The translations under genes and the position numbers were made by a program. Shown here piece by piece: positions 1 to 64,000 of a stretch of 64,000 nt of DNA. This stretch comes from a virus. The stretch is from IMG/VR virus record IMGVR_UViG_3300032116_000082, positions 1 through 64,000 of that record; one strand, 5' to 3'. Under the pieces are notes generated by a model. It saw only the letters and a list, made by a program, of their open reading frames with translations. It had not been told where the DNA came from and did not search any database. Each line of letters begins with the position of its first letter. Position 1 is the first letter of the stretch.

Positions 1-47
1 CCCACGGTGCCTACCCTGTCCCGACCAGAACCACTTCCCGCTACCGT

Positions 48-560
48 ATGACGCCGACTAAGGATATCACAGAAGCTCGTCGCCGATTGATCGCCGCAGG
101 TATTCGCACGCTGGGCTTCAATTTTGATGGTTGTGGTGACGATGGCTCTCTTCAGGAAATCTGCTTTCCAGAGAACCCGGCGCTTGCTCTTGCCAAGTGC
201 GAAGAGCCCAATGAGTTCACTCCTGCCTATAGCTTTAGCTTTAACGATAGTGAGCAGACCACCAAAGTTAAGGCGTTCAAGACCGAGCTTGAGTTGCTTG
301 TCGATGTGTCAGTACTGCAGGACCTGGCCTATGCGGCGTTAGTGTACTTTCCCGGTGATTGGGTGAATAACGATGGCGGCTACGGTGTCGTGGCACTGGA
401 TCTGTTGAGCGGGGAGTTCAAAATCGACGGCTACGAGCGATACACTGAAGTAAATGCGGTTGACGCAGGTGGCACAGTAACGCTTCCGCTGGATGTGTTG
501 GATACAACCTTCCCTCTCGATGTCACGACGGTTCTGCGTTCGACCTTGGGCATTACGTGA
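48..560 (+). CDS. DUF6878-like hypothetical protein
   Basis: 170 residues from the ATG at 48. No enzyme motif is visible. The N-terminal half contains a beta-strand-like stretch ending in FNFDGCGDDGS, and the C-terminal half has DWVNNDGGYGVV followed by a repeat-strand pattern and ERYTEV. This FDGxGD ... NNDGxYG ... ER layout is what I recall for the DUF6878 family found in phages and plasmids; the match is from memory. No Shine-Dalgarno sequence precedes the ATG and the frame stays open to the left edge, so the true start could lie outside the window. The stop overlaps the GTG start of the next gene, suggesting an operon read from further left. Function unknown. Confidence 0.6.
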   Translation: MTPTKDITEARRRLIAAGIRTLGFNFDGCGDDGSLQEICFPENPALALAKCEEPNEFTPAYSFSFNDSEQTTKVKAFKTELELLVDVSVLQDLAYAALVYFPGDWVNNDGGYGVVALDLLSGEFKIDGYERYTEVNAVDAGGTVTLPLDVLDTTFPLDVTTVLRSTLGIT

Positions 561-895
561 GCTGGGACGCCCTGGCGACGACATTGTACGCGCTGCAGCG
601 CACGCAGACACGTATTCGGGTGGCGCTGCAGTACGGCACAACGCACGAAGGCTACGTCAGAAGGGTCGAGTATGATCGCGATCGTCCCGAGCTGCATCCG
701 TACATGTCACTGAATAGTGTGCTGTTTGGATCGTTTCCAGCGGCGGCGTTTCGAGACATCGTGTCGATCGTCAGTGTCTCCGTACCAAACGACATTCTTA
801 ATCCGTCAAAAGGCATGACCACAGAGCAGGTCTATTATGAAGCACCGCAAGACATGCCATCCATTATTCGTGCCGTGTTAACTACACCGAGGTAG
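557..895 (+). CDS. hypothetical protein
   Basis: 112 residues from a GTG that overlaps the previous stop (GTGA), so translation is probably coupled. The protein is soluble-looking, with two amphipathic stretches and no cysteine cluster, signal or membrane segment. I do not recognise it. The tight coupling to the DUF6878-like gene upstream and the membrane protein gene 4 bases downstream is the best evidence that it is real. Confidence 0.6.
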   Translation: MSWDALATTLYALQRTQTRIRVALQYGTTHEGYVRRVEYDRDRPELHPYMSLNSVLFGSFPAAAFRDIVSIVSVSVPNDILNPSKGMTTEQVYYEAPQDMPSIIRAVLTTPR

Positions 896-899
896 CGGG

Positions 900-1316
900 A
901 TGATGACCATGTTGCTGCTGGTCGTAATTGTGGTGTTGTCTCTCACCGCGTACATGCGGTGGCATCCGATCCGTGAAACGCCGCGATACAAGTTCAACTC
1001 GATCGTACCTCGGCTGCTTGATACCGGCGCGGTCACCATTCTCGGTTGGTGTTTTGTGCGTCGGCATATCATCACCGCTCACCACCGCGCGCACGAGGAG
1101 TACCACCACCAGTGCGCCTACTATCAAGGACGCTGGAAGCATTTAGGACGATACCTGTTGGACTTCTTTCGCGGTCTGCTGCGGTATCGCTTCCAAAAGG
1201 TTGAGGGCCCGACGCGTAGGTATTTGGCGGCCTACTGGCTGCACCCGGAAGAGGTTGCGGCACGAGCCGCTGCGGATGCCAACGCTCACCGGTACCAGGA
1301 CATCGGAATTCCTTGA
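900..1316 (+). CDS. small N-terminally anchored membrane protein
   Basis: 138 residues beginning with a strongly hydrophobic helix (residues 3-18, LLLVVIVVLSLTAY) followed by a positively charged, histidine-rich region. This predicts a single anchor with the body in the cytoplasm. The second codon is also ATG (903), so the start is uncertain by one residue. The gene lies 4 bases after the previous stop. No known family recognised. The histidine-rich part (HHRAHEEYHHQC) could bind metal, but nothing else supports that. Confidence 0.6.
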   Translation: MMTMLLLVVIVVLSLTAYMRWHPIRETPRYKFNSIVPRLLDTGAVTILGWCFVRRHIITAHHRAHEEYHHQCAYYQGRWKHLGRYLLDFFRGLLRYRFQKVEGPTRRYLAAYWLHPEEVAARAAADANAHRYQDIGIP

Positions 1317-1386
1317 CGACGAAATGGTTTGGCTCGCATCGACCTATTCATATGCGCAGTGACAACCCTTCGCACCTGGAGCGAGT

Positions 1387-1536
1387 ATGTTTGGATTTGG
1401 TGTATTCCTGGCGTTCCTCGGGGTGATCTACGTGATTCGTGAGATCTTGTTGAGCGCGAACCACGCGCCGCCCTCCACCGGTGGAGGCGGCGGTGGTTCT
1501 GACTCGTCGCCCCCTGATCCACAGCACATGTCGTGA
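1387..1536 (+). CDS. 49-residue membrane microprotein
   Basis: ATG at 1387 preceded by GGAGCG about 5 bases upstream. The 49 residues consist of one hydrophobic helix (about residues 2-17, FGFGVFLAFLGVIYVI), a short basic/acidic turn, and a glycine-serine-proline tail containing six consecutive glycines. A rho-independent terminator begins 13 bases after the stop, so this gene ends the first transcription unit. Function unknown; small single-helix phage proteins often modify host membrane processes, but that is only an analogy. Confidence 0.55.
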   Translation: MFGFGVFLAFLGVIYVIREILLSANHAPPSTGGGGGGSDSSPPDPQHMS

Positions 1537-1549
1537 TGTAAGGATCAGA

Positions 1550-1583
1550 GCCCCTGCTTCAATACAGAGGCAGGGGCTTTCTT
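1550..1583 (+). terminator. rho-independent terminator
   Basis: Perfect 8-bp stem GCCCCTGC (1550-1557) / GCAGGGGC (1570-1577) with a 12-base loop, followed by TTTCTT. It lies between the 49-residue microprotein and the helicase gene. Confidence 0.8.
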
Positions 1584-1597
1584 CATCTTCCAGTCGT

Positions 1598-3517
1598 ATG
1601 AACTCGCAGATTCTTGAACCGTTGCCATTCGGCAAACACAAAGGACGGACGCTCAGTCAGTTGATGGCTGGTTCGGTGGGTGAACGGGGCTACGTCGAGT
1701 GGATGGCTCGGGAGTTCAGCAACGAGGTGTGGCGTCGGGCAGCAGAGGACGCCGTCGCCAATGCGGCGCAGGCGATCGTTCCGGAGCGGTTCCATTACAC
1801 CATCGGTGTGGTGACGGACACCCGTGCCAGTCTGGTGTGTGCGTACGACCAACGCATTGTCACGCTGCTCCGTGACCGGGTCGACGGTATCAACTGGAAC
1901 CGCAAGGAACAACGGTGGGAGTTTCCGACCGCGCAGCTCGCGGCAGTCAAAGCACTGCTGAGCAGCGTCGGCACGGTCGAGATGTCGGAGGCCGCCGAGC
2001 AAGCGATGACCTACCATATCGACCGACGCGCCCGACTGGACTCTATTCGGGTCACGCACGATACCGATATGGAGATTCCGACGGTGTTGCCGCTGTTTGG
2101 CTTTCAGCGCGTCGGCGTGGAGTTTGCCCTCGAAGCGGGTGGCCGAGCGCTGATCGCGGATGAGATGGGCCTCGGCAAGACGTCGCAGGCCATTGGAACG
2201 GCGCTCATGCTCCGTGCCAAGCACGGAGCCCGGCGAATCCTGACCGTATGCCCAGCCAGTCTCAAGATCAACTGGTACCGGGAGTGGATCCGATTCGGCG
2301 GATTGGAACCGACGATCTGGCATGGCCAGAAGCGTATTGGAGACCTGGAGGCAGATGTCCACATCATCAATTACGACATCTTCGCCAAGTTCAGGACAGA
2401 GCTCGAGCAGCTCAACTTCGATCTGATCCTAATCGATGAGGCGCACTATCTCAAAAACAAGGACGCCTTACGGAGTATCGCCGTCTTTGGTGGATACAAC
2501 AAACGGGAGCGAGTGCGGGTCAAGCCGTTCGCGACGCGATTTGCGGTACTGTTGACCGGCACGCCGGTGCTCAATCGACCGGGCGAACTGTTTCCGTTGC
2601 TGCATTACTTGGCGCCAGAGCGGTTCGCCGACTGGTTTACGTACGCCAATCGGTATGGCGCCTGGGCTCCGATGAACATGGAGGGGCGACCGTCCAAGCC
2701 CCAAAACCTGGACGAGCTCCACGAACGGACCAAGGACATCGTCATTCGGCGAAAAAAGGTCGACGTGCTGAAGGACCTGCCGCCCAAGCTGGTCAGTGAT
2801 GTGTTTGTCGAATTGTCCACCGAGCAGCGCAAGACGTACCGGAAGACGTTGATCACGGTGGCCGAGGAGTGGAAGGCCGCCGCCAAGGACAAGCAAAAGC
2901 CGACGCTCAACGAACTGCAGATTTTGACCACGTTCCTCAACGAAGTGAAGCTCGATAAAGTACGGGAGCTGGTCGGTGAGCTTCAAAACGAAGACGACGT
3001 ACGGTCGGTGCTCGTGTTTTGTACACGCCTCGGTCCGCTGAAGCAGTTGCGTGAGCAGTATAAGCAGCAGGCCATCTACATCGATGGCAGCATGACCCCA
3101 GAGCAGCGCCAGGCGGAAGTTGACCGCTTTCAGCGCGGTGACGCAACCATCGCCCTGCTCTCTTTGCGAGCAGCAGGCGTGGGTCTGACGCTGACCAAAG
3201 CCGACACCGTGATCTTCATTGACCAGGACTTTGTCCCGGCCAACCACCAGCAGGCGGAAGACCGCGCACACCGCATCGGACAAGTCAATCCGGTGCAGAT
3301 CTACTACCTGTTGGCTGAAGATACTATCGATGAAGACCTACGAGCCTTGCTTGCCGAGAAAGTCGCCATCACCAGCCAGATCGCGGACGGGGAGGTCCGC
3401 CAGCTCGAGCGCCAACGGTCGGTGTTTACGGATTTCGTGCGGCGACTCAAGGCGCGGTACAAGCAGTTCGCCTCTCTCGCCGATCCTGACGACGTCCAGT
3501 ACACGGAGGCTGCATGA
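1598..3517 (+). CDS. SNF2-family DNA helicase/translocase with HARP-like domain
   Basis: 639 residues. I chose the ATG at 1598 because the earlier in-frame codons run back through the terminator stem. Residues 9-22 (LPFGKHKGRTLSQL) look like the small DUF3820/ExoX-type module. Residues about 64-122 resemble a HARP domain, as in the annealing helicase SMARCAL1. The SNF2 ATPase domain follows: Walker A DEMGLGKT (188-195), DEAH (280-283), TGTPVLNRP. The C-terminal helicase domain ends with the SNF2 motif VI QAEDRAHRIGQ. Such enzymes move on double-stranded DNA and remodel forks or reanneal strands, so a role in phage replication or repair is likely. It is coupled by ATGA overlap to the transglycosylase gene downstream, an odd pairing. 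Confidence 0.92.
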   Translation: MNSQILEPLPFGKHKGRTLSQLMAGSVGERGYVEWMAREFSNEVWRRAAEDAVANAAQAIVPERFHYTIGVVTDTRASLVCAYDQRIVTLLRDRVDGINWNRKEQRWEFPTAQLAAVKALLSSVGTVEMSEAAEQAMTYHIDRRARLDSIRVTHDTDMEIPTVLPLFGFQRVGVEFALEAGGRALIADEMGLGKTSQAIGTALMLRAKHGARRILTVCPASLKINWYREWIRFGGLEPTIWHGQKRIGDLEADVHIINYDIFAKFRTELEQLNFDLILIDEAHYLKNKDALRSIAVFGGYNKRERVRVKPFATRFAVLLTGTPVLNRPGELFPLLHYLAPERFADWFTYANRYGAWAPMNMEGRPSKPQNLDELHERTKDIVIRRKKVDVLKDLPPKLVSDVFVELSTEQRKTYRKTLITVAEEWKAAAKDKQKPTLNELQILTTFLNEVKLDKVRELVGELQNEDDVRSVLVFCTRLGPLKQLREQYKQQAIYIDGSMTPEQRQAEVDRFQRGDATIALLSLRAAGVGLTLTKADTVIFIDQDFVPANHQQAEDRAHRIGQVNPVQIYYLLAEDTIDEDLRALLAEKVAITSQIADGEVRQLERQRSVFTDFVRRLKARYKQFASLADPDDVQYTEAA

Positions 3518-4026
3518 AGGAATTTCTGGTGATTGCTGCGGTTGCCCTGACGACAACGTTCCTTCCGACGCAAGCGCGGACGGAGCCAATCGCCGAGTAT
3601 TTGATGCGACGCGGCGCCACGGAGCGGCGCGCGCACCAAGTCGCCAAACATATCCACGCCGAGGCCGCGCGGCATCGGATTGATCCCGCCCTGGTGGCGG
3701 CGATCGTCACCGTAGAAAACCCCCTGCTTCGACCCACGGCCCGTTCCCGCGCCGGAGCGCTGGGACTGATGCAGGTCATTCCAAAGTACACTAAGCCGTA
3801 TCAGCGGCGGTGTGGTCGTGCGCTGACAGACGATCGCACGAATCTGTGCATCGGGATCCAGATCTATCAGAAGAACCTGGAAGTCCGAAAGACCGTGGTC
3901 GGTGCCCTACTTGGCTACAACGGGTGCCGGTCACGCACGGCCAAATGTGGCCGATACGCCACGATTGTACTGCGCCACCGCGCAGCGGTGGCCCAACTCA
4001 TCACCGATACCGCAGGGACAGGATGA
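3514..4026 (+). CDS. secreted lytic transglycosylase (SLT domain)
   Basis: 170 residues starting in the ATGA that ends the helicase gene. Residues 1-21 form a signal peptide (basic KE, hydrophobic FLVIAAVALTTTFLP, then TQA). The mature part is an SLT lysozyme-like fold: the catalytic glutamate lies in VTVENP (E68), the GALGLMQVIP motif is at 81-90, and the conserved LLGYNG pattern is near residue 132. It cleaves glycan strands of peptidoglycan in the periplasm. It sits in the early, + strand block, far from the endolysin and lysis genes on the other strand. A role other than final lysis, such as local wall remodelling or superinfection effects, is therefore possible; that is inference. Confidence 0.88.
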   Translation: MKEFLVIAAVALTTTFLPTQARTEPIAEYLMRRGATERRAHQVAKHIHAEAARHRIDPALVAAIVTVENPLLRPTARSRAGALGLMQVIPKYTKPYQRRCGRALTDDRTNLCIGIQIYQKNLEVRKTVVGALLGYNGCRSRTAKCGRYATIVLRHRAAVAQLITDTAGTG

Positions 4027-4340
4027 CACCCGAACCCCTCACGTTTAGCAGCGTGCCCGAACGACCACAGCGCCTTCCAGCGCAGCTCGGGGACGAGCGC
4101 GATTACGGGTACGCGGTACAACTAGAATTCTTGTTATCGCTGGCGTCAGACGACCCAGCCGATCCGATGTTCGAGTCGGAGCAGATGCGGAAGAAAGCGC
4201 TGGCTGAGCATCTGATCTACTTCCTCGAATCGATAAGCCAAATCCAGTTGACCAGACCGCAGGTTACGGCGCTGGCCCGTGCCTTGGTGGATTGGGATAT
4301 GATGACGTTCTCCCTGGTGGAGGATGGTCGTCCGCTGTAA
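4023..4340 (+). CDS. hypothetical protein
   Basis: 105 residues from the ATG overlapping the transglycosylase stop (ATGA). Predicted mainly helical after residue 27, with hydrophobic and charged residues alternating (QLEFLLSLASDD ... LAEHLIYFLESISQIQL). No signal, membrane span or metal motif. It is the last gene of the helicase-transglycosylase operon, followed at once by a long terminator hairpin. Not recognised. Confidence 0.6.
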   Translation: MTPEPLTFSSVPERPQRLPAQLGDERDYGYAVQLEFLLSLASDDPADPMFESEQMRKKALAEHLIYFLESISQIQLTRPQVTALARALVDWDMMTFSLVEDGRPL

Positions 4341-4347
4341 GCGATCG

Positions 4348-4393
4348 CCCTAGCGCGCACGGGACACGGGTGTCCGTGCGCGCTAGGGCTTCT
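4348..4393 (+). terminator. long hairpin terminator
   Basis: Stem CCCTAGCGCGCACGG (4348-4362) pairs with CCGTGCGCGCTAGGG (4374-4388), with further pairing toward the tip and one bulged G. It is followed by CTTCTCACTTCCTT. The stem is unusually long and the U-tract is imperfect. Confidence 0.75.
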
Positions 4394-4410
4394 CACTTCC
4401 TTATCTGACT

Positions 4411-4719
4411 ATGCCTGAGACGATTTCCCTCGAACCCAACTACAACGCGATTCACTCGCTGTTCCTCCGCGAGGCGGAGATGTCCGCGACCAAGCTGACA
4501 CGTGCGGCGCAGGCGACCGATCCGTATACCGCCTACAACACCATGCGGGTGATTCACAACGTGCTCATCTCCCTCAACCTAGCCGTCGGCTGTGCGACGA
4601 CGGTGGAGCAAATCGAAGCGATTCGGACCGCCATGGAGAAGATCACCAAGGCGACCAGCTTGGAACTGCAGCTGCGAGAGAAGCGGCTGCCTGATGGCGG
4701 GAACGACGATGATGAGTGA
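4411..4719 (+). CDS. hypothetical protein
   Basis: 102 residues, all-helical in appearance, with an acidic C-terminal tail (PDGGNDDDE). First gene after the long hairpin terminator. Its last codons overlap the start of a 32-residue membrane peptide gene. No family recognised; the heptad-like spacing of hydrophobic residues at 45-95 suggests a helical bundle or coiled-coil dimer. Confidence 0.6.
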   Translation: MPETISLEPNYNAIHSLFLREAEMSATKLTRAAQATDPYTAYNTMRVIHNVLISLNLAVGCATTVEQIEAIRTAMEKITKATSLELQLREKRLPDGGNDDDE

Positions 4720-4810
4720 GGACACGCCGTGGTGGAAGTGGCTGTTTGTGCTGGTGACCCTAATCGGCGCTATCACAGCCATCCTTCGACCTTTGTTCTT
4801 CCCCGGCTAA
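4712..4810 (+). CDS. 32-residue membrane microprotein
   Basis: ATG at 4712 (another ATG lies directly before it at 4709) overlaps the stop of the preceding gene and ends at TAA 4808-4810, which itself shares a base with the next ATG. The peptide has an acidic start, a WWKW interface patch and one hydrophobic helix (LFVLVTLIGAITAIL), ending in PLFFPG. The overlaps on both sides argue for a real translated product. Function unknown. Confidence 0.5.
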   Translation: MSEDTPWWKWLFVLVTLIGAITAILRPLFFPG

Positions 4811-5217
4811 TGGAGCTTCTTGCCCTCCTGGTCGGCACGGCCGCCTCGATCGTGAGCATCGTGCAGGGTTGCACGGCATTGCGCGCCGACCAGAAACGTC
4901 AGCTTGTGCAGTTGTTCGAACAAATCAGCGACACCATCGAATCGGCCGCTGACACGCTGTCGAAGGGAGAGGTGCCGCATGGCAGCTGTGCGACGATGGG
5001 CGCGCTTGCCGGGGCGCTACCAGCAGTCCTTGCGGATCTGGTACCGCCGCACGAGGTGCAGCAGCATACGGAGATTCTGCTCCGTGCCCATGACCTAGAG
5101 CAGCTGGTCATCGTGACGCGGGACAACCCGCAGGCGGTCGTTCTGCTCCAGCAGGCGGCGGGGCACTTCCGTGCGGCGTCCACAATTGCGGGCCTAAAAC
5201 GGATATACACAGCATGA
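4810..5217 (+). CDS. hypothetical protein with hydrophobic N-terminus
   Basis: 135 residues from the ATG that overlaps the TAA of the 32-residue peptide gene. Residues 2-19 are hydrophobic and end in VQGC, which could be a membrane anchor or a poor lipobox. The rest is soluble and helical with alternating charge. It is followed by the next gene through an ATGA overlap. It may act together with the preceding membrane peptide, judging only from the linked layout. No family recognised. Confidence 0.55.
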   Translation: MELLALLVGTAASIVSIVQGCTALRADQKRQLVQLFEQISDTIESAADTLSKGEVPHGSCATMGALAGALPAVLADLVPPHEVQQHTEILLRAHDLEQLVIVTRDNPQAVVLLQQAAGHFRAASTIAGLKRIYTA

Positions 5218-5438
5218 GCGTTCCAGCATCTATTCCTCGAAGTGGTGCAATCCTGACGGTCTGGACAGAGGCGGACGGCGCTTTTAACCGCGACTACTAC
5301 TTGGCTGATCGATACTACAATCTGAATGAGTTTGCCGAGGCATATGTCGCCGCTGAGAAACGGCTGCAGAAGCTGCAGACAGACAAGAGCGTGCTCATCG
5401 CGTCGATCGCGGTCGTGACTGATTCCACTGACTACTAA
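5214..5438 (+). CDS. hypothetical protein
   Basis: 74 residues, ATGA overlap with the gene upstream. A mixed alpha/beta small protein with an aromatic patch (RDYYLADRYYNLNEF) followed by a charged helix (AEKRLQKLQTDK). No motif recognised. Confidence 0.55.
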   Translation: MSVPASIPRSGAILTVWTEADGAFNRDYYLADRYYNLNEFAEAYVAAEKRLQKLQTDKSVLIASIAVVTDSTDY

Positions 5439-5445
5439 CCAACCA

Positions 5446-5751
5446 ATGCGCGTACAACACAAGAACTGCGGGTCCGCGGACATTCTTATCTGTACTCTCG
5501 TGCCGCGAATGATGGCCGTGGTGAGCTGGTATCTCAATCCGAACGGATCGGTCGAGCCAGACGAATACGGCCAAGATGACGCCATGTGGGACATGGAAAT
5601 AGCAGATCCCGACGGTGATTACTGGTGCAACCACTGCAATTCGCAATTCAACGCCGACCAACTGGAAATCATCCACGAGCCTGAGAAGCCTGACCCGACG
5701 TCGTGGGAGCAGCGCATCAAGCAGGCACTGATTAACGATATCAAACTATGA
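5446..5751 (+). CDS. hypothetical protein, possible zinc-binding
   Basis: 101 residues. Cysteines occur early (HKNCGS, LIC) and as a CxxC later (WCNHC), a spacing compatible with a degenerate zinc ribbon split by a long insert. The central part is acidic. It overlaps the next gene by 4 bases (ATGA). No family recognised; metal binding is inferred from cysteine spacing alone. Confidence 0.55.
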   Translation: MRVQHKNCGSADILICTLVPRMMAVVSWYLNPNGSVEPDEYGQDDAMWDMEIADPDGDYWCNHCNSQFNADQLEIIHEPEKPDPTSWEQRIKQALINDIKL

Positions 5752-6170
5752 AAGACAGAGAATACACGATCGCCATGCTGTCAGCGTCGCTCGCCAGTGA
5801 CATCACCGCAGACGAGCAGCAACGACGGAATGCGTTTCCCGGTCACTTCGAGGAGCATTACGGCTGGTTGGAGATGTTTTCGTCCTGCGTCTCCCTCGCG
5901 GAAGCCATGGTTGACGTGATTCTCGAGACACACGGAACCATGGACGCCTTCTGGGACGAGTGGAACAGTCCCGATGGTCGATACCGTCGCCCCGGCGTAT
6001 TCGAATATGATGCGGGGGCAATGCTGCTTGCCGAGGTCGCCAGGCAGGGCGGAGACGTCGTGCTGTTCAAAGATGTCGCGCGCAGCGCCCTTCGGCGGAT
6101 GCATGACGGGTATTCGCCCGTGGCCTCCGATTCCCTCAAATCACAGATCACTCACATCCTGACGGTATAA
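5748..6170 (+). CDS. hypothetical protein
   Basis: 140 residues from an ATGA overlap with the preceding stop. Helical and acidic in the middle (VILETHGTMDAFWDEWNSPDG). No transmembrane span, cysteine cluster or nucleotide-binding loop. Part of the same chain of tightly spaced small genes. Not recognised. Confidence 0.55.
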   Translation: MKDREYTIAMLSASLASDITADEQQRRNAFPGHFEEHYGWLEMFSSCVSLAEAMVDVILETHGTMDAFWDEWNSPDGRYRRPGVFEYDAGAMLLAEVARQGGDVVLFKDVARSALRRMHDGYSPVASDSLKSQITHILTV

Positions 6171-6174
6171 TCCG

Positions 6175-6696
6175 ATGAGTTTCGATACGAACAACGTGTC
6201 CGCCGCGGTGTCGGCGGTGCTGCTTGAGCCGAAGAACGACGGCGTGGCCAGCTTGGAGGCGCAGGCGGCAGAAATCAAGACGCTGACGACGCAGGTCGAG
6301 ACCCTGCGGCGCGAGGTCAATTATTACAAGGAGCAGGCCAGCACCGAGCGGTCCTGGCCCAAGCGGCTCCAGGCCGCGCTCAACAAGCTGTACGGGGACA
6401 TTCGCAACGAGTCCGCGCCAGACACCTTGGATCAGGACGCGGCCTGGGAGCGCATCGTCGAGCTGGTCACCGACGACATGGAGACCAACGAGGACTTGTG
6501 GTCACCAGAGCAGACGTTCTCTGTGACCGTTCGGATGAGTGTCAAGATCAAGGGCGATGTCACGGCAGTCAGCCGCGAGGCGGCTCAGAAGCAGCTTGAA
6601 GAATCGCTTGGGATTGATCTCGATATCTCCAGCTATTCTGGGATCGAAGACGCGGACATGTGGGACCTGGAAGTCGACTCGATCGAGGTTGACTGA
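6175..6696 (+). CDS. coiled-coil hypothetical protein
   Basis: 173 residues. Residues about 26-58 form a clear heptad pattern (LEAQAAEIKTLTTQVETLRR, then EVNYYKEQA), so a parallel coiled coil is likely. The C-terminal third looks like a small beta/alpha domain with a regular strand (FSVTVRMSVKIKGD) and an acidic end. It closes this run of genes and is followed by a strong terminator. Confidence 0.6.
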   Translation: MSFDTNNVSAAVSAVLLEPKNDGVASLEAQAAEIKTLTTQVETLRREVNYYKEQASTERSWPKRLQAALNKLYGDIRNESAPDTLDQDAAWERIVELVTDDMETNEDLWSPEQTFSVTVRMSVKIKGDVTAVSREAAQKQLEESLGIDLDISSYSGIEDADMWDLEVDSIEVD

Positions 6697-6701
6697 CGGG
6701 T

Positions 6702-6745
6702 AGGAATTCCGCCGCATCACGGGGTGAGCGGCGGAATTCCTTTCT
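6702..6745 (+). terminator. rho-independent terminator
   Basis: Perfect 14-bp stem AGGAATTCCGCCGC (6702-6715) / GCGGCGGAATTCCT (6728-6741) with a 12-base loop, followed by TTCT. The next coding start is placed after this hairpin. Confidence 0.85.
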
Positions 6746-6765
6746 ACACTTTAGCTCCTACGGAC

Positions 6766-6972
6766 ATGCCTCAATACGCCATCGTCTGGCACACCGACCA
6801 CTACACCGACCCGAGCGTGTTTATTACGACGACCGATTCGGTAGCGAAGGCCGAGAAGAAGCTGAAGGCCAGTTATAAAAAGGAACTCGGTATTCGAGGA
6901 CGCGACGAGCTGTACATCGACGCGGTGATCGAAGGAAAGGAAATGGTGACCTGCTTCGCCAGCGGGGGATAA
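6766..6972 (+). CDS. hypothetical protein
   Basis: 68 residues from the ATG at 6766. An earlier in-frame start at 6724 would place the coding sequence inside the terminator, so I reject it. Small alpha/beta protein with a basic helix (AEKKLKASYKKEL). Two bases separate it from the next gene. Not recognised. Confidence 0.5.
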   Translation: MPQYAIVWHTDHYTDPSVFITTTDSVAKAEKKLKASYKKELGIRGRDELYIDAVIEGKEMVTCFASGG

Positions 6973-6973
6973 T

Positions 6974-7693
6974 ATGCTCGGTACACTGTATCCCAAGTCG
7001 GTTATCGTTGCACCCGAAAGCCCGCTCTCCAGCGGGCTTCGTGTTATCAAGGAGGCCAGCAGCAACAAGAAGCTCGGCAAGCTTGGCAAGCGGATCCAGA
7101 AGGGGCGCTTCAAGGACATGCCGATGTATGCGGTGACCTTGGAGGAGCGGGCGACCTGCTCCCCCACCTGCCCGAACCTGGACATCTGCTACGGCGACAA
7201 TATGCCGTTTGCCACCCGCCATACACCGGGTCCGGAGTTGGAGGATGCCCTGCGGGCCGATGTCCAGCACTTGTCTAAAAAACACCCGAAGGGCTTCGTG
7301 GTTCGGCTCCACGTCCTGGGTGATTTCTATTCCGTGGAATACGTCCAGTTCTGGTTCCGGCTGCTGTTGACGTACGAGCCGCTGCGACTGTTTGGCTACA
7401 CCCACTGGCAGTACGACCACCCGATCGGTAAGGCCGTGACCAAACTGGTCAAGCACTTTGGCGACCGCGTCGCGTTCCGACGCTCAGACAAGACCATCGC
7501 GGACGACCCGCTCCCGAGCGCCATGACGATCGGTCAGAACGAGCCGCCCGTCCCTGGCACGGTGATTTGCCCAGAGCAGACCGGTCGAACAGCGGCCTGT
7601 ACCACCTGCGGGTTGTGTTTGGATACGATGGTGTCCGTCAGCTTTATCGACCACTCCCGAAGGGGCTTGCGGACACTACCGTTAGCTGCCTAA
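6974..7693 (+). CDS. conserved phage protein with cysteine motifs
   Basis: 239 residues, ATG immediately after a GGGGGAT stretch and the preceding stop. Key features are EERATCSPTCPNLDICYGDNMPF (cysteines about 59, 63 and 69), HVLGDFYS at about 112-119, FGYTHW, and a second cysteine set near the C-terminus (ICPEQTGRTAACTTCGLC). I recognise this arrangement from proteins of unknown function common in phages and plasmids, sometimes labelled Gp88-like; it is not a radical SAM CxxxCxxC motif. Eight or so cysteines in two groups suggest a metal or Fe-S site. Function unknown. Confidence 0.7.
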   Translation: MLGTLYPKSVIVAPESPLSSGLRVIKEASSNKKLGKLGKRIQKGRFKDMPMYAVTLEERATCSPTCPNLDICYGDNMPFATRHTPGPELEDALRADVQHLSKKHPKGFVVRLHVLGDFYSVEYVQFWFRLLLTYEPLRLFGYTHWQYDHPIGKAVTKLVKHFGDRVAFRRSDKTIADDPLPSAMTIGQNEPPVPGTVICPEQTGRTAACTTCGLCLDTMVSVSFIDHSRRGLRTLPLAA

Positions 7694-7724
7694 CTTTCAC
7701 CATCTGTCCATTTCACGGAGCTAT

Positions 7725-8105
7725 ATGCCCAAAGATCAGCCTGATCGTCGTCACATCCGTTTGGTTTCCAACGAAGAGCTCCGCGAGCTGATTCAGTCGC
7801 GAACGAGCAACGGGTTTGTCAACATGCTCCATCCCCTAGAGCTGGACATCCCGCGCGAGGTGTTGGACCAGTGGACCAGAACGTCGCTTCAGGCGCTACG
7901 GGATGAGTTGCCACGCGCTGCGGACTCCGCCCGTGCGGAGATCGAGCGCGGCATTCAGCAGCGCGTGGACTTCCTGGCGTGGCTGCAAACCCAGGAGCAG
8001 GACCAGGTGTTCATGGCAATCTACCCGGCCGACCTGGACGGGCTGGACGACCTGGACGACCTGGACGAAGTCATCGAGAATCTACCACCCGATCTGCCGT
8101 TCTAA
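7725..8105 (+). CDS. acidic hypothetical protein with SSB-like C-terminal tip
   Basis: 126 residues with GGAG 5 bases before the ATG. The C-terminal quarter is made of an acidic repeat (DLDGLDDLDDLDEVIE) and ends in PPDLPF. The last residues resemble the acidic D-x-P-F tip by which SSB proteins recruit partners. The rest is helical. It lies just upstream of the tyrosine recombinase. The acidic tail could recruit a DNA-processing enzyme or mimic DNA; neither can be shown from sequence. Confidence 0.6.
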   Translation: MPKDQPDRRHIRLVSNEELRELIQSRTSNGFVNMLHPLELDIPREVLDQWTRTSLQALRDELPRAADSARAEIERGIQQRVDFLAWLQTQEQDQVFMAIYPADLDGLDDLDDLDEVIENLPPDLPF

Positions 8106-8121
8106 ACCGCCGGAGACAGCG

Positions 8122-9093
8122 ATGGTGTGCCAAGAGGCACTTTCTGCCTGGGAGCGGCTGCTCCTGGAGCGTGGGAGCACCAGTACTCGCACGCGGGAGA
8201 ACTATCGTCAGCAACTTAAACGGATCAGCACCCAGGTCGACCTCACGGCCCCACCAGAACAGGTCGCTCACGCCCTGCACACCTATCGTCAGCAGCTGCA
8301 GCAGCGATTTGAGTCTGGCAAGATCAGCCGGAGCTACATTCGCCTCCAAGTGGCGGCCTTGCGGTCCTTCTATGGCACCTTGGTCTCCGCCAAGCTCTAC
8401 CCGTCCGATCCGACGACCGGGCTTCGCTCGATCGCAAGTGACGAAGGGGCGCCGCGGAACCTGGCGTCCCAAGATGTGGATCGTCTGTTTGCCGCCTTGG
8501 ACATCACGGCACCGAACGGGCTGCGGGACCTGTGCATGGTGTGGCTCTACTACCATTCCCTGCGCAACAGCGAGGTTGCCAATCTCAGCACTGACGAGGT
8601 GACCTATTCAGCACGGGAAGAGGCGGTCGTGCTGACCTTTAAGGCCAAAGGTGGCAAGGTCCGCACGGTCGTGCTGGTCCCGGAGGCAGGACGCCTGCTG
8701 GCGCAGCACCTGTTACAGCAGTACGCCCCGGCCGACTGGTCGTACGCCGACCCGGATCAGCTGTTTCCGTCGTTCGATTTGCTGCTGAGTCGCGTGCTCA
8801 AGGGCAAGGTGTTGCCCGTGTTTCTTCACAACGGTCGGCAGATGACCCGACGCGTGTCGAACCAGCTGTTTGCCAAGTATCGGGAGAAGGCCGGACTTGG
8901 TCATGTGGTGCCGCACATGCTGCGACATACCTGCGCGACGAACCTGCTCAACGCCGACGTCGACCTGCGCACCGTGCAAGAGATCTTGGGTCACGCCTCT
9001 ATTCGGCAGACCGAGCGGTACACCGCGGTCTTGACGAGCCGCAAACAGCAAGCGATGAATCGACTCCCTCGTCCGGCGGTGGTTCATGGTTGA
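8122..9093 (+). CDS. tyrosine site-specific recombinase
   Basis: 323 residues from the ATG at 8122, 16 bases after the preceding stop. The N-terminal SAM-like core-binding domain (about 1-100) contains TRENYRQQL and SYIRLQVAALRSFYG. The catalytic domain has the complete residue set: R148 (HSLRNSEV), a lysine in the KAKGGK beta-hairpin, H265 and R268 (HMLRHTCATN), H291 (LGHASI) and the nucleophile Y300 (TERYTAV). It resembles XerC/D and phage integrases in length and motifs. It overlaps the RuvB-like gene by 8 bases. No excisionase or att site is visible nearby, so integration, dimer resolution or DNA circularisation are all possible. Confidence 0.93.
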   Translation: MVCQEALSAWERLLLERGSTSTRTRENYRQQLKRISTQVDLTAPPEQVAHALHTYRQQLQQRFESGKISRSYIRLQVAALRSFYGTLVSAKLYPSDPTTGLRSIASDEGAPRNLASQDVDRLFAALDITAPNGLRDLCMVWLYYHSLRNSEVANLSTDEVTYSAREEAVVLTFKAKGGKVRTVVLVPEAGRLLAQHLLQQYAPADWSYADPDQLFPSFDLLLSRVLKGKVLPVFLHNGRQMTRRVSNQLFAKYREKAGLGHVVPHMLRHTCATNLLNADVDLRTVQEILGHASIRQTERYTAVLTSRKQQAMNRLPRPAVVHG

Positions 9094-10333
9094 TCCCGGT
9101 CTTATCGCCTTTGGCGGTCTGGTCATGTTTTGGGTGACCAGTCTGATGCGTCCGCATAGTCAACGCGGTCCGTGGCGGCAGAAGTTCTCGACGGAGAGTA
9201 CTGCCTACAACTACAGCTTACAGTTTCGTCCAGAGATGCGGCTGACGGCAGCGGCTATCGAGGAGCTGGCGGAGCTGGATCGCCAGGTCGAGGCGCTGCT
9301 CAACGCGCCCACGGCGCTGGCAACCGCCGAGGATATCGGCGTGGTGGCCTTCAAGCCGGACGAGCCGACGTCGTTGGCCGACTTCGACGGGCAGCGGCAT
9401 ATCGTGCGTCCGGTGCAGCTGGCCATACAGGCACTCGAGCCGTCAAAGCGGGTGCTCAACCACAAGCTGTTGACCGGGATGCCAGGTCTCGGCAAGACCC
9501 TGCTGGCCAAGGTCATCGCCAACGATCTGCGTGTGCGTTCAGAGTCCCTGGGCCTGTCTGCCTTGCCGTTCATCGAGACCTACGCGGCGAACCTGAACTC
9601 GATCGCCGCGCTCGATGAGCAGGCCAAGCGCCTGGTCGATCGGGGCGGGATTTGGTTCATTGACGAGATTCACGTCCTCAACAAGGAGCTCGCCACTAAG
9701 CTGTACCTGCTGATGGAAGACGGTCGCTATCCGTTCGACGGCAGTAGCACGCCGACCGAGATGCCGAACGTCATGATTATCGGTGCCACCACCGACTACG
9801 GCGCGCTGCACAGCGCCCTTAAGCGCCGCTTTGGCGAGCCGTTGATGGTGCGTGCCCTGACCCGCGACGAGCTGCGGGCCATGGCAGAAAAGCTCGGCCG
9901 AATCACGGCGGAAGCAACCGACTTTCTGGTCAGCCGGTGCTGGCAGTCTGGTGCGCCATTCGAGCTCAAGATCCTGTTCCGCGAATGTCGAATCTTTGCT
10001 ACGGCTCAAGGCAAGGACGAGATCACTCGCGAGGTGGTGCAGGACGTGTTCGACACGTACGAGATCGACCAACACGGGCTTCGCCCTGCGGACCGCGGCG
10101 TGATCGCGGCGCTCTTCCAGCGCCCGCGGTACCGTGGCAAGGACCAGGCGTTCTACTGCTACGGCGGCTCTGAGTCCGACGTGTGTGCCGTCGCCAAGCT
10201 GGACAAGGCCGAGTTTCAGGAAACCATTCGGCCCAAGCTGATGAGTCGCGGGTTTCTGGAGGTTCGATCCGGAGTCGGCTTGGCGCTAACGGACAAAGCG
10301 GTCAACGAATACGAGGCGCTCAAAGTATGCTGA
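9086..10333 (+). CDS. RuvB-like AAA+ ATPase with hydrophobic N-terminus
   Basis: 415 residues, start inside the end of the recombinase gene. The AAA+ core has Walker A GMPGLGKT (131-138), Walker B IWFIDEIHVLN (189-199), sensor-1 IIGATTDYG (231-239) and a candidate arginine finger at LKRRFG (R247/R248). A winged-helix-like C-terminal domain follows, as in RuvB. RuvB drives Holliday-junction branch migration with RuvA; no RuvA or RuvC is seen here. Unlike RuvB, it begins with a hydrophobic segment (residues 5-21, GLIAFGGLVMFWVTSLM) that could anchor it in the membrane. A later start at M51 would remove this, but only the first start gives the 8-base overlap typical of this operon. Confidence 0.85.
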   Translation: MVDPGLIAFGGLVMFWVTSLMRPHSQRGPWRQKFSTESTAYNYSLQFRPEMRLTAAAIEELAELDRQVEALLNAPTALATAEDIGVVAFKPDEPTSLADFDGQRHIVRPVQLAIQALEPSKRVLNHKLLTGMPGLGKTLLAKVIANDLRVRSESLGLSALPFIETYAANLNSIAALDEQAKRLVDRGGIWFIDEIHVLNKELATKLYLLMEDGRYPFDGSSTPTEMPNVMIIGATTDYGALHSALKRRFGEPLMVRALTRDELRAMAEKLGRITAEATDFLVSRCWQSGAPFELKILFRECRIFATAQGKDEITREVVQDVFDTYEIDQHGLRPADRGVIAALFQRPRYRGKDQAFYCYGGSESDVCAVAKLDKAEFQETIRPKLMSRGFLEVRSGVGLALTDKAVNEYEALKVC

Positions 10334-11169
10334 TGGTGGCGTACCGCGCGGAGGCACGGGTGATCGCAAACCTGCAAAAGGCCATTGTGGCGACGGAGGC
10401 GACACACGAAGTGGCGGTATTGCTGCGTCAACCGCGGGACCTGCTCGGCCTCCGTCACGATGCCGAGCTGGCCACCGTGGTCGTCCTTGATCTCCGTACG
10501 CTCGACATCCATACCGCGGTCACGGTATCAACGGACACGCTCCATACCAATGCGTTCGCCAAAGTCGTTGTCGTTGCGGCGTTGCAGCCTAAGCTGCAGG
10601 AGCAGTGCCGCCTGTACGAACTAGGCCGGGCCGGAGTCGCCTCGTTGCCGTCTCCGGACCAGGCCGAGCAGGCGTGGTGGTGGACGCAGTTCATTGAAAG
10701 TCACATCACGTTTGATATCGTGGCCGCGGCTCACCAAGACTTGGCTGCTCTGATGCCGTCTGGTGAGCGTGGCGAATTCCTGCTGCGTGTCGCCCAGCTG
10801 GCTCACCTGCCTAGTATAAAGAGCCTCTCCGACCGTCTCTACCCTGGAGACAGTTACAGCATGTCGTACAAACGACGCCGGTTGTGGGAGGAGTGCCGCC
10901 GGTTGCACTTGGGCACCCCGGAAGCAGTGCTGGCCGCAACCCGCCTGATGTTGATCAAGTTCATTCTGGATGCGGATCAGTGGACGCTCAACCGGGTGGC
11001 TCGGTACTTTGGTGTCGATACGTCCCGGAATTTCAACCGTAGCTGCAAGACGAGGTATAGTCTGTCGGTCAAAGACATTCGACGAATGCCTCGAGACTCC
11101 ATAGTTGCCAAGGCCACGGAGATGTTCGTGTCGAACGCTCCATGGTCGGTCCTGCTGCAAGAACCATAG
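10327..11169 (+). CDS. receiver-like / AraC-type HTH regulator
   Basis: 280 residues from the ATG at 10327, overlapping the RuvB-like gene by 7 bases. Residues about 28-115 have the strand/helix rhythm of a response-regulator receiver: VVVLDLRT places D55 at the phosphorylation position and KVVVVAAL matches beta-4. The conserved Thr/Ser and Lys are missing (ALQ, SLPSP). Residues about 205-262 match an AraC-type HTH (WTLNRVARYFGVDTSRNFNRSCKTRYSLSVKDIRRM). This suggests a DNA-binding regulator with an atypical, perhaps unphosphorylated, input domain. It ends the recombinase operon. Confidence is good for the HTH and moderate for the receiver. Confidence 0.65.
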   Translation: MLMVAYRAEARVIANLQKAIVATEATHEVAVLLRQPRDLLGLRHDAELATVVVLDLRTLDIHTAVTVSTDTLHTNAFAKVVVVAALQPKLQEQCRLYELGRAGVASLPSPDQAEQAWWWTQFIESHITFDIVAAAHQDLAALMPSGERGEFLLRVAQLAHLPSIKSLSDRLYPGDSYSMSYKRRRLWEECRRLHLGTPEAVLAATRLMLIKFILDADQWTLNRVARYFGVDTSRNFNRSCKTRYSLSVKDIRRMPRDSIVAKATEMFVSNAPWSVLLQEP

Positions 11170-11198
11170 GCGCCGTCGAAAGACGGCGCTTTCGTTTA
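11170..11198 (+). terminator. rho-independent terminator
   Basis: 8-bp stem GCGCCGTC (11170-11177) / GACGGCGC (11182-11189) with a GAAA tetraloop, followed by TTTCGTTT. It starts directly at the stop codon of the regulator gene. Confidence 0.9.
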
Positions 11199-11199
11199 T

Positions 11200-11405
11200 G
11201 GGGATTCCGTGCCCCTTGTTTTGCGCGGCGGGAGCCGGGAGTGTGAGGCTAAAGAAAACCCACCAAAACGGCAGATTAAGACACCATAACGTAAGGATGC
11301 GGCCGATAGTGTTTCGTTAGGAAACGGGTCAGTGATTCGTATCACAAAGCTGTCCTTCCAGGTAACGAACTCGGCCTTTTACAGTACCGACCTCAGCTGG
11401 ATCTT
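11200..11405 (+). promoter_or_regulatory. non-coding region, probable promoter region
   Basis: About 200 bases without a convincing gene on either strand, between a terminator and the possible sigma factor gene. It must hold the promoter for the downstream genes, but I see no clear -35/-10 pair. A weak candidate is TTTACA (11380-11385) and TCTTAT (11402-11407), spaced 16 bases apart. It includes an A-rich stretch (AAAGAAAACCCACCAAAAC). No long direct repeats seen. Confidence 0.35.
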
Positions 11406-11439
11406 ATGCGCAACCACAAACTGCTGAGGGGTTGCGCAT
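11406..11439 (+). promoter_or_regulatory. hairpin covering the start codon of the possible sigma factor gene
   Basis: Perfect 10-bp inverted repeat ATGCGCAACC (11406-11415) / GGTTGCGCAT (11430-11439) with a 14-base loop. The right arm contains the first two bases of the ATG at 11438, and the loop holds the GAGGGG ribosome binding sequence (11427-11432, partly in the stem). In RNA this would hide the start codon. As DNA it could also be an operator. No U-tract follows, so it is not a terminator. Confidence 0.6.
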
Positions 11440-12172
11440 GAACGGTACAGAACAGTCGCTAGCGGATAGGTGCCGGTCTGTAGGTGAAGTGGTTTGTCAC
11501 CTGGGCGGCTTCGTACGCCGCCAGCTCAACAAGAAGCTCGAAGAGCCGATCTCAGATACCGATTGGCAACAGCATGGTCGAGTCGCGGTCTTCTTGGCCT
11601 TTCTGAACCTAGACGGCAATCCGGATCGACCAGACGGATTCGATTGGTATGCCAAGTCCTTCGTGGCCAAGGCCCTTTCCATTCTGCAGCAAATCACCAT
11701 TGGCAGCGAAAGCGACGTCTACGATCGAATCGTTCGGTGTCGCCAACGGCGATCGGCCAGGAACGTAGATGAGCTGCGCTGGGATTGTTGGGCCTCCGCC
11801 TCGCTCGATGACATTGCGGGCCATCGCGCGGTTGAGGATTTCAGTCTTGACCTAATGGCCCCTACATCGTTGGAGCAGATGTATGAGTTTGAACGGGCGG
11901 CGGCACGTCCGCAGGTCGATGACGCACTGGTCCAGGAGCTCACAAAGAACCTCAAGCCGCAAGAGGCGGTGTGGTTGATCCGTCGCTATCGCGACGGCGT
12001 GCCGACGGCGATTCTGGCGGAAGAACTCTGCCGCAAGAACGTCAAGTATCAGACACCGGATGGACAGGTCCGCGCTATCCGGTGCATTGATGTCGCGGTT
12101 CATCGTGCGCGAGCCAAGGCGCGCAAGTTTCTCAACAGCCGTTGGCAACAGTTGGCCGCAGAAGTGTCGTGA
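11438..12172 (+). CDS. possible RNA polymerase sigma factor
   Basis: 244 residues from the ATG at 11438 (a TTG two codons earlier is the alternative). Residues about 168-232 look like sigma region 4: LTKNLKPQEAVWLIRRYRDG, AILAEELC, an insert, then IDVAVHRARAKARKFL, the recognition-helix and RAR-K-L ending of sigma-70-like proteins. The N-terminal half (YAKSFVAKALSIL and the acidic middle) could be a divergent region 2, but it is weakly conserved. If it is a sigma factor it would direct host polymerase to phage promoters. Its start codon lies in a hairpin, and a 200-base non-coding region precedes it. It could also be another HTH regulator. Confidence 0.5.
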   Translation: MNGTEQSLADRCRSVGEVVCHLGGFVRRQLNKKLEEPISDTDWQQHGRVAVFLAFLNLDGNPDRPDGFDWYAKSFVAKALSILQQITIGSESDVYDRIVRCRQRRSARNVDELRWDCWASASLDDIAGHRAVEDFSLDLMAPTSLEQMYEFERAAARPQVDDALVQELTKNLKPQEAVWLIRRYRDGVPTAILAEELCRKNVKYQTPDGQVRAIRCIDVAVHRARAKARKFLNSRWQQLAAEVS

Positions 12173-12210
12173 ATATCCAGTTGAGACTCAAGGCACTTGC
12201 CTCAGCCCCC

Positions 12211-12390
12211 ATGCCAAACCTCGTAGAAGTTGTAGAACTCGATCCGGCGTACAAATTCAGCCCCCTGGTAGATATCATCGACGCGGCGATTGCCAAACGG
12301 CGGTTACTCAAACTTCGCACTCTTGAGGGCGACGCCCTCGTCATTCGTACGGACGTCCTTCATAGCCTCGCCATCCGAGAAACCCACTAA
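12211..12390 (+). CDS. hypothetical protein
   Basis: 59 residues from the ATG at 12211, or 73 residues from the GTG at 12169, which overlaps the preceding TGA (GTGA) and is an equally plausible start by the habits of this genome. Small alpha/beta protein. The TAA overlaps the ATG of the nuclease gene. Not recognised. Confidence 0.5.
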   Translation: MPNLVEVVELDPAYKFSPLVDIIDAAIAKRRLLKLRTLEGDALVIRTDVLHSLAIRETH

Positions 12391-13391
12391 TGCCCATCAT
12401 CGGTTACGTATGCCCACCTGGCGGAGAAGCCCCTGGTCGGCAGAACCACGTCGAGTATTGCCTGAAGGACTGTCAACAGCAGTGTGTGACCCCGCCGCTT
12501 CTTGCGGCCATGTGGAAGGCAGACACCGGCAACTATCACCAAGGCGACTACATTTCCGCGTCCATGCTGGCCGGGTCGGGCTGCGGTCGCCAGGTGATGT
12601 TGGAGCGGTATCAGGACTTCTACGACCTGCCGACCAAGCGGTATTGGCCGTTCCGCGGTACGCACGCCCACGCGATTATCGAAGGCGCGGGGGATATCAT
12701 TGCCAAGTATGGATGGCTGCAGGAAATCCGTATGGCGACGAAGCTCGAGTACGAGCTCCCGCAGCCGGTCTTCGATGAGCACGGGAACTGGACGGGCGAC
12801 TACGATTCGTCCAAAAACCTGGAAATCGTCGTGCGTGGGACCACCGATGCGTACAATCCGTACTCGCGGACCTTGACGGACATGAAGAGCATGGCCGACA
12901 AGAAGGTCGAGATGATGATCAAGGGGTCAACGCCGGGGACGTACTCAAAGCATTTGCAGGATTCGTGGGTCGCCCAGCTGAACATCTACCGCTACTTGAT
13001 CTCGAAGACGGAGATTCCGGATTGGGTTCACACCGCCTTCAAGGAGCATGGGCTTCCGAAGCTCAAGGGAAAGCTGTTCCCTGCCCCGACTAAGCTCTTT
13101 ATCCAGGGCATCGCCATGATGAGCCATCCGGTATCCGGCTCAAAGTTGGCACACAAGGAACGCGGCAAGGTCACGCTGTACGACATCGACCACGTGCCGG
13201 TGTGGTCGATCGAAGAAACCGAAGACTTTATTCGTCCGCGTGCCCTGGAGTGGTATCGGGCGCTCAACCTCAAGATCACCCCGCCGGTTGTGTCGAAAGA
13301 CAAAGAATGGCTGTGTCGGAATTGTGCCTTCCACGAAAAGGTGTGTTTTCCGGCACAAGAACGCGACTCGCAGGAGCAGTCGAGTGACTGA
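12390..13391 (+). CDS. Cas4/RecB-like PD-(D/E)XK nuclease with Fe-S cysteines
   Basis: 333 residues, start sharing a base with the previous TAA. The nuclease core shows ISASMLAGSGCGRQVMLERY (C65), GTHAHAIIE, the catalytic set D153 (RGTTDAY), D164-x-K166 (LTDMKS), and the RecB-type glutamine motif SWVAQLNIYRYL (Q196). The C-terminal C309-x2-C312-x6-C319 with C65 gives the four cysteines that hold a 4Fe-4S cluster in Cas4 and AddB. An extra N-terminal group (C8, C24, C28, C32) is not typical and may bind zinc. Such enzymes resect DNA ends. The SSB gene lies two genes downstream, so recombination or end processing during replication is likely. Confidence 0.88.
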   Translation: MPIIGYVCPPGGEAPGRQNHVEYCLKDCQQQCVTPPLLAAMWKADTGNYHQGDYISASMLAGSGCGRQVMLERYQDFYDLPTKRYWPFRGTHAHAIIEGAGDIIAKYGWLQEIRMATKLEYELPQPVFDEHGNWTGDYDSSKNLEIVVRGTTDAYNPYSRTLTDMKSMADKKVEMMIKGSTPGTYSKHLQDSWVAQLNIYRYLISKTEIPDWVHTAFKEHGLPKLKGKLFPAPTKLFIQGIAMMSHPVSGSKLAHKERGKVTLYDIDHVPVWSIEETEDFIRPRALEWYRALNLKITPPVVSKDKEWLCRNCAFHEKVCFPAQERDSQEQSSD

Positions 13392-13668
13392 GTCCTTGCT
13401 GCCAGAAAACCTGCCGTGGTATGGGTACTGCCCAGTGCAGATTGAAGGAGAAATAGACGGTTACCACTATTACTTTCGTGCCCGTGGAACGCGGTGGACG
13501 TTTCAGATCGCAGACGTCCCTCACAAAGACCCCATCGACGCCCCAAACTTCATGGAAGGACGCATCGATGCGGAGTTTGCGGCCGGGTGGATGCCCCATC
13601 CGCTCGCTAGAGCGCTTGTCGACTGGGCCCTTGCCGTCTATCAAGCGGAACGTAGTCGCTCCCAGTAA
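13384..13668 (+). CDS. hypothetical protein
   Basis: 94 residues from a GTG overlapping the nuclease stop by 8 bases. Aromatic-rich N-terminal half (LPWYGYCPV, DGYHYYFRARGTRWTFQI) suggests a small beta-sheet domain; a C-terminal helix follows. It sits between the nuclease and SSB genes, so it may take part in DNA processing. Not recognised. Confidence 0.55.
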   Translation: MTESLLPENLPWYGYCPVQIEGEIDGYHYYFRARGTRWTFQIADVPHKDPIDAPNFMEGRIDAEFAAGWMPHPLARALVDWALAVYQAERSRSQ

Positions 13669-13728
13669 GAATTCCCCTGGGTCAGTCAACCAGTACGCAG
13701 CACTTCTTATCATCTCAACGAGGAACGC

Positions 13729-14253
13729 ATGGCCAAGTCACTCCGCTTCAAAGTCCACAACTGTAAGGCAGTCTCGCGCAACTCCCTGATGGTGTTTGAT
13801 CTCGCGGTTGGGTACGAGGAGAACGGGCAGTTCATTGGCGTCATGGATGTCCGTGGCTGCTGGCTCAAGCAGAAGAGCGACGGCTCGGGAAACTACGTGT
13901 CGTTCCCGTCGAAGCTGCGGGTTACTAAGGAAGGCGAGGCGGCAGTCGATGACAACGGCTACAAGATCTACGACAACATCGTCGACATGTATCTCGAGAA
14001 GGGCGCCAATCCGGAGAAGCCGGACACGCGGGCGCCGACGCAGGCGGCGTGGGGGTTTCGGAAGTGGCTGATTCAGGAGGCCACCACGGCATATCAGCAG
14101 CTCTCTTCGTCTGAGAGCGGTCGCGGCGCGGCCAAGCCTGCGTCAGCGCCCAGCCGAGCGGCGGCTAAGCCTGCGCCGAAGCCTGCGGCGGCACCGACTG
14201 CGGTGGCGGACGATTACGCGGATGACGACGACGATTCGGCGTTCCCGTTCTAA
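13729..14253 (+). CDS. ssb: single-stranded DNA-binding protein
   Basis: 174 residues with GAGGAA before the ATG. Residues about 1-115 look like an OB fold rich in aromatic and basic residues (VMDVRGCWLKQKSDGSGNYVSFPSKLR). An alanine/proline-rich linker follows (about 128-158), and the protein ends in an acidic tip (DDDDDSAFPF) of the kind SSB proteins use to recruit helicases and nucleases. It would coat single-stranded DNA during replication and recombination. The fold assignment rests mainly on layout and tip. Confidence 0.8.
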   Translation: MAKSLRFKVHNCKAVSRNSLMVFDLAVGYEENGQFIGVMDVRGCWLKQKSDGSGNYVSFPSKLRVTKEGEAAVDDNGYKIYDNIVDMYLEKGANPEKPDTRAPTQAAWGFRKWLIQEATTAYQQLSSSESGRGAAKPASAPSRAAAKPAPKPAAAPTAVADDYADDDDDSAFPF

Positions 14254-14256
14254 TCG

Positions 14257-14604
14257 GTGTCTGCGCCGCCAGAACTGAGCTATGCCGCAGTAGCGGCAAC
14301 CCTTGAATTGTCACGTCTGCGCAGCCTCATGATGGTCGGGGCTGCGCTCGTGACCAAGTTTCCCGCGGAAGAAGATTGGTGGGCGCTCGTGGCCGACCCT
14401 GACTATGTGGAATCGTTGAACGCGTTGGCGGAAGTCATTAATGACATTCGTCATGATGCCAAGATCAACGAGGCACTAGATCCTGAGGCCGTCGCTAGTG
14501 CCGCCGACAATCATCACGGACGCGCGGTCGAAGCGGTTCAGGTAGTCGCAGAACGTCTTGAAGTGCCCCCAGAGGACCTGCTCAACGTGCTGATTACTGG
14601 TTGA
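14257..14604 (+). CDS. hypothetical protein
   Basis: 115 residues from a GTG 3 bases after the SSB stop. Entirely helical in appearance, acidic, with no membrane span or cysteines. Not recognised. Its position between ssb and the ribonucleotide reductase gene gives no firm hint. Confidence 0.55.
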   Translation: MSAPPELSYAAVAATLELSRLRSLMMVGAALVTKFPAEEDWWALVADPDYVESLNALAEVINDIRHDAKINEALDPEAVASAADNHHGRAVEAVQVVAERLEVPPEDLLNVLITG

Positions 14605-14641
14605 GCCAGTCGTACAACCCACCCCCAATCCGCAAACCAGG

Positions 14642-14673
14642 CCCGTTGGCGACCTACTTGTCCCAACGGGAGG
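14642..14673 (+). promoter_or_regulatory. hairpin next to the ribosome binding site of the ribonucleotide reductase gene
   Basis: 8-bp inverted repeat CCCGTTGG (14642-14649) / CCAACGGG (14663-14670) with a 13-base loop. The right arm runs into the Shine-Dalgarno sequence GGGAGG (14668-14673) before the ATG at 14680. This could limit ribosome access, or be a weak attenuator. The leader is far too short for a classical cobalamin riboswitch. Confidence 0.5.
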
Positions 14674-14679
14674 ATATTC

Positions 14680-16653
14680 ATGAAGAATAAGGAAGTCGTG
14701 TTTACGCTAAACGACGCGTTTGTCGCGTCCTACGGTGAAAAGACCCCGCCATTTGGCTTTAACGGCCTTGGTGAACTGGTGTATCTGCGCACCTACAGCC
14801 GGATCAAGGAGGACGGCACCCAGGAGCAGTGGCACGAGACCGTTCGTCGGGTGGTTGAAGGTTGCTATACCATGCAGAAACGATGGATTACAGACCACAA
14901 CCTGGGCTGGTCCGACCGCAAGGCGCAGCGGAGCGCCCAGGAGATGTACGACCGGATCTGGAACATGAAGTTCCTGCCGCCGGGTCGTGGGCTGTGGGCC
15001 ATGGGGTCGTCCCTGACGATGGAAAAGGACCTCTATGCCGCCCTCAACAACTGCGCCTTCGTTAGCACCGAAAACCTGGAAAAGGACCTGTCAGAGCCGT
15101 TCACGTTCCTGATGGATGCCTCCATGCTCGGCATCGGCGTGGGCTTTGACACCAAGGGTGCGGGCAAGCTGACGATCACGGCCCCGCAAGCTGACGAGAA
15201 GACCATGGTGATCCCGGATACCCGCGAGGGTTGGGTGGATTCCATCAAGCTCCTCCTGGAATCCTACTTCCTGCCGGACTCGGCGACCGTGGTGTTCGAC
15301 TACAGCCAGATCCGCCCAGCTGGGCAGCCGATCAAGGGCTTTGGTGGCGTCTCGTCTGGTCCGGACCCGCTCGAGCAGCTGCACAAGGATATCCGTGCAG
15401 TGCTCGATCAAAGCGCGGGGAAGCCGATCTCGGTGACCAACATCGTCGACATCATGAACCTGATCGGCAAGTGCGTCGTGGCCGGGAATGTTCGTCGCAC
15501 CGCAGAGATCGCCTTCGGCGCACCCGATAGTCAGGAGTTCCTGGACCTCAAGAACTACGAGGTCAATCCGCATCGGGCCTCGTACGGGTGGACCAGCAAC
15601 AACTCGATCTATGCTGAGATCGGCATGGACTACACGGAAGCGGCCAAGCGTATCAAGTACAACGGAGAGCCGGGATTTGCCTGGCTGTCGAACATGCGGG
15701 AGTACAGTCGCATGGATGAGCTGCCTGATAACAAGGACTATCGGGTGGCCGGTGCCAACCCGTGCGTGGAGCAGTCCCTGGAGTCGTACGAGCTGTGCTG
15801 CCTAGTCGAGACGTTCCCGGCCAACCACGAAACCCTCGAAGACTACGGGCGTACGCTGAAGTTCGCCTACCTGTATGCCAAGACGGTCACGCTGGGCAAG
15901 ACGCCGTGGGCCAAGACCAATCGCGTGCTGCTTCGGAACCGGCGCATTGGGCTGTCGCAGTCGGGCATTCAGCAGGCGATCGCCAAGCTCGGCATCCAGC
16001 ACTACCGCGTGTGGTGCGACATGGGCTACGAAACGGTGCGCTACTACGACGACGTCTACTCGGAGTGGCTAGCTATCCCGAAGTCGGTCAAGACCACGTC
16101 CGTCAAGCCGTCCGGATCAGTATCGTTGCTCGCCGGAGCCACACCAGGAATGCACTGGCCGGAATCTAAGACGTATATCCGTCGGATGCGCCTGAGCAAG
16201 TACTCGGATCTGATCGCTCCGCTCCAGGCGGCAGGCTATAAGCTCGAGCCTGCGGTTGGTAGTGAAGATTCGACGATGGTCGTCGAGATCCCGGTCAAGA
16301 TTGAGGAGGATATTCGTACGGCGGCTGAGGTCTCGATGTGGGAACAGCTGGCGATGGCGGCGTTCCTGCAGCGGTATTGGAGCGACAACCAGGTGTCGGC
16401 GACGATCACGTTCAATCCGGAAACGGAAGGTGATCAGATCGCCAATGCGCTGAACTACTATCAGTACCAGCTCAAAGGCATCAGCTTCCTGCCGCGCGTC
16501 GACTATGGGGCGTATCCACAGATGCCGTACGAAGCCATCGATGAGGCGACGTACCAAGCACGCAAGGCCGAGCTCAAGCCGCTGCACTTTGGTGCTACGC
16601 ACGAGGCGGCCGAACAGGAGAAATTCTGTAGTAACGACAGCTGTACCATCTGA
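14680..16653 (+). CDS. nrdJ: adenosylcobalamin-dependent (class II) ribonucleotide reductase
   Basis: 657 residues with GGGAGG before the ATG. It has the monomeric class II layout: C125 (NNCAFVST), the active-site set C362-x-E364-x8-C373 (NPCVEQSLESYELC), and a C-terminal C650-x4-C655 pair (FCSNDSCTI). These match in order and spacing C119, C408-x-E410, C419 and C731/C736 of the Lactobacillus leichmannii ribonucleoside-triphosphate reductase. It would reduce ribonucleotides to deoxyribonucleotides using coenzyme B12, with the C-terminal pair reduced by thioredoxin. No NrdA/NrdB or activase is encoded nearby, consistent with class II. A hairpin overlaps its ribosome binding site. Confidence 0.95.
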   Translation: MKNKEVVFTLNDAFVASYGEKTPPFGFNGLGELVYLRTYSRIKEDGTQEQWHETVRRVVEGCYTMQKRWITDHNLGWSDRKAQRSAQEMYDRIWNMKFLPPGRGLWAMGSSLTMEKDLYAALNNCAFVSTENLEKDLSEPFTFLMDASMLGIGVGFDTKGAGKLTITAPQADEKTMVIPDTREGWVDSIKLLLESYFLPDSATVVFDYSQIRPAGQPIKGFGGVSSGPDPLEQLHKDIRAVLDQSAGKPISVTNIVDIMNLIGKCVVAGNVRRTAEIAFGAPDSQEFLDLKNYEVNPHRASYGWTSNNSIYAEIGMDYTEAAKRIKYNGEPGFAWLSNMREYSRMDELPDNKDYRVAGANPCVEQSLESYELCCLVETFPANHETLEDYGRTLKFAYLYAKTVTLGKTPWAKTNRVLLRNRRIGLSQSGIQQAIAKLGIQHYRVWCDMGYETVRYYDDVYSEWLAIPKSVKTTSVKPSGSVSLLAGATPGMHWPESKTYIRRMRLSKYSDLIAPLQAAGYKLEPAVGSEDSTMVVEIPVKIEEDIRTAAEVSMWEQLAMAAFLQRYWSDNQVSATITFNPETEGDQIANALNYYQYQLKGISFLPRVDYGAYPQMPYEAIDEATYQARKAELKPLHFGATHEAAEQEKFCSNDSCTI

Positions 16654-16671
16654 CCAAGGGCAAGGACGGCT

Positions 16672-16977
16672 ATGAACGACAGCGGACATATCTGCTGCTG
16701 GCATATCGACAGCGGGGTGGCATACACCTTCTCCTACCCGCCGCAGTACAAGGAGGTATGTTGTCATTGCGGAAATACTCGGAGGCATCAGCCGCCTAAG
16801 CCGCAGCCTCCGCCTGGACACGGACCGCATCACCCATCCACTCGGCAATGGCCGTCCACGTACGCGACCTGGAACACGACGTCTACTCACACGTACGGCG
16901 GGTACGAGGTTGGTTCCGGAGGATCGATTTGCTCGTGTGGCGACCCTGACTGCAACGCGGCCGGGGACAAGAAGTAG
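16672..16977 (+). CDS. cysteine/histidine-rich hypothetical protein
   Basis: 101 residues. Cysteine groups at the N-terminus (ICCWH, VCCHCG) and the C-terminus (ICSCGDPDC) flank a proline/histidine-rich low-complexity centre. The CxCxxxxC and CCxxC patterns suggest one or two zinc sites. A strong terminator begins 21 bases after the stop, so it ends the nrdJ transcription unit. Not recognised. Confidence 0.55.
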   Translation: MNDSGHICCWHIDSGVAYTFSYPPQYKEVCCHCGNTRRHQPPKPQPPPGHGPHHPSTRQWPSTYATWNTTSTHTYGGYEVGSGGSICSCGDPDCNAAGDKK

Positions 16978-16997
16978 GACACCGCAGATGTAAGAAG

Positions 16998-17040
16998 CAC
17001 GGCCTCTCGGTCAACTCTCCGAGAGGCCGTGTTGTTTTTA
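16998..17040 (+). terminator. rho-independent terminator
   Basis: Perfect 13-bp stem CACGGCCTCTCGG (16998-17010) / CCGAGAGGCCGTG (17019-17031) with an 8-base loop, followed by TTGTTTTT. Confidence 0.92.
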
Positions 17041-17053
17041 CCAGTGGCGTGTC

Positions 17054-17371
17054 ATGCGTAAACAAACCCCCAAGCTTCAACTTTACTACTTCCAAGACGG
17101 CGAGCCGACGTTCCACACCAAGGAGCAGCAGGTCGTGGACCAGGTGGCTGTGGCGAAGGCGGTGGAGTGTCAGTGGTTCAATGCGAGGAGCGTAGAGGCT
17201 GGTCCGCTCCTGCTCCGCTTCAATGTGACAGACCTGCCCTGCCTGGTCCTGGTTCGGAACGAGCCGGGTCGTCGGACCTTTGCGGTCCAGCGGACAGAAA
17301 TCGTCACGGGGACAGACCTGAAGAACCTTACCAAGCTCACCAAAATCGTGGAGAAACTGCGACAATGCTGA
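17054..17371 (+). CDS. thioredoxin-fold-like protein lacking CxxC
   Basis: 105 residues. The order of strands and helices resembles thioredoxin: KLQLYYFQDGEP, a helix, WFNARSV, LLLRFNVTDLPCLVLVRN (the LPC would be the cis-proline position), strand, final helix. The expected CxxC at the active site is replaced by FQDGEP, so redox activity of the usual kind is unlikely. The class II reductase lies 400 bases upstream but across a terminator. It could be an adaptor or inactive homologue. The fold is inferred from pattern only. Confidence 0.5.
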   Translation: MRKQTPKLQLYYFQDGEPTFHTKEQQVVDQVAVAKAVECQWFNARSVEAGPLLLRFNVTDLPCLVLVRNEPGRRTFAVQRTEIVTGTDLKNLTKLTKIVEKLRQC

Positions 17372-18168
17372 CGACGCGGGAGGAGGTCGAACGGGTCGGA
17401 AAACTGGGCGTCGAGGTCAAACCTCATGCGAAGGGCTACGCGTGCCGAATGCTCAATCGGTATTGGGTCATCGCCGATACCGAGGACCACGGCTTTACGC
17501 CCCACGCGAAACAGGACGGGTTCTGGGAAGCCTGGATCACGGCCTGGATGGCCCGCGAGCTCTCTTCCGATCACATCTTCGTCGATGTCGGGGCCAACGT
17601 GGGGTATTACGCCCTCTTTGCAGCCTCTCTGGGCTGCCGCACCGTCGCCTATGAGCCGCAGCACACCTTGGCAGAGCGCGTAGCGGCAGCGGCAGACATG
17701 AACGGCTGGCAGCAACACCTCAGCGTGGTCAACGCGGCGATCGGCGACAAGCCGGGACGCATGAAGCTCAATATTCCGCGCCATCATGGCATGAACGCGT
17801 CGATTACGCACTGGGGATACACGCCCAGCGGCGAGTACACCAGCTACGAGGTGGATGTGCTGCCACTCGACACCCTGCGCCAGTGGATGCCCAACCGCCC
17901 CATGTTGATCAAGATCGACGCCGAGGGCGCGGAGCCGCTGGTCTGGGCAGGCATGCAGGAGCTGCTGGAACGGGAAGGTAAGACCACGGTGTTAATGGAG
18001 TATCGGTGGGATCGGTACCCAGACCCGATGTTATTCGCTTCGCAGTTATTTGATCAGTTCTTGGTGTCGCACGTCGATTATGACGCCCGTGAGGTCCCGC
18101 TAGCTGGTCCGTTCGCGCTGTCATCTCGAGAGCATGAAGACTGGATGCTTGTCCTGAGGAAACCATGA
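17365..18168 (+). CDS. FkbM-family methyltransferase
   Basis: 267 residues from the ATG at 17365, overlapping the previous gene by 7 bases. The SAM-binding Rossmann motif is FVDVGANVGYYALF (about residues 72-85), followed by the acidic residue in AYEPQ and the family-typical IKIDAEGAEPLVWAG (about 188-202). FkbM enzymes usually O-methylate sugars or small metabolites, not DNA. No DNA target-recognition region is present. A glycosyltransferase is encoded in the head gene block of the same genome, so methylation of a sugar attached to a virion protein or DNA is a reasonable guess, not shown. Confidence 0.88.
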   Translation: MLTTREEVERVGKLGVEVKPHAKGYACRMLNRYWVIADTEDHGFTPHAKQDGFWEAWITAWMARELSSDHIFVDVGANVGYYALFAASLGCRTVAYEPQHTLAERVAAAADMNGWQQHLSVVNAAIGDKPGRMKLNIPRHHGMNASITHWGYTPSGEYTSYEVDVLPLDTLRQWMPNRPMLIKIDAEGAEPLVWAGMQELLEREGKTTVLMEYRWDRYPDPMLFASQLFDQFLVSHVDYDAREVPLAGPFALSSREHEDWMLVLRKP

Positions 18169-18419
18169 GTCCACGCAAAAAGAAAACGGATGCACCGGTA
18201 GATGAGCTGAAGATCGATTTCACGGGGCGCATGGTCATCGTGCTTGAGCTCGAGGACTACGGTCCAATGGAAATTGGTATAGACGACAAGGACGCCGTAC
18301 TCGCTGTGGTGCGCGCGCTCATCGATCGCACGGATAGCACGATGACCGTGAATTCGTACTCGGCGTCGCGCGCGCGAACGCTCCGTCGTCTGCTGGAGCC
18401 GCTGGAGCCTACGGCATGA
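18165..18419 (+). CDS. hypothetical protein
   Basis: 84 residues from an ATGA overlap with the methyltransferase gene. Basic N-terminus (PRKKK), a small alpha/beta centre, then an arginine-rich helix (SASRARTLRRLL). No motif recognised. Confidence 0.55.
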   Translation: MSPRKKKTDAPVDELKIDFTGRMVIVLELEDYGPMEIGIDDKDAVLAVVRALIDRTDSTMTVNSYSASRARTLRRLLEPLEPTA

Positions 18420-18709
18420 GCGGGAAGGGCGACACCCCCAGGCCGTACTCCGTCTCCCAAGGCCAGTACAGCAGTAATTGGGCGCGCACCTTTGGAGGGC
18501 GTGGCAAGATCTACGCAACCTGCGGTCACGAGTTGGTGTGTTTGCCGACCGAAGATGAGATCACCGTCATGGCCACGTACGACCGCCAGGGAAACCGAGC
18601 ACTCGCCTACCCGACACTCTGCTTGTCCTGCTATGAGGAGGCGAAGGCGGAGAACCTAATTCTGACGACTCCGGCAGAGCAGGAAGCCTGGCTCAACGGG
18701 CTCGGCTGA
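18416..18709 (+). CDS. conserved small phage protein
   Basis: 97 residues from an ATGA overlap. The N-terminal GKGDTPRPYSVSQGQYSSNW is followed by FGG, which resembles the GKG-xxRP...(Y/F)xxN(Y/W)xxxFG opening of short conserved phage proteins of unknown function. The usual form is about 40-60 residues; here a domain with CGHE and CLSCYEEA follows, probably a small zinc-binding unit. Function unknown. Confidence 0.6.
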   Translation: MSGKGDTPRPYSVSQGQYSSNWARTFGGRGKIYATCGHELVCLPTEDEITVMATYDRQGNRALAYPTLCLSCYEEAKAENLILTTPAEQEAWLNGLG

Positions 18710-18711
18710 CC

Positions 18712-18801
18712 ATGAAAGACGATACGCCGAGCGTCGTGTTTTCCTGGATTGTGTTGGTGGTGGCCTTGGTCCTGGCGCTTTGGTTTGGCGGCTGCTTGTA
18801 G
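18712..18801 (+). CDS. 29-residue membrane microprotein
   Basis: ATG at 18712, 2 bases after the preceding stop, ending at TAG 18799-18801. Short charged start (KDDTPSV), one hydrophobic helix (FSWIVLVVALVLALWF) and a GGCL end. Last gene of the + strand block before the convergent terminators. Could be a single-span regulatory peptide; function unknown. Confidence 0.45.
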   Translation: MKDDTPSVVFSWIVLVVALVLALWFGGCL

Positions 18802-18822
18802 TTAGTAGGCTATTCGGTTATC

Positions 18823-18870
18823 GTGTCCGAAAAATGTAGCAATTTTCGGACACGCAGTTGTTCTGTTTTT
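18823..18870 (+). terminator. terminator of the + strand block
   Basis: Perfect 11-bp stem GTGTCCGAAAA (18823-18833) / TTTTCGGACAC (18843-18853). A U-rich stretch TTGTTCTGTTTTTCTTG follows. Confidence 0.75.
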
Positions 18871-18887
18871 CTTGTTCAAGAAATATC

Positions 18888-18915
18888 AAAAGCCAGGAAA
18901 ATCTTCCTGGCTTTT
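18888..18915. terminator. bidirectional terminator between convergent blocks
   Basis: 12-bp stem AAAAGCCAGGAA (18888-18899) / TTCCTGGCTTTT (18904-18915) with a 4-base loop. The A-tract on one side and T-tract on the other allow it to work in both directions. It lies 23 bases beyond the endolysin stop on the - strand. Confidence 0.85.
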
Positions 18916-18938
18916 GCTTAGTACGCGTGCGAAGGGTA

Positions 18939-19484
18939 CTATCCCGTCGTCAGCAGCGTATGAACCGCGGCACGAAGGCTTTCCAGGGATGCACCCTTGA
19001 GGCCACCAATATCGACCTTGCGACCACGAGGCCAGGCTTCGGCGGCATGATCAGTGATATGCCGTTCGACGTCTGTCCACTTATGGTTCCGCATGTACGC
19101 CACCAACACGCGCACCGCGGCAGCGAACTGGACCTCGGTGATGGCACTACCGTATGTGGCGGCAAAGGCTACGCCGTAAAAAGCAGAATTGGCGTCCTTA
19201 TATGGCAACACTCCACTACTCGGCCGACAATTTCCGGCGTGCCAGGCTCGCGCTGTGTCCGGGGCGATATCGACCACGGTGCCGTCGTCGAGAATTAGTT
19301 TGTTGTAAGAAGCCTTGCAGGCGGGACTACGGAGGAGGAATTCCACTGCGCCAGCGTCTGACGCGCTTGCGTCATAATGCATCATGATTCCCTTACGCGA
19401 CTCATAGGGCTTGTTGTTCCAATTGCCCTTCGCTCGTCGCGTGGTGGTATCAATCTTCCGCTTGGTGGTTTTGGCGACAGGCAT
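18939..19484 (-). CDS. endolysin, N-acetylmuramoyl-L-alanine amidase (amidase_2 type)
   Basis: 181 residues. The amidase_2/PGRP-like pattern is MMHYDAS (H36), ASYNKLILDDGTV, a WHAG histidine (H82), and DHAAEAWPRGRKVDIG, which supplies H146, K156 and D158. H36, H146 and D158 fit the usual zinc ligands. The basic N-terminal 20 residues are not a signal peptide, so export through a holin is expected. No wall-binding repeat follows, which is usual for phages of Gram-negative hosts. It is the last gene of the late transcript, next to a small two-span membrane protein gene. Confidence 0.85.
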   Translation of the reverse strand: MPVAKTTKRKIDTTTRRAKGNWNNKPYESRKGIMMHYDASASDAGAVEFLLRSPACKASYNKLILDDGTVVDIAPDTARAWHAGNCRPSSGVLPYKDANSAFYGVAFAATYGSAITEVQFAAAVRVLVAYMRNHKWTDVERHITDHAAEAWPRGRKVDIGGLKGASLESLRAAVHTLLTTG

Positions 19485-19486
19485 TC

Positions 19487-19786
19487 TTAGCGCCTCCGCA
19501 TGTCGCCGCGCTCATCGTCCTCCCACAGATTGTCGTAGCGTTTCTTCGCGGCTTCCGCTGCGGCGCTAGCGACACGACCAACTTGTGGGGCGAGGTACTG
19601 CGCGATACGAGGCCCAGCCGCCCAGGACAGCAGACCAATCATGACCGATGCGGCCAGGGGCCAAAACGCTTCGGCCGGACCATGCCACGCCGCCCAGACA
19701 ATGATGACCGTCCAAACAGCGAAGAAGATACGAGCGGCGGAGATGTTGCCTTTCTCGTCGGAGAACACCTGTCGGAAACCGTTCAT
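19487..19786 (-). CDS. holin candidate, two-span membrane protein
   Basis: 99 residues from the ATG at 19786 with AGAGGAC upstream; this ATG shares a base with the TGA of the gene before it. Two hydrophobic helices (ARIFFAVWTVIIVWAAWHG and FWPLAASVMIGLLSWAAG) are followed by a charged, helical C-terminal tail ending in RGDMRRR. Size, two spans and the position directly before the endolysin fit a class II holin. A second holin-like gene lies at 21760-22044. Confidence 0.6.
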   Translation of the reverse strand: MNGFRQVFSDEKGNISAARIFFAVWTVIIVWAAWHGPAEAFWPLAASVMIGLLSWAAGPRIAQYLAPQVGRVASAAAEAAKKRYDNLWEDDERGDMRRR

Positions 19787-20022
19787 CAAAAAGTCCTCTT
19801 GATTAGCTCGACGACCAAGCCGTACACGATGGCCATGCCGAGGTAAAGGAGTAGCAGCTTGCTCAGCGCTGCTGTGCATTGCGACCCGAAGCAATACCAC
19901 CCACCCTTCGGATCGGCATGTAAGTGTTTGCCACACGCACTACACACGATGTGTCCGCTTGCATCGACCGTGGGGCAGTGTTGTTCGAGGACAGCACAAA
20001 AGACTCGACGACAGAATCGCAT
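19786..20022 (-). CDS. small zinc-ribbon membrane protein
   Basis: 78 residues from the ATG at 20022, with AGGAG 7 bases upstream. A GTG two codons earlier overlaps the dUTPase stop and is the alternative start. Cysteines in CSACGKHLHA and WYCFGSQC form a zinc-ribbon-like pair, followed by one membrane helix (LLLLYLGMAIVYGLVVELI). Coupled to the holin candidate downstream by TGATG. Not recognised. Confidence 0.55.
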   Translation of the reverse strand: MRFCRRVFCAVLEQHCPTVDASGHIVCSACGKHLHADPKGGWYCFGSQCTAALSKLLLLYLGMAIVYGLVVELIKRTF

Positions 20023-20024
20023 GG

Positions 20025-20516
20025 TCACACTCCTGTGCTACCGAAACCTCCAACGCGGTCTGAGACCTTCGTCACAGACCCTTCTCTCCAGTCCAAAACC
20101 TGTACCGTGCCGAGGACCAGTTGCGCGATGCGCTCGCCATGCTTCACCGAGACCATGTCCGTGCTGGTATTCTGCAGGATGACCATCCACTCGTCGGGGT
20201 AGTCGGAGTCGATGGTCCCCGGCGCGTTCAGCACGATGAGGCCCTTCTTCAGGGCGAGACCGGAGCGACTCCGGACCTGCATCTCGTATCCCCGCGGCAG
20301 GCGGGCCTTGAAGCCCAGCGGAATGGCCGCGCGCCATCCTTGCCAGAGCATGATCTCCGGACCGGTCTGCGTGATCGTGTTATGACCGCTTACGTACACG
20401 TTCACTGACCGCTGGTCCAGGTTGGCGACGGCATCAAGACCCGCGGCTTCCGCGGTGCTCGGCTGTGGCGGAATGACGCCAGGATAGAGTGGCTCGAAAT
20501 TGATCCACGGGGTCAT
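20025..20516 (-). CDS. dut: dUTP diphosphatase (trimeric dUTPase)
   Basis: 163 residues. The five family motifs are in order: I AAGLDAVANL, II RSRSGLALKKGL, III APGTIDSDYPDEWMVIL (with the catalytic aspartate), IV GERIAQLVL, V RVGGFGSTG. It hydrolyses dUTP to dUMP, keeping uracil out of phage DNA. It overlaps the gene before it by ATGA and lies inside the lysis gene region rather than with the other nucleotide gene (nrdJ) on the opposite strand. Confidence 0.95.
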   Translation of the reverse strand: MTPWINFEPLYPGVIPPQPSTAEAAGLDAVANLDQRSVNVYVSGHNTITQTGPEIMLWQGWRAAIPLGFKARLPRGYEMQVRSRSGLALKKGLIVLNAPGTIDSDYPDEWMVILQNTSTDMVSVKHGERIAQLVLGTVQVLDWREGSVTKVSDRVGGFGSTGV

Positions 20517-20746
20517 TTGCGCTGCTCCTGCTTAATGAACGAGATCTCGATCTGGTTCAGTAGCAGCACAAAGCCCAAGGCTGCCCAGGAATCAATTCGA
20601 GTGTCTGTCCAGGGAGCTAGGAGCCAATTGACCGCGAACATCGTAATCAGAGACCGGAAGGCGACGGACAGTATCGCCACCAATCCCATGAGCACGGCGT
20701 CCGAAGAAATGGAGATCCATCGACGTTTATTTTGAGGGCGCAGCAT
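20513..20746 (-). CDS. two-span membrane protein
   Basis: 77 residues from the ATG at 20746, preceded by GGAGG at good spacing. Hydrophobic helices at VLMGLVAILSVAFRSLITMFAV and WAALGFVLLLNQIEI, basic ends (RPQNKRRW, KQEQRK). Could be part of the lysis machinery or another membrane function. Its stop overlaps the dUTPase start. Confidence 0.5.
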   Translation of the reverse strand: MLRPQNKRRWISISSDAVLMGLVAILSVAFRSLITMFAVNWLLAPWTDTRIDSWAALGFVLLLNQIEISFIKQEQRK

Positions 20747-20796
20747 CAAGCCTCCAGACCATGGGTTCAAGAGTGTTGACGCTGCACCCAAGATCC

Positions 20797-21486
20797 TTAC
20801 CTGCTGACCTGCGCCGTCATAATAGCCCCGGCCGCGAGGCCCATGAGGAGCGAAGTCCGACGGGACGGGGCGGGGATGAAGCCGAGGATTTTGACCGGCG
20901 GGGGCGGGCCGGGCATACCCTTGATCACCGCGACAAGGCTGTCCTTGGCGTCCTTGTATCCGAGAATCGTCAGCTTCTGCTCTCCAATCGTCGTGTCCTG
21001 CTTGGCAATGATCACTCGCTGGACTCGGATGGTCGTATCTTGCCGGAGAATGACCACGCGCTGCTCGGGGATAATCCGGTACGCCATTAAGACCGAGTCT
21101 GACATGGTGTGAAACAGGCTGTCCACACGGTTCCGGAGGCTGTCCGTCAGGTCATACCGGGGCAGTCGGCCCTTTAGGATCACCACGTCCTTCTCGAGCT
21201 TGTCGATGCGCGCCTGCCGGGTGGCGGCTACGAGCTCCACGCTGTCGGCAAACGCGCTCGCCCGCGCCGCCTGGGCCCGCCACTGCGTCTCTCGCTCCTC
21301 GTAGGGAGTCGTCACGTTCCGAATGACCTGCTGAAGCAGCATCACCGCAAAGGTGAACGTGAGCAGCGAAATGAGGGCAAAAACGATCCATTTTTGCATT
21401 CTTCCCAGCCACTGCGAGGCTACAAAAACATTACGGCGAACCAATCGGTTCGCCTTGTCATTCCATTCATTCCATTTGATCTGCAT
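20797..21486 (-). CDS. membrane-anchored coiled-coil protein, spanin candidate
   Basis: 229 residues from the ATG at 21486 (a GTG two codons earlier is the alternative). An N-terminal amphipathic part is followed by one membrane helix (WIVFALISLLTFTFAVMLL), then a long helical, coiled-coil region with two imperfect repeats (VVILRQDTTIRVQRV / VIIAKQDTTIGEQKL). The end has PGPPPPVK and a second hydrophobic stretch (TSLLMGLAAGAIMTA). A helix anchored at both ends and crossing the periplasm would fit a unimolecular spanin, but the family match is not certain. Confidence 0.5.
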   Translation of the reverse strand: MQIKWNEWNDKANRLVRRNVFVASQWLGRMQKWIVFALISLLTFTFAVMLLQQVIRNVTTPYEERETQWRAQAARASAFADSVELVAATRQARIDKLEKDVVILKGRLPRYDLTDSLRNRVDSLFHTMSDSVLMAYRIIPEQRVVILRQDTTIRVQRVIIAKQDTTIGEQKLTILGYKDAKDSLVAVIKGMPGPPPPVKILGFIPAPSRRTSLLMGLAAGAIMTAQVSR

Positions 21487-21498
21487 ACCCACCCCGTT

Positions 21499-21744
21499 TC
21501 AGTAGAACCCGATCGGAGGCTTGCCCACCTTGGGCTTCTTGGGAAGCACGCCCACGACCACGTCTTTGTGGATGACCACGGCGTCGGTGACCTTCCAGTA
21601 GGGGCTGGCCCGACGCCAGAACCGCCAGCGGAGCGAATCGTGATAGGCTTCGAGGTCGGCGTACTCTTCACTCAGATTGCGTTCTTCCTCGATATCCACC
21701 CGAACCGGTTCCTGATTGGCGATGCGGATTTCCCAAAGCGCCAT
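21499..21744 (-). CDS. hypothetical protein
   Basis: 81 residues, GGAGCG upstream of the ATG. Acidic helix (DIEEERNLSEEYADLEAYHD), then basic/aromatic (RWRFWRRASPYW) and a strand-rich end (AVVIHKDVVVGVLPKKPK). Not recognised. It lies between two membrane-protein genes of the lysis region. Confidence 0.5.
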   Translation of the reverse strand: MALWEIRIANQEPVRVDIEEERNLSEEYADLEAYHDSLRWRFWRRASPYWKVTDAVVIHKDVVVGVLPKKPKVGKPPIGFY

Positions 21745-21759
21745 ATCAGTGCGCTCCGG

Positions 21760-22044
21760 TTAGTGATTGCCTTCCAGCTTCCCTTCGATCCTTGAGACCC
21801 GTTCCCGGACGTCGGCCAGGGTGTTGTGGATCTCCCGAAGACCATCTCGCAGAAGCTCGATTTCCGCCTCATTCCGCTCACTGGCCTTCTTGAACATGCC
21901 CCAGGTCACAAACGCTGCAGCCATCATTCCGGAGATCGTGAGCATGGCACTGACTGGTAGCGGTACCGACACCGCCTGCGTCTGGGTATAGATGTTGGCA
22001 CCCGCCACCGTTGCGGTCAGCGCAATAATCGAATGATCGGTCAT
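21760..22044 (-). CDS. small membrane protein with coiled-coil tail, alternative holin candidate
   Basis: 94 residues from the ATG at 22044 with GGAGA upstream; an upstream in-frame ATG lacks a ribosome site. Two hydrophobic segments (IIALTATVAGANIYT weak; LPVSAMLTISGMMAAAFVTWGMF strong) are followed by a heptad-patterned helix (EIELLRDGLREIHNTLADVR). This resembles accessory phage lysis membrane proteins in size and layout. First gene of the lysis region after a terminator. Confidence 0.5.
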   Translation of the reverse strand: MTDHSIIALTATVAGANIYTQTQAVSVPLPVSAMLTISGMMAAAFVTWGMFKKASERNEAEIELLRDGLREIHNTLADVRERVSRIEGKLEGNH

Positions 22045-22121
22045 CCGGGTCTCCGGCAAAAAGATTGTCGTGGACCCCCAGGTGGAGGCGATTCTCACAA
22101 TAGGTCGGCGGAATCACCTTG

Positions 22122-22158
22122 AAATAGCAAAAGCCGCCCCTGTGACGGGACGGCTTTA
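22122..22158 (-). terminator. rho-independent terminator
   Basis: On the - strand AAAGCCGTCCC (22158-22148) pairs with GGGGCGGCTTT (22141-22131) with one G-U pair, followed by TTGCTATTTC. It separates the virion genes from the lysis region. Confidence 0.75.
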
Positions 22159-22181
22159 CGCCTAGAGCTACTGGTCGCGGG

Positions 22182-22427
22182 TTACGCTTCGGCCGGAGCC
22201 TGGTCCGCAACCACTTCCTCCGGAGAACGGCAGACCAGCTCGCCGGTTTCTCCGTCGAGGTCGGCGATCCAGTTCTCCGGGACACCATGCGCATCAAAAA
22301 TGAGCTGAACAACCCGCTGGGCGTCCTGCTCCGCCTTCTGGATAAGCGCCCGAGCCTGCGCGAGCGTCCCCTGGGTTTCCGCCAGCTGCTTCAGCTGCAC
22401 ATCCGTGAGCTTCTTACGTTCGGCCAT
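22182..22427 (-). CDS. hypothetical protein
   Basis: 81 residues from the ATG at 22427 with AAGGAG 8 bases upstream. A helical first half (KLTDVQLKQLAETQGTLAQA) and a short acidic end. Resembles small helical virion or assembly proteins, but there is no firm match. Followed by a terminator. Confidence 0.55.
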   Translation of the reverse strand: MAERKKLTDVQLKQLAETQGTLAQARALIQKAEQDAQRVVQLIFDAHGVPENWIADLDGETGELVCRSPEEVVADQAPAEA

Positions 22428-22429
22428 AC

Positions 22430-22603
22430 TTACTGCTCCTTCGATCGAGGTTGTTGTCGTAGATGTCCCGCGAGCTCTATCAGCTTGGTGCCTAACGCTG
22501 CCCAATCCGTGTCCGGTGGGAGACTATCGGCATCGCAGAAGGCCATCTCCTGCAATACCCGACCGGCTTCTTGGATGGCGTCGACGCAGCGTTTACAGGG
22601 CAT
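22430..22603 (-). CDS. 57-residue hypothetical protein
   Basis: ATG at 22603, TAA at 22432-22430, 2 bases before the next gene. Starts with a CxxC (MPCKRCVDAI), has a further cysteine in FCDAD and is otherwise helical. Its end contains the ribosome binding site of the downstream gene. No strong ribosome site of its own. Length and gap-filling position are the main support. Confidence 0.4.
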   Translation of the reverse strand: MPCKRCVDAIQEAGRVLQEMAFCDADSLPPDTDWAALGTKLIELAGHLRQQPRSKEQ

Positions 22604-22658
22604 AATTGAGCTTTAGGTGGGACATTCATATTGATTCGCCATCCACGTTTCTTACAGC

Positions 22659-23564
22659 CTACTGGGCCTGGCGCGGATCCTGGTATTGGACCGTGATGGG
22701 ACCCTGCAGCATGTTCATCGCCTCAGTTTTGAGCTTGTAGAACAGGTACAGCCGGGCGGTCTCGCCAGGACCGGTTCCGTTCGGGTACGTCGGATACGGT
22801 CCAGCAGGATACGGGTCACCGACGTTGTAGGTGCCGTAGGGGTAGATCAATGGCGTATTCCCGACCGGGTCGACCCCGGTGCTCCCGCTCAGGTTCGCGT
22901 ACCAGTAATAATCAAAATCGTCAACGGACAGTCCGCGGTTGGCGACTCGGATACGTATATCCGTAATCGCGTGTAGCATGGCGTTGAACTGGGCCATGTC
23001 CGGATCATACAGCAGGTCCACATAGTAATTGTTCGCCCCGCCGTCCCCATTCGTCTGAACGGGTTGCGTGCTGAATCGCGTGCCTTGCACGGTAATGCCG
23101 GTGGGAGGATTTGGAACGGCGGGTGTTTGCAGCCCCTCCCAGGCGATCGCGTTGGTGGCCTGCGTCGTGGCATTAGACACCAGGGCTCCGCGCACTCTAA
23201 GTCCGAGCCGGATTGTCGCGCCGTTGCTGGTGTTGGTGATCTCCTCTAGTGCAATTGAGGTGATGCCTGGATTTCCGTTGACCGGGAACATACTGATCCC
23301 CCAGGCCGCGGCGTCCGTGCGCTGAATGGCACCCGCGTTACCGCCCCGTGCAAAGCTGGCCGTGATGTAGATCAGCGAGTTGTCCGGCAACGTGGCGCCG
23401 GGGACTTCGATTGGGTCGGGCGGTTTCTCGGTGAACGTCCATCCGGTGACCAAGTAGTCCGTCATCTTGATCCCCTGCACCGCCTGCGTCACGTTGGTCT
23501 TGAACGACTGGCCGTCGATGCCGGAGGTCCCAGACGCCCGAATGAGCTCTCGTAGGTTTTTCAT
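22659..23564 (-). CDS. probable virion protein (tail tip or fibre associated)
   Basis: 301 residues. Beta-rich, with many aromatic and glycine/proline residues toward the C-terminus (TYNVGDPYPAGPYPTYPNG). Starts 2 bases after the stop of a fibre-associated gene, at the end of the run of large tail proteins, so a virion role is likely. No catalytic motif. Ends in a helical segment (LYLFYKLKTEAMNML). Not recognised beyond context. Confidence 0.55.
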   Translation of the reverse strand: MKNLRELIRASGTSGIDGQSFKTNVTQAVQGIKMTDYLVTGWTFTEKPPDPIEVPGATLPDNSLIYITASFARGGNAGAIQRTDAAAWGISMFPVNGNPGITSIALEEITNTSNGATIRLGLRVRGALVSNATTQATNAIAWEGLQTPAVPNPPTGITVQGTRFSTQPVQTNGDGGANNYYVDLLYDPDMAQFNAMLHAITDIRIRVANRGLSVDDFDYYWYANLSGSTGVDPVGNTPLIYPYGTYNVGDPYPAGPYPTYPNGTGPGETARLYLFYKLKTEAMNMLQGPITVQYQDPRQAQ

Positions 23565-23566
23565 CG

Positions 23567-24385
23567 TTACGCCGCGTTGGGGAGGTTATACACAGTCGTG
23601 GCAAACGCCGACGAGGAGTAGTTTCCGTCAATCCACATCTGCACTTCCACCTCGACCGTGACGGTGTTGCCAGTGTAGTAGTCCACGATGTCGTAGCCAC
23701 CTGTGGACGCGAGACTCAGGTAGACCGTGGTCGCCGTTTGCCCAGGCGGCGCAACATGCGTAGACCAACCAGAGGGGTTGTAGTCGAACCGGTAGTTAAT
23801 GACGTACGTGGCACCGGCGGGGGCATTCGATGGGAACCAATAGATATACAGGATGTCGTCTTGGTAGCTGTTGACGGTCATGTACACCGTACCAATCGAC
23901 GGTGCAGACCTGGTTACGGTAATGGCATTGGAGCCAGTCAACGAGCTGTAAACGACACCGTTAAACAACCGCACATTAGCGTACAGTGTCTTCGACTCTC
24001 CGGCGTTCAAGGAAATGGTCCGTTCATGGAACTTGGAACCATCCGTGATCGCGTAATTCGGCCCATCTTGCGATCCGTTGGCGATCCATCGGACTTCCGC
24101 CTGCTGGTTGAGATCGTAGGACTGCACCTGCCAATCCACCCGCAGGTCCACTGGGCTCGTGCTGACCGTCACGTTCGACGCGCTCGAACCTTCGACGAGC
24201 ATCTGCACGTTGAACGGTGGCGACGGCGGACGCAGGTACATACGCCTCCACACCCCACTGGATTTGGTATACACCGCATCTGCACGGCGCCATACACCGC
24301 CGCTCTTGGCCCAGATAGAGTTCGTGGTGCCCGTGCTTTCGCTGATCTGTTTCCACCCAGTACTTGTCTTTACACGAAACGCCAT
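23567..24385 (-). CDS. fibre-associated protein with beta-sandwich domains
   Basis: 272 residues. The N-terminal 55 residues contain the repeated unit SGGVWRRADAVYTK / SSGVWRRMY, a pattern seen at the start of many phage tail-fibre-related proteins. Two fibronectin-III-like or similar beta domains follow (about 58-160 and 160-265), recognised from strand spacing and prolines only. Next to the long fibre gene. Likely a host-contact or fibre-attachment protein. Confidence 0.6.
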   Translation of the reverse strand: MAFRVKTSTGWKQISESTGTTNSIWAKSGGVWRRADAVYTKSSGVWRRMYLRPPSPPFNVQMLVEGSSASNVTVSTSPVDLRVDWQVQSYDLNQQAEVRWIANGSQDGPNYAITDGSKFHERTISLNAGESKTLYANVRLFNGVVYSSLTGSNAITVTRSAPSIGTVYMTVNSYQDDILYIYWFPSNAPAGATYVINYRFDYNPSGWSTHVAPPGQTATTVYLSLASTGGYDIVDYYTGNTVTVEVEVQMWIDGNYSSSAFATTVYNLPNAA

Positions 24386-24394
24386 AAATCACCC

Positions 24395-27300
24395 TTACGG
24401 AGTGTAGACAACCCAGATCGCTCCTTCCTCGGATGCTTCCGTGGTCGGTGCGTACGTCGCGACTCGTGTTCCAGCGAGCTTGTAATTCGTGTCGTAGGCG
24501 GTCTTGTTGGTCAACGTCTGCGATCCGGTCGTCGTGACGACCGTATTGTCGATGGCAACAGACACAGCCGTGCTTCCGTTGTAGCCGCTTCCACCCGTGA
24601 TCGACAGGCCGGTTCCAGCAGACAAGGTAGCGAGCGACACATTGAGCGTCTTGGCGGCACCGCCGTTGTATGTCCCGCCACCAGTGAACGATAGGCCCGT
24701 TCCGGCAGACAACGCATTGGCTACTTGTGAGGCGGTACCGGCGGTTGTAGCGCTGCCAGCGGTTGAAGCGCTGCCAGCACTTCCAGCGGATGTCGCGTAG
24801 CTGACGTTTTGACTTGCGATATTGCTGGACGTGATGACATTAACCAACTGGAGTTGCTGATTACTCATCTGCAAATTATCACCAAGCGTAATCGCGCCGG
24901 TTCTGCTACCAAAGGAAGTGACACCTCCTGTTGCGGTCGAGCTGATGGTAAACGTACCGGCCACATTGCTGAATGAGATGCCACTTCCGGCCGCGAGGGT
25001 GACGAGGCTATAGGCGGTCCCTGTGCCCAAGAGGATCTGGTTCGACGCGGGGGCTGACGTGAGGCCGGTACCGCCAGATCCAACGGCGAGGGTGCCGCTC
25101 AGGGTGAGTGTCCCGGTCGACGTGATGGGCGAGCCGGTAAAGGAAAGCCCCGTCGTACCGCCAGAGGCTCCAACAGACGTGACTCCGGTCGCCGGAGCCG
25201 CGGCGTTCACCCAATTCGTGCCGTTGAACTGCAGGATCTGTCCGTTGCTGGGCGACGACAACGATACCCCGCCGATCTGACTCAGACTATAGTCGCCACT
25301 CGTTGCCGACACAGCACCGGTCCGCCCAAAGACCGAGGTGACGGCATGAGACACGGTCACCGTGACACTTCCAGCGCCGGTCGTTTGGGCGGACACCGCA
25401 TTACCTGCAAAGTTGATCGTGCTCGCGGCACTCGTGATCTGGGTCCCCTCGTCGGAGACGGCGACCGAGCTACCGGACGTTGCCGCCGCGTTGGTCCACA
25501 CCCCATTGACACGCTTCAACACTTGCCCGTCGCTGGCACTGCTAATGACCACGTCCTCGAGTCCGTCGAGATACAGACCAGAAATGCCGCTCCCGGTCCC
25601 GCCCGTCAGGACAAAGTCTTGGGCGTAGATAATTCCACCAGCGGTAATGCTGCCCTTGACGAACATGTTGTTGCCGCTCGCGGTGTCCGCATAGGTATCA
25701 GACACCACAATGGCACCGACCTTAACCCCCAGGGCGGCATTTCCGGAGGTCAGGAATTGGGCGAACGTTCCGGCGGCATTGGCGATGTAGTCGCCGCCAC
25801 TGAACTTGAACGACGTGGCCGTGACTGCCCCGTTGACGCTCAGCGCACCACTGAGTGACCCGCCAGTGAGCGGCAGGTAATTGTTCAGCGATCCGGTTGA
25901 GGCTTTACCATCCAGAGCGGTCTGCAACCCAGTAATATCGCCGATCGCGTGCGTATGACTCGACGCTGCCTTACCGTCGAGTGCCCCCTGCAAGCCAGTG
26001 ATATCGCCAATCGCGTGCGTGTGACTCGAGGCTGCTTTACCATTCAGCGCAGCCTGCAACCCGCTAATATCACCGATCGCGTGCGTATGACTCGAGGCCG
26101 CCTTACCGTCGAGTGCCCCCTGTAAACCAGTAATATCGCCGATCGCGTGCGCGTGGCTCGGCATGTCGCCGGAGCTTAGAGCCGTGTTGACCCAGTTTGT
26201 CCCATTATGTCGCAGGAACTGTCCACTGCTGGGCGTGGTGAGCGCCACACCGCCCAGTTGACTAAGGCTGTAATCGCCACTCTGTGCCGTGATCGCGCCT
26301 GTCCGCCCAAAGACAGACGACACATTCCCGGTAACCGAGACCGTAACGCCACCATTGGCACTGGTCTGGGCCGATACTCCGCTTCCGGCGAACGTTAGCG
26401 ACGCCGCCGCCGCCGCGACTTGGGTCGTCTCGTCAAAAATGCTAATCGTGCCGCTCCCGGAGGAAGCTGCCGCGTTGACCCAGACACCGCCTACTCGCTT
26501 AAGGACTTGTCCTTCCTGGGCTCCGGTGATGACGACGTCTTCGAGGGCGTCCAGGCCCAAGCCGGAAATACCGCCGCCGGTTCCTCCAGTGAGCACGAAA
26601 TCTTGCGCATATACGATTCCGCTGACCGACACATCATTCGGGAACGAGTAGCTGCCCGTCCCCGTCGTCGCATCGCGCGCCGGAACAGACACCGTATTCG
26701 TGACCGTCTGGCCGTCTTTGACACACTTGAACGTGACGTTCTTCGGGTTCCCGTACGGTGCGTTCCGGAAGACGTCGAGAGTGAACGGGCTGGTAGTGAT
26801 CGCGGAGGAGTCCGTTCCGCCGTCCGTGGCGTGTGTCAGTGTCCCATCAAAGGTGGCAACCAGCGTATACTTGTCGGTATAGATGGTTTCTTTGACCGCC
26901 AAAGAAGGACCAAAGCTGGTCTTTTCCTTGGGCTGTACGTCGATGGAATCGATGTCCTGAATTCGCCCGGCGGCTGTCGCCGTGAAAACGACACGACCCG
27001 GACCCGAGCCGAAGTCCGGACGGTTGATCGTATATTCCCTGAAGCTGTTGGCCGTCTCTGGTGTCGTGAACTCGCCGATGCCGGTCGTCACGCTTTGCGG
27101 CGTCGCTGGCGTTAACGTTCCCACACCAAACTTGGCGGCGGTAATCGTCGCAGCCAGATTGGAGTACGGATCGTTAACCGCGACAATTACCTTGATGTAA
27201 TCGGCGTGGGTTTCCGTCTGTCGAATGCGAGCATTCAGGTATACGGTGTCGCGCCCAACGGCCGGAATCGTGGTAAAGTCGTCGTCCGACTGTCCGCCGA

Positions 27301-30121
27301 CGAGGGTCGCACGGAACTGCGCCGTGCCGTCTGCCCCACCAACAGGACCGCGCTGGAAGACCCATTCCTGCGGGGAGTTGACTTCGGTGAGAGCCGTCGG
27401 GCCAGAGACCAAGGTGGCCGTGCCCGTCAGAGCGACCAGCTGGACCTTGCCCGTACCGGGCAACACGCTGTCGGCGTAGACCCGAACCCTGACCTGGTCC
27501 GCCGCAGGCGGGGCTAGCGTCTCGATACGGCACTTGTTGTAGACCACGCCGCCGCGAACGAACTGCGTCCGAAATATCGGAGACGCGGTACCGGCACCGG
27601 CGGCTTGTGGGTAAGTGATCACCGCCACGTGGACGGTTTCTCCAGTGGCGTACGCGGTAGGCGATGTGACGGTGAGAGAATTGCCCGTCTGAATTGCGGC
27701 GGCTTCAACCACCGCCTGTGCCGGTGCCGTCGTTCCAATGGCGTAGCGGAACGATCCCGTACCGGCAGGAGCGTTAATGGAGAACACCAGGTTACCCGCG
27801 ACATTGAACGACCCGGTCACCGAGACCATCGACGCCGTTGCCGTCGGGACATCTACAGAGTCGGTGTCGTTGACTCGGTTGCCTTCCAGTGCCGAGACGG
27901 TAAACACGACACGCCCAGGGGGCGAGCCTGCCGCCGGACGGGTAATCTCGTAGTCGATAAAGGTGGCCTTGCCATTCGTCACCGTCTCTTCAACTTCGAC
28001 GGCCGGTGTGACCGTACCTCCACTCACCGGAGTAACCAGGGGGACCTGGTCCGCCTGATAGGTAATACGAACGGAATCGTCGCCCTGCGGATAGGGATCG
28101 GCGACCGCGACGCGCACCGTGATCTTACTGTCAGTAGACGAGATAACGCGCGCACGACTGGTCAGATAGACTGTGTCGCGACCCTGTTCCGGAATCGTCA
28201 GATAGTCGTCGTCGTTTTCGGCGCCAGTCACAACCGCCCGAAATTGCACCTGCCCACCACCACCAAATGCCGCGCCTCGATTGAATATCCATTCAGTCCC
28301 TGATGGGCTAGGAACATTCAGATTCGGACCGGAGAATTTGACGGCACTGCCCGTGCTGCCGACATAGACCACTTGCGCCCCAGGCAGCAAGCTCTCCGCG
28401 TAGGCTTTGACCTTGATCTGCGTCTTGGTGGCATCCGTAATCTCAATGCGACACCGATTATACACGATGGCACCACGAACAAACTGATACGTAAAGGCTG
28501 GTGATTTCTTGCCCGTCCCGTCGAGTCCGCTGTAGGTTACCACGGACACATACACGACCTGCTGAGGCGTGTAGGGGCCGGGGAGGACCACCAGATACTT
28601 GTCGGTGTTCTGGAGATTGGCTCCAGTCGCAGCATCGACCTGGGCAAACGTGGGCTGCGAGGTCGTGCTGACCAAGTACTTGAGGGACTTGACGCCTGCG
28701 CTCGCCACGATCGACAGATACAGCTGACCAGCGGTGTCGAAATCGGCGGTGACCGCCGCCATGTCCGGGTATTTCTCCGGAATGTCTACCGCATCGGAAT
28801 CTTGGGTCCTATTGGGAGCGGTCGCCGTAAACGTGATCCGGCCGGTACCATCCCCCGTCGCCGGACGCGCAATTACATAATCCACATACGAGCCCCCGGC
28901 TTCTGGAACCGTCAGTTGCGTTGCGGGGGTGACGGTTCCGGCAGCAGATGGGGTGTGGGCGACTTGATCGAATCGCTCAATTTCTGGGACGTTGACCGCG
29001 GAATACGAGAACGTCACCGTTGGCGTACCTTCGGCGTACGGATCGGCCGCCGCATACCGAACCGTCACGGTGGACGCATTCGAGGCGATAATCCGCGCCC
29101 GACTGGAAAGGGCCACCGTGTCTCGCCCCTTCTCCGGGATGACGGCAATGTCGTCGTCCGATTCAGACTCCGGGATCGTTGCACGGAATCGCACCTGCCC
29201 AATGCCGCCAAAAGCGGCACCGCGGTTGAACACCCACTTGGTGCCGGACGGTGAGGCCGTTCCGATAGCCGGGCCCGTCTTCTTGGTCGTGTTGCCCAAG
29301 ATTTCGACCAGCTCGACCGTTCCAGTCCCAGGACCAAGTGCTTGGACCTCGAGTTCGACCTCGTCCGCATTGGGCGGTTCCGTCATCTTGATCAGGCACT
29401 GCGCATACGTCAGGGCACCGCGACGGAACTGGTAGCGGAACGGACCCGTTTGGATCCCGTTCCCATTCGGCTCGGTATAGGCCAGGGCCGTAACAAAGAC
29501 CGTTGCGTTTGGCGCATACGGCCCGTCCAGGACCACGGTATTGCCGCTCTCACTGATGTTGGTCGCGGCGGTTGTAACGGTCTCCAGAAGCGTTGGCTGA
29601 GATGACGAGGAGTGCTTGTATCGAAAGGACTGCGTCTCAGCATCCCCCGTAAACGTCAAATACAGCTTGCCGTCGGTCCCGAACGATCCGGTCACTGCCA
29701 GGAAGTCCGCCGTGCTCAGCAGGGTGAGCTGACCCGCAGCGTTCGTGGTAATGCTGGTGCCGTCGACCTTGGCCTTCAGCTGCCCACTGGTCTGATTGAT
29801 CTCCAGCCCAGCGCCCGTATTGACCTCGAGGAAGTACTCGTGATCTCGCGCTGCGTTAGTATCCTGAACGAACGTCAGGCCTTGCGGTATTCCCCCGATT
29901 TCCTTGAGCTTGATGCTGAGCGCCGACGTCTCCGCAAACTCATCCTCGAGGAGCGTGTTGATGATCGTGAGCCCCTTGTAAATACGCGGTTCGATCCGCA
30001 AGTGGGGCAGCCCATCGTCCAGCTCGTCCAACCGAATGCCAGAGATGATGAATGTGCCGCCAGTCGTTTGACGGGATCGGGCGGTCCCTGTGTAGTAGTC
30101 GTTGAGTTGGAGTCTAATCAT
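24395..30121 (-). CDS. long tail fibre protein
   Basis: 1908 residues. The N-terminal 190 residues include an attachment-like part (DHEYFLEVNTGAGLEINQ). About nine repeating beta domains follow, many ending in a VDIPE-like motif and starting with QFVRGA-VYN-CRIE. Then come the VFGRTGA-GDYSLSQ-GG fibre motif (three forms), four tandem 22-residue SHTHAIGDI-GLQ-ALDGKA units, and a glycine/serine/alanine-rich C-terminus ending in a probable trimeric foot with SQTLTNKTAYDTNYKL. Such proteins trimerise and bind host surface structures. It starts 6 bases after the gene before it. Confidence 0.85.
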   Translation of the reverse strand: MIRLQLNDYYTGTARSRQTTGGTFIISGIRLDELDDGLPHLRIEPRIYKGLTIINTLLEDEFAETSALSIKLKEIGGIPQGLTFVQDTNAARDHEYFLEVNTGAGLEINQTSGQLKAKVDGTSITTNAAGQLTLLSTADFLAVTGSFGTDGKLYLTFTGDAETQSFRYKHSSSSQPTLLETVTTAATNISESGNTVVLDGPYAPNATVFVTALAYTEPNGNGIQTGPFRYQFRRGALTYAQCLIKMTEPPNADEVELEVQALGPGTGTVELVEILGNTTKKTGPAIGTASPSGTKWVFNRGAAFGGIGQVRFRATIPESESDDDIAVIPEKGRDTVALSSRARIIASNASTVTVRYAAADPYAEGTPTVTFSYSAVNVPEIERFDQVAHTPSAAGTVTPATQLTVPEAGGSYVDYVIARPATGDGTGRITFTATAPNRTQDSDAVDIPEKYPDMAAVTADFDTAGQLYLSIVASAGVKSLKYLVSTTSQPTFAQVDAATGANLQNTDKYLVVLPGPYTPQQVVYVSVVTYSGLDGTGKKSPAFTYQFVRGAIVYNRCRIEITDATKTQIKVKAYAESLLPGAQVVYVGSTGSAVKFSGPNLNVPSPSGTEWIFNRGAAFGGGGQVQFRAVVTGAENDDDYLTIPEQGRDTVYLTSRARVISSTDSKITVRVAVADPYPQGDDSVRITYQADQVPLVTPVSGGTVTPAVEVEETVTNGKATFIDYEITRPAAGSPPGRVVFTVSALEGNRVNDTDSVDVPTATASMVSVTGSFNVAGNLVFSINAPAGTGSFRYAIGTTAPAQAVVEAAAIQTGNSLTVTSPTAYATGETVHVAVITYPQAAGAGTASPIFRTQFVRGGVVYNKCRIETLAPPAADQVRVRVYADSVLPGTGKVQLVALTGTATLVSGPTALTEVNSPQEWVFQRGPVGGADGTAQFRATLVGGQSDDDFTTIPAVGRDTVYLNARIRQTETHADYIKVIVAVNDPYSNLAATITAAKFGVGTLTPATPQSVTTGIGEFTTPETANSFREYTINRPDFGSGPGRVVFTATAAGRIQDIDSIDVQPKEKTSFGPSLAVKETIYTDKYTLVATFDGTLTHATDGGTDSSAITTSPFTLDVFRNAPYGNPKNVTFKCVKDGQTVTNTVSVPARDATTGTGSYSFPNDVSVSGIVYAQDFVLTGGTGGGISGLGLDALEDVVITGAQEGQVLKRVGGVWVNAAASSGSGTISIFDETTQVAAAAASLTFAGSGVSAQTSANGGVTVSVTGNVSSVFGRTGAITAQSGDYSLSQLGGVALTTPSSGQFLRHNGTNWVNTALSSGDMPSHAHAIGDITGLQGALDGKAASSHTHAIGDISGLQAALNGKAASSHTHAIGDITGLQGALDGKAASSHTHAIGDITGLQTALDGKASTGSLNNYLPLTGGSLSGALSVNGAVTATSFKFSGGDYIANAAGTFAQFLTSGNAALGVKVGAIVVSDTYADTASGNNMFVKGSITAGGIIYAQDFVLTGGTGSGISGLYLDGLEDVVISSASDGQVLKRVNGVWTNAAATSGSSVAVSDEGTQITSAASTINFAGNAVSAQTTGAGSVTVTVSHAVTSVFGRTGAVSATSGDYSLSQIGGVSLSSPSNGQILQFNGTNWVNAAAPATGVTSVGASGGTTGLSFTGSPITSTGTLTLSGTLAVGSGGTGLTSAPASNQILLGTGTAYSLVTLAAGSGISFSNVAGTFTISSTATGGVTSFGSRTGAITLGDNLQMSNQQLQLVNVITSSNIASQNVSYATSAGSAGSASTAGSATTAGTASQVANALSAGTGLSFTGGGTYNGGAAKTLNVSLATLSAGTGLSITGGSGYNGSTAVSVAIDNTVVTTTGSQTLTNKTAYDTNYKLAGTRVATYAPTTEASEEGAIWVVYTP
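25905..26168 (-). repeat. four tandem 66-bp repeats in the fibre gene
   Basis: Four in-frame copies of a 66-bp unit, each coding for SHTHAIGDI(T/S)GLQ(G/A/T)ALDGKA. The shared core GATCGCGTGCG recurs at 66-bp spacing near 25942, 26008, 26074 and 26140. Such units can expand or contract by recombination and change fibre length. Confidence 0.8.
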
Positions 30122-30127
30122 GCGACA

Positions 30128-33100
30128 CTATTCCTCGTTGTAGAAATCGCACGTCAAGATGCGCGTAGCGATTCGATCACAGGTGACCGACTGCAGAATT
30201 GCACCGGTGGCCTTGGCGACCACGTCCACTTTATACGTGAAGTACTTGATCCCGCCGCCGCGATTGCGGTAATAGCACTTGTATTGATCTTCGAACGTCA
30301 ACGGTACGCCCGCAGGTGCGGGAGGCATCACGGCAATGAGGTACCAGTTGACCGGGTCCTGCTCTCGGCTGATCGAGATGTTGATATCATGCAGCGCGGC
30401 CGAGGCATTCGTGGTGACGGTAATATCGTTCGAGAAGGGAATACCGCACGCGACCCGAGTGGTTGTCGGATCACTCGTGTTGGAAACACACGTCCCCTCC
30501 GCACCCGCCGAAGCGGTGGCCGTGAGGGTAATGTCGTCATCGCCGCCGTCGTCTTTCGTATCCTCAACATAGGCCGTGATCCGCACGGTTTCCGTCTTGC
30601 TCTGGTAGGTGACGGCGTATTCGTACACGAGGGGCTTGCCTGAGGCTTTGAATTTCCGCCCGGTATTATGCGAATACGTTCCAGCGCCATCAATGGCTTG
30701 CCCCTGATCGGCCTGTACGCCGTGATTGGTGGTCAGGGACGTCGTTTTCGGCGGTGTCAGACTTTGTTCGGTAACCGTGATACTCACCGAACCCGGCGCG
30801 TTTGGCGTGTGCTTCCACGACACCAAAATGATACCACTGTCAATTTGCGGGGTCGCTGTCACCTCGCGAATCGCGTGAACTGTGGGGTTGTCTTCACCGA
30901 TCAGGAATGGCGGCGCCTTGGTGACCGTACCCTCGCTGTTGAGCGAATTCACCGGCACAGCGACGGCGTACCACGTCCCCTCCCCCGCATTGATACTGAA
31001 GGTGGGTTGATTGATGCTGCCAGAGTACCGAATGTATTGCTCGTCGATGTCCGACGGCTCCAGCTGCTCAAGAGTTGGATCTTTGTTCACCGTATTCTTG
31101 ATCGGCCAGCCGGTCTTCTTCACGTAGCAGCGCCACGTTTTGGCATCATCGTCAAATCCGTTAGCGGTATATCGCAACTGGGTCGTTTCCGACTCGTACG
31201 ACGGCTGCAGCGACTTGAGTGAGGCGGTGGAGTCCGGATCGACCTGCATGACTCGAACGTTTTCTGGCGTACACCCGGTCTTGGTGGCATAGAACGCCAT
31301 GTAAAACGTCTTGTTCTCCCCGGTGAAGGTCTCTTCTCCAGCCGTCGGGGCAAAGCCGTTCAGACCCTGTGGGGTGTCCGCGCTGCTCAGGCGCTGGAAC
31401 ATCACCGCGCCGTCGAGAATGCGGTATTCGTGTGTTCCCTGGTGCGTGGTAGGTAACGGATCACCGCCCAGCAGAAGCGTGCTGGCGGAACTGCCGACAA
31501 TCGTGCGAATCAGCGGCTTCTCATTTTCAGGGGCAATCCACGCGTAGTAGTAGTTCAGATCGCCGGTCGTCCATTGGCCGACTCCGGCAGTAACCGACCA
31601 GGTGCGCCCCGCATCACTCACCGCATTCGCGGAGACGACCCCTGTCGAGGTTGTCGCTGGTTGGAGGGTCGTGCCGAGATTTTGCGGAGCCGGAGCCGGT
31701 GCCATGGCAAATCGCGCGGTCACGGTGTCCGGCACGCGGTTGCCGTCGGTATCCTTGGTGTCAAACGTGACGAACGATCTCGGCGTACGAACCAGGTCAC
31801 GATTGACTGGCTCGCCAAACGGCGCTCCCGCAATGCCAATGACGATGCTGCCGCTTCGGTTCTGCGCCGCCAACCCACCACCGGGATCGTCAACGGTGAC
31901 CGTCGTCGGATTGGTCACTGTCTTGACGCGGTAGCGCGTATTCAGTTCTGGAAGCGTTGACCCGAGCACGTCAAACCACTGACCAACCACCAGCCCATGC
32001 GGCTCCGTGGTGACAAAGGTCGTGATGTCATTACTGCGGGCACTGGTGGCCAGCGGGACTAGGCTGTAGTCGAAGCTTCCGCACGGGAGCAAAATCAGCC
32101 GCTTGGAGGCCCCCAGGGGTAGGTCAACCACACCACGAATGACCTTGTTGCGGCGAAGATCGACATGGAATGGCGAGTCTTTCGACGGCTCCTGAGGACC
32201 AGCCGGGTCCACATGCCACTGCACGCCGAAGGTATCGTCGTCACCAACGGCAATGAATGACGCCGTGTTATTGTTGTTGTCGAGGAAGGTCTCGAGTGAC
32301 GAAATCTCTGGCGTGGTATCCAAGTCCACCACGAAGCTGAGCACATCGGACTCCCGCCCAATCGCATCAACCGCCCATACCCGAATCCATGTATCGTCTT
32401 CGGTACGGTTGAGCGCGACGAACCGGGATCGCGCGCGGGCGACCCCCTCACGATCGCCTGGCAGCAGATTAGGCCCGGTGTTCGCGTAGGAGAACGTACT
32501 GGCCGTCACCGCGGTTACTTCAAACGTCCCATTCAGCGAAGCCGTCGTAGCACCGGCGACCTCGACCAACTGCTCGACAACAAAGCCGTGCGGCGTCTCC
32601 GTCGTCACCGTGGTCACATTGTTGGTCCGAACAAAATCGGTGATCACCACACCGACGCGGTCGTCGACCAAGACCTCGTTTTCCGCCGTGATCTCGTACG
32701 GAAAATACGGTTCATACTGCTGCGGGACGGGAAACAAGACCGTCGGGGTCTCGTCGCCCTTCCGCTGATAGTGAATCTCTACGCCCTCGAACCTGGCCTG
32801 GGGCGGAGTCTTCGGACTGTTGGCATTGTAGGCGTAAAGCTCGACCAGGGCGTACACCTTCGGATCGCTGTAATCCTCAGGAGCTTCGACGAAGAATGCT
32901 TGTTCCGTCTTCGTAAGCTGGCGAAACGCGACAATAGGTCCACCCGTGAACTGGTCGTCCGCGGGGGTATACGTCCAGACCGCCGCGTCGTCAAAACTCT
33001 GTTGGTTTCGGGACCGGTCAAACGTGGCGAAGTAGTACAGTCCGTAATTCTCGCCGAAGAATTGCAGCTCGTCCTGGCGATTGGGCAGTCCGAAGTCGCT

Positions 33101-34696
33101 CTTGACCTCGGTATCCTTGTAGATATACATGCCCACTTCAATATTATCACCGAGGGCATCCGCAATTGCTGCGATAATGTCATCTGGAAGGTCTTCTGCA
33201 ATCGTGACGCTGTTCGTTGTGTTCTCTGCGATCGTAAAGGTGTAGGTCGGAAAGTTCTCCAGCGTTAGCTGCAGTTGGAATCCTTCCAACGTACTGTCTT
33301 CATCGTCTGGAAATTCGTTCAGGACCGCGGTAAGCGTACGTTTGTTGGAGCCGACGGACGCTAGTTCGTAGGGGACATCAATGAATACTTCTTCTTCGGG
33401 CGGCGCCTCTGGATCGAGCACCGAGTTCATGACTTGCTGGCGGTAGTAGACGTTCACCCCCGCATAGTCGAGGTCAGTCGGTGTGTCGAACTTGACGGTC
33501 ACCAGTCGATTGGTCACCGTGGGGTAGTCTTCCAGGATGGTGATAGGACCGGGCGCGAAAATGTCTCCCGCCACGATGTACTGCACCTGACTGGTCGGGC
33601 TGAGAACGGTTTCGTCTACGAGCCCGACCGCCCGCAGCACATACTCATACCCATGATCCCGGTTGACCGCAGAATCGACATACTCGACCACCGAGGCATT
33701 GACGACGCGACTAACGCGCGCGATTTCATTGAAGCTACCGACAGACAGGAACTGACCGACGACGTTCGGCAAGGTCTCCAGGTCAATGGCGAGCCGACAA
33801 GCGAGTGTCGTTTGATACGCCGATTCGTCAACTGTCGTCGTCGTTTCGTCATCCTCAGTGATCTGCGTAACCGTGACGCTTGTGACCACACCGAGCGTCT
33901 GACCGTTGGCAATCAGGAACGCGCCGACCTCCAGCTTCGGTCCTTGATCGCCGCCCATGGTGACGGTAAACGTGCTGTCCGGACCGAGGGGCGACATTGT
34001 AGTAACAAGACCATCGCCGACTTTGGTCAGGTCCGCCAGCAAGATAGGCTCGCGACGGTAGACCCGGTAACTGCCGACTTCCGGATCGGAATGCCACCGA
34101 AGCGTATTGCGGGCCGTACCGGCGCCCTCGTCGAGGTAGCCGGTCTGGATGGACACCCACTGAGGAGCACGTGGGATTTCCGTCTCGCCGACGAGTCGCA
34201 CCTTGGTCGGGACCGCCACCGTGATCGTCGGAGCCACGGCCTGGACATACAGCGTGTGACGCCCCGCACTAATATTCAGTGGGACTGCGACCGACCCACT
34301 CACCGTACGGATGAGCGTCCCATCGACATAGATCGCCGCCGTGGCGCCGGTGCCTGGGATCGTGATATCCAGATTGAATGACAGGCTCCGCTCAGCCTCT
34401 ACCACGGTTCGAAGCATCAGGACCGTGTTTGGTCGAGTCGTTACCGTAATCCGACCTTCGATCGCCGTTTCCAACGACAGCGTCGACGTTTGCTCAGCAA
34501 AGGCGTCGAAGTAGTCCGTGAGCGGGAGGACCTGCGACCCGTTAATCCGGAGTGCTAGCCAGGTCTGGGAGACAACCTCAGAAATATCTGCGAGGTCAAC
34601 CCGCACGGCGCCATGGATATTGCCAACGGTCTGTCCGATCGTGACCGTATCCTGGCGAATCAGTTTGCGGAAGGACTCTAAAAGAGACAAACCCAT
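30128..34696 (-). CDS. large tail tip / fibre-base protein
   Basis: 1522 residues, GAGGGAG upstream of the ATG. Mostly tandem beta-sandwich domains that look like fibronectin-III modules (repeated P-x-W ... Y-x-V-Y-R-R and G-x-x-Y patterns, for example VGSYRVYRREPI and YEYVLRAVGLVD). No enzymatic motif is visible. It lies between the hub-like protein and the long fibre, consistent with a tail-tip protein joining fibres to the tail. Exact role unknown. Confidence 0.65.
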   Translation of the reverse strand: MGLSLLESFRKLIRQDTVTIGQTVGNIHGAVRVDLADISEVVSQTWLALRINGSQVLPLTDYFDAFAEQTSTLSLETAIEGRITVTTRPNTVLMLRTVVEAERSLSFNLDITIPGTGATAAIYVDGTLIRTVSGSVAVPLNISAGRHTLYVQAVAPTITVAVPTKVRLVGETEIPRAPQWVSIQTGYLDEGAGTARNTLRWHSDPEVGSYRVYRREPILLADLTKVGDGLVTTMSPLGPDSTFTVTMGGDQGPKLEVGAFLIANGQTLGVVTSVTVTQITEDDETTTTVDESAYQTTLACRLAIDLETLPNVVGQFLSVGSFNEIARVSRVVNASVVEYVDSAVNRDHGYEYVLRAVGLVDETVLSPTSQVQYIVAGDIFAPGPITILEDYPTVTNRLVTVKFDTPTDLDYAGVNVYYRQQVMNSVLDPEAPPEEEVFIDVPYELASVGSNKRTLTAVLNEFPDDEDSTLEGFQLQLTLENFPTYTFTIAENTTNSVTIAEDLPDDIIAAIADALGDNIEVGMYIYKDTEVKSDFGLPNRQDELQFFGENYGLYYFATFDRSRNQQSFDDAAVWTYTPADDQFTGGPIVAFRQLTKTEQAFFVEAPEDYSDPKVYALVELYAYNANSPKTPPQARFEGVEIHYQRKGDETPTVLFPVPQQYEPYFPYEITAENEVLVDDRVGVVITDFVRTNNVTTVTTETPHGFVVEQLVEVAGATTASLNGTFEVTAVTASTFSYANTGPNLLPGDREGVARARSRFVALNRTEDDTWIRVWAVDAIGRESDVLSFVVDLDTTPEISSLETFLDNNNNTASFIAVGDDDTFGVQWHVDPAGPQEPSKDSPFHVDLRRNKVIRGVVDLPLGASKRLILLPCGSFDYSLVPLATSARSNDITTFVTTEPHGLVVGQWFDVLGSTLPELNTRYRVKTVTNPTTVTVDDPGGGLAAQNRSGSIVIGIAGAPFGEPVNRDLVRTPRSFVTFDTKDTDGNRVPDTVTARFAMAPAPAPQNLGTTLQPATTSTGVVSANAVSDAGRTWSVTAGVGQWTTGDLNYYYAWIAPENEKPLIRTIVGSSASTLLLGGDPLPTTHQGTHEYRILDGAVMFQRLSSADTPQGLNGFAPTAGEETFTGENKTFYMAFYATKTGCTPENVRVMQVDPDSTASLKSLQPSYESETTQLRYTANGFDDDAKTWRCYVKKTGWPIKNTVNKDPTLEQLEPSDIDEQYIRYSGSINQPTFSINAGEGTWYAVAVPVNSLNSEGTVTKAPPFLIGEDNPTVHAIREVTATPQIDSGIILVSWKHTPNAPGSVSITVTEQSLTPPKTTSLTTNHGVQADQGQAIDGAGTYSHNTGRKFKASGKPLVYEYAVTYQSKTETVRITAYVEDTKDDGGDDDITLTATASAGAEGTCVSNTSDPTTTRVACGIPFSNDITVTTNASAALHDINISISREQDPVNWYLIAVMPPAPAGVPLTFEDQYKCYYRNRGGGIKYFTYKVDVVAKATGAILQSVTCDRIATRILTCDFYNEE

Positions 34697-34698
34697 CG

Positions 34699-37600
34699 TC
34701 AGCTCCCTCGCCGCTCAGGCAGCAACACCAGATGACACGTCAACTCCGTAGTTTGTGGAAGGACGGGACCAACCCCCACGGGCATGTGCCCAGTCGTGAA
34801 GGGCCCACCGACGTCCCACGAGATCCCCGAATAGTTTCCGTTCCGCAAAAACCCGCCGGTAATTTTCGGCGTGCTGACATTGAGGTCGTCATCCTTCCAA
34901 CCCGTCCACGCGCCGTAGTCGTAATACAGGTTATTCGAAAAGCCAATGAAGCGGTGTCTCCACCACATCACCCCGTCCAGGCGCTCTTTGCCAAACCGAT
35001 TCGTCGGGAACATGGAGCCCGATTCCCACACGTACTCACTGCGGAACGACGTCCGGAACCAGTCGATACCGGCGCCGGTTGGCGGAGACGTTGTGGTCGA
35101 CGGACCCGTACGATCCACCAGCACCTGAAACAGCGGATAGCTCGAGACATTCAGCGTTTGGCTGACCTGAATGCCCTTATAGCGATGGGGATTCACGTAA
35201 TACGGTGACCCTGCCGCGACCTTGGTCGGCGCCGCCGCCGGGTACGGACCACGACTGTAGATGCCCCGCAGATCTTCCCAATGCACCGTCTCGTCCTGCC
35301 GGACGTAGTTGATGGCATTGGTCGGAACGCCGTCCTTGAACATGCCTTTAGTTACATCGACACGAAATCCAGGGTTGAACTTCAGCGCGGTGCCGGATCC
35401 CGTCATATCAACCGTCGGACTCGACCACGTCTGCGCCGCCCCGGCGTCAGACGTCTTGCGCTCGATAGTGTTATCCGATCCGAAGGCACGGACCTTTACC
35501 TTGGTCTCCGAGCCGCCGATGGTCCAGTACATGTTGATACCGCGAAGATCGGCCTCCTCGCCGTTATTCGTGAAGCTGGCGAACGTCGACTGCGCAAACG
35601 GCGGAGCGGGCGGCGAGACCATTGGGGGCAGTAAGAAATATGGATGCAGATCCCGTGTGATGGACGGAATCCACAACGGACTGCTTTCCCACTCCCACGT
35701 TCCTACGTCCATGCCGCCAGACGCGTTCGCGCCCAGAAACGAACTCGACACGGCGCCTGCGACGGAACCAAGCTGACGCATAACATTCGACGCGCTGTAC
35801 TCGAGCGGCAGGCGGTATCCGTCAACGGATGCCGCCGCGTGATTGGCCGAGTAGGTGTCCTGTGGGAACGTGCCGAAGGCGGACCACGAGACTGGCGTAG
35901 TGCCCACGTTTGTCGCCGACACGTCATGCTGATACCAGAACGACTGCAGTAGCTTGGCAAACAGCGTATTGGCCGAATAACCGAACGCTGTGAGCTGGTT
36001 TGCCTTCCAGTCGGCCTCCTCGGTCCACTGACGGCAAACGACCGTGCGGCGCTGCTCGTACATCGGATCGGTCGGCCAGTTCAGCGCCTGGGTATTGGTG
36101 TAGATCTTAGACTTGTCAACGAAACTGCGATTAATCCCCCAGCTGGAGCGCCCCGAGCGATCGGTGACGTACGCCGACAGGTAAAACAGGTAGGACATCA
36201 AGGCGAACTGCAGGCGGGAACGAGCGGTCGCGGTCGCGCGCGCGCCGTTCCACTGAGGCACTTCTTCCAGCTGCAGGTAGTCCCCGAACTCGATCGACTG
36301 TTCGTACCCGGAGATCAAGAAATCCTTCTTAAAATCCCGCGGATAGAACACCCATTCGGTGCTTGCGTCACCAGGATCCGTCGCGTCGTCCCAGCGGAAC
36401 GTCGAGGCTTTCCGGTAGCCGGAATCCGTATACTGCTTGGTGTGCTCGTCATTGGTCAGGCGACGGCTATACACCGCTCGATCTTCCACCGTCGTCCCTG
36501 GAAACTCCTTGCCCGCATACACCACCACCTGATCCCCGATAATAGCCCGAAGATGGACCTCTCTCGTGAGTTTGACGGAGATCTGGGAATCCTTACCTGC
36601 CCACAGAACACCTGGGCGCGGTGCCACTTTGAACCGAATACGGATCGGCTTGTCGTTGTTAATGTACGCCGTCAACGAGGACGGCTGGCTGGTAGGCGGT
36701 AGCGCGCCCCACGAGGCTCCGATCTTGTCTTCGACTTTCAGCTCGAGCTTCGTGGGTTCTGGTAAATGCGTCAAAATCGCAACGTTGACGTCGTCGTCCT
36801 TACTGCTCAGTTCCCTTTCGGCAGGCGTCGTCGTCTCGGCTTCAATGTGGACATACCAACGGGCGTACGTTCCGTGGCCAATAATCGGGACACCGTCCAC
36901 ATTTCGCGCCAACCAGATGTACGCCAACGGACCGAGGTCGCCGCCGCCAACTTCTTGGTTCCAGACATAGAACCCCCGCCCAACGCGCGGCTTCTGATCG
37001 TCCTCGAACGTACCCTCAACCAACTCGGAATACAGCTCGGACTGGACCGCATTCCACAGGCCCAGCTGGTCCACGCCGTCCCAGGTGAACACCTTGTCGG
37101 CCATCACGGGCAGGTATTCCCAATGCTGCTCCGGCTGATTCGCGTCCGAGGCCGGGTTGGTTAGCCAGCCCACGACCGTGTGATCCTCCCAGTTCCGGAT
37201 CGATACCCGATACATCCCCTCCGCTAGGACGGAGAATCGGATATTGACCAGGTTGCCGAGCTCGCTCGTATACGGGTCATAGAACGGGCTCTTGGAAACA
37301 CCACCAGCAATCCCATTCGGGTCGCCGCCTCCAACAGGGAACAAGGACCGATACCGCACATCAAAGGTCAACACTTCGTCGGTCGATACGCCGGTTGTGG
37401 TCCCTTGAGCCCACGGGAGGGAGACGCCAACACTGGTGTAGTTCAGCCCATAAAACTCGTGGTACGGGTTATTCGAAAGCCACCCGGTGTTCATGCGGTC
37501 CGTACCCACCCGGTACGACAAGAAGATCTTGCCTTCCGTGGCCAAAGCCGCACCGCCAGTCAAGGCTTTCTGACCGCGGAACAGCGAAATGACCCCGTCG

Positions 37601-40600
37601 GTCTCTTCGTAGTAGAAATAGTCCGACCGATCAACGGATCCAGCCGCCACGGTCGAGTCCAACGCGACCTTGGTCGCGGCAGCGTCGGAATACAACTTGA
37701 CCCGCACCCCCTGCATCGTCCATTCGGGCGGGATACCAAACGTCTTGATCAGCTGGAGCGGCTGCCACCGACCACTAATGGGTATCTCCAGGATCTTTGG
37801 CACTTCCACCGCGGTGCGACCCCCAGCGACAAAATTGCCCTTGATCTGGAAGGTCCCTGGGACTGGAGGCCAGGGCGCATTGCCCGGCATACTGAGCGTC
37901 GTCCCGCCGAATGACAGACCATTATACGCCACCGTATTGCCGATCACCTGCTTGACCAGACTCGGCGAGGGATTGCTGTACGAATGTCCACTGAGTGACA
38001 CATAATCCACCGTCAGTCCCGTGACCGGCTTGTTGTCGAATTTCGACAGGTCAATGTCCGTTCGGGGCTGGTACGCAGGATAGTCAGGCCACGGCTCCGT
38101 CTCGATCGTGGTCTGGAACTTATTGAGGTCAATCCGGTGCTGGATCTTGCGCACGTACTGCGTCGTGTCCGGCGTGACGGTGTTGAACTTGCTCTCCTCC
38201 ACCGCGACCGGATCGGTGATCTCGAGCATGGGGAGCAGCGTGTGCGTTACCGTGGTGCCCACGCGCGGAACGGATTGCCGGTAAATGAAGACCTGAGCCA
38301 AGTACTTAGCTAACCCATCGTCGGCGATCGCTTCGTCGTAGATGACCGACTGCTTCAGGTACCCGACATAGTTGGTGGCGGTACGGTCCGTAATCGAGCC
38401 CAGGTCGATCGCGTTCTGGACGACGAATTCCTGCTCGGTCGGCGCCTGGGCTTCTGCGAACTTGTCGCTGTCCGTTACCGCGGCCTTCCGACGACCCACG
38501 ATGGTCACCTTATTTCGGACGGCATCCTGCTGAGTCTTGGTCTGTACCGTCAGCGCGGCGTCCAGCGTAGACAGGGCGGGCAGCTTCGGATTGTCTGGAT
38601 CCTGCGCATAGGCCAGGATGCAATCCACATACGCCGGTGTCGTTCCGGCGACGGGCTGGAGCGTCACTATCAGCTGTAGATAATCGCCGGTATACGCCGT
38701 ATACACGGTACTATTACCGCCTGGAGCCGTCACAGCCGAGTCGAAGAACAGTTCCGGCTCTCCGACCGTAGCGGCAACATGCACTTGCTCTTGGGTTTCC
38801 TGGTATCCTTCCGACACCGTGACGATACGAGGCTCCCCGAGCTCAGTAATACGTCTCTGGTTGCTCTGCGTAGTCAGGTACGACACGTCCGAGGGTGTGA
38901 CGGTGACAATCCAGTCGCGAATACCACTTGCCCGCGGAAACGAAATATCTACCCGCGAAGCATACACAGTCACTTCGAACGTCGGCGTAGCGCCAGAGGC
39001 GGCCGACATGTACGTCGCACCGTACGCTGCCGGGTTAATGACCTCGGTCGCGGTGCCCGTCTTCACATCATCGGTGGTGATATCGTGAACATACGACGGG
39101 GAATTGGCGGGAAATAGCACCGCCGCGCCGGTGACATCAAACCGGCAAATGTACCCCACGCGATCAGTCAACTCACGAGCGCGGGCCCAGAGGTCTTTGG
39201 TGGGTTCAACCTTAAAGACGTAATCGTCGTCGTACGGGCGCGTTTCCGTAAAGGACAACCCAACATTGCCGTAGTGAACCGCCCGCGGAAGCCGAAGGGG
39301 CTCGCCAGATAGGGTGTCCGCGCGGAATCGCTTCAACAGAGCACCATTGATCTCAACGTCCCTACCGTTCCCGTTATCCTGCACGGCCTGGAACAGGCGA
39401 CGAAAACAGATTGGGTCGATACCGGCCCGAATCCCCAGTTCTTCAACGGCCCATGCGAGCGGCCAGTTGTCGAACGCGGGGACATTGTAGACCGGCTGCT
39501 TCCGATCAACCGGCAACACATCGGCATAGTCAAGCACCTGGAAACCACGGGCCATGTAACTAATACGATCCGGTGCCTGCTCGTACTGCTCGACCATGCG
39601 ACCTTCAAAGCTCACGCAGGTAATCTGCAACCGCCCGGTAGAGCCACTACCAAAATCGTCTACCTGCCCCGTAAAGATCGGCATCCAGGACGGAGTCTCC
39701 GCCCGCTTGGCGACTTCAATTTGAATCAGTCGCTTCCGCTTGAGCGTGTGCAGCAGATCCCCGGCATCATAGACCCGGAGGGATCCCGGATCGGTCTCCG
39801 GATCTGGCTGATAAAACACCCAGCCACTCCCATCGTTGATCGCCGGATTGACCAGCGGGACCTCGATGTCGGCGCGGATAGCACTGCCCTGTTCGTGGTT
39901 GACATTCACCGACAGGATATACGGCAGCTCCACCGCCTGAACGTCCGCATGAGAGAACAGGCTCGCTGCGAGGAGTGGCGCGGCTTGCGCTGCCGCCTTG
40001 GCGATCGGTCCTCTGCTATTGGCATCGGTGGGCCGTGCCGTCGGAATCGCCCGAATGACCAGCCCGCCCCACGAGTCGGTCTTGTCCTGCACGTAGTACA
40101 CATGCAGGGTCGAGGTGGAAGAGAAGGTGTGCGTCGACGAATACCGGAAGCCGTTTTCCAGAAAATCGCTCTCCGAGACATCTCCCTTGAACAGCGTCGT
40201 CCTCGTCGCACCTTCGACCACATCAATCCGCACCCATCCGGATCCTGCCACGGCAAACGTGAAGACGTCGTCATCCGCCAGCCACTGCCGACGAGACCGT
40301 GCAACGAGTGCTCCCTGAAAGCAGAGCGCCACTCGTCCAGTATACGCCCCGCCCCACCAGTTCGGAGTGCCGCTCCCCCAATAGGACTGCACCAGAGGCC
40401 ACCGGCCATCTGCCACGGCAGCGGATGCGAACGATCCATTGGTGAAAGCGGATTCCGGACTGGAACCAGACGCCACCGCCTTGAGCGCCGTGGCGTACTG
40501 GCTCCAGTTGACCGATTCCGCCAACGGCTGAAACACCCGAAGCTTCAACCCCTCGGACGCCTCGTCATTTTCAAGCGTCGTATACGGAGTATCCCAACTG

Positions 40601-40665
40601 CGAACCCGGAACTGCCATTCCTGGTCCGCAGAGAAGAACGCTGAGGTGGTAGGCGTCGGCCGCAT
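34699..40665 (-). CDS. giant tail hub/tip protein
   Basis: 1988 residues. Residues about 55-215 look like a PA14-type beta domain (GAYTGRVALCFQG ... TFAVAGSGWVRIDVV). Residues about 225-560 resemble a hub domain: IEVPLVNPAI, DLLHTLKRKRLIQIEV, MPIFTGQVDDF, LQITCVSFEGR, repeated strand-turn units typical of baseplate or tail hub proteins. The remainder has many beta domains. It is coupled by TAATG to the distal tail gene before it. This is probably the protein that closes the tail tube and contacts the host; names such as Tal or gpJ-like would be guesses. Confidence 0.65.
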   Translation of the reverse strand: MRPTPTTSAFFSADQEWQFRVRSWDTPYTTLENDEASEGLKLRVFQPLAESVNWSQYATALKAVASGSSPESAFTNGSFASAAVADGRWPLVQSYWGSGTPNWWGGAYTGRVALCFQGALVARSRRQWLADDDVFTFAVAGSGWVRIDVVEGATRTTLFKGDVSESDFLENGFRYSSTHTFSSTSTLHVYYVQDKTDSWGGLVIRAIPTARPTDANSRGPIAKAAAQAAPLLAASLFSHADVQAVELPYILSVNVNHEQGSAIRADIEVPLVNPAINDGSGWVFYQPDPETDPGSLRVYDAGDLLHTLKRKRLIQIEVAKRAETPSWMPIFTGQVDDFGSGSTGRLQITCVSFEGRMVEQYEQAPDRISYMARGFQVLDYADVLPVDRKQPVYNVPAFDNWPLAWAVEELGIRAGIDPICFRRLFQAVQDNGNGRDVEINGALLKRFRADTLSGEPLRLPRAVHYGNVGLSFTETRPYDDDYVFKVEPTKDLWARARELTDRVGYICRFDVTGAAVLFPANSPSYVHDITTDDVKTGTATEVINPAAYGATYMSAASGATPTFEVTVYASRVDISFPRASGIRDWIVTVTPSDVSYLTTQSNQRRITELGEPRIVTVSEGYQETQEQVHVAATVGEPELFFDSAVTAPGGNSTVYTAYTGDYLQLIVTLQPVAGTTPAYVDCILAYAQDPDNPKLPALSTLDAALTVQTKTQQDAVRNKVTIVGRRKAAVTDSDKFAEAQAPTEQEFVVQNAIDLGSITDRTATNYVGYLKQSVIYDEAIADDGLAKYLAQVFIYRQSVPRVGTTVTHTLLPMLEITDPVAVEESKFNTVTPDTTQYVRKIQHRIDLNKFQTTIETEPWPDYPAYQPRTDIDLSKFDNKPVTGLTVDYVSLSGHSYSNPSPSLVKQVIGNTVAYNGLSFGGTTLSMPGNAPWPPVPGTFQIKGNFVAGGRTAVEVPKILEIPISGRWQPLQLIKTFGIPPEWTMQGVRVKLYSDAAATKVALDSTVAAGSVDRSDYFYYEETDGVISLFRGQKALTGGAALATEGKIFLSYRVGTDRMNTGWLSNNPYHEFYGLNYTSVGVSLPWAQGTTTGVSTDEVLTFDVRYRSLFPVGGGDPNGIAGGVSKSPFYDPYTSELGNLVNIRFSVLAEGMYRVSIRNWEDHTVVGWLTNPASDANQPEQHWEYLPVMADKVFTWDGVDQLGLWNAVQSELYSELVEGTFEDDQKPRVGRGFYVWNQEVGGGDLGPLAYIWLARNVDGVPIIGHGTYARWYVHIEAETTTPAERELSSKDDDVNVAILTHLPEPTKLELKVEDKIGASWGALPPTSQPSSLTAYINNDKPIRIRFKVAPRPGVLWAGKDSQISVKLTREVHLRAIIGDQVVVYAGKEFPGTTVEDRAVYSRRLTNDEHTKQYTDSGYRKASTFRWDDATDPGDASTEWVFYPRDFKKDFLISGYEQSIEFGDYLQLEEVPQWNGARATATARSRLQFALMSYLFYLSAYVTDRSGRSSWGINRSFVDKSKIYTNTQALNWPTDPMYEQRRTVVCRQWTEEADWKANQLTAFGYSANTLFAKLLQSFWYQHDVSATNVGTTPVSWSAFGTFPQDTYSANHAAASVDGYRLPLEYSASNVMRQLGSVAGAVSSSFLGANASGGMDVGTWEWESSPLWIPSITRDLHPYFLLPPMVSPPAPPFAQSTFASFTNNGEEADLRGINMYWTIGGSETKVKVRAFGSDNTIERKTSDAGAAQTWSSPTVDMTGSGTALKFNPGFRVDVTKGMFKDGVPTNAINYVRQDETVHWEDLRGIYSRGPYPAAAPTKVAAGSPYYVNPHRYKGIQVSQTLNVSSYPLFQVLVDRTGPSTTTSPPTGAGIDWFRTSFRSEYVWESGSMFPTNRFGKERLDGVMWWRHRFIGFSNNLYYDYGAWTGWKDDDLNVSTPKITGGFLRNGNYSGISWDVGGPFTTGHMPVGVGPVLPQTTELTCHLVLLPERRGS

Positions 40666-41372
40666 TAGTAGGGGATCTCCTCGTCGATCACAAACGTGAA
40701 CTTGGTATTGCTATACCGGACGGATCCACCATCCCCGCGCAATTCGCGCGTGGTATCCAACACGCGTGCCTTCCACCAGGCGGGTTCCGACCATGACAGC
40801 AGGATCGTGCCGGTCCCGAGCGGGCCGCTGAGGGGATTCTCGAGCGTAAGGCTGGTGCTGGTGGCCCCAATTACCGAGCGTCGCTCAAAGGGGTAAACCG
40901 TGCTTCCAGGAAGCACATCGATGACCGCATTCTTGAGCAGGGACGGACCGACGTTTGCAGGGAGCGACACAGACAATGTGGTAGTGCTCGTCGCCGACGC
41001 CGTGAGCTGCACCTGGCGATTCAGGTTCAGCAATCCGGTGACCCCGTCATAGACATAGATTTGCGGAGGAAGACCACGCGCCATGCGCGTGCGGGCCGTG
41101 AGCTGTTGAAGCCACTTGTAAGTGCGCTCGTAGGTCACCACCTCCGGCCCAGCATTGGACCAGATCCAGCTGCGGCGTCGTGGGTCGCGGTTAGTAACCT
41201 GAGTAATCACACGCCCATCGGCGGTCTCAATCACTTCGCCGAGCTCGGCGTTCGGGTACTCCACCCGCGTCGGTCCGGGAAGGAGCGGAACGTCCTGATT
41301 CAGCTTCGCCCCAGCAAGGTCGGCCATCGCGATGCGGAACCCAACCAGTTTGGTCGTCGTCGTAACGGGCAT
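40665..41372 (-). CDS. probable distal tail protein
   Basis: 235 residues from the ATG at 41372, chosen because GGGGGAA lies 5 bases upstream; earlier in-frame codons run into a terminator hairpin. Beta-rich, with the segment VEYPNAELGEVIETADGRVI early and a WKARVLDTTRELRGDG end that resembles distal-tail or minor tail proteins. Position between tape measure and tail hub supports this. Confidence 0.6.
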   Translation of the reverse strand: MPVTTTTKLVGFRIAMADLAGAKLNQDVPLLPGPTRVEYPNAELGEVIETADGRVITQVTNRDPRRRSWIWSNAGPEVVTYERTYKWLQQLTARTRMARGLPPQIYVYDGVTGLLNLNRQVQLTASATSTTTLSVSLPANVGPSLLKNAVIDVLPGSTVYPFERRSVIGATSTSLTLENPLSGPLGTGTILLSWSEPAWWKARVLDTTRELRGDGGSVRYSNTKFTFVIDEEIPY

Positions 41373-41384
41373 TGCTTCCCCCAT

Positions 41385-41428
41385 AAACACAAAAAGGCGC
41401 ACCGTACCTGAATGGGCACGGGACGCCG
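41385..41428 (-). terminator. rho-independent terminator before the distal tail gene
   Basis: On the - strand GGCGTCCCGT (41427-41418) pairs with ACGGTGCGCC (41405-41396) with an internal mismatch, followed by TTTTTGTGTTT. It lies just upstream of the distal tail gene, so tail-tip genes may be read less than the tape measure, or from their own promoter. Confidence 0.6.
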
Positions 41429-41457
41429 TTTTGCACTCCGAAACTCCCCAAACGACA

Positions 41458-41492
41458 CTCCCCGTGACTCTAATAAGTCGAGTCACGGGGAG
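41458..41492 (-). terminator. hairpin after the tape measure gene
   Basis: Perfect 13-bp stem CTCCCCGTGACTC (41458-41470) / GAGTCACGGGGAG (41480-41492) with a 9-base loop, 11 bases past the tape measure stop. The U-tract after it on the - strand is poor (TGTCGTTTGG), so it may be an attenuator or RNA-stability hairpin. Confidence 0.6.
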
Positions 41493-41503
41493 CTGAGCGT
41501 AGG

Positions 41504-44500
41504 TTAGCGTCGGATATCGAAGGCGCTGCCTGCTCCTCGTAGTTCGTTCCGGATCGCGTCAGCCACTAGGGCCGCTACCTTCTGCTCATCCTGACCAGGA
41601 GCCGCATTGACCGTGATATTCATGGACACATTTCCGCCGCTGCTCGAGCTGTTCGCACCAAACGGACGGAACGTCGGCACCACAAAGCCCGTCGGGACAT
41701 TCATGAACCGGCTATCGAGCTGCAGCATCCGCGTCTGATTCTCAACCGCTTGAATCTGCTGTCGCGTATTGCGTTCGATGAGTTCCAGCGCGGTGATCTG
41801 CTTTTCGCCGTCCTCCACATTCTTCTTGAGCAGGCCACCAACCAGACCACCAAGCACACCACCAATAGCACCACCCACCGGGCCGAGCGGTGTCATCGTC
41901 CCAATCATGGCCCCTATCGAGGCCCCTTCCTGGGCGAAGTTGGCGTCCTTATACGGGGAGTTGTTGTTGCCGATCTGCCCACCGGCCAGGGAGCCCGCCA
42001 GCACCAAGGCCGCTTCCCCAGCGGACTTCCAGGAACCCCCGCGAGAACTGGTACTGATCGACGAATTGCCACCGCGCGTCCCCTGGGCATCCATGGTGCT
42101 CGTGCCCAGTGTGACGCCGACGCGATCAACCGGCGTCCCGCCGGACAGCAACGCCCCACCAGCGGCTGCCGCCGCTCCAGCTGCCGCTGCGGCCGTACCC
42201 TCGGCACCAGCCCCTGCAACTCCCCCGCCCACCGGACTGATGTTCGTGGCGCTCAGCGCCCCTTGCAGGGCGTTTCGTAGTTCGATCGAGGCATCACGCA
42301 CGCCGTTCCGGAATCCTGCCTCGATGTGGGTTTCCGTCGTCAACGCCCCGTTATTGAAGCCGTCACGGAGCACCGAACCAAGTACACCCGTTTCACTGAA
42401 CGCCCGACGCATAAAGACATCGACCAAACGAGCCTGTGCCGCCTGGCCCATGGCCTCGAACATCTGGTTGCGCCCTTCCACATTGAAATTCCGATACGAC
42501 ATCAACACATTGCGCATCGGATTGGTCATGTCCTGGACCAACTGCATCGCCTCGTCCTGGCGACGACGCGTCAACTGACCATCCAGCGTGGCGACCGTAT
42601 TATACTGGGCGGCCATGCGTTCCCGATCGGCCGTTGACTGCGTGTTGGCAAAATCCCGCCGAGCCTTCGCGAGCGCCTGGTCCTTCGGCGTGCCGTCAGG
42701 CATCAGGTTGGCCTCGGCGAGCGCGGCATCGCGTGCAATCGTCGCCTGGGCGATCTGATTATTATAGGCCAGCTGGGCGAGTGCCTGCTGGGAATTCAAC
42801 GTGACCATCGGATTCCGCGGATCGAGCTGCTGCAAGGCAAAATCCCCCTGCAACAGCGCCTGCTCTAGCGTGAACCGCCCCTGGGCATTCGCTCGAGCAT
42901 TGTCCGCCTGTACCTGAATCTCGTTACGCTTCCTTTCGCGCTCGACTTCGGCGAGAATCATGTCGTCAAGGACCTTGCGCGCCTTCTCCCGGCGCTCGGC
43001 CAGCGTGCCCTCGAGTTTGGCAAGTGCGTTCAGCTGTTCTTTGGTCTTTACATCGCCAAAGGCACCCAAGGCATCCAGAACGTTTTGCAGCTCCTTCGCG
43101 GCGACCTGCAGTTCCTCCGGACTATCCGACCGCAGCCCGAACGAAATGACGTCGGTCAGCCCCTTCTGCGTCGCCGCCACATACTGCTGCCGCATCGCAT
43201 TGAGCTTTTCGATGTCCCGCTTCCGTCCACCGCTCAGCGCAGCGATCACCGCGGGATCATTGGCGATGCCTGCCCCAAGTGCGCCGCTTCGGACACCGCC
43301 TTCTTCAACTTGAATCTGGCGCAGGACCTCAGCATCTGCACCAACTGCCGTGCCACCCGACAACACGCTCGCTGCCAGCTTCGCACGATCCGTCAGCAGG
43401 CGAATCGGCACCTGATCCATTCCAATCAACATCTGCCGAGCCGCCTGCGCCCGAGCACCGACCGAGTCAAACCCCGTACCGTATTGCGCCGACAGCCGCT
43501 CTTCCGTACCGATCTCCGCCATACGCGACGCAAACTGCATGATCGGCTCGAACATCCGATCCCGGATACTGAAGTCGAGCGCTTTAGAGGTAACCGCTGC
43601 CGCCTGAGACGTACGCGTCAAGCTGTCGTTCAGCTTGAGTAGACGGTCCTTGTACTCCTTCATCCCCGCCGTTTGGATATTGATGGCCTCGGCGGTCTTC
43701 ATGAGTTCCGCGCGAGCCAAATCTACCGCTTGCTGGAAGGCCTCGACAAAGGCACCACCAGGCGTTGCGGCCTCACCCACCGTCCCCAGTCCGCGCTGAA
43801 TGGCCTTGATCCGCTGATCGCCGTCGTTGCCAACGGCTTTGTTGATCACACCGATAAGGTCCGCGGCCAGCTGCCGCTGATTGCCCAGACGATAGTACGC
43901 TCCGGACAATTCACCCTGTTGCTGCATATTCAGGTTACCGGCCTGTGCAGCTGACTGAATAACGGCCTGCGGAGTAATGGTCTGATTTGACTGACGGAGC
44001 CGCTCTTCAGCCGCCTTGAGCTGAGACCGCTGGTTGGCATTTACGAGCAACTGTGTACGAGCGTACTCATCCAGCTGCTGCAGCTCCTGACCAAACGTGA
44101 GCCTCCCAGCCATGTCGGCAAACGTACCACGCGTCCCTGGGGCTCGTAGATTGTTGGCAAACATGAACTGCTGCCCAGCGTAGCTATACTGCTCAAAGAA
44201 GTCATTAAAGGAAAACCGATTGGTCACCTTCACCCGTCGGCCGGAGCCGGGCATACCATTGTAATCAACCAGCATCTCCTGTTCAGACGAGTTCTTCAGC
44301 GTCTTCATCAAATCACCGAAGGACTTGTCCACCTCGGAGAACAAATCAGCAAGGTCCTTGCGAAGACCAGACGTCATGGTATCTGGTACCGCGAGGCCGT
44401 ACGTTGCCGTTGAGCGGACCAGCGCCAGCGCCTCCGCCGCAAGCGCAGCCGGATCGCCGATGTTAGCAAATCCAGGTAGCGCCGCGCTCAGGTTCTTGAC

Positions 44501-47500
44501 AAGCTCCTCGAGCGTCCGATCATACTGCTGATTTTGCGGCAGCTTCCCTCGGTCAACCTGATCCTGGACCTGACCCGCCGCCGAAAGGAACGCCGTGCGG
44601 ACCTGGCTGGACAGTTCGTTCGTGTCCATCCCGTACTGGGTTGCCCGCCGGGAATATTCCTGGAAGAAGTCAGATTCGCGGAAGGTCTGCAGGTCGAATT
44701 CATCCGGCGTACGGACATCAAACTGATCTTGACGATTCTGGAACCACTTCAAGATCCCCACAATCACCGCGACTCCCGCAGCGATAGCGGCGATCGGCGC
44801 AGCATACCCAGCAACGCCCGCAGCGAGACCAGCGCCTCGGACCGCCGCACCACTCAGGAAACCACCGCCAGCACCAGACGCAAATTGCATCAGCCGCGGG
44901 GCCAGCGCGGATCCAATTCGCGCAACCGCGAAGCTGGCACCAGCCGCCGTCAACATTCCGGCAGGACTCGATAGGCCCTCACCAGCAGCAGCGCCCGCAC
45001 GCAGTCCGGTCTTGAGCAGGCTGGCCACACCGGTGTCGTTGAACAACGTCGAGGCAAGCTTCGTGAGGGACGTATTGAACTGCGCCAGTGAGGCGGATAC
45101 GGTATCCATGCGCAGCTTGACACGCTCTTGCGTGTCCCCGTAAGCCAGGGCGCTCTCGTTTGCGACCTTGAGGACCTTCGTGTTGTAGTCGTCGAGCAAT
45201 GCCGCCGCCACGTTCGACTGACGGGCACCCGCGAACGTCGTCAGCAGCTGCTGTGCCTTGACCGTATCGCCGCTAGCCTTGAGCTCCTGATACCGGTTAG
45301 CAATATCTCCAAGAATGTCCTGCAACGGACGCAGCTCGTTCGGGTTATCCCCCGCCAGGTTAATCTTAAACTGCTCCTGCAGCGCCTTGGCGACCTCAGG
45401 AGCACCGAGACGAGAGATGATGAACCGCAGGGACGTGGCCGCCTGCTCGCCAGTGACACGCGTCCGTTCAATGATCGCCGTGGACGCACCGATAACCAAG
45501 TCGAGGGCGTCGACTGCGCCCAGGGCCTGTGGCTGCAGCTGTTGCGCGAGCGAGCCCGCCCGCTGGATTGCGTTGGAGAGGTCCTGCGCACTGACCGCGT
45601 ACTGCGACTCAATTCGGGAAATACGATCCAGAATATCAAACGCGGTGACCTGCCGGTCCGTAATGTTCTGGACCGCGATGAGCATTTCGGTTGCCTGCTG
45701 CGCATCAAGCCCGGCGCCAATCTGGGCGGCCAGCGAGGCCCGCGTCAGGCTGATCGTTTCATTGGGGTCCGCACCCGTCTGCGCAAACAGCTTGGCGGAG
45801 CGCATCGATTCCTGGACGGACACCCCGTATTCCGTAGCGGCGCTGAAAACGCCCGAACCGATCGCGGCAGCCTGACCGCCCGATCGGGTACTCAGCACAC
45901 CTTGAATGTTCTTCAAGTCCGTTTCAAACTGCACCGCGGCAGCCGATGCCTGACGAATCTCGTTCGCGATCGTGTACAGTATTCCACCCGCCGTCATATA
46001 AGCGGCGAGGTTCTTGAACTTATTGACCACGCGGTCCATCATCGATCCGCCAGCTTCCGCGTGATCAATGGACGCCTGCGTCACCTTCAGCAGGGCGTTG
46101 TACAGCTTGCCCAACTCGCCGTTGAGCTGCCCGTACTTTGCCTTGAGCTTGTCGACGGAGCGCTCGGCCTGTGGAACGTTCAGGTCGTCATACCGCTTCC
46201 CAATGAACTCCTGCAATCCGGCACGAGACTGCTCCAAGCTCTTGCGACGCGCCTGAATCCGTGGATCATCGCCTGTTAACAGGGCTGATTCGGCATCAAT
46301 CGTTCGAAGCTTCTTCTCTGCATCCAAGATGGACCGATACTGATCACCGAACGCGTTACGCGTACGCGCGGCATCGATGACAGCCGTCGCGGCGGCAGAC
46401 ACCTCATTGTTCCGTCCGGAGAAGAACCGAGGATCGGAAGAACTCATCGCGCGGGCGTTCATCGCAAACGTCTGCATCAGTGCATCCATCTGCGCACTGT
46501 TCTGGGCAATCTGGCGCGAGGTGGTGCGCGTGGACATCTGCGCACCCACCTGGGCATCGAACGTGGCCAGAAGGTCCTGCGCACGCATCTGGGAATTGCC
46601 GATCTGATTCCGCCCACGCAGGATGAGCTCCCGCAGGACCGCCGGATCCGTCCCAAGGACAGGAGCGGTTCCAGACAATGCCGGGCTGCCGGTCAGTGTC
46701 GGCATCGTGTCGTCATACCGGACACCACGACCGCCGCCGTATGCCTGGCGATTGATCAGCCGGTCCAGCTCGCCCTTGGTCTTGATCTCCTCACGGGACA
46801 GCCGATCGGCGTTCTTATCTGCCAACGACGCCCCAGCCAGCCCACGCGTCGTCGCCAACGCATTGACCTTCTCCAAGGCTGCCGCATACGGCTTAAGAAC
46901 TTCCGCCAGACGCTGGAACTCCTTAATGACCGGGTCAAACTGTACGGTCGCCAGCTCCGACATCGTCTTGTTAATGCGGGCCAGAGCGCCTTCGACCCCG
47001 TTCATAGCGTCCAGGAATTGCTTGGCGGCGGTCGTCTCGGCGGACATGGTCTGGCCGAGTTCGTTGACACCTTGCAGCGGATTGTCGAGCAAACGCGAAC
47101 GGACACCGCCCTTCCGGACATAGGCCCGCTCCTTGGGATCCAGGAGCGCCCCGTCCATGATGTCGCCACCAACGGCCATCGGCGACGTGCGATAGTAGTA
47201 GCGCCCGCCGAACTCCAGCTCACGCTGCCATTCAAGCATCTGTTCGCGCCGATAATCCGTGAAGTTCTTGGGATCTTCACGTGCCATGGTCTCATATCGC
47301 CGGAACATCTTCTCGGCAAAGGCCCGGCGCTGCTCCGTCTGTGGAGCAAACTCACCACCACGACTAATGAACCCACGAAGCCACCGCTCACGAACCTCGC
47401 GATCCGGCACGTCGCGGTAACCGTCCATGAACGGCGCGGTATCAATGTCCAGGTTGGGATTGAAGGTCGGCAGCGGAAACGTCCCGCGCGGACGCGTCAG

Positions 47501-49483
47501 CTCAAACGCAGTTTTTGCGTCGTTGAACTGTCGCTGAAAGCGCCGTACGCCTCCAAGCGCACCCATCGCCTGGCGAGAATCCCGCGGAATGTTCCCGGCA
47601 ATAACGGAGAGCAGGTTATTGCCCGTGATTTCGTCCGCCAGCTCCTTCGGGATAGCAGAGATCTGCCCAGAGCCCATCTTCTTGAGGGCCGCGGCATACT
47701 TGTTGAGCGTGTCGCGAACGTACTGTGCCAACGTGCGCGGCAGCAGCAGGGCTTCCTGCGTCAGATTGGGGTTCTCTGACGACAGGCTCTTCACGCGCTC
47801 CTGCGAGAAGTTGAGTTCTGCCAACTGGCGATTGATCTGCGTTTCCCGATCCCGCACCTGCTGTTGCGACAGATTCGGGTTGTTGATCGTGCGCTCGCGA
47901 TCCATTTCGAGCTTCGCCCGCAACTGCGTGGCCGCCTGCATGACCCAGTTATTCGTATTGCGGAACGTCAGCTGGCCACGCTCGAGCTCCGCCTGTTCCA
48001 GCTTCTTCTGGTTTTCCCACGCCTGATTTTGGATCTCCTGGCGCTTGGTCGGGTCCGTCTCACTACGAAGGCTCTTGCCGTAAATGGCCCGCTGCTGCCG
48101 CAGCTGATCGATCTGCTCGTCAAGCGCCTTGCCCTGCGGACTAAAGGCGACACGTGCAGACATCCGCTCAAACACTTGCGGAATGGCCATGACGCCAGCA
48201 TCCGCCGCCCGCTGGAACATGCTGCCTTCACGCGTACTCAGCCCAGAGAGGAACTGGGCTGCCCGCCGCTGGGCGAGGGCCTCGTGGCTCTGCGGCGCCT
48301 GCTCAAACACCGCCTCCGCCTGGGCCCGCTGACGCGAGCTCATGAAGTTCGGACCCCCTGCTGGACTCGTACGGAGCATCTCCGCATCCATCTGCTGGAT
48401 GTGCTGCTCCATAACCATGGCTTCACCGCGCAGGTCGTCGAGCTTCTTGCGACGCTCCGCGATCGCCTGAACCAGCCCCTCCTGGCCTCGGAACTGCTGT
48501 CCAGCTTTTGCCTTCGCCTCCAGGTTGGCTAGCTTCGTCTCATACGTGCGAAGCTGATCCTCCGCCGTCCGCATATCGGCGCGTACTCGGTCCAAGCTCT
48601 CCGTCTGAGACTGGCGCGAACGGCGCAGCTGCTCAGGGTCAGTGCCGTACGCGGTCTTACGAAACACATCGGCACCCCACTTCGCCTCACCGGGAGACAC
48701 TTCGCCATAGTACTGCTGACCGCCGCCGCCCATCGCGAGACCATTGCGGACCGCTTCGGAAATAGCCGTGGCCATTCCTGCCGTCGCGTCGGCGATACCT
48801 GAACGCAGTGCGTCGGCAAGCCGTGCGGCACCGGTTTCGAACGCCTTGTTGATGACGGAGGCGTCGATGGCCAGGCCGGGCGTGCGGCCGGACGCCGTAG
48901 TTTCCCGGACGACCTGCGACTGCTCGACCAGGCGCCGACGACGGTCCGCCAACCGCTGACGAAGGTCACCCTTCGTCAGGTCAAACGGATCGTCCCCTTC
49001 GAACCCGCTGCCTAGGGCCGACCGCAACGCGCGAACGTGCTTGTCCGTGATGACCTTGGCACCCTTATCCAACTCATCAAGCAGCTTATTGACCGTATCG
49101 ATGTTGCGAATCTGCCGGTCGAATCGGGTAGGCACCGGACGGCTGCCGCCACCGCCCATGCCGGAGACCATCTGCGCCAGCTTACTGATCGACTGCTCGA
49201 GCGCCGTGGTGTCGACCTGCACGCTTCCGCCACCACCGCCCCCGCCACCGTCGCCGCCAACTGCATAATTGACACGCCCGCCCCCGCGGGAGAAGCCCTT
49301 GCTGACCGCCTGGCCAATCTCCTTGGACAGGCTCTCGAGGGACGTGGCGTTGACGCGCACGTCAAACTCTGCGCCTTTTCCAGACAGCTGCTGGATGGCA
49401 ACAATGGTATCGTGCAGCTTCTGGAGCTCACCGAGCTTGTCCAGCTGCACAGAAATGAGATAATTCAACCCACTTGTTGCCAT
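41504..49483 (-). CDS. tail tape measure protein
   Basis: 2659 residues, GAGGAT before the ATG. Long helical, glutamine/alanine/arginine-rich, with a polyglycine stretch near residues 72-90. A TP901-type tape measure core starts at about residue 1155 (AAYMTAGGILYTIANEIRQ, FETDLKNIQGV, YGVSVQESMRSAKLFAQTG). Hydrophobic membrane-like segments occur near residues 1550-1575 (AAGVAGYAAPIAAIAAGVAV) and near 2530 (GASIGAMIGTMTPLGPVGG). It sets tail length and may help DNA entry. At roughly 0.15 nm per residue, the tail would be about 400 nm. Confidence 0.93.
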   Translation of the reverse strand: MATSGLNYLISVQLDKLGELQKLHDTIVAIQQLSGKGAEFDVRVNATSLESLSKEIGQAVSKGFSRGGGRVNYAVGGDGGGGGGGGSVQVDTTALEQSISKLAQMVSGMGGGGSRPVPTRFDRQIRNIDTVNKLLDELDKGAKVITDKHVRALRSALGSGFEGDDPFDLTKGDLRQRLADRRRRLVEQSQVVRETTASGRTPGLAIDASVINKAFETGAARLADALRSGIADATAGMATAISEAVRNGLAMGGGGQQYYGEVSPGEAKWGADVFRKTAYGTDPEQLRRSRQSQTESLDRVRADMRTAEDQLRTYETKLANLEAKAKAGQQFRGQEGLVQAIAERRKKLDDLRGEAMVMEQHIQQMDAEMLRTSPAGGPNFMSSRQRAQAEAVFEQAPQSHEALAQRRAAQFLSGLSTREGSMFQRAADAGVMAIPQVFERMSARVAFSPQGKALDEQIDQLRQQRAIYGKSLRSETDPTKRQEIQNQAWENQKKLEQAELERGQLTFRNTNNWVMQAATQLRAKLEMDRERTINNPNLSQQQVRDRETQINRQLAELNFSQERVKSLSSENPNLTQEALLLPRTLAQYVRDTLNKYAAALKKMGSGQISAIPKELADEITGNNLLSVIAGNIPRDSRQAMGALGGVRRFQRQFNDAKTAFELTRPRGTFPLPTFNPNLDIDTAPFMDGYRDVPDREVRERWLRGFISRGGEFAPQTEQRRAFAEKMFRRYETMAREDPKNFTDYRREQMLEWQRELEFGGRYYYRTSPMAVGGDIMDGALLDPKERAYVRKGGVRSRLLDNPLQGVNELGQTMSAETTAAKQFLDAMNGVEGALARINKTMSELATVQFDPVIKEFQRLAEVLKPYAAALEKVNALATTRGLAGASLADKNADRLSREEIKTKGELDRLINRQAYGGGRGVRYDDTMPTLTGSPALSGTAPVLGTDPAVLRELILRGRNQIGNSQMRAQDLLATFDAQVGAQMSTRTTSRQIAQNSAQMDALMQTFAMNARAMSSSDPRFFSGRNNEVSAAATAVIDAARTRNAFGDQYRSILDAEKKLRTIDAESALLTGDDPRIQARRKSLEQSRAGLQEFIGKRYDDLNVPQAERSVDKLKAKYGQLNGELGKLYNALLKVTQASIDHAEAGGSMMDRVVNKFKNLAAYMTAGGILYTIANEIRQASAAAVQFETDLKNIQGVLSTRSGGQAAAIGSGVFSAATEYGVSVQESMRSAKLFAQTGADPNETISLTRASLAAQIGAGLDAQQATEMLIAVQNITDRQVTAFDILDRISRIESQYAVSAQDLSNAIQRAGSLAQQLQPQALGAVDALDLVIGASTAIIERTRVTGEQAATSLRFIISRLGAPEVAKALQEQFKINLAGDNPNELRPLQDILGDIANRYQELKASGDTVKAQQLLTTFAGARQSNVAAALLDDYNTKVLKVANESALAYGDTQERVKLRMDTVSASLAQFNTSLTKLASTLFNDTGVASLLKTGLRAGAAAGEGLSSPAGMLTAAGASFAVARIGSALAPRLMQFASGAGGGFLSGAAVRGAGLAAGVAGYAAPIAAIAAGVAVIVGILKWFQNRQDQFDVRTPDEFDLQTFRESDFFQEYSRRATQYGMDTNELSSQVRTAFLSAAGQVQDQVDRGKLPQNQQYDRTLEELVKNLSAALPGFANIGDPAALAAEALALVRSTATYGLAVPDTMTSGLRKDLADLFSEVDKSFGDLMKTLKNSSEQEMLVDYNGMPGSGRRVKVTNRFSFNDFFEQYSYAGQQFMFANNLRAPGTRGTFADMAGRLTFGQELQQLDEYARTQLLVNANQRSQLKAAEERLRQSNQTITPQAVIQSAAQAGNLNMQQQGELSGAYYRLGNQRQLAADLIGVINKAVGNDGDQRIKAIQRGLGTVGEAATPGGAFVEAFQQAVDLARAELMKTAEAINIQTAGMKEYKDRLLKLNDSLTRTSQAAAVTSKALDFSIRDRMFEPIMQFASRMAEIGTEERLSAQYGTGFDSVGARAQAARQMLIGMDQVPIRLLTDRAKLAASVLSGGTAVGADAEVLRQIQVEEGGVRSGALGAGIANDPAVIAALSGGRKRDIEKLNAMRQQYVAATQKGLTDVISFGLRSDSPEELQVAAKELQNVLDALGAFGDVKTKEQLNALAKLEGTLAERREKARKVLDDMILAEVERERKRNEIQVQADNARANAQGRFTLEQALLQGDFALQQLDPRNPMVTLNSQQALAQLAYNNQIAQATIARDAALAEANLMPDGTPKDQALAKARRDFANTQSTADRERMAAQYNTVATLDGQLTRRRQDEAMQLVQDMTNPMRNVLMSYRNFNVEGRNQMFEAMGQAAQARLVDVFMRRAFSETGVLGSVLRDGFNNGALTTETHIEAGFRNGVRDASIELRNALQGALSATNISPVGGGVAGAGAEGTAAAAAGAAAAAGGALLSGGTPVDRVGVTLGTSTMDAQGTRGGNSSISTSSRGGSWKSAGEAALVLAGSLAGGQIGNNNSPYKDANFAQEGASIGAMIGTMTPLGPVGGAIGGVLGGLVGGLLKKNVEDGEKQITALELIERNTRQQIQAVENQTRMLQLDSRFMNVPTGFVVPTFRPFGANSSSSGGNVSMNITVNAAPGQDEQKVAALVADAIRNELRGAGSAFDIRR

Positions 49484-49497
49484 GACGATATCCTCGG

Positions 49498-50607
49498 CTA
49501 CCGAACGGTCAGCAAATCATCCAGCGCTTTCGTCAACTCCCGGTCCAAATCCAACAGGTCTTCCGCATGAAACTGCCCGTTGTTATTGAACAAGAAGTTC
49601 ATCGGTTGCGTACCACGTAACAGCAGTCCGACATTCTCATTGTTACGAGGCCCATAGTGCCAGGTGGGTTCCTTGTTTGCACCAGGATTTCCCGCCGTTT
49701 TCCGCCGCGCACCCGTGCCAAATTCCAAGTGCCGCCAAAAGCTTTTATAACGGGAACTAGTCGGCATACCCGTCAACATATAAGTCGCAGATGGAGTCGT
49801 CAGATCATCGACGACATTCATGGGGCCAAGGCCCACTCCCGCCAGGTTTCCGACTCTCCAATCCTGCACAAAATTGGCGTCGGTGATAATGCTCAGAAGC
49901 GCGATCATCTGACGGCGAAACACATTACCGGTCTTGAGGCTGAACGTATGCGATCGATACGTCTTCCCCTCAGGGCTCTTCTTGAGCTGCTTTATCATGC
50001 GCTCGTTGAGCTTCGTCAGCCGATCCCGAAGCTCCGCCGCACGATCCAAATCACCAGACACCTGTGCGTCGTTTAGACGATCCATGGTGCGGGCAATGGT
50101 GCCTTGTAACCCCACATCCTCCATACGCTTCTTGATCTGCTGGCTTGCAGGGCGCTCGACCCCCTGTTCTTTCAGCACCTGCATCTCGAGCGCCTTAGTC
50201 ATATTCGCCAAATACCGCGCACGAACATTCTTTGCCACCGAGCGAAGGACTGCGACTTTCAGAATCCGCCGCACCACCTCATCGCCCTTTAACAAGTGCT
50301 GAAGGCCAGCAGCCGCACCATCAAAACCGGACGACGAAAAGGAGAACCGCACCTTAATCGTGAAGGAACCTGGAGGACTGGCAACCCGGAACGGTGTCTT
50401 TTGAGTGGCCTGAACCGCGATCTGTTGCTGCCGCTGTTCCGACGCCTGCGCGCCGCGACGCTTGGAGCGCTCAACCCGCTGACGACGATACTCCTGATAC
50501 CACTGCTCACGGTTGTACTGCGGGCGAGGAAACTCCGGCGGCATCGGCTGCGACCGGAGCATCCCCTTGTCCATATTCCACTCGTCTAAGTCATCCGGCG
50601 GTGCCAT
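49498..50607 (-). CDS. hypothetical tail protein
   Basis: 369 residues from the ATG at 50607 with AAGGGG upstream (a GTG two codons before is the alternative). Acidic/proline start, a basic helix (REQWYQEYRRQRVERSKRRG), a long helical centre, and a C-terminal part with FWRHLEFGTGARRK and EPTWHYGPRN that resembles the HK97-gp10-like or minor tail family that handles tail completion (EFGTxxxxxxPFLRPA type). Lies between chaperone and tape measure. Moderate support. Confidence 0.6.
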   Translation of the reverse strand: MAPPDDLDEWNMDKGMLRSQPMPPEFPRPQYNREQWYQEYRRQRVERSKRRGAQASEQRQQQIAVQATQKTPFRVASPPGSFTIKVRFSFSSSGFDGAAAGLQHLLKGDEVVRRILKVAVLRSVAKNVRARYLANMTKALEMQVLKEQGVERPASQQIKKRMEDVGLQGTIARTMDRLNDAQVSGDLDRAAELRDRLTKLNERMIKQLKKSPEGKTYRSHTFSLKTGNVFRRQMIALLSIITDANFVQDWRVGNLAGVGLGPMNVVDDLTTPSATYMLTGMPTSSRYKSFWRHLEFGTGARRKTAGNPGANKEPTWHYGPRNNENVGLLLRGTQPMNFLFNNNGQFHAEDLLDLDRELTKALDDLLTVR

Positions 50608-50609
50608 AC

Positions 50610-51910
50610 TCACCCCTTAAACTCTGGGACCCCTGCGAAATCCGCTTGCACGTTCTTCTTACCGGACTTGATCGCCATTTCCCGCGTGTAGTTGGTGTAC
50701 CACCGGTCAAGCTCCTCGTCGTCCTCGATGATATGCTCGTCCGGTTTATCAGACGGCAGCATGTTGTTGAGGGAGTCGTAAAACCGGGCGTACCCCAGCA
50801 GGGTTAACTGACCATCGTCTATGTCGTAGCCAGAACCGAGGCCGAAGAGCCGGAGTCCGTCTCCGCCGCAGGACTTGAATCGAGCCTGGAAGTCGGCGGA
50901 GCGGGCGATTCGTCGGATGGCTCGGACTCCCCACTGGACGAAGTCGTCTCCCCCACGTCCGCCGCGAGAAAACCGAAGGTCTGGAGATACTCCCGCGCCT
51001 CATCAGGAATACCGTTCAGGAAGAAGTAGGCTTCCACCAGGAGCCACTGGATCACCGACTCAGGGAACTCCCAGAGATCCTCGAACGCAGGCGCCAGCAA
51101 GCCAACCGGCTTCCCGTTGGCGTCCACCACGTCCGTCGTGAAGTACAGGCGGGCCATCTCCTCGGCATTGTCGCGCCGCTGCTCGACCGAATCGGAGAAG
51201 ATCTTGGAATGCTTGAGCTGCAATTCGGCCAAGCGCAGGCGCTCCTTCTGGAGCTTGACATACCGCTGCAGGCGCTCCCGTAGATCGTCGATCGTGTTCA
51301 GGTAATCGATCGTCTCAAGATCCGGCACCGCATTGACGAGCTCCTGATAATCCAGATCGAGGCTGTACACTTCCCGACCCTGCTTCGACGCGTGCTTGGC
51401 GTCGTACTCTTCAGAACGGTCCTTCGACCATTCCAGCCAGCGATCAAAACGCTCAATGACCTCCGCGGCTTTGTCCGCGTCCGTAATGTGCGTACTGATT
51501 GACTCCCGATAGGCAGACGCCGCATCCAGCAGCTGGACGGTCCAGCTCGACTGATCAACCCCATTCACGAAAAGGGCGCCCATTTCCCGGCTGGTCGAGG
51601 CCTGGAGGTCGGTCATCTCCTTGTCCATGGCGGAAGACCATTCCCCACGTTCCTGGACAAGCTTCAGGATCTGCTCATGGCTCAGAATCTCAGAATCCTG
51701 GAGGTCCTTGTGATACTGCCGCTGAACCACCTGGGAGATCTTTCGACGCTTCGCAGGGTTCAAACGCGTAAAGCGGACCCGCGTGACCGCGACTCCGCAT
51801 TCCGATTCGAGCGTCTCCGCCAGGGCCTGCGGCATGTCCTTAATCCGGTAACCCCGCGCCAGCTCGTCTTCCAGCACTGTATCCAAACGCTTTTGCGTCT
51901 GCTGCTCCAT
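50610..51910 (-). CDS. tail assembly chaperone, long form by -1 frameshift
   Basis: Inferred product of 433 residues. The first 320 codons are shared with the short form (start 51910). At the run GGGGG (50954-50950) the ribosome would slip back one base and read a -1 frame of 113 codons to the TGA at 50612-50610. The -1 frame has clear protein character where the 0 frame turns into a Ser/Pro/Glu-rich tail: DDFVQWGVRAIRRIARSADF, then GSGYDIDDGQLTLLGYARFY and RWYTNYTREMAIKSG. This G/G-T style layout before the tape measure is standard in siphoviruses. No start codon with a ribosome site is seen for the extension alone. Confidence 0.7.
50819..51910 (-). CDS. tail assembly chaperone, short form
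   Basis: 363 residues from the ATG at 51910 (GGGGG upstream). The longer start at 51964 has no ribosome site. Highly charged and helical throughout (AMDKEMTDLQA, YVKLQKERLRLAELQLKHSK). The last 40 residues are a low-complexity Ser/Pro/Glu tail, which overlaps the -1 frame that carries the extension. Longer than lambda gpG but in the right place, between the tail tube and tape measure genes. It would bind the tape measure protein during tail assembly. Confidence 0.75.
   Translation of the reverse strand: MEQQTQKRLDTVLEDELARGYRIKDMPQALAETLESECGVAVTRVRFTRLNPAKRRKISQVVQRQYHKDLQDSEILSHEQILKLVQERGEWSSAMDKEMTDLQASTSREMGALFVNGVDQSSWTVQLLDAASAYRESISTHITDADKAAEVIERFDRWLEWSKDRSEEYDAKHASKQGREVYSLDLDYQELVNAVPDLETIDYLNTIDDLRERLQRYVKLQKERLRLAELQLKHSKIFSDSVEQRRDNAEEMARLYFTTDVVDANGKPVGLLAPAFEDLWEFPESVIQWLLVEAYFFLNGIPDEAREYLQTFGFLAADVGETTSSSGESEPSDESPAPPTSRLDSSPAAETDSGSSASVLATT
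50950..50954 (-). other. candidate -1 slippery site
   Basis: On the - strand the codons GTG GGG GAG create G-GGG-GAG. P-site pairing is kept after a -1 slip (GGG to GGG) while A-site pairing is weaker (GAG to GGA). This is the only long homopolymer where the two frames overlap with sense on both sides; the exact slip codon is inferred. Confidence 0.5.
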
Positions 51911-51988
51911 AAAGCCCCCGAATAGTCGGTTCGTGTACCCCGCGCCTCTACGTGCGCTATCCATCGAGAATAAGTCGATTCTTTGGCA

Positions 51989-52023
51989 ACCAAAACGAAA
52001 CCGCCGCCCTCAGGGGGCGGCGG
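51989..52023 (-). terminator. rho-independent terminator after the tail tube gene
   Basis: On the - strand CCGCCGCCC (52023-52015) pairs with GGGCGGCGG (52009-52001) around a 5-base loop CCTGA, followed by TTTCGTTTTGG. It allows more tail tube than chaperone and tape measure to be made. Confidence 0.85.
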
Positions 52024-52051
52024 CTCGTTCCGGCGGGTGTGGTGACAAAAC

Positions 52052-53362
52052 TTAGATATTGAATCCCTGGACTTGGAACTCAGAACCACGGAAGCTCCAG
52101 GTGATCTCGCCACGGCCGCCGACGTTAACGCGGCTGCCCATGGAATCCACGCGGAGGTCACCGAAGGTCACCGTCTGCACCTTGGTGCCCTGCTTGGTGA
52201 AGTAGTCGATGATGACCGCGAACTCCTTCTTCATGTTCTCCGGCGCGAAGTCGTACACGTTGTCGTACACGTTCGACCCGGTGAAGGACTTGGTCAGCAT
52301 CGCCTTCCAGTCCGCCCAGTCCGTCTCCATGACGGTGGCGTTCACGGACATGGTGAGCGGGTAGGTCGGGACGCGCTGATAGATCGTCGTGCCCTGGTCG
52401 TTGTAAGCCACCTGCCGCAGCGCCTCCATCCGGAGGTCGACCGAGTAGTCAAGCGACTGCACGCGCAGCCACTGCTCGGACGAAACCGGGGAAGCCTCAT
52501 TCACAGGCGCAATGTACACATTCGCCTGGTAGCCGCGGACACCGAACACTGCCGTAGCACCGCTGCCCACGGTGTCCGGGGTATGCACCGCACTCCACTG
52601 GTTGTCACCGGAGACCGGGGTCGTCTTGTAGAAGACCGCCGTCGCCACGACACCAGACGGCACCGTGTAGCCAGCCGACATGGTGATCGTGCCGCCCGAG
52701 AACGCCGCGTACACCGGGTTCGCCACCTCAGTGGTGTAGGGAATCCCGTCGATGGTTACATACGCCAGCGTCCAGCCCGTATTGTAGGCCGCCCCGTCAA
52801 TCAGAGTCAGCGTGCTCGAGCTGGCCTTGGTCGCCGGAACCGAGCGCACGACATGGTAGGGCGACGGGAACCCAACAACGAACTGACCGGCCCAATTGAC
52901 CGTGTCCATCGCCATGCCCGTCGTGTCCACCCGGCCCGTGAGCGTGGTCGGGTAGCAGCAGCCAAGGTACACCGAGCGGTTGAAGGTCTTCTGCTCGGTC
53001 TTCTCATGCAGCACCGCATCGAACTTCAGGGCGGCCAGGTCGTCCTGGTTGAACGTGTAGCCGTTCACGCCCGTGCCGGACGCAGTCGGGGCATACTCGA
53101 AGCCCTCGAAGGCCCCGGTGCCGCTGTTGTACTTCGCCTTCATGCGGGCGATCAGGCCCGCCAGGTTTCCAGACGAGGCAAGCTCGAACGACCCGGAGGT
53201 CTCGAGCTCCATCAGGGTGTCGAGACGGGTCGTGCGACCAAGCTCGAACACATCCTGGGCATTGAAGTTCGGCTGCCAGGAGAAGTTCTGGACGAGCCCC
53301 AGCGTGTTGAAATTGTTCAGGCGCAGCGCCTTGTCGGTCCCAAGGACTTGAGTAACTGCCAT
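52052..53362 (-). CDS. major tail (tail tube) protein
   Basis: 436 residues with AGGAGG before the ATG, one of the best ribosome sites in the window, fitting high expression. Long beta-rich protein beginning AVTQVLGTDKALRLNNFNTLGLVQ and ending VNVGGRGEITWSFRGSEFQVQ, a layout usual for tail tube proteins. The middle (about 205-255, VTIDGIPYTTEV ... VATAVFYKTTP) looks like an inserted Ig-like or immunoglobulin-fold decoration. It is followed by a strong terminator. Confidence 0.8.
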   Translation of the reverse strand: MAVTQVLGTDKALRLNNFNTLGLVQNFSWQPNFNAQDVFELGRTTRLDTLMELETSGSFELASSGNLAGLIARMKAKYNSGTGAFEGFEYAPTASGTGVNGYTFNQDDLAALKFDAVLHEKTEQKTFNRSVYLGCCYPTTLTGRVDTTGMAMDTVNWAGQFVVGFPSPYHVVRSVPATKASSSTLTLIDGAAYNTGWTLAYVTIDGIPYTTEVANPVYAAFSGGTITMSAGYTVPSGVVATAVFYKTTPVSGDNQWSAVHTPDTVGSGATAVFGVRGYQANVYIAPVNEASPVSSEQWLRVQSLDYSVDLRMEALRQVAYNDQGTTIYQRVPTYPLTMSVNATVMETDWADWKAMLTKSFTGSNVYDNVYDFAPENMKKEFAVIIDYFTKQGTKVQTVTFGDLRVDSMGSRVNVGGRGEITWSFRGSEFQVQGFNI

Positions 53363-53417
53363 TGTGCTATCCTCCTGTGGTTGTCGATCGCGTCACGAGA
53401 CGGGCGATCACTCTGCC

Positions 53418-54050
53418 TTACGCCTCGTAACGGAGGCGCGCGTTCAACGTGAATTCAAAAGCTCTGCTTTCCGGCCCCAGCGGGTAAATCAAGGTGCCAA
53501 CTGATGTCCGCTGTAACTCCATCAATCCTACTGATGCCTTCGTACCGGCATCATGATCCGCCACCGTGAGAAACTGACTCTCGTCAAACGCCACGCGGAG
53601 CGCATCTACGAGGTACAGCTGTTCACCTTGGTCCCGCGCCAGGCCGTACATATCCAGAGACGCAAACCGCTCACGCTCCCTCGATCCGAGGCCCAACAGA
53701 CCGCCGTTCCCCTCATGCTGGACCTGCAAGACAATACTAGGCACCGGCATGTCCTCTGGGGAAAGGACAGCACCATCGCTAGTAGGTCGAGTGGGAAACT
53801 GCGGAAACGAAAAGTCATCGTTCCGTATCGTCAGGATCCCGCGACTATCGTTATACCGGGAAGCCACTGCCGAATCCGACAGAAGAATGGCCGCCTGATT
53901 CGCCTGGTATTGAGGATAGACCCCGTCCGGCGTCTGGAGGGCATCCAGGGTCGGCCAGTACAGCAAATAGTCGTGGCTCAACAGCGTACTCGCCAACACC
54001 TCGGCGACGCTGTTGGTCAGATTAGTCAGGCTGTACGCTGCGAGCGCCAT
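53418..54050 (-). CDS. neck / tail completion protein
   Basis: 210 residues, AAGGAG upstream. Mixed alpha/beta, helical start (LTNLTNSVAEVLASTLLS), strand-rich end (SRAFEFTLNARLRYEA). Position between connector genes and tail tube matches tail terminator or tail completion proteins. No sequence motif confirms it. Confidence 0.55.
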   Translation of the reverse strand: MALAAYSLTNLTNSVAEVLASTLLSHDYLLYWPTLDALQTPDGVYPQYQANQAAILLSDSAVASRYNDSRGILTIRNDDFSFPQFPTRPTSDGAVLSPEDMPVPSIVLQVQHEGNGGLLGLGSRERERFASLDMYGLARDQGEQLYLVDALRVAFDESQFLTVADHDAGTKASVGLMELQRTSVGTLIYPLGPESRAFEFTLNARLRYEA

Positions 54051-54240
54051 ACCGGATACACTCCTTCGCCAAGTTCCAAACCCGACGAATCACCTGGTTG
54101 CGAAGCTCATTGAACTGGACCGGGTGGGAGACCTCGGCAGGATCCAATGCGGCCAACTCTTCCATCGTGCCCATGAGCAGCTTGATCGTGGCGTTTACCT
54201 CCGCCTCGATCCGTTTCTGCTCTTCCGTACGTTCCATCAT
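54022..54240 (-). CDS. small helical neck-region protein
   Basis: 72 residues from the ATG at 54240, sharing a base with the TAA of the preceding gene. Start alternatives at 54237. Helical, acidic first half (EEQKRIEAEVNATIKLL). It overlaps the next gene by 29 bases. Not recognised. Confidence 0.55.
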   Translation of the reverse strand: MMERTEEQKRIEAEVNATIKLLMGTMEELAALDPAEVSHPVQFNELRNQVIRRVWNLAKECIRYGARSVQPD

Positions 54241-54722
54241 TACGACTTCACCGCCCCAGCCAGCGCCACGTAATACGTCCCGGAATTGATCATGCTGGCG
54301 GCTGGCCGAACGACGCTCATGACCTTGAATCGGGTTCCTGCGATTTCGACGTAATCGCACCCGTCCAGGATCGTTCCACCCTCAGGCTTGTCCACGTCGG
54401 CCGAGATCACACGAGCGTATCCCTTCACATCCCGGTTCCACCCGCCGATCTCGGCCCCTGCCCTGGTACTTCGAAGGTCACTCAGCGCCGACGTCTCAAG
54501 GTACAAACACGGCACCTCGACATCCGGCAGAATGCGCTCCGGCTCTTCCTCCGGGACGGGCTGGGGATTCGGCTTTGCCAGCAGCGGAGCGACCGGGAGC
54601 GGAACCGGCGTCGTCCCACTCGGCTTGGTACGAGCCTTGGGAAATACGATCCGCATGGTATAGTCGCTCGCCCGAATACGAGCGATGACCCGCTCAGACA
54701 CCCGACGCGCGTTGACGGCCAT
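54240..54722 (-). CDS. head-tail connector region protein
   Basis: 160 residues. Basic helical N-terminus (RRVSERVIARIRASDYTMRI), proline-rich linker, then a compact beta domain with GCDYVEIAGTRFKVMSVVRP. The latter strand pattern resembles head closure proteins, whose SH3-like or beta-barrel fold seals the connector. Start shares a base with the preceding stop (TAATG). Confidence 0.5.
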   Translation of the reverse strand: MAVNARRVSERVIARIRASDYTMRIVFPKARTKPSGTTPVPLPVAPLLAKPNPQPVPEEEPERILPDVEVPCLYLETSALSDLRSTRAGAEIGGWNRDVKGYARVISADVDKPEGGTILDGCDYVEIAGTRFKVMSVVRPAASMINSGTYYVALAGAVKS

Positions 54723-55162
54723 TAGTGCTTCCTGGCGTTAGCCGTTGTCCGCTGATACGTCACCAGAAGCTGGTTGTAGTCCGATTTCAGCTCTTCCAGC
54801 ATGGCCTTGTAGGCCCGCTCGGCAGAGATCGAGGATTCCTCTTCCAGACCAGATCGCCAGCTGACGCCCAACTCACCCCGATCCACCCGCTCCCGATAGG
54901 TGGACGACAAGACTTCATGCGCCACCGCGTAGATCAGAATGACCATCTGCGAGTCGGAGGCGTTTTGAATTCCATAGGTGGAGATATCCTGTCGGTTCAG
55001 ACCGATCGCCACCGTGTCAAAGCCCTGGACCAGGCGGACTGCCAGCTCCACCCTGGCGTCTTCCGCCGATGAGAGGAGCTGGAGATCGGTCCGTCGCTGG
55101 GCAGCCGTGTCGACATCAGACAGCTTCCGGCGCAACATCTTCAACCACTGATCAGTCGTCAC
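54722..55162 (-). CDS. head-tail adaptor-like protein
   Basis: 146 residues from a GTG with GGAGGGG upstream. All-helical, with DWLKMLRRKLSD-like opening (DQWLKMLRRKLSDVD) and SDSQMVILIYAVAHEVLSS. Helical head-tail adaptors (HK97 gp6-like) have this size and position downstream of the capsid gene. Match by context and fold only. Confidence 0.55.
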   Translation of the reverse strand: MTTDQWLKMLRRKLSDVDTAAQRRTDLQLLSSAEDARVELAVRLVQGFDTVAIGLNRQDISTYGIQNASDSQMVILIYAVAHEVLSSTYRERVDRGELGVSWRSGLEEESSISAERAYKAMLEELKSDYNQLLVTYQRTTANARKH

Positions 55163-55178
55163 GGCCCCTCCGAGTTAC

Positions 55179-55913
55179 TTAGGCTCGCGCCAGCCGGTTG
55201 CTGGAGCCTGTTTCCAGATGTCGCACCTTGGCCACCGGATTCAGCTCATCGAGCCGCTCCTCGGCCAGCTCTTCCACCACCCGGAACAGCGCAGGGAGAT
55301 CCCGAATGGACTTCCGCGCCCGCTCCGGATCGTCCTGATACTTCGACTCCCCGATCCGGACAATTTCCTGGTCCACCGCGTAGAGCAACCGGCGCAGCGA
55401 CGGCTCAGACGTCATTCCGGCAATCGCGTCGCGCAGCTCGTCCTCTGTGCGATCCACGATCCACATCCGAGGATCCAGAATGACGTTCTTCTTGGCGTCC
55501 GGGTGCATATCGTCCGGACGATCTTCCGGGGCGGCATTTTCTGCCGGACCCAGAATCGAGTCGTCCCGGACGATCAGCCCACGGCCCACCTGGTTGCCCG
55601 TACGAATCTGCTGCCAAAACGCATAACTGATGACCGCACGAGTCCGCGGGTCCGCCACGCCAGGAACCTCAGGGTTGAGGTTGTACTCCACCACTTGTCC
55701 AGACGTCTTGTCGAGCATCCCAACGCTGTAATTCGAAACATTCCGGATTCCGACGACGAGCTGTCCGCCTGTGAAGAACTGCTTCTGATTCGCACCCAGC
55801 TGGGCCGCCATCTGGGCCTGCTGCTGGGACATGCGCTCGATCGTCTCAAGCGCCTTAGCGTACCGCTCCTCCAAATCCGCAATCCTGGTCTGCTCAGCCT
55901 TACGTGGGGGCAT
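55179..55913 (-). CDS. hypothetical virion protein
   Basis: 244 residues with GGGAG upstream. Residues 5-42 form a coiled coil (DLEERYAKALETIERMSQQQ). A short beta part follows (GGQLVVGIRNVSNYSVGMLD), then a long acidic helical region. It is the first gene after the capsid terminator. Could be a head or head-tail protein; not recognised. Confidence 0.55.
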   Translation of the reverse strand: MPPRKAEQTRIADLEERYAKALETIERMSQQQAQMAAQLGANQKQFFTGGQLVVGIRNVSNYSVGMLDKTSGQVVEYNLNPEVPGVADPRTRAVISYAFWQQIRTGNQVGRGLIVRDDSILGPAENAAPEDRPDDMHPDAKKNVILDPRMWIVDRTEDELRDAIAGMTSEPSLRRLLYAVDQEIVRIGESKYQDDPERARKSIRDLPALFRVVEELAEERLDELNPVAKVRHLETGSSNRLARA

Positions 55914-56059
55914 GTCGTTCTCCCGCGCCTAGAGGCGCTGTGGTAATTCCCAGGATCCAACCACAGATCCCGTCAATAAGTCGGTGTCAGCAGGCAAAAG
56001 CGGGAACGGCTAACACCGCTCCACACAAGGGGATTGACGGGCCTGATCACAACCTTACG

Positions 56060-56095
56060 CCACAAACAACGAAGGGACCGGCGTTGGCCGGTCCC
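56060..56095 (-). terminator. rho-independent terminator after the capsid gene
   Basis: On the - strand GGGACCGGC (56095-56087) pairs with GCCGGTCCC (56082-56074) around a CAAC loop, followed by TTCGTTGTTTGTGG. Confidence 0.85.
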
Positions 56096-56118
56096 CCGTT
56101 GCCTGCGGAGTGCCGCTA

Positions 56119-57084
56119 TCAGACCTCGATGATCCGATAGGCGTACGGGTTCCACACCAGGAGCCCCTCCTCCATCCGCATACCGGTCGTGAAGACGCCG
56201 ACCCGCGGGTCGGTCTCGGCATAGTTCAGGAAGGAGAGGTCGATCTCGGCGAGGACCGCGCCCTTCGCCCCGCCCGCGATATACACGCGGTCGTTGCGGA
56301 TGACATGGTTCCCGTGCTTCCGCGAGAACTTGTCGATGAGCGTCACGATCGGGCTGCCCTGGTAGACACCCGTCACGCCACGCACTTCGAACTCACGAAG
56401 CCCGTCCTGCGACCAGCCGTTGAAACCACGGATGGCCGGGTAGAGCGCCGTGTGACGGCCAAAGATGCTCGGCGCCTCGCCGTCATCCTTGAGACCATCG
56501 AGGGCCTTCTCGAGGTTCGTGTCGGTCAGCCCGCTGTAGCGGAGCGTGAAGCCGGACACGCCCGAGCGGTCGGCCGTCGCCGCGGGCACGCCCGCGTCGA
56601 TACCATCGAGCACGAACTGCACGCGATTGCGGTTGATGGACTCGGCGATGTTGTTCACCGCGTCCGAGGCGCTCATCGCGCCCGAGGCGATCTCCTCGAG
56701 CGGAATCTCCACGGCAATTTCCTTCGCCGTGGTGGTCATGCCCCACTCGACCTTGGTCAGGCGCTGCGACAGCGCCTTGGTGCCGTAGGCACGCTTGGTA
56801 ACCTTGAGGTCACCACGCATTTCCTGGAACAGGATCTGGTCGCCGAGGTTGTAGGTGCGGCGATCCACCATGAACGGGGTCGGGTCCGTGAGGGCCACGG
56901 TGTCCTCGACCAGCTGCACCACAAGCTGGGCGATCTCGATCTTGTTGGCCTCAAGCTCCTTGAGACCCTTCGGATCAATACGGCCCTTCTTGTCGTGTCC
57001 GACAGCGGCCTTGAAGATCCGATCCAGCTCAGTCTTGTGGTCCGCGATCTCAGCCGCGGTCCGATTAGCGGTCTTAAACTGCAT
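56119..57084 (-). CDS. major capsid protein
   Basis: 321 residues from the ATG at 57084 with AGGAGG upstream (a TTG two codons before is rejected). N-terminal helix and charged arm, then an E-loop-like region (RRTYNLGDQILFQE), a long spine-helix candidate (SASDAVNNIAESINRNRVQFVLDG) and a C-terminal beta part (IDLSFLNYAETDPRVGVFTTG). The HK97-like fold is inferred from this layout and from its place between the decoration protein gene and the neck genes. Strong ribosome site and following terminator fit the highest-copy virion protein. Confidence 0.85.
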   Translation of the reverse strand: MQFKTANRTAAEIADHKTELDRIFKAAVGHDKKGRIDPKGLKELEANKIEIAQLVVQLVEDTVALTDPTPFMVDRRTYNLGDQILFQEMRGDLKVTKRAYGTKALSQRLTKVEWGMTTTAKEIAVEIPLEEIASGAMSASDAVNNIAESINRNRVQFVLDGIDAGVPAATADRSGVSGFTLRYSGLTDTNLEKALDGLKDDGEAPSIFGRHTALYPAIRGFNGWSQDGLREFEVRGVTGVYQGSPIVTLIDKFSRKHGNHVIRNDRVYIAGGAKGAVLAEIDLSFLNYAETDPRVGVFTTGMRMEEGLLVWNPYAYRIIEV

Positions 57085-57121
57085 GATCAATCCTCCTTAT
57101 TCGGTGATCAGGTCCGATGAG

Positions 57122-57619
57122 TTAAACCAGCTCGATGCGGACCTTGCCGCCGAGCACGTCGAACACGCGCCCAACCACCGGAGAGGTGATCGCGCCAGAG
57201 ACGTTGGCCTTGCAAAACTTGCCGCCCTTGATCGCCAGCGCCTCGCCGACTACCGGAAGCGCGCCAGAAGCGGCCGGGTTCAGCGAAGTGTGAAGGAGGG
57301 ACGGGTCATACTCGATGATGGCGCCCTTCGCCACCTGGACAATCGCGTCGCCGCTCTTGATGGCAACCACGCGCGAACCCCACTCGGTCGGGACGCCGAA
57401 GAGGCTCTCCGAGACCTGGAGCTGGTCCACCGAGACCTTGGCGGCCACACCCCACTTGCCATCGACCAGCTCGGCCGAGTCAGAATCCCCGACCGTCAGG
57501 GCCTTACGCTCACCAGCGGCGTTCGCGCTGATCTTGATCACCGCGCCGAGGGCAATGTCCTCGCCCGCGACGGCGGTATGACGCGGCGCGTCATAGAAAT
57601 TTGCAATGTGCAGCTTCAT
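57122..57619 (-). CDS. head decoration/stabilisation protein
   Basis: 165 residues with AGGAGG upstream. Beta-rich with HTAVAGEDIALGAVIKIS near the N-terminus, a strand-turn pattern shared with capsid-stabilising proteins, and EALAIKGGKFCKANVSG later. It sits directly before the major capsid gene, as lambda gpD-like and other decoration proteins do. The assignment is from context and fold pattern. Confidence 0.65.
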   Translation of the reverse strand: MKLHIANFYDAPRHTAVAGEDIALGAVIKISANAAGERKALTVGDSDSAELVDGKWGVAAKVSVDQLQVSESLFGVPTEWGSRVVAIKSGDAIVQVAKGAIIEYDPSLLHTSLNPAASGALPVVGEALAIKGGKFCKANVSGAITSPVVGRVFDVLGGKVRIELV

Positions 57620-57653
57620 GTTTTCCTCCTACAAGGGTTGCCGCTATCGCGGG

Positions 57654-58220
57654 TTACTTGATGAGCGCGGAAACCTTCGCGCTCAGCTCCGTGACACTGC
57701 CCGCAGGCAGAGCGCCCTCTTCCTCAGAGAGCTTCAGGTAGCTGATCTTGGTATCAGCAAACCCAACAAACAGATCGCTCTTGAACTCCATCCAGCTCTC
57801 ATCCGAGGCCGTCGACCAGCGGGCCACGAAACGAGCCTGCTCCTCATCATTCCGCTTGGCAAACGCCGCGCGGTACGACTCGGGCAGCTCCGCGAAACGG
57901 GCAGACCAGCGCTGCTCGATCGCCAGCTTCTCCTGCTCGGCCGCGATCTGCGCCAGGGAGGCATTCGCCGTCTCCAGCTCAGTCACCATCGCCGCCATCT
58001 GCTCCGCCGCCGTCGCCAGTTCGGCCTGCAGGGCATCCCGCTTGAGCTCGGCCTCTTCGGCACGAGCGGTGAGAGCCGCAACCGAAGCGTCGAGCTCAGC
58101 CAGCTTCGCCTGATGCTCAACCTTCGCCTGGGCCGCGAGGTCCAGCTCCGTCTTCAGCACAGCGTTCGCCTCGAGAGCCGCTTCGAGCGCCGCCTGAGAC
58201 ATGTCGTTCTGATTCTCCAT
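57654..58220 (-). CDS. nested scaffold protein by internal start
   Basis: 188 residues, in frame with the protease gene, starting at the ATG at 58220 (MENQNDMSQAAL). On the - strand GGAGGAGGAG lies 4-6 bases before this ATG, a stronger ribosome site than most in the window and not needed by the long reading. The product is an acidic coiled coil with a globular end. The layout matches lambda C/Nu3, where a protease gene carries a nested scaffold. Made in excess, it would form the internal scaffold. Confidence 0.75.
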   Translation of the reverse strand: MENQNDMSQAALEAALEANAVLKTELDLAAQAKVEHQAKLAELDASVAALTARAEEAELKRDALQAELATAAEQMAAMVTELETANASLAQIAAEQEKLAIEQRWSARFAELPESYRAAFAKRNDEEQARFVARWSTASDESWMEFKSDLFVGFADTKISYLKLSEEEGALPAGSVTELSAKVSALIK

Positions 58221-59411
58221 TGTCTCCTCCTCCGTGCGCGTCGCCCGACGGGCCCTCACGCGCTCCTTGGCTTCGTTTAACACTGACCGCATGTGGTCGA
58301 GGCCACGAGAGCCGACAGCCAGCCACTTCACCTGCGCTACCACCCCCGCCAACTGAAAATCCTCGTAGTGGCGGGCCACCCACGCCTCACGCAGGCGGAC
58401 TGCATACTCCTCAGTCGCAGTGGTCGTCTTGCCCCCACGGCGAGCCACCGGAGCTAACCGGCGGAACTGGTCGTTTCCGCGGATATTGCCGCCTCGACGC
58501 CAGATTTCCGGCCAGTTTTCCTTCAGGTCGGTCGCCTCATCCAACGGAAACAACTTCCACTGGCTATTTCTGAGGCTGACCGCCTTATCTTCACCGGGCG
58601 TTGGGAAATTCGTCTTGCCCTTCTTGGCGCCAGACAGCACCTCGGTAGCAGATGCCTGCTCCAGGTCGCTGTCAGACCACTGCTCTTCATCAAGGGAAGC
58701 CGCATCCCACTCCCACCATTCACGGGGCCGCTTCTGCTCGGGCATCTGATCCATGTTCTCGATCAGGCCCTTCGCGTCCGGATCACCAGGCGGAACGTTC
58801 AACGCTGACAGCGTAAAGAAGACCGGCTCAATCGCGATCTCGTACGCTCCGTTCTGATCCCGGCCCCGCTCAACGTTGGTCGGGATACAGGCCATCGAGA
58901 ACTCGATGTAGCCCTTCTCCCGCTGGATCCGAAGCATTTCCTCTGCGTACTCGGGAAACGCCCAGGCCCAGACCACCCCTTTTGCCTCGATACCAAGGGC
59001 GCCTCTGCCCTCATAGGCAGCGTCGTCCTGCTTGGCCTCGGCGGCGTACCACACCCCGATAGCCTTCGACACCCCGTCCTGCGGAACCACGGCACTGTGA
59101 TTCCAGTCCATCGGCAGGAAGTTCGGCGCTGCAAGCTTCTCTGCGGCGGGCGCCAAGTCTTCGACGCGGAATACGAGGTTGTTGTTGTTCTTGCCTTCGT
59201 GAACCATCCAAGCCGTCACTAGCAGCTTTGTTGGCTCACCGTCGGTGACCATCGGCATGAACATCGAGGTCTTCATCGCCTGCGCGACACGAGCCTCTTC
59301 GGTGTCCCCAGGAGTGAGCTCCTGCACCGTCGCCCGCGCCGTGATGAATCGGACCCGTTCGAGACCAGCCGACAGGCCGTTCGAACTTTCCTGTCGGTTG
59401 TTCTCGTCCAT
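57654..59411 (-). CDS. prohead protease fused to scaffold
   Basis: 585 residues from the ATG at 59411 (GGAGGAGG 5 bases upstream). The N-terminal about 200 residues show the protease pattern: a histidine in MDWNHSAVVP (H105), a strand run and a serine in YIEFSMACIP (S172), as in the assemblin-like U35/U9 prohead proteases. A linker region with a basic, arginine-rich stretch follows. The C-terminal 188 residues are a scaffold-like coiled coil (ALEANAVLKTELDLAAQAKV, ELKRDALQAELATAAEQ). It processes and builds the head shell. The scaffold end can also be made alone (next entry). Confidence 0.8.
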   Translation of the reverse strand: MDENNRQESSNGLSAGLERVRFITARATVQELTPGDTEEARVAQAMKTSMFMPMVTDGEPTKLLVTAWMVHEGKNNNNLVFRVEDLAPAAEKLAAPNFLPMDWNHSAVVPQDGVSKAIGVWYAAEAKQDDAAYEGRGALGIEAKGVVWAWAFPEYAEEMLRIQREKGYIEFSMACIPTNVERGRDQNGAYEIAIEPVFFTLSALNVPPGDPDAKGLIENMDQMPEQKRPREWWEWDAASLDEEQWSDSDLEQASATEVLSGAKKGKTNFPTPGEDKAVSLRNSQWKLFPLDEATDLKENWPEIWRRGGNIRGNDQFRRLAPVARRGGKTTTATEEYAVRLREAWVARHYEDFQLAGVVAQVKWLAVGSRGLDHMRSVLNEAKERVRARRATRTEEETMENQNDMSQAALEAALEANAVLKTELDLAAQAKVEHQAKLAELDASVAALTARAEEAELKRDALQAELATAAEQMAAMVTELETANASLAQIAAEQEKLAIEQRWSARFAELPESYRAAFAKRNDEEQARFVARWSTASDESWMEFKSDLFVGFADTKISYLKLSEEEGALPAGSVTELSAKVSALIK

Positions 59412-59517
59412 CCAGCCTCCTCCGCTGTCGCCGACCACAAAGGCCATCACGAATGAGTCGTGATCAGCGCCGCAAAAACGCAGAAGAAGGCCCGGTTACT
59501 CGTTCCACTGTCGCGGG

Positions 59518-60882
59518 TTACAAGAGCTCAGACTGAAATTCACCACGCCGCAGCTCGCGAATTTCGTTGAGTTGTAGCAGGGTAGGAGTCGATTGTGCTG
59601 CGGTAAGGGCGTAACGAATCCGTTCGGCAAACTGCTCACCGACCGCGGACCAGGAGGGTAATGCCTCTGCACGGTCTCGACATGCCGACCCGAGATATTC
59701 AGTGAGATACGGGTCGCTAGCCAACTCAATGAGGATGTCGGCGGTGGCATTCACGTCCACTATCGCGTGGGCTGTGTTGATGTATTTCGGCTCAAACCGG
59801 TAATCCATCACGGGCAACAACTGCGCAGCCCCGGCCCAAATCTCGCGCGTCGCCGACCAGTCAGGTACAAGCTGCGTGACCCCGCATAACGCGCCTTCAA
59901 CAGACGTAAGTCCCCACCCCTCACCACCGCCGGTGTTCAGCTGCACGTCCGCGGTGTTGTACAGCATCCGGAGCTGCTCATCGGTCAGCTCCGGGTACGT
60001 CCAGTGCGTACAAATCACCTTGTCCTGGACGCCGTACAGGCGAGCAAGCTGGGCGAGGTCCCATCCGTCCTTGTCATTACCACCCATGCAATGCAATACG
60101 AGCAGCGCATTCGGTCGAATCGCCGCGAGCTTGGCAAACGCCCGAATCGTGATGTCCTGGCGCTTACGGAACTGGTTCGTATTGACATTTAGGACGACAA
60201 AGGCATCCTGCGGGAAATTCCATACCGCCCGGCAGTCCGCCTTCGACATCGGATAGAACAGGGAGTGATCGATCCCATGCGGAACCGGCGCATACGCCTC
60301 AAGATTCTGCCGCTCAGCCAGCCGATCAACGCGCAGATGAAGCTCCATACCATCCTTGGGCAACGTCATCCATGCGGCACGTTCGCTGAGATTCACCCCG
60401 CGATTGGCATAGGAATCAAGGACCAGGTCCACCAGGTCCCGAGTGCCTATAGCCGTCTCTTTCGCACCAAATGTCGTATAGGGAACCGCGCTCGTCAGCG
60501 CCGCGGCACCCATGGCATAGCTCCATTTGATATTGGGCGTATCGACGGGATAATACCCAACGGTTGGGAATCCACGCGGCACGTAACCCAGGTAGTTGGT
60601 CTGATTCCACAGATCCTGGATCATCAGCACTACATCGGGCTTGTCCTGCTTGAGCCAGCTCGGGAGCTGCGTGACGGCAAGAGGATCCTGCGAGGTCTGC
60701 CGTGTGGGCTTCAGGTCGTACGGATATGGTTCGACACGGCTTTTTGATCCAAGTCCGTATCCAAGCCCCCGATGGATCACCTCAAAACTACCGGTGGACT
60801 GGAGATACGTCCCAATCCCACGAGCAACCCGCTCAAAACCAGTAGGCCACCCGCCATCAGCAACCATCAAAACACGAGTCAT
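59518..60882 (-). CDS. family-4-like (GT-B) glycosyltransferase
   Basis: 454 residues. The N-terminal Rossmann half starts RVLMVADGGWPTGFERVARG, with DVVLMIQDLWN. The C-terminal half has VLNVNTNQFRKRQDITIRAFAKL, LLVLHCMGG and EGWGLTSVEGALCGV, the EGxGLxxxEAxxxG donor-binding region of GT4 enzymes, with one alanine for the usual alanine/methionine set. It transfers a sugar from a nucleotide donor. It lies among head genes, between portal and protease, and its ATG shares a base with the LAGLIDADG-like gene. Acceptor unknown; capsid or tail protein glycosylation is plausible. Confidence 0.88.
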   Translation of the reverse strand: MTRVLMVADGGWPTGFERVARGIGTYLQSTGSFEVIHRGLGYGLGSKSRVEPYPYDLKPTRQTSQDPLAVTQLPSWLKQDKPDVVLMIQDLWNQTNYLGYVPRGFPTVGYYPVDTPNIKWSYAMGAAALTSAVPYTTFGAKETAIGTRDLVDLVLDSYANRGVNLSERAAWMTLPKDGMELHLRVDRLAERQNLEAYAPVPHGIDHSLFYPMSKADCRAVWNFPQDAFVVLNVNTNQFRKRQDITIRAFAKLAAIRPNALLVLHCMGGNDKDGWDLAQLARLYGVQDKVICTHWTYPELTDEQLRMLYNTADVQLNTGGGEGWGLTSVEGALCGVTQLVPDWSATREIWAGAAQLLPVMDYRFEPKYINTAHAIVDVNATADILIELASDPYLTEYLGSACRDRAEALPSWSAVGEQFAERIRYALTAAQSTPTLLQLNEIRELRRGEFQSELL

Positions 60883-61274
60883 TACCGTTCGACCATATAG
60901 GGGACTTCAACCAACGGCGGCAGCGGAACCCGATTGTATTCTGGGGTTATCCCTGTCCGCTCTAGATACGCGACCTCCACCTGCTCAATGGATCGCGCGC
61001 GACGAGGGCTCATATACGGCTGGAAACGTTTCATTAGCTGCATGGCGCGACGACCACGGAGCATTAGGCGATACGTCACGGCACTGTTTGGACGACTTTC
61101 CCGACGATCCCTACGTGAATAACTAAGCCCCAAGATGGCAGCAATACGAGCAATCACATGCTCGTCTTTCATCTCGACTTGAATCACCGGGGATCGCTGA
61201 CTGGCCAGGTATCCGAAATACGCTTCCCCCTCGAATACGCCGACCAGCCAGAAGAACGTGTGCGAATCGTCCAA
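60882..61274 (-). CDS. LAGLIDADG-like homing endonuclease (single motif)
   Basis: 130 residues from a TTG at 61274; an in-frame stop 18 bases earlier and no ATG leave only this start. The motif WLVGVFEGEAYFGYL matches the WLxGLxEGEGxF helix of LAGLIDADG enzymes, followed by strand-rich VIQVEMKDEHVIARIAAILG and YRLMLRGRRAMQLMKRFQPY. One motif implies a homodimer. The usual acidic residue is present as E in EGEA. It may be a free-standing element inserted with the glycosyltransferase gene, to which it is coupled by TAATG. Confidence 0.7.
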   Translation of the reverse strand: MDDSHTFFWLVGVFEGEAYFGYLASQRSPVIQVEMKDEHVIARIAAILGLSYSRRDRRESRPNSAVTYRLMLRGRRAMQLMKRFQPYMSPRRARSIEQVEVAYLERTGITPEYNRVPLPPLVEVPYMVER

Positions 61275-61322
61275 ACAGTGTACCGTGAAATGTTATATCT
61301 ATTGACCGGTTCGACGGTCTTC

Positions 61323-63032
61323 TTACGCCTCCGTCACAAGCGCATCCGGCGTACGACCTGCGCCAGGATCCTTCCCATCGCCCTGGCCTTGGACGCCGCC
61401 CGTGGCCTGTCCCTGAAGACCCTGCGGAGGTGCGAACGCCTGTTCCCATGTAGTCACATCGGGATTCAAGCCACGTTCCTGGCACTTGAGAAGGAACTCG
61501 GCATTCGGATCCCGACCCGACGCGGAAATCAGCGAGTGCAGCGAGACCGCCCCCGCCAGGTAATCCGCCCGATTCTGCGTCCGCGTTTCCTTGTAGTCGG
61601 CCATGAGGGAGGCGTCGAACTCCCAGATCAGGTCGACCCCGTCATAGCCATTTTCGATCGAAATGCGCTCGCCCAGCGTAGTCAGGACAGCCGCAAAGTT
61701 GTTGGCTAGTTCCTGCATCTGGGCCGCGGCACCGACCATCGAGGCCCAGCTAGCACCGGATCCGTTCCCAACATTCCCCATTAGCAGCGCATCCGGAAGG
61801 CCAAGCGCCATCTTGATCTTCTGATCCGCAATCTCGTACCGCTTATTGAGGTCGAGGACTGACTGGTTGCTGCCCACGTCCGTGACCTTGACATCGTCGC
61901 CCTGCCAGACAATGACCATGGAGGGGGAGATTTCCTCGAAGAAAGACTGCATGAGGGCTGCGCGGGCCGCTGCCACATCCGCCTTGGAATACGGAGACTT
62001 GGGATCTGCCGACCCAACCTGAACGATCGTCAGGCGGTTAATCACGTTTTCCATACTGACCAAGTCAATCGCGGTCAGTGCCCGGCTGAACCGAATACCC
62101 AGCTTGGCCGGTTCGATCATGGACTCACCCACCGGGTCCGTGGCAAACCCCCGGTGCTTGACATGAAGAAGTAGGGCCGGAGTTAGAAGTACCCGATTAT
62201 TCTTCTTCAGCTCTTCCTTGGTCTTGGTGTCCACCAGGCGCTTGACCACATCATTGATTTCCTTGGTCTTGCTGCCGTTGATAATCAGCTGCGCCAGCGT
62301 CGAATCCGGCTTCCAGTACCAGAGCTCTCCAAGTCCGGACAGCTCCGTCACTGGCTCCAGGTTCACCATGGAAATCGTCTGAATCGTCATCGGCAGGCTG
62401 ACGTTCCCCACGGTCGGTAGATTCACCTTCGTCCACTGCTGACGGGCGACCCAATCTCCTTCGACCAGCGCGTGCCGCACCCCGTTGTGGACAATCGACT
62501 TCATGCCGCGCTCGCTGGTAATCACACCACCCAGCGGCGAATTGTTCACATTGACGGTGAAATAGTCGAGGATCATCTGCAGGTCCTCGATCGCCTTCCG
62601 CGACTTGCCCCGACGCGCATGGCGAACCTTGTACCGTCCGCCGACGCCAATCAGAGCCGCCGTCTTATTGACGGCGTTATTGATGATGCCTTCATTCTTG
62701 TAGATCTCTCGGTACTGCTTGACCTTGGTCGTCAGATTCGTTGTTGGTTTACCGCCGAGATCCGCGAAATCCGCAATCGTGGTGATATAGTCCGACGTCT
62801 TGCCTGGATCTCGGCTCAGGGCCGCCAGAGCCATAATTTCATGGCGGCCATCCTCGAGCGTCCTGGTCTGGATTCGAAGCTCCTTGCTGCTATGCCGAGG
62901 GGCAAATCGACCCGTAGAAACAATTTCCTGCCGGAGCCTCTCGTGCTCATCCCCGGCAAACAGGTCCTCGAGCATCATCGTGCCGCCCAAGACCTGGGTC
63001 TGAATGCCGCCAATATCCGTAATGTCCGCCAT
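61323..63032 (-). CDS. portal protein
   Basis: 569 residues with GAGGA before the ATG. Portal-like features: helical N-terminal half with IINNAVNKTAALIGVGGRYK, a beta part, the central region ALTAIDLVSMENVINRLTIVQVG, and ALGLPDALLMGNVGNGSGASWASMVGAA, as in phage portals that line the DNA channel. A glycine/proline/glutamine-rich tail ends the protein. Position between terminase and protease confirms it. Confidence 0.8.
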   Translation of the reverse strand: MADITDIGGIQTQVLGGTMMLEDLFAGDEHERLRQEIVSTGRFAPRHSSKELRIQTRTLEDGRHEIMALAALSRDPGKTSDYITTIADFADLGGKPTTNLTTKVKQYREIYKNEGIINNAVNKTAALIGVGGRYKVRHARRGKSRKAIEDLQMILDYFTVNVNNSPLGGVITSERGMKSIVHNGVRHALVEGDWVARQQWTKVNLPTVGNVSLPMTIQTISMVNLEPVTELSGLGELWYWKPDSTLAQLIINGSKTKEINDVVKRLVDTKTKEELKKNNRVLLTPALLLHVKHRGFATDPVGESMIEPAKLGIRFSRALTAIDLVSMENVINRLTIVQVGSADPKSPYSKADVAAARAALMQSFFEEISPSMVIVWQGDDVKVTDVGSNQSVLDLNKRYEIADQKIKMALGLPDALLMGNVGNGSGASWASMVGAAAQMQELANNFAAVLTTLGERISIENGYDGVDLIWEFDASLMADYKETRTQNRADYLAGAVSLHSLISASGRDPNAEFLLKCQERGLNPDVTTWEQAFAPPQGLQGQATGGVQGQGDGKDPGAGRTPDALVTEA

Positions 63033-63041
63033 AACAGGTCC

Positions 63042-63344
63042 TCAGAGTCCGAGCTTGAACGGGGTGTCTATGCTCGCCTTGCGAATCTGCGCGGCGGCTA
63101 CACGGGGACAATCGATACGACTGCAGACTGTGCCTTCCTCAACCTCCTGGTCACAGACGGCACACTTGTAGGTCTGTGCCGCGTGCGACAGCAGGCAGGG
63201 GTCCTTCTCACAAGGCGTAGTTGAACCGCAGGCACACACCGCGGCACTCGAGACGGCCTGGCACCCAGGCGTATCGCACTCGGCGGGCAACGTCTTGCCG
63301 CACACCTCGCACGTCTTAGAAAAGTCTGAACCGTGATCTTCCAT
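63042..63344 (-). CDS. cysteine-rich zinc-binding protein
   Basis: 100 residues with AGGAGGGGG upstream. Twelve cysteines in CxxC and CxxxxC spacings (CEVCGK, CDTPGC, CACGSTTPCEKDPC, CAVCDQ, CSRIDC), consistent with two or three zinc ribbons. The gene overlaps the end of the terminase gene by 29 bases. A zinc protein between terminase and portal is not standard; it might aid packaging or bind nucleic acid. Not recognised. Confidence 0.65.
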   Translation of the reverse strand: MEDHGSDFSKTCEVCGKTLPAECDTPGCQAVSSAAVCACGSTTPCEKDPCLLSHAAQTYKCAVCDQEVEEGTVCSRIDCPRVAAAQIRKASIDTPFKLGL

Positions 63345-64000
63345 GTCCCCCTCCTATGCGGGTAACCACCGCGCCCAGGGGCGGTGGCGTATCTTCGATC
63401 ATGCGCTGACGAATCACATGGGCGCGCAACTGCTTGGCGGCGTAAATGAACGCTGCCCACAAGTCCTTCTTGTTACCGGCCTGTTCCGTATCACCCTTCA
63501 TGAAGAACTGCCGAAAGTTCTTGGTAGGCTTCTGCTGGAGCGCCCGAAGCTGATGGGCCAGGATCTTTGCCCCGTTGTAGCCAATGTCAATCTTGACATC
63601 AAACGGTCGCTCGGATTCCGGAATATCCTTTGGTAGGTACAGCAGCTTCTGCGTCATCTGTCCGAGCGTAAACTCCACCAATCGGTCATTCAGCTGATCG
63701 GACGGGAAAATGGCGTCCAGCATGGGCAACGACCGCAGGTCCGAAGCAAACGCCTGGACGCGTTCGTCCGGATCAAGCGGATCGTAGATCCGGTACTCTT
63801 CCGGTCCGAGATCCTGCTTGTTGATATGTACAAGCTCATCTCGAACGCCCGAGCCACCACCGCGCATATCCAGGCCGACCGCCCGGCACAACTTCCACGT
63901 GTCCGTCTCGTGCGCATCATGGAAGTACACGAGGTTGTACCGATCCTTGAACTCCCGGATCTTGTTCGCAACGTCCGCGTGACTCGTCATCCGGTGCTGT
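63316..64000 (-). CDS. terL: terminase large subunit, C-terminal part (cut by window edge)
   Basis: The frame stays open to the right edge, so only the C-terminal about 228 residues are seen. YNLVYFHDAHETDTWKL and the later DVKIDIGYNGAKILAHQL and NKKDLWAAFIYAAKQLR fit the nuclease half of large terminases, with the acidic residue in the DLWAA motif near the end. It would cut concatemers and drive DNA into the prohead. The ATPase half would lie outside the window. Placement next to the portal supports this. Confidence 0.7.
   Translation of the reverse strand, partial: QHRMTSHADVANKIREFKDRYNLVYFHDAHETDTWKLCRAVGLDMRGGGSGVRDELVHINKQDLGPEEYRIYDPLDPDERVQAFASDLRSLPMLDAIFPSDQLNDRLVEFTLGQMTQKLLYLPKDIPESERPFDVKIDIGYNGAKILAHQLRALQQKPTKNFRQFFMKGDTEQAGNKKDLWAAFIYAAKQLRAHVIRQRMIEDTPPPLGAVVTRIGGGHGRSRFRLF

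Follow-up and report, generated by a model that had tools for sequence, protein, structure and literature searches.

An Xer-like recombinase, an altered RuvB-like ATPase and a regulator encoded by overlapping phage genes: a candidate DNA-processing unit

Why would a phage encode, in one run of overlapping genes, a tyrosine recombinase, a motor of the branch-migration type and a DNA-binding regulator? The question arises from the 94,271-base IMG/VR virus contig IMGVR_UViG_3300032116_000082 (G000), of which bases 1-64000 form the window analysed here. An earlier note made from the letters of this window had described the three genes as an overlapping cassette, and had suggested a recombination module that senses a signal or a control switch. 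Since the contig encodes portal-like, terminase-like and large tail-type proteins together with replication proteins (a family A DNA polymerase and a primase-helicase, with a ribonucleotide reductase and a SNF2-type helicase among the further products), it most likely represents a tailed phage. No tRNA genes were found in the 64,000-base window. Internal repeats occur within a large protein gene at 25902-26160 of the window, diverged direct repeats lie at 86.9-92.0 kb of the contig, near its end, and a TOTE-type archaeo-eukaryotic primase domain is fused to a DnaB-like helicase at contig positions 72878-74911. The locus in question comprises the following features, in window coordinates.

6974-7693, plus strand: GP88-like gene 5' of the trio, belonging to the same co-directional block (PF17338, E=4e-6; phrog_2554, E=9e-24)
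7725-8105, plus strand: gene for a small acidic protein, ending 16 bp 5' of the recombinase gene
8122-9093, plus strand: gene for an Xer-like tyrosine recombinase, 323 aa (ATG 8122, TGA 9093)
9086-10333, plus strand: gene for a RuvB-like AAA+ ATPase, 415 aa (ATG 9086, TGA 10333)
10327-11169, plus strand: gene for a DNA-binding regulator, 280 aa (ATG 10327, TAG 11169)
11168-11191, plus strand: intrinsic terminator-like hairpin with a 10-bp stem, a 4-nt loop and a T-rich tail, closing the unit

The coordinates given in the earlier note are exact, with an overlap of 8 bp between the recombinase and ATPase genes and of 7 bp between the ATPase and regulator genes, and base composition is of the coding type in all three. 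The single terminator that it described corresponds to the hairpin at 11168-11191 (-22.3 kcal/mol, z = -4.7), and a hairpin followed by a T-run is also found directly 3' of the regulator gene in both related phages described below. The proposal that the genes are made together is borne out in that one transcription unit comprising recombinase, ATPase and regulator is supported. About 5 of the 16 same-strand gene junctions in our own gene list overlap, and overlap by itself is therefore ordinary in this stretch. Furthermore, the trio closes a longer run of co-directional genes that extends several kb upstream, so that the overlaps and the gene order of the proposed cassette hold, whereas it is not free-standing. 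The small acidic protein encoded immediately upstream belongs to no clear family in the Pfam/PHROG comparison. The genes after the trio include one for ribonucleotide reductase and, judged by motif, genes whose products resemble SSB and nucleases, as would suit a region devoted to DNA metabolism. The protein encoded at 12390-13391 is highly conserved (72-76% in relatives); its motifs, among them a cysteine cluster at the C-terminus, suggest a nuclease of the RecB/Cas4 type, with no clear Pfam or PHROG match.

Is this gene order a property of a single contig? A search for the same three neighbours, as the earlier note had advised, found the order conserved, so that the outcome named there as refuting the idea did not arise: a related phage, IMGVR_UViG_3300048586_000548 (G001), carries the full trio in the same order with overlaps of 14 and 4 bp, and its proteins are 54% (recombinase), 64% (ATPase) and 30% (regulator) identical to those of G000. 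The GP88-like and small acidic protein genes are kept there as well (58% and 48%, respectively). Two further records, G002 and G004, come from a sister sample and represent the G001 phage again; the three contigs overlap and jointly put its genome size at about 124 kb or more, implying that the 94-kb G000 contig is probably incomplete. In a third phage, IMGVR_UViG_3300043427_003610 (G003), whose terminase-like protein is 89% identical to that of G000, the contig end falls inside the trio unit, and the regulator (38% identical), the terminator and the next gene follow one another as in G000. The full trio is thereby known from only two independent phages. Given that codon third positions are the most diverged in all three genes, each appears to be kept as a protein under selection.

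Scans of viral contigs, for which the trio proteins, sub-alignments and the terminase served as queries, and further scans of genome contigs returned this phage group only; they require short near-exact peptides, by which more distant relatives could be missed. Similarly, tblastn against phages and plasmids gave only distant RuvB and Xer-like proteins, the regulator had no match among phage records, and the terminase-like protein of G000 had 0 matches among 50,697 phage records. No described Xer-RuvB phage module was found in the open-access papers searched; the parts are of known kinds, whereas their combination and the altered RuvB are undescribed in the literature searched. A reading of the trio as a defence system was rejected, as only trivial P-loop matches were obtained.

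Synteny among the relatives spans about ten genes (6974-16653), well past the trio. Synteny alone therefore does not prove a three-gene unit, and a dedicated recombination module, as envisaged in the earlier note, is plausible and no firmer than that because of this extension. The same extent of synteny speaks for independent DNA-metabolism genes that are co-transcribed only for timing, with the motor and a RuvC-like nuclease serving homologous recombination, the recombinase working separately and the regulator controlling neighbouring genes. So do the frequent overlapping junctions in this stretch and the evolutionary rate of the regulator, which matches that of the next gene (11438-12172) and far exceeds those of the recombinase and the ATPase. 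We regard this explanation as a real possibility, albeit a somewhat doubtful one.

What kind of recombinase is encoded? The protein matches PF00589 (E=1e-31) and, along its whole length, XerC (TIGR02224, E=2e-44), XerD (E=5e-42) and archaeal XerA. Because it scores below the equivalog cut-offs (152 against 335 bits for XerC, 144 against 330 for XerD and 114 against 220 for XerA), it is classified by sequence as Xer-like and not as an orthologue of any of the three. Alignment with XerD (1a0p) identified the complete R-K-H-R-H-Y active site at R148, K176, H265, R268, H291 and Y300, in agreement with the full catalytic set claimed before, and all six residues are invariant in G001. With 323 aa, the enzyme is of the simple two-domain type without an extra arm-binding domain.

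Such an enzyme could make the trio a lysogeny module, in which it carries out integration and excision of the phage, for instance at a dif-like site of the host, the regulator is a repressor or an activator, and the ATPase is an accessory factor. Phages that use Xer chemistry to integrate at dif exist, providing a precedent, and tblastn found no trace of a second integrase in G000 (best E 0.18), which has no other tyrosine recombinase. By contrast, both relatives carry a second one.

37013-38194 of G001, minus strand: second tyrosine recombinase, ordinary phage-integrase type (phrog_1)
70030-71175 of G003, plus strand: second tyrosine recombinase, ordinary phage-integrase type (phrog_1)

These second integrases are 382-394 aa long, encoded on the other strand and 44% alike. 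Given that G001 and G003, two of the three phages, possess a separate integrase, integration there does not require the cassette enzyme, which is probably not the lysogeny integrase but serves another role; lysogenic integration as its sole role is disfavoured on the same ground. In addition, searches for an attachment site or a dif-like site yielded none: matches to dif in this incomplete contig were no better than in shuffled sequence, and the site may differ from known dif. No convincing conserved repeat with Xer geometry was detected, and narrow pattern scans of 84,980 genomes revealed no prophage relative. A lysogeny module is accordingly judged improbable. Instead, the likeness to XerC and XerD over the full length, the lack of an arm-binding domain and the separate integrase of the relatives argue for a role of the recombinase on phage DNA.

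The ATPase consists of a hydrophobic N-terminal segment (about residues 2-20), a linker, an AAA+ motor (94-326) and a RuvB_C-like winged-helix part (327-410). This architecture rests on sequence, since the AlphaFold model (mean pLDDT 41) was too poor to use. The assignment as a RuvB-type motor was supported by NF000868 (E=8e-35 over residues 94-408) and by RuvB in the PDB (1in4, E=7e-24 over 83-407), with scores below the RuvB equivalog cut-offs (120 against 282 bits for NF000868 and 113 against 299 for TIGR00635). We aligned it with five bacterial-type RuvB proteins (Mext and Tsuk, translated in a wrong frame, were left out), to which it is 27-32% identical. The Walker A (GxPGLGKT), Walker B (FIDEIH), MED, sensor 1 (GATT) and arginine finger (RFG) motifs are all kept. 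By contrast, the protein departs from RuvB at positions of importance in the RuvAB structure paper (PMC9477746). Two ATP-contacting arginines of RuvB are lost: the sensor-2 arginine (Arg218 as numbered in that paper) is replaced by Phe/Tyr, with GTPRIA becoming GAPFEL or GAPYEL, and the equivalent of Arg21 is Glu. Branch migration by this protein is therefore not assured. The presensor-1 beta-hairpin is 6 residues shorter than in the five RuvB proteins; in RuvB this hairpin binds RuvA domain III (PMC9477746), so that the shortened element is presumed to be the RuvA-binding hairpin. One of three wing arginines is kept, the head domain contains about 14 extra residues, and an N-terminal extra stretch of about 70 residues accompanies the hydrophobic segment. 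The hydrophobic N-terminus reported earlier is real, being borderline in G000 and clear in G001 (best 19-residue Kyte-Doolittle means of 1.53 and 2.13, respectively), and the G001 start is supported by a good Shine-Dalgarno sequence, GGAGG.

The loss of the sensor-2 and Arg21 equivalents would also suit an AAA+ protein that resembles a clamp loader or remodels substrates in general and does not migrate junctions, and the best PHROG matches are indeed labelled clamp loader (phrog_5846, E=6e-13). These matches are, however, limited to the AAA+ core, whereas RuvB models extend over almost the entire motor plus the winged-helix end at E=8e-35, far better than any clamp-loader model, leaving this identity very unlikely.

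If the motor is RuvB-like, where are its partners? According to the earlier note, it lacks both RuvA and RuvC. For RuvC, the statement holds for the 64-kb window only, because a RuvC-like gene lies outside it and is also present in both relatives.

67218-67871 of the G000 contig, minus strand: RuvC-like nuclease gene, outside the window
82933-83613 of G001: RuvC-like gene
about 21.2-21.9 kb of G003: RuvC-like gene

The protein matches PF02075 along nearly the whole model with E=6.5e-4, which is below the gathering score; its D46, E101, D191 and D194 are invariant in two aligned phages, with the catalytic acids assigned by motif, and a PDB search with the protein alone gave no match. For RuvA, no gene was found in the five records by a search whose control was positive in 14/14 genomes; the contigs may be incomplete and host RuvA may serve. 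Given that no RuvA was found and that the presumed RuvA-binding hairpin is shortened, a classical RuvABC machine appears to be absent. A RuvC-like gene in all three phages is what independent homologous recombination genes would lead one to see. Against that explanation, this gene is about 57 kb from the trio and oppositely oriented, close to those for the polymerase and primase-helicase, whereas gene overlap couples motor and recombinase in both phages with the full trio; nor does the apparent absence of classical RuvABC favour it.

The regulator combines a degenerate receiver-like N-terminal part containing Asp55 with an AraC-type helix-turn-helix C-terminal part. The latter matches PF12833 with E=3e-4, below the curated gathering score, and is modelled with pLDDT values of 77-93 (the receiver part is of low confidence); the best folds for the model are the C-terminal domains of AraT, YesN and MarA, at E >= 0.05. 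Sequence evidence for the AraC-type assignment is weak but consistent, and together with the fold model it favours the DNA-binding regulator proposed before. The N-terminal half follows the order of a receiver domain, but of the usual signalling residues (acidic pair, phospho-acceptor Asp, Thr/Ser and Lys) only the phospho-acceptor-like Asp55 is invariant in the three-phage alignment. Because it is without the acidic pair and the lysine, phosphorylation-dependent sensing appears unlikely, which weakens the idea of a signal-sensing module, and this half would be better termed a pseudo-receiver. Downstream of the regulator gene, a perfect 10-bp inverted repeat, ATGCGCAACC/GGTTGCGCAT, occupies 11406-11439 (RNA fold z=-3.3), and its right arm spans the ATG at 11438, where the next gene probably begins; the repeat could be an operator or a translational control hairpin. 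In G003, a 15-bp exact direct repeat, ATGCCAACTTGGTGG, occurs in two copies (L029:3496-3510 and 3569-3583) between the regulator and the next gene, and these may be binding sites for a regulator.

Taken together, we tentatively favour, at a little under an even chance, a model in which the trio closes an operon for the processing of phage DNA, and recombinase and motor act on junctions or multimers of the phage genome. The trio would represent the promoter-distal end of a DNA-metabolism operon, and its XerC/D-like recombinase would exchange strands on the phage's own genome instead of inserting it into the host, for example by resolving multimers or crossovers that stem from replication and recombination. 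We infer that the RuvB-like ATPase is its likely partner motor, either acting on the same junctions or bringing DNA to it. The hydrophobic N-terminus may hold the ATPase near the membrane or in a complex, while the winged-helix end would engage DNA, allowing the motor to drive or complete junction processing without RuvA; leftover junctions could be cut by the phage's RuvC-like nuclease. The regulator is predicted to bind DNA via its AraC-type domain, most likely controlling its own operon or the next one. A stronger version, in which a membrane-tethered RuvB-like motor directly activates the Xer-like recombinase without RuvA and multimers of the phage are resolved under a phage regulator, is unlikely. 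Phages of this group encode, besides a RuvC-like protein, a RuvB-like motor whose gene overlaps that of an Xer-like recombinase.

How does this arrangement compare with known systems? Xer and ruv genes lie close together in MT836992.1, an 8-kb record filed as bacteriophage that looks like a piece of bacterial chromosome and carries yajC-like, xerD, ruvC, ruvA, ruvB, glmM-like and sigma factor genes. There too the Xer gene closely precedes ruvB in the same orientation; by contrast, ruvC and ruvA lie in between, the proteins look like housekeeping ones and the regulator is missing. Such a xerD-ruvC-ruvA-ruvB cluster indicates that Xer and Ruv genes can adjoin without a known mechanistic reason. 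Two other RuvB matches in the phage collection also adjoin ruvA, as in a chromosome. With bacterial RuvB itself, the phage ATPase shares the AAA+ core motifs followed by a RuvB_C-like winged-helix part, and it differs in the hydrophobic N-terminus, the shorter presensor-1 hairpin, the sensor-2 Phe/Tyr and the Glu in place of Arg21.

To our knowledge, Cre of phage P1 works without a motor and its gene has no RuvB-like neighbour linked to it, in which respects it differs from the cassette recombinase. Cre acting at loxP keeps the P1 plasmid monomeric (PMC2409434), and the likeness would lie in a simple phage tyrosine recombinase that is separate from integration and maintains a monomeric phage genome. 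With XerC/XerD and the single-recombinase systems XerA, XerH and XerS, the phage enzyme has in common the simple two-domain build and the full R-K-H-R-H-Y set. Unlike them, it is phage-borne, falls below every equivalog cut-off and comes with no dif-like site found, and its gene overlaps that of a RuvB-like motor instead of being served by an FtsK motor. Together with Cre, FtsK-XerCD is the nearest functional parallel: there, the recombinase is activated by a motor that is bound to the membrane and has a winged-helix end. FtsK-XerCD at dif and the phage pair each place an Xer recombinase beside an ATP-driven motor with a hydrophobic N-terminus and a winged-helix C-terminus, whereas the phage motor is a RuvB-like AAA+ protein, not of the FtsK/HerA type, and its contact with the recombinase is putative. 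The likeness is one of working by analogy and not of descent. If direct activation were true, a phage would have rebuilt the logic of FtsK-XerCD from different parts; and if recombinase and motor cooperate at all, they would represent a second way of linking site-specific recombination with a DNA motor.
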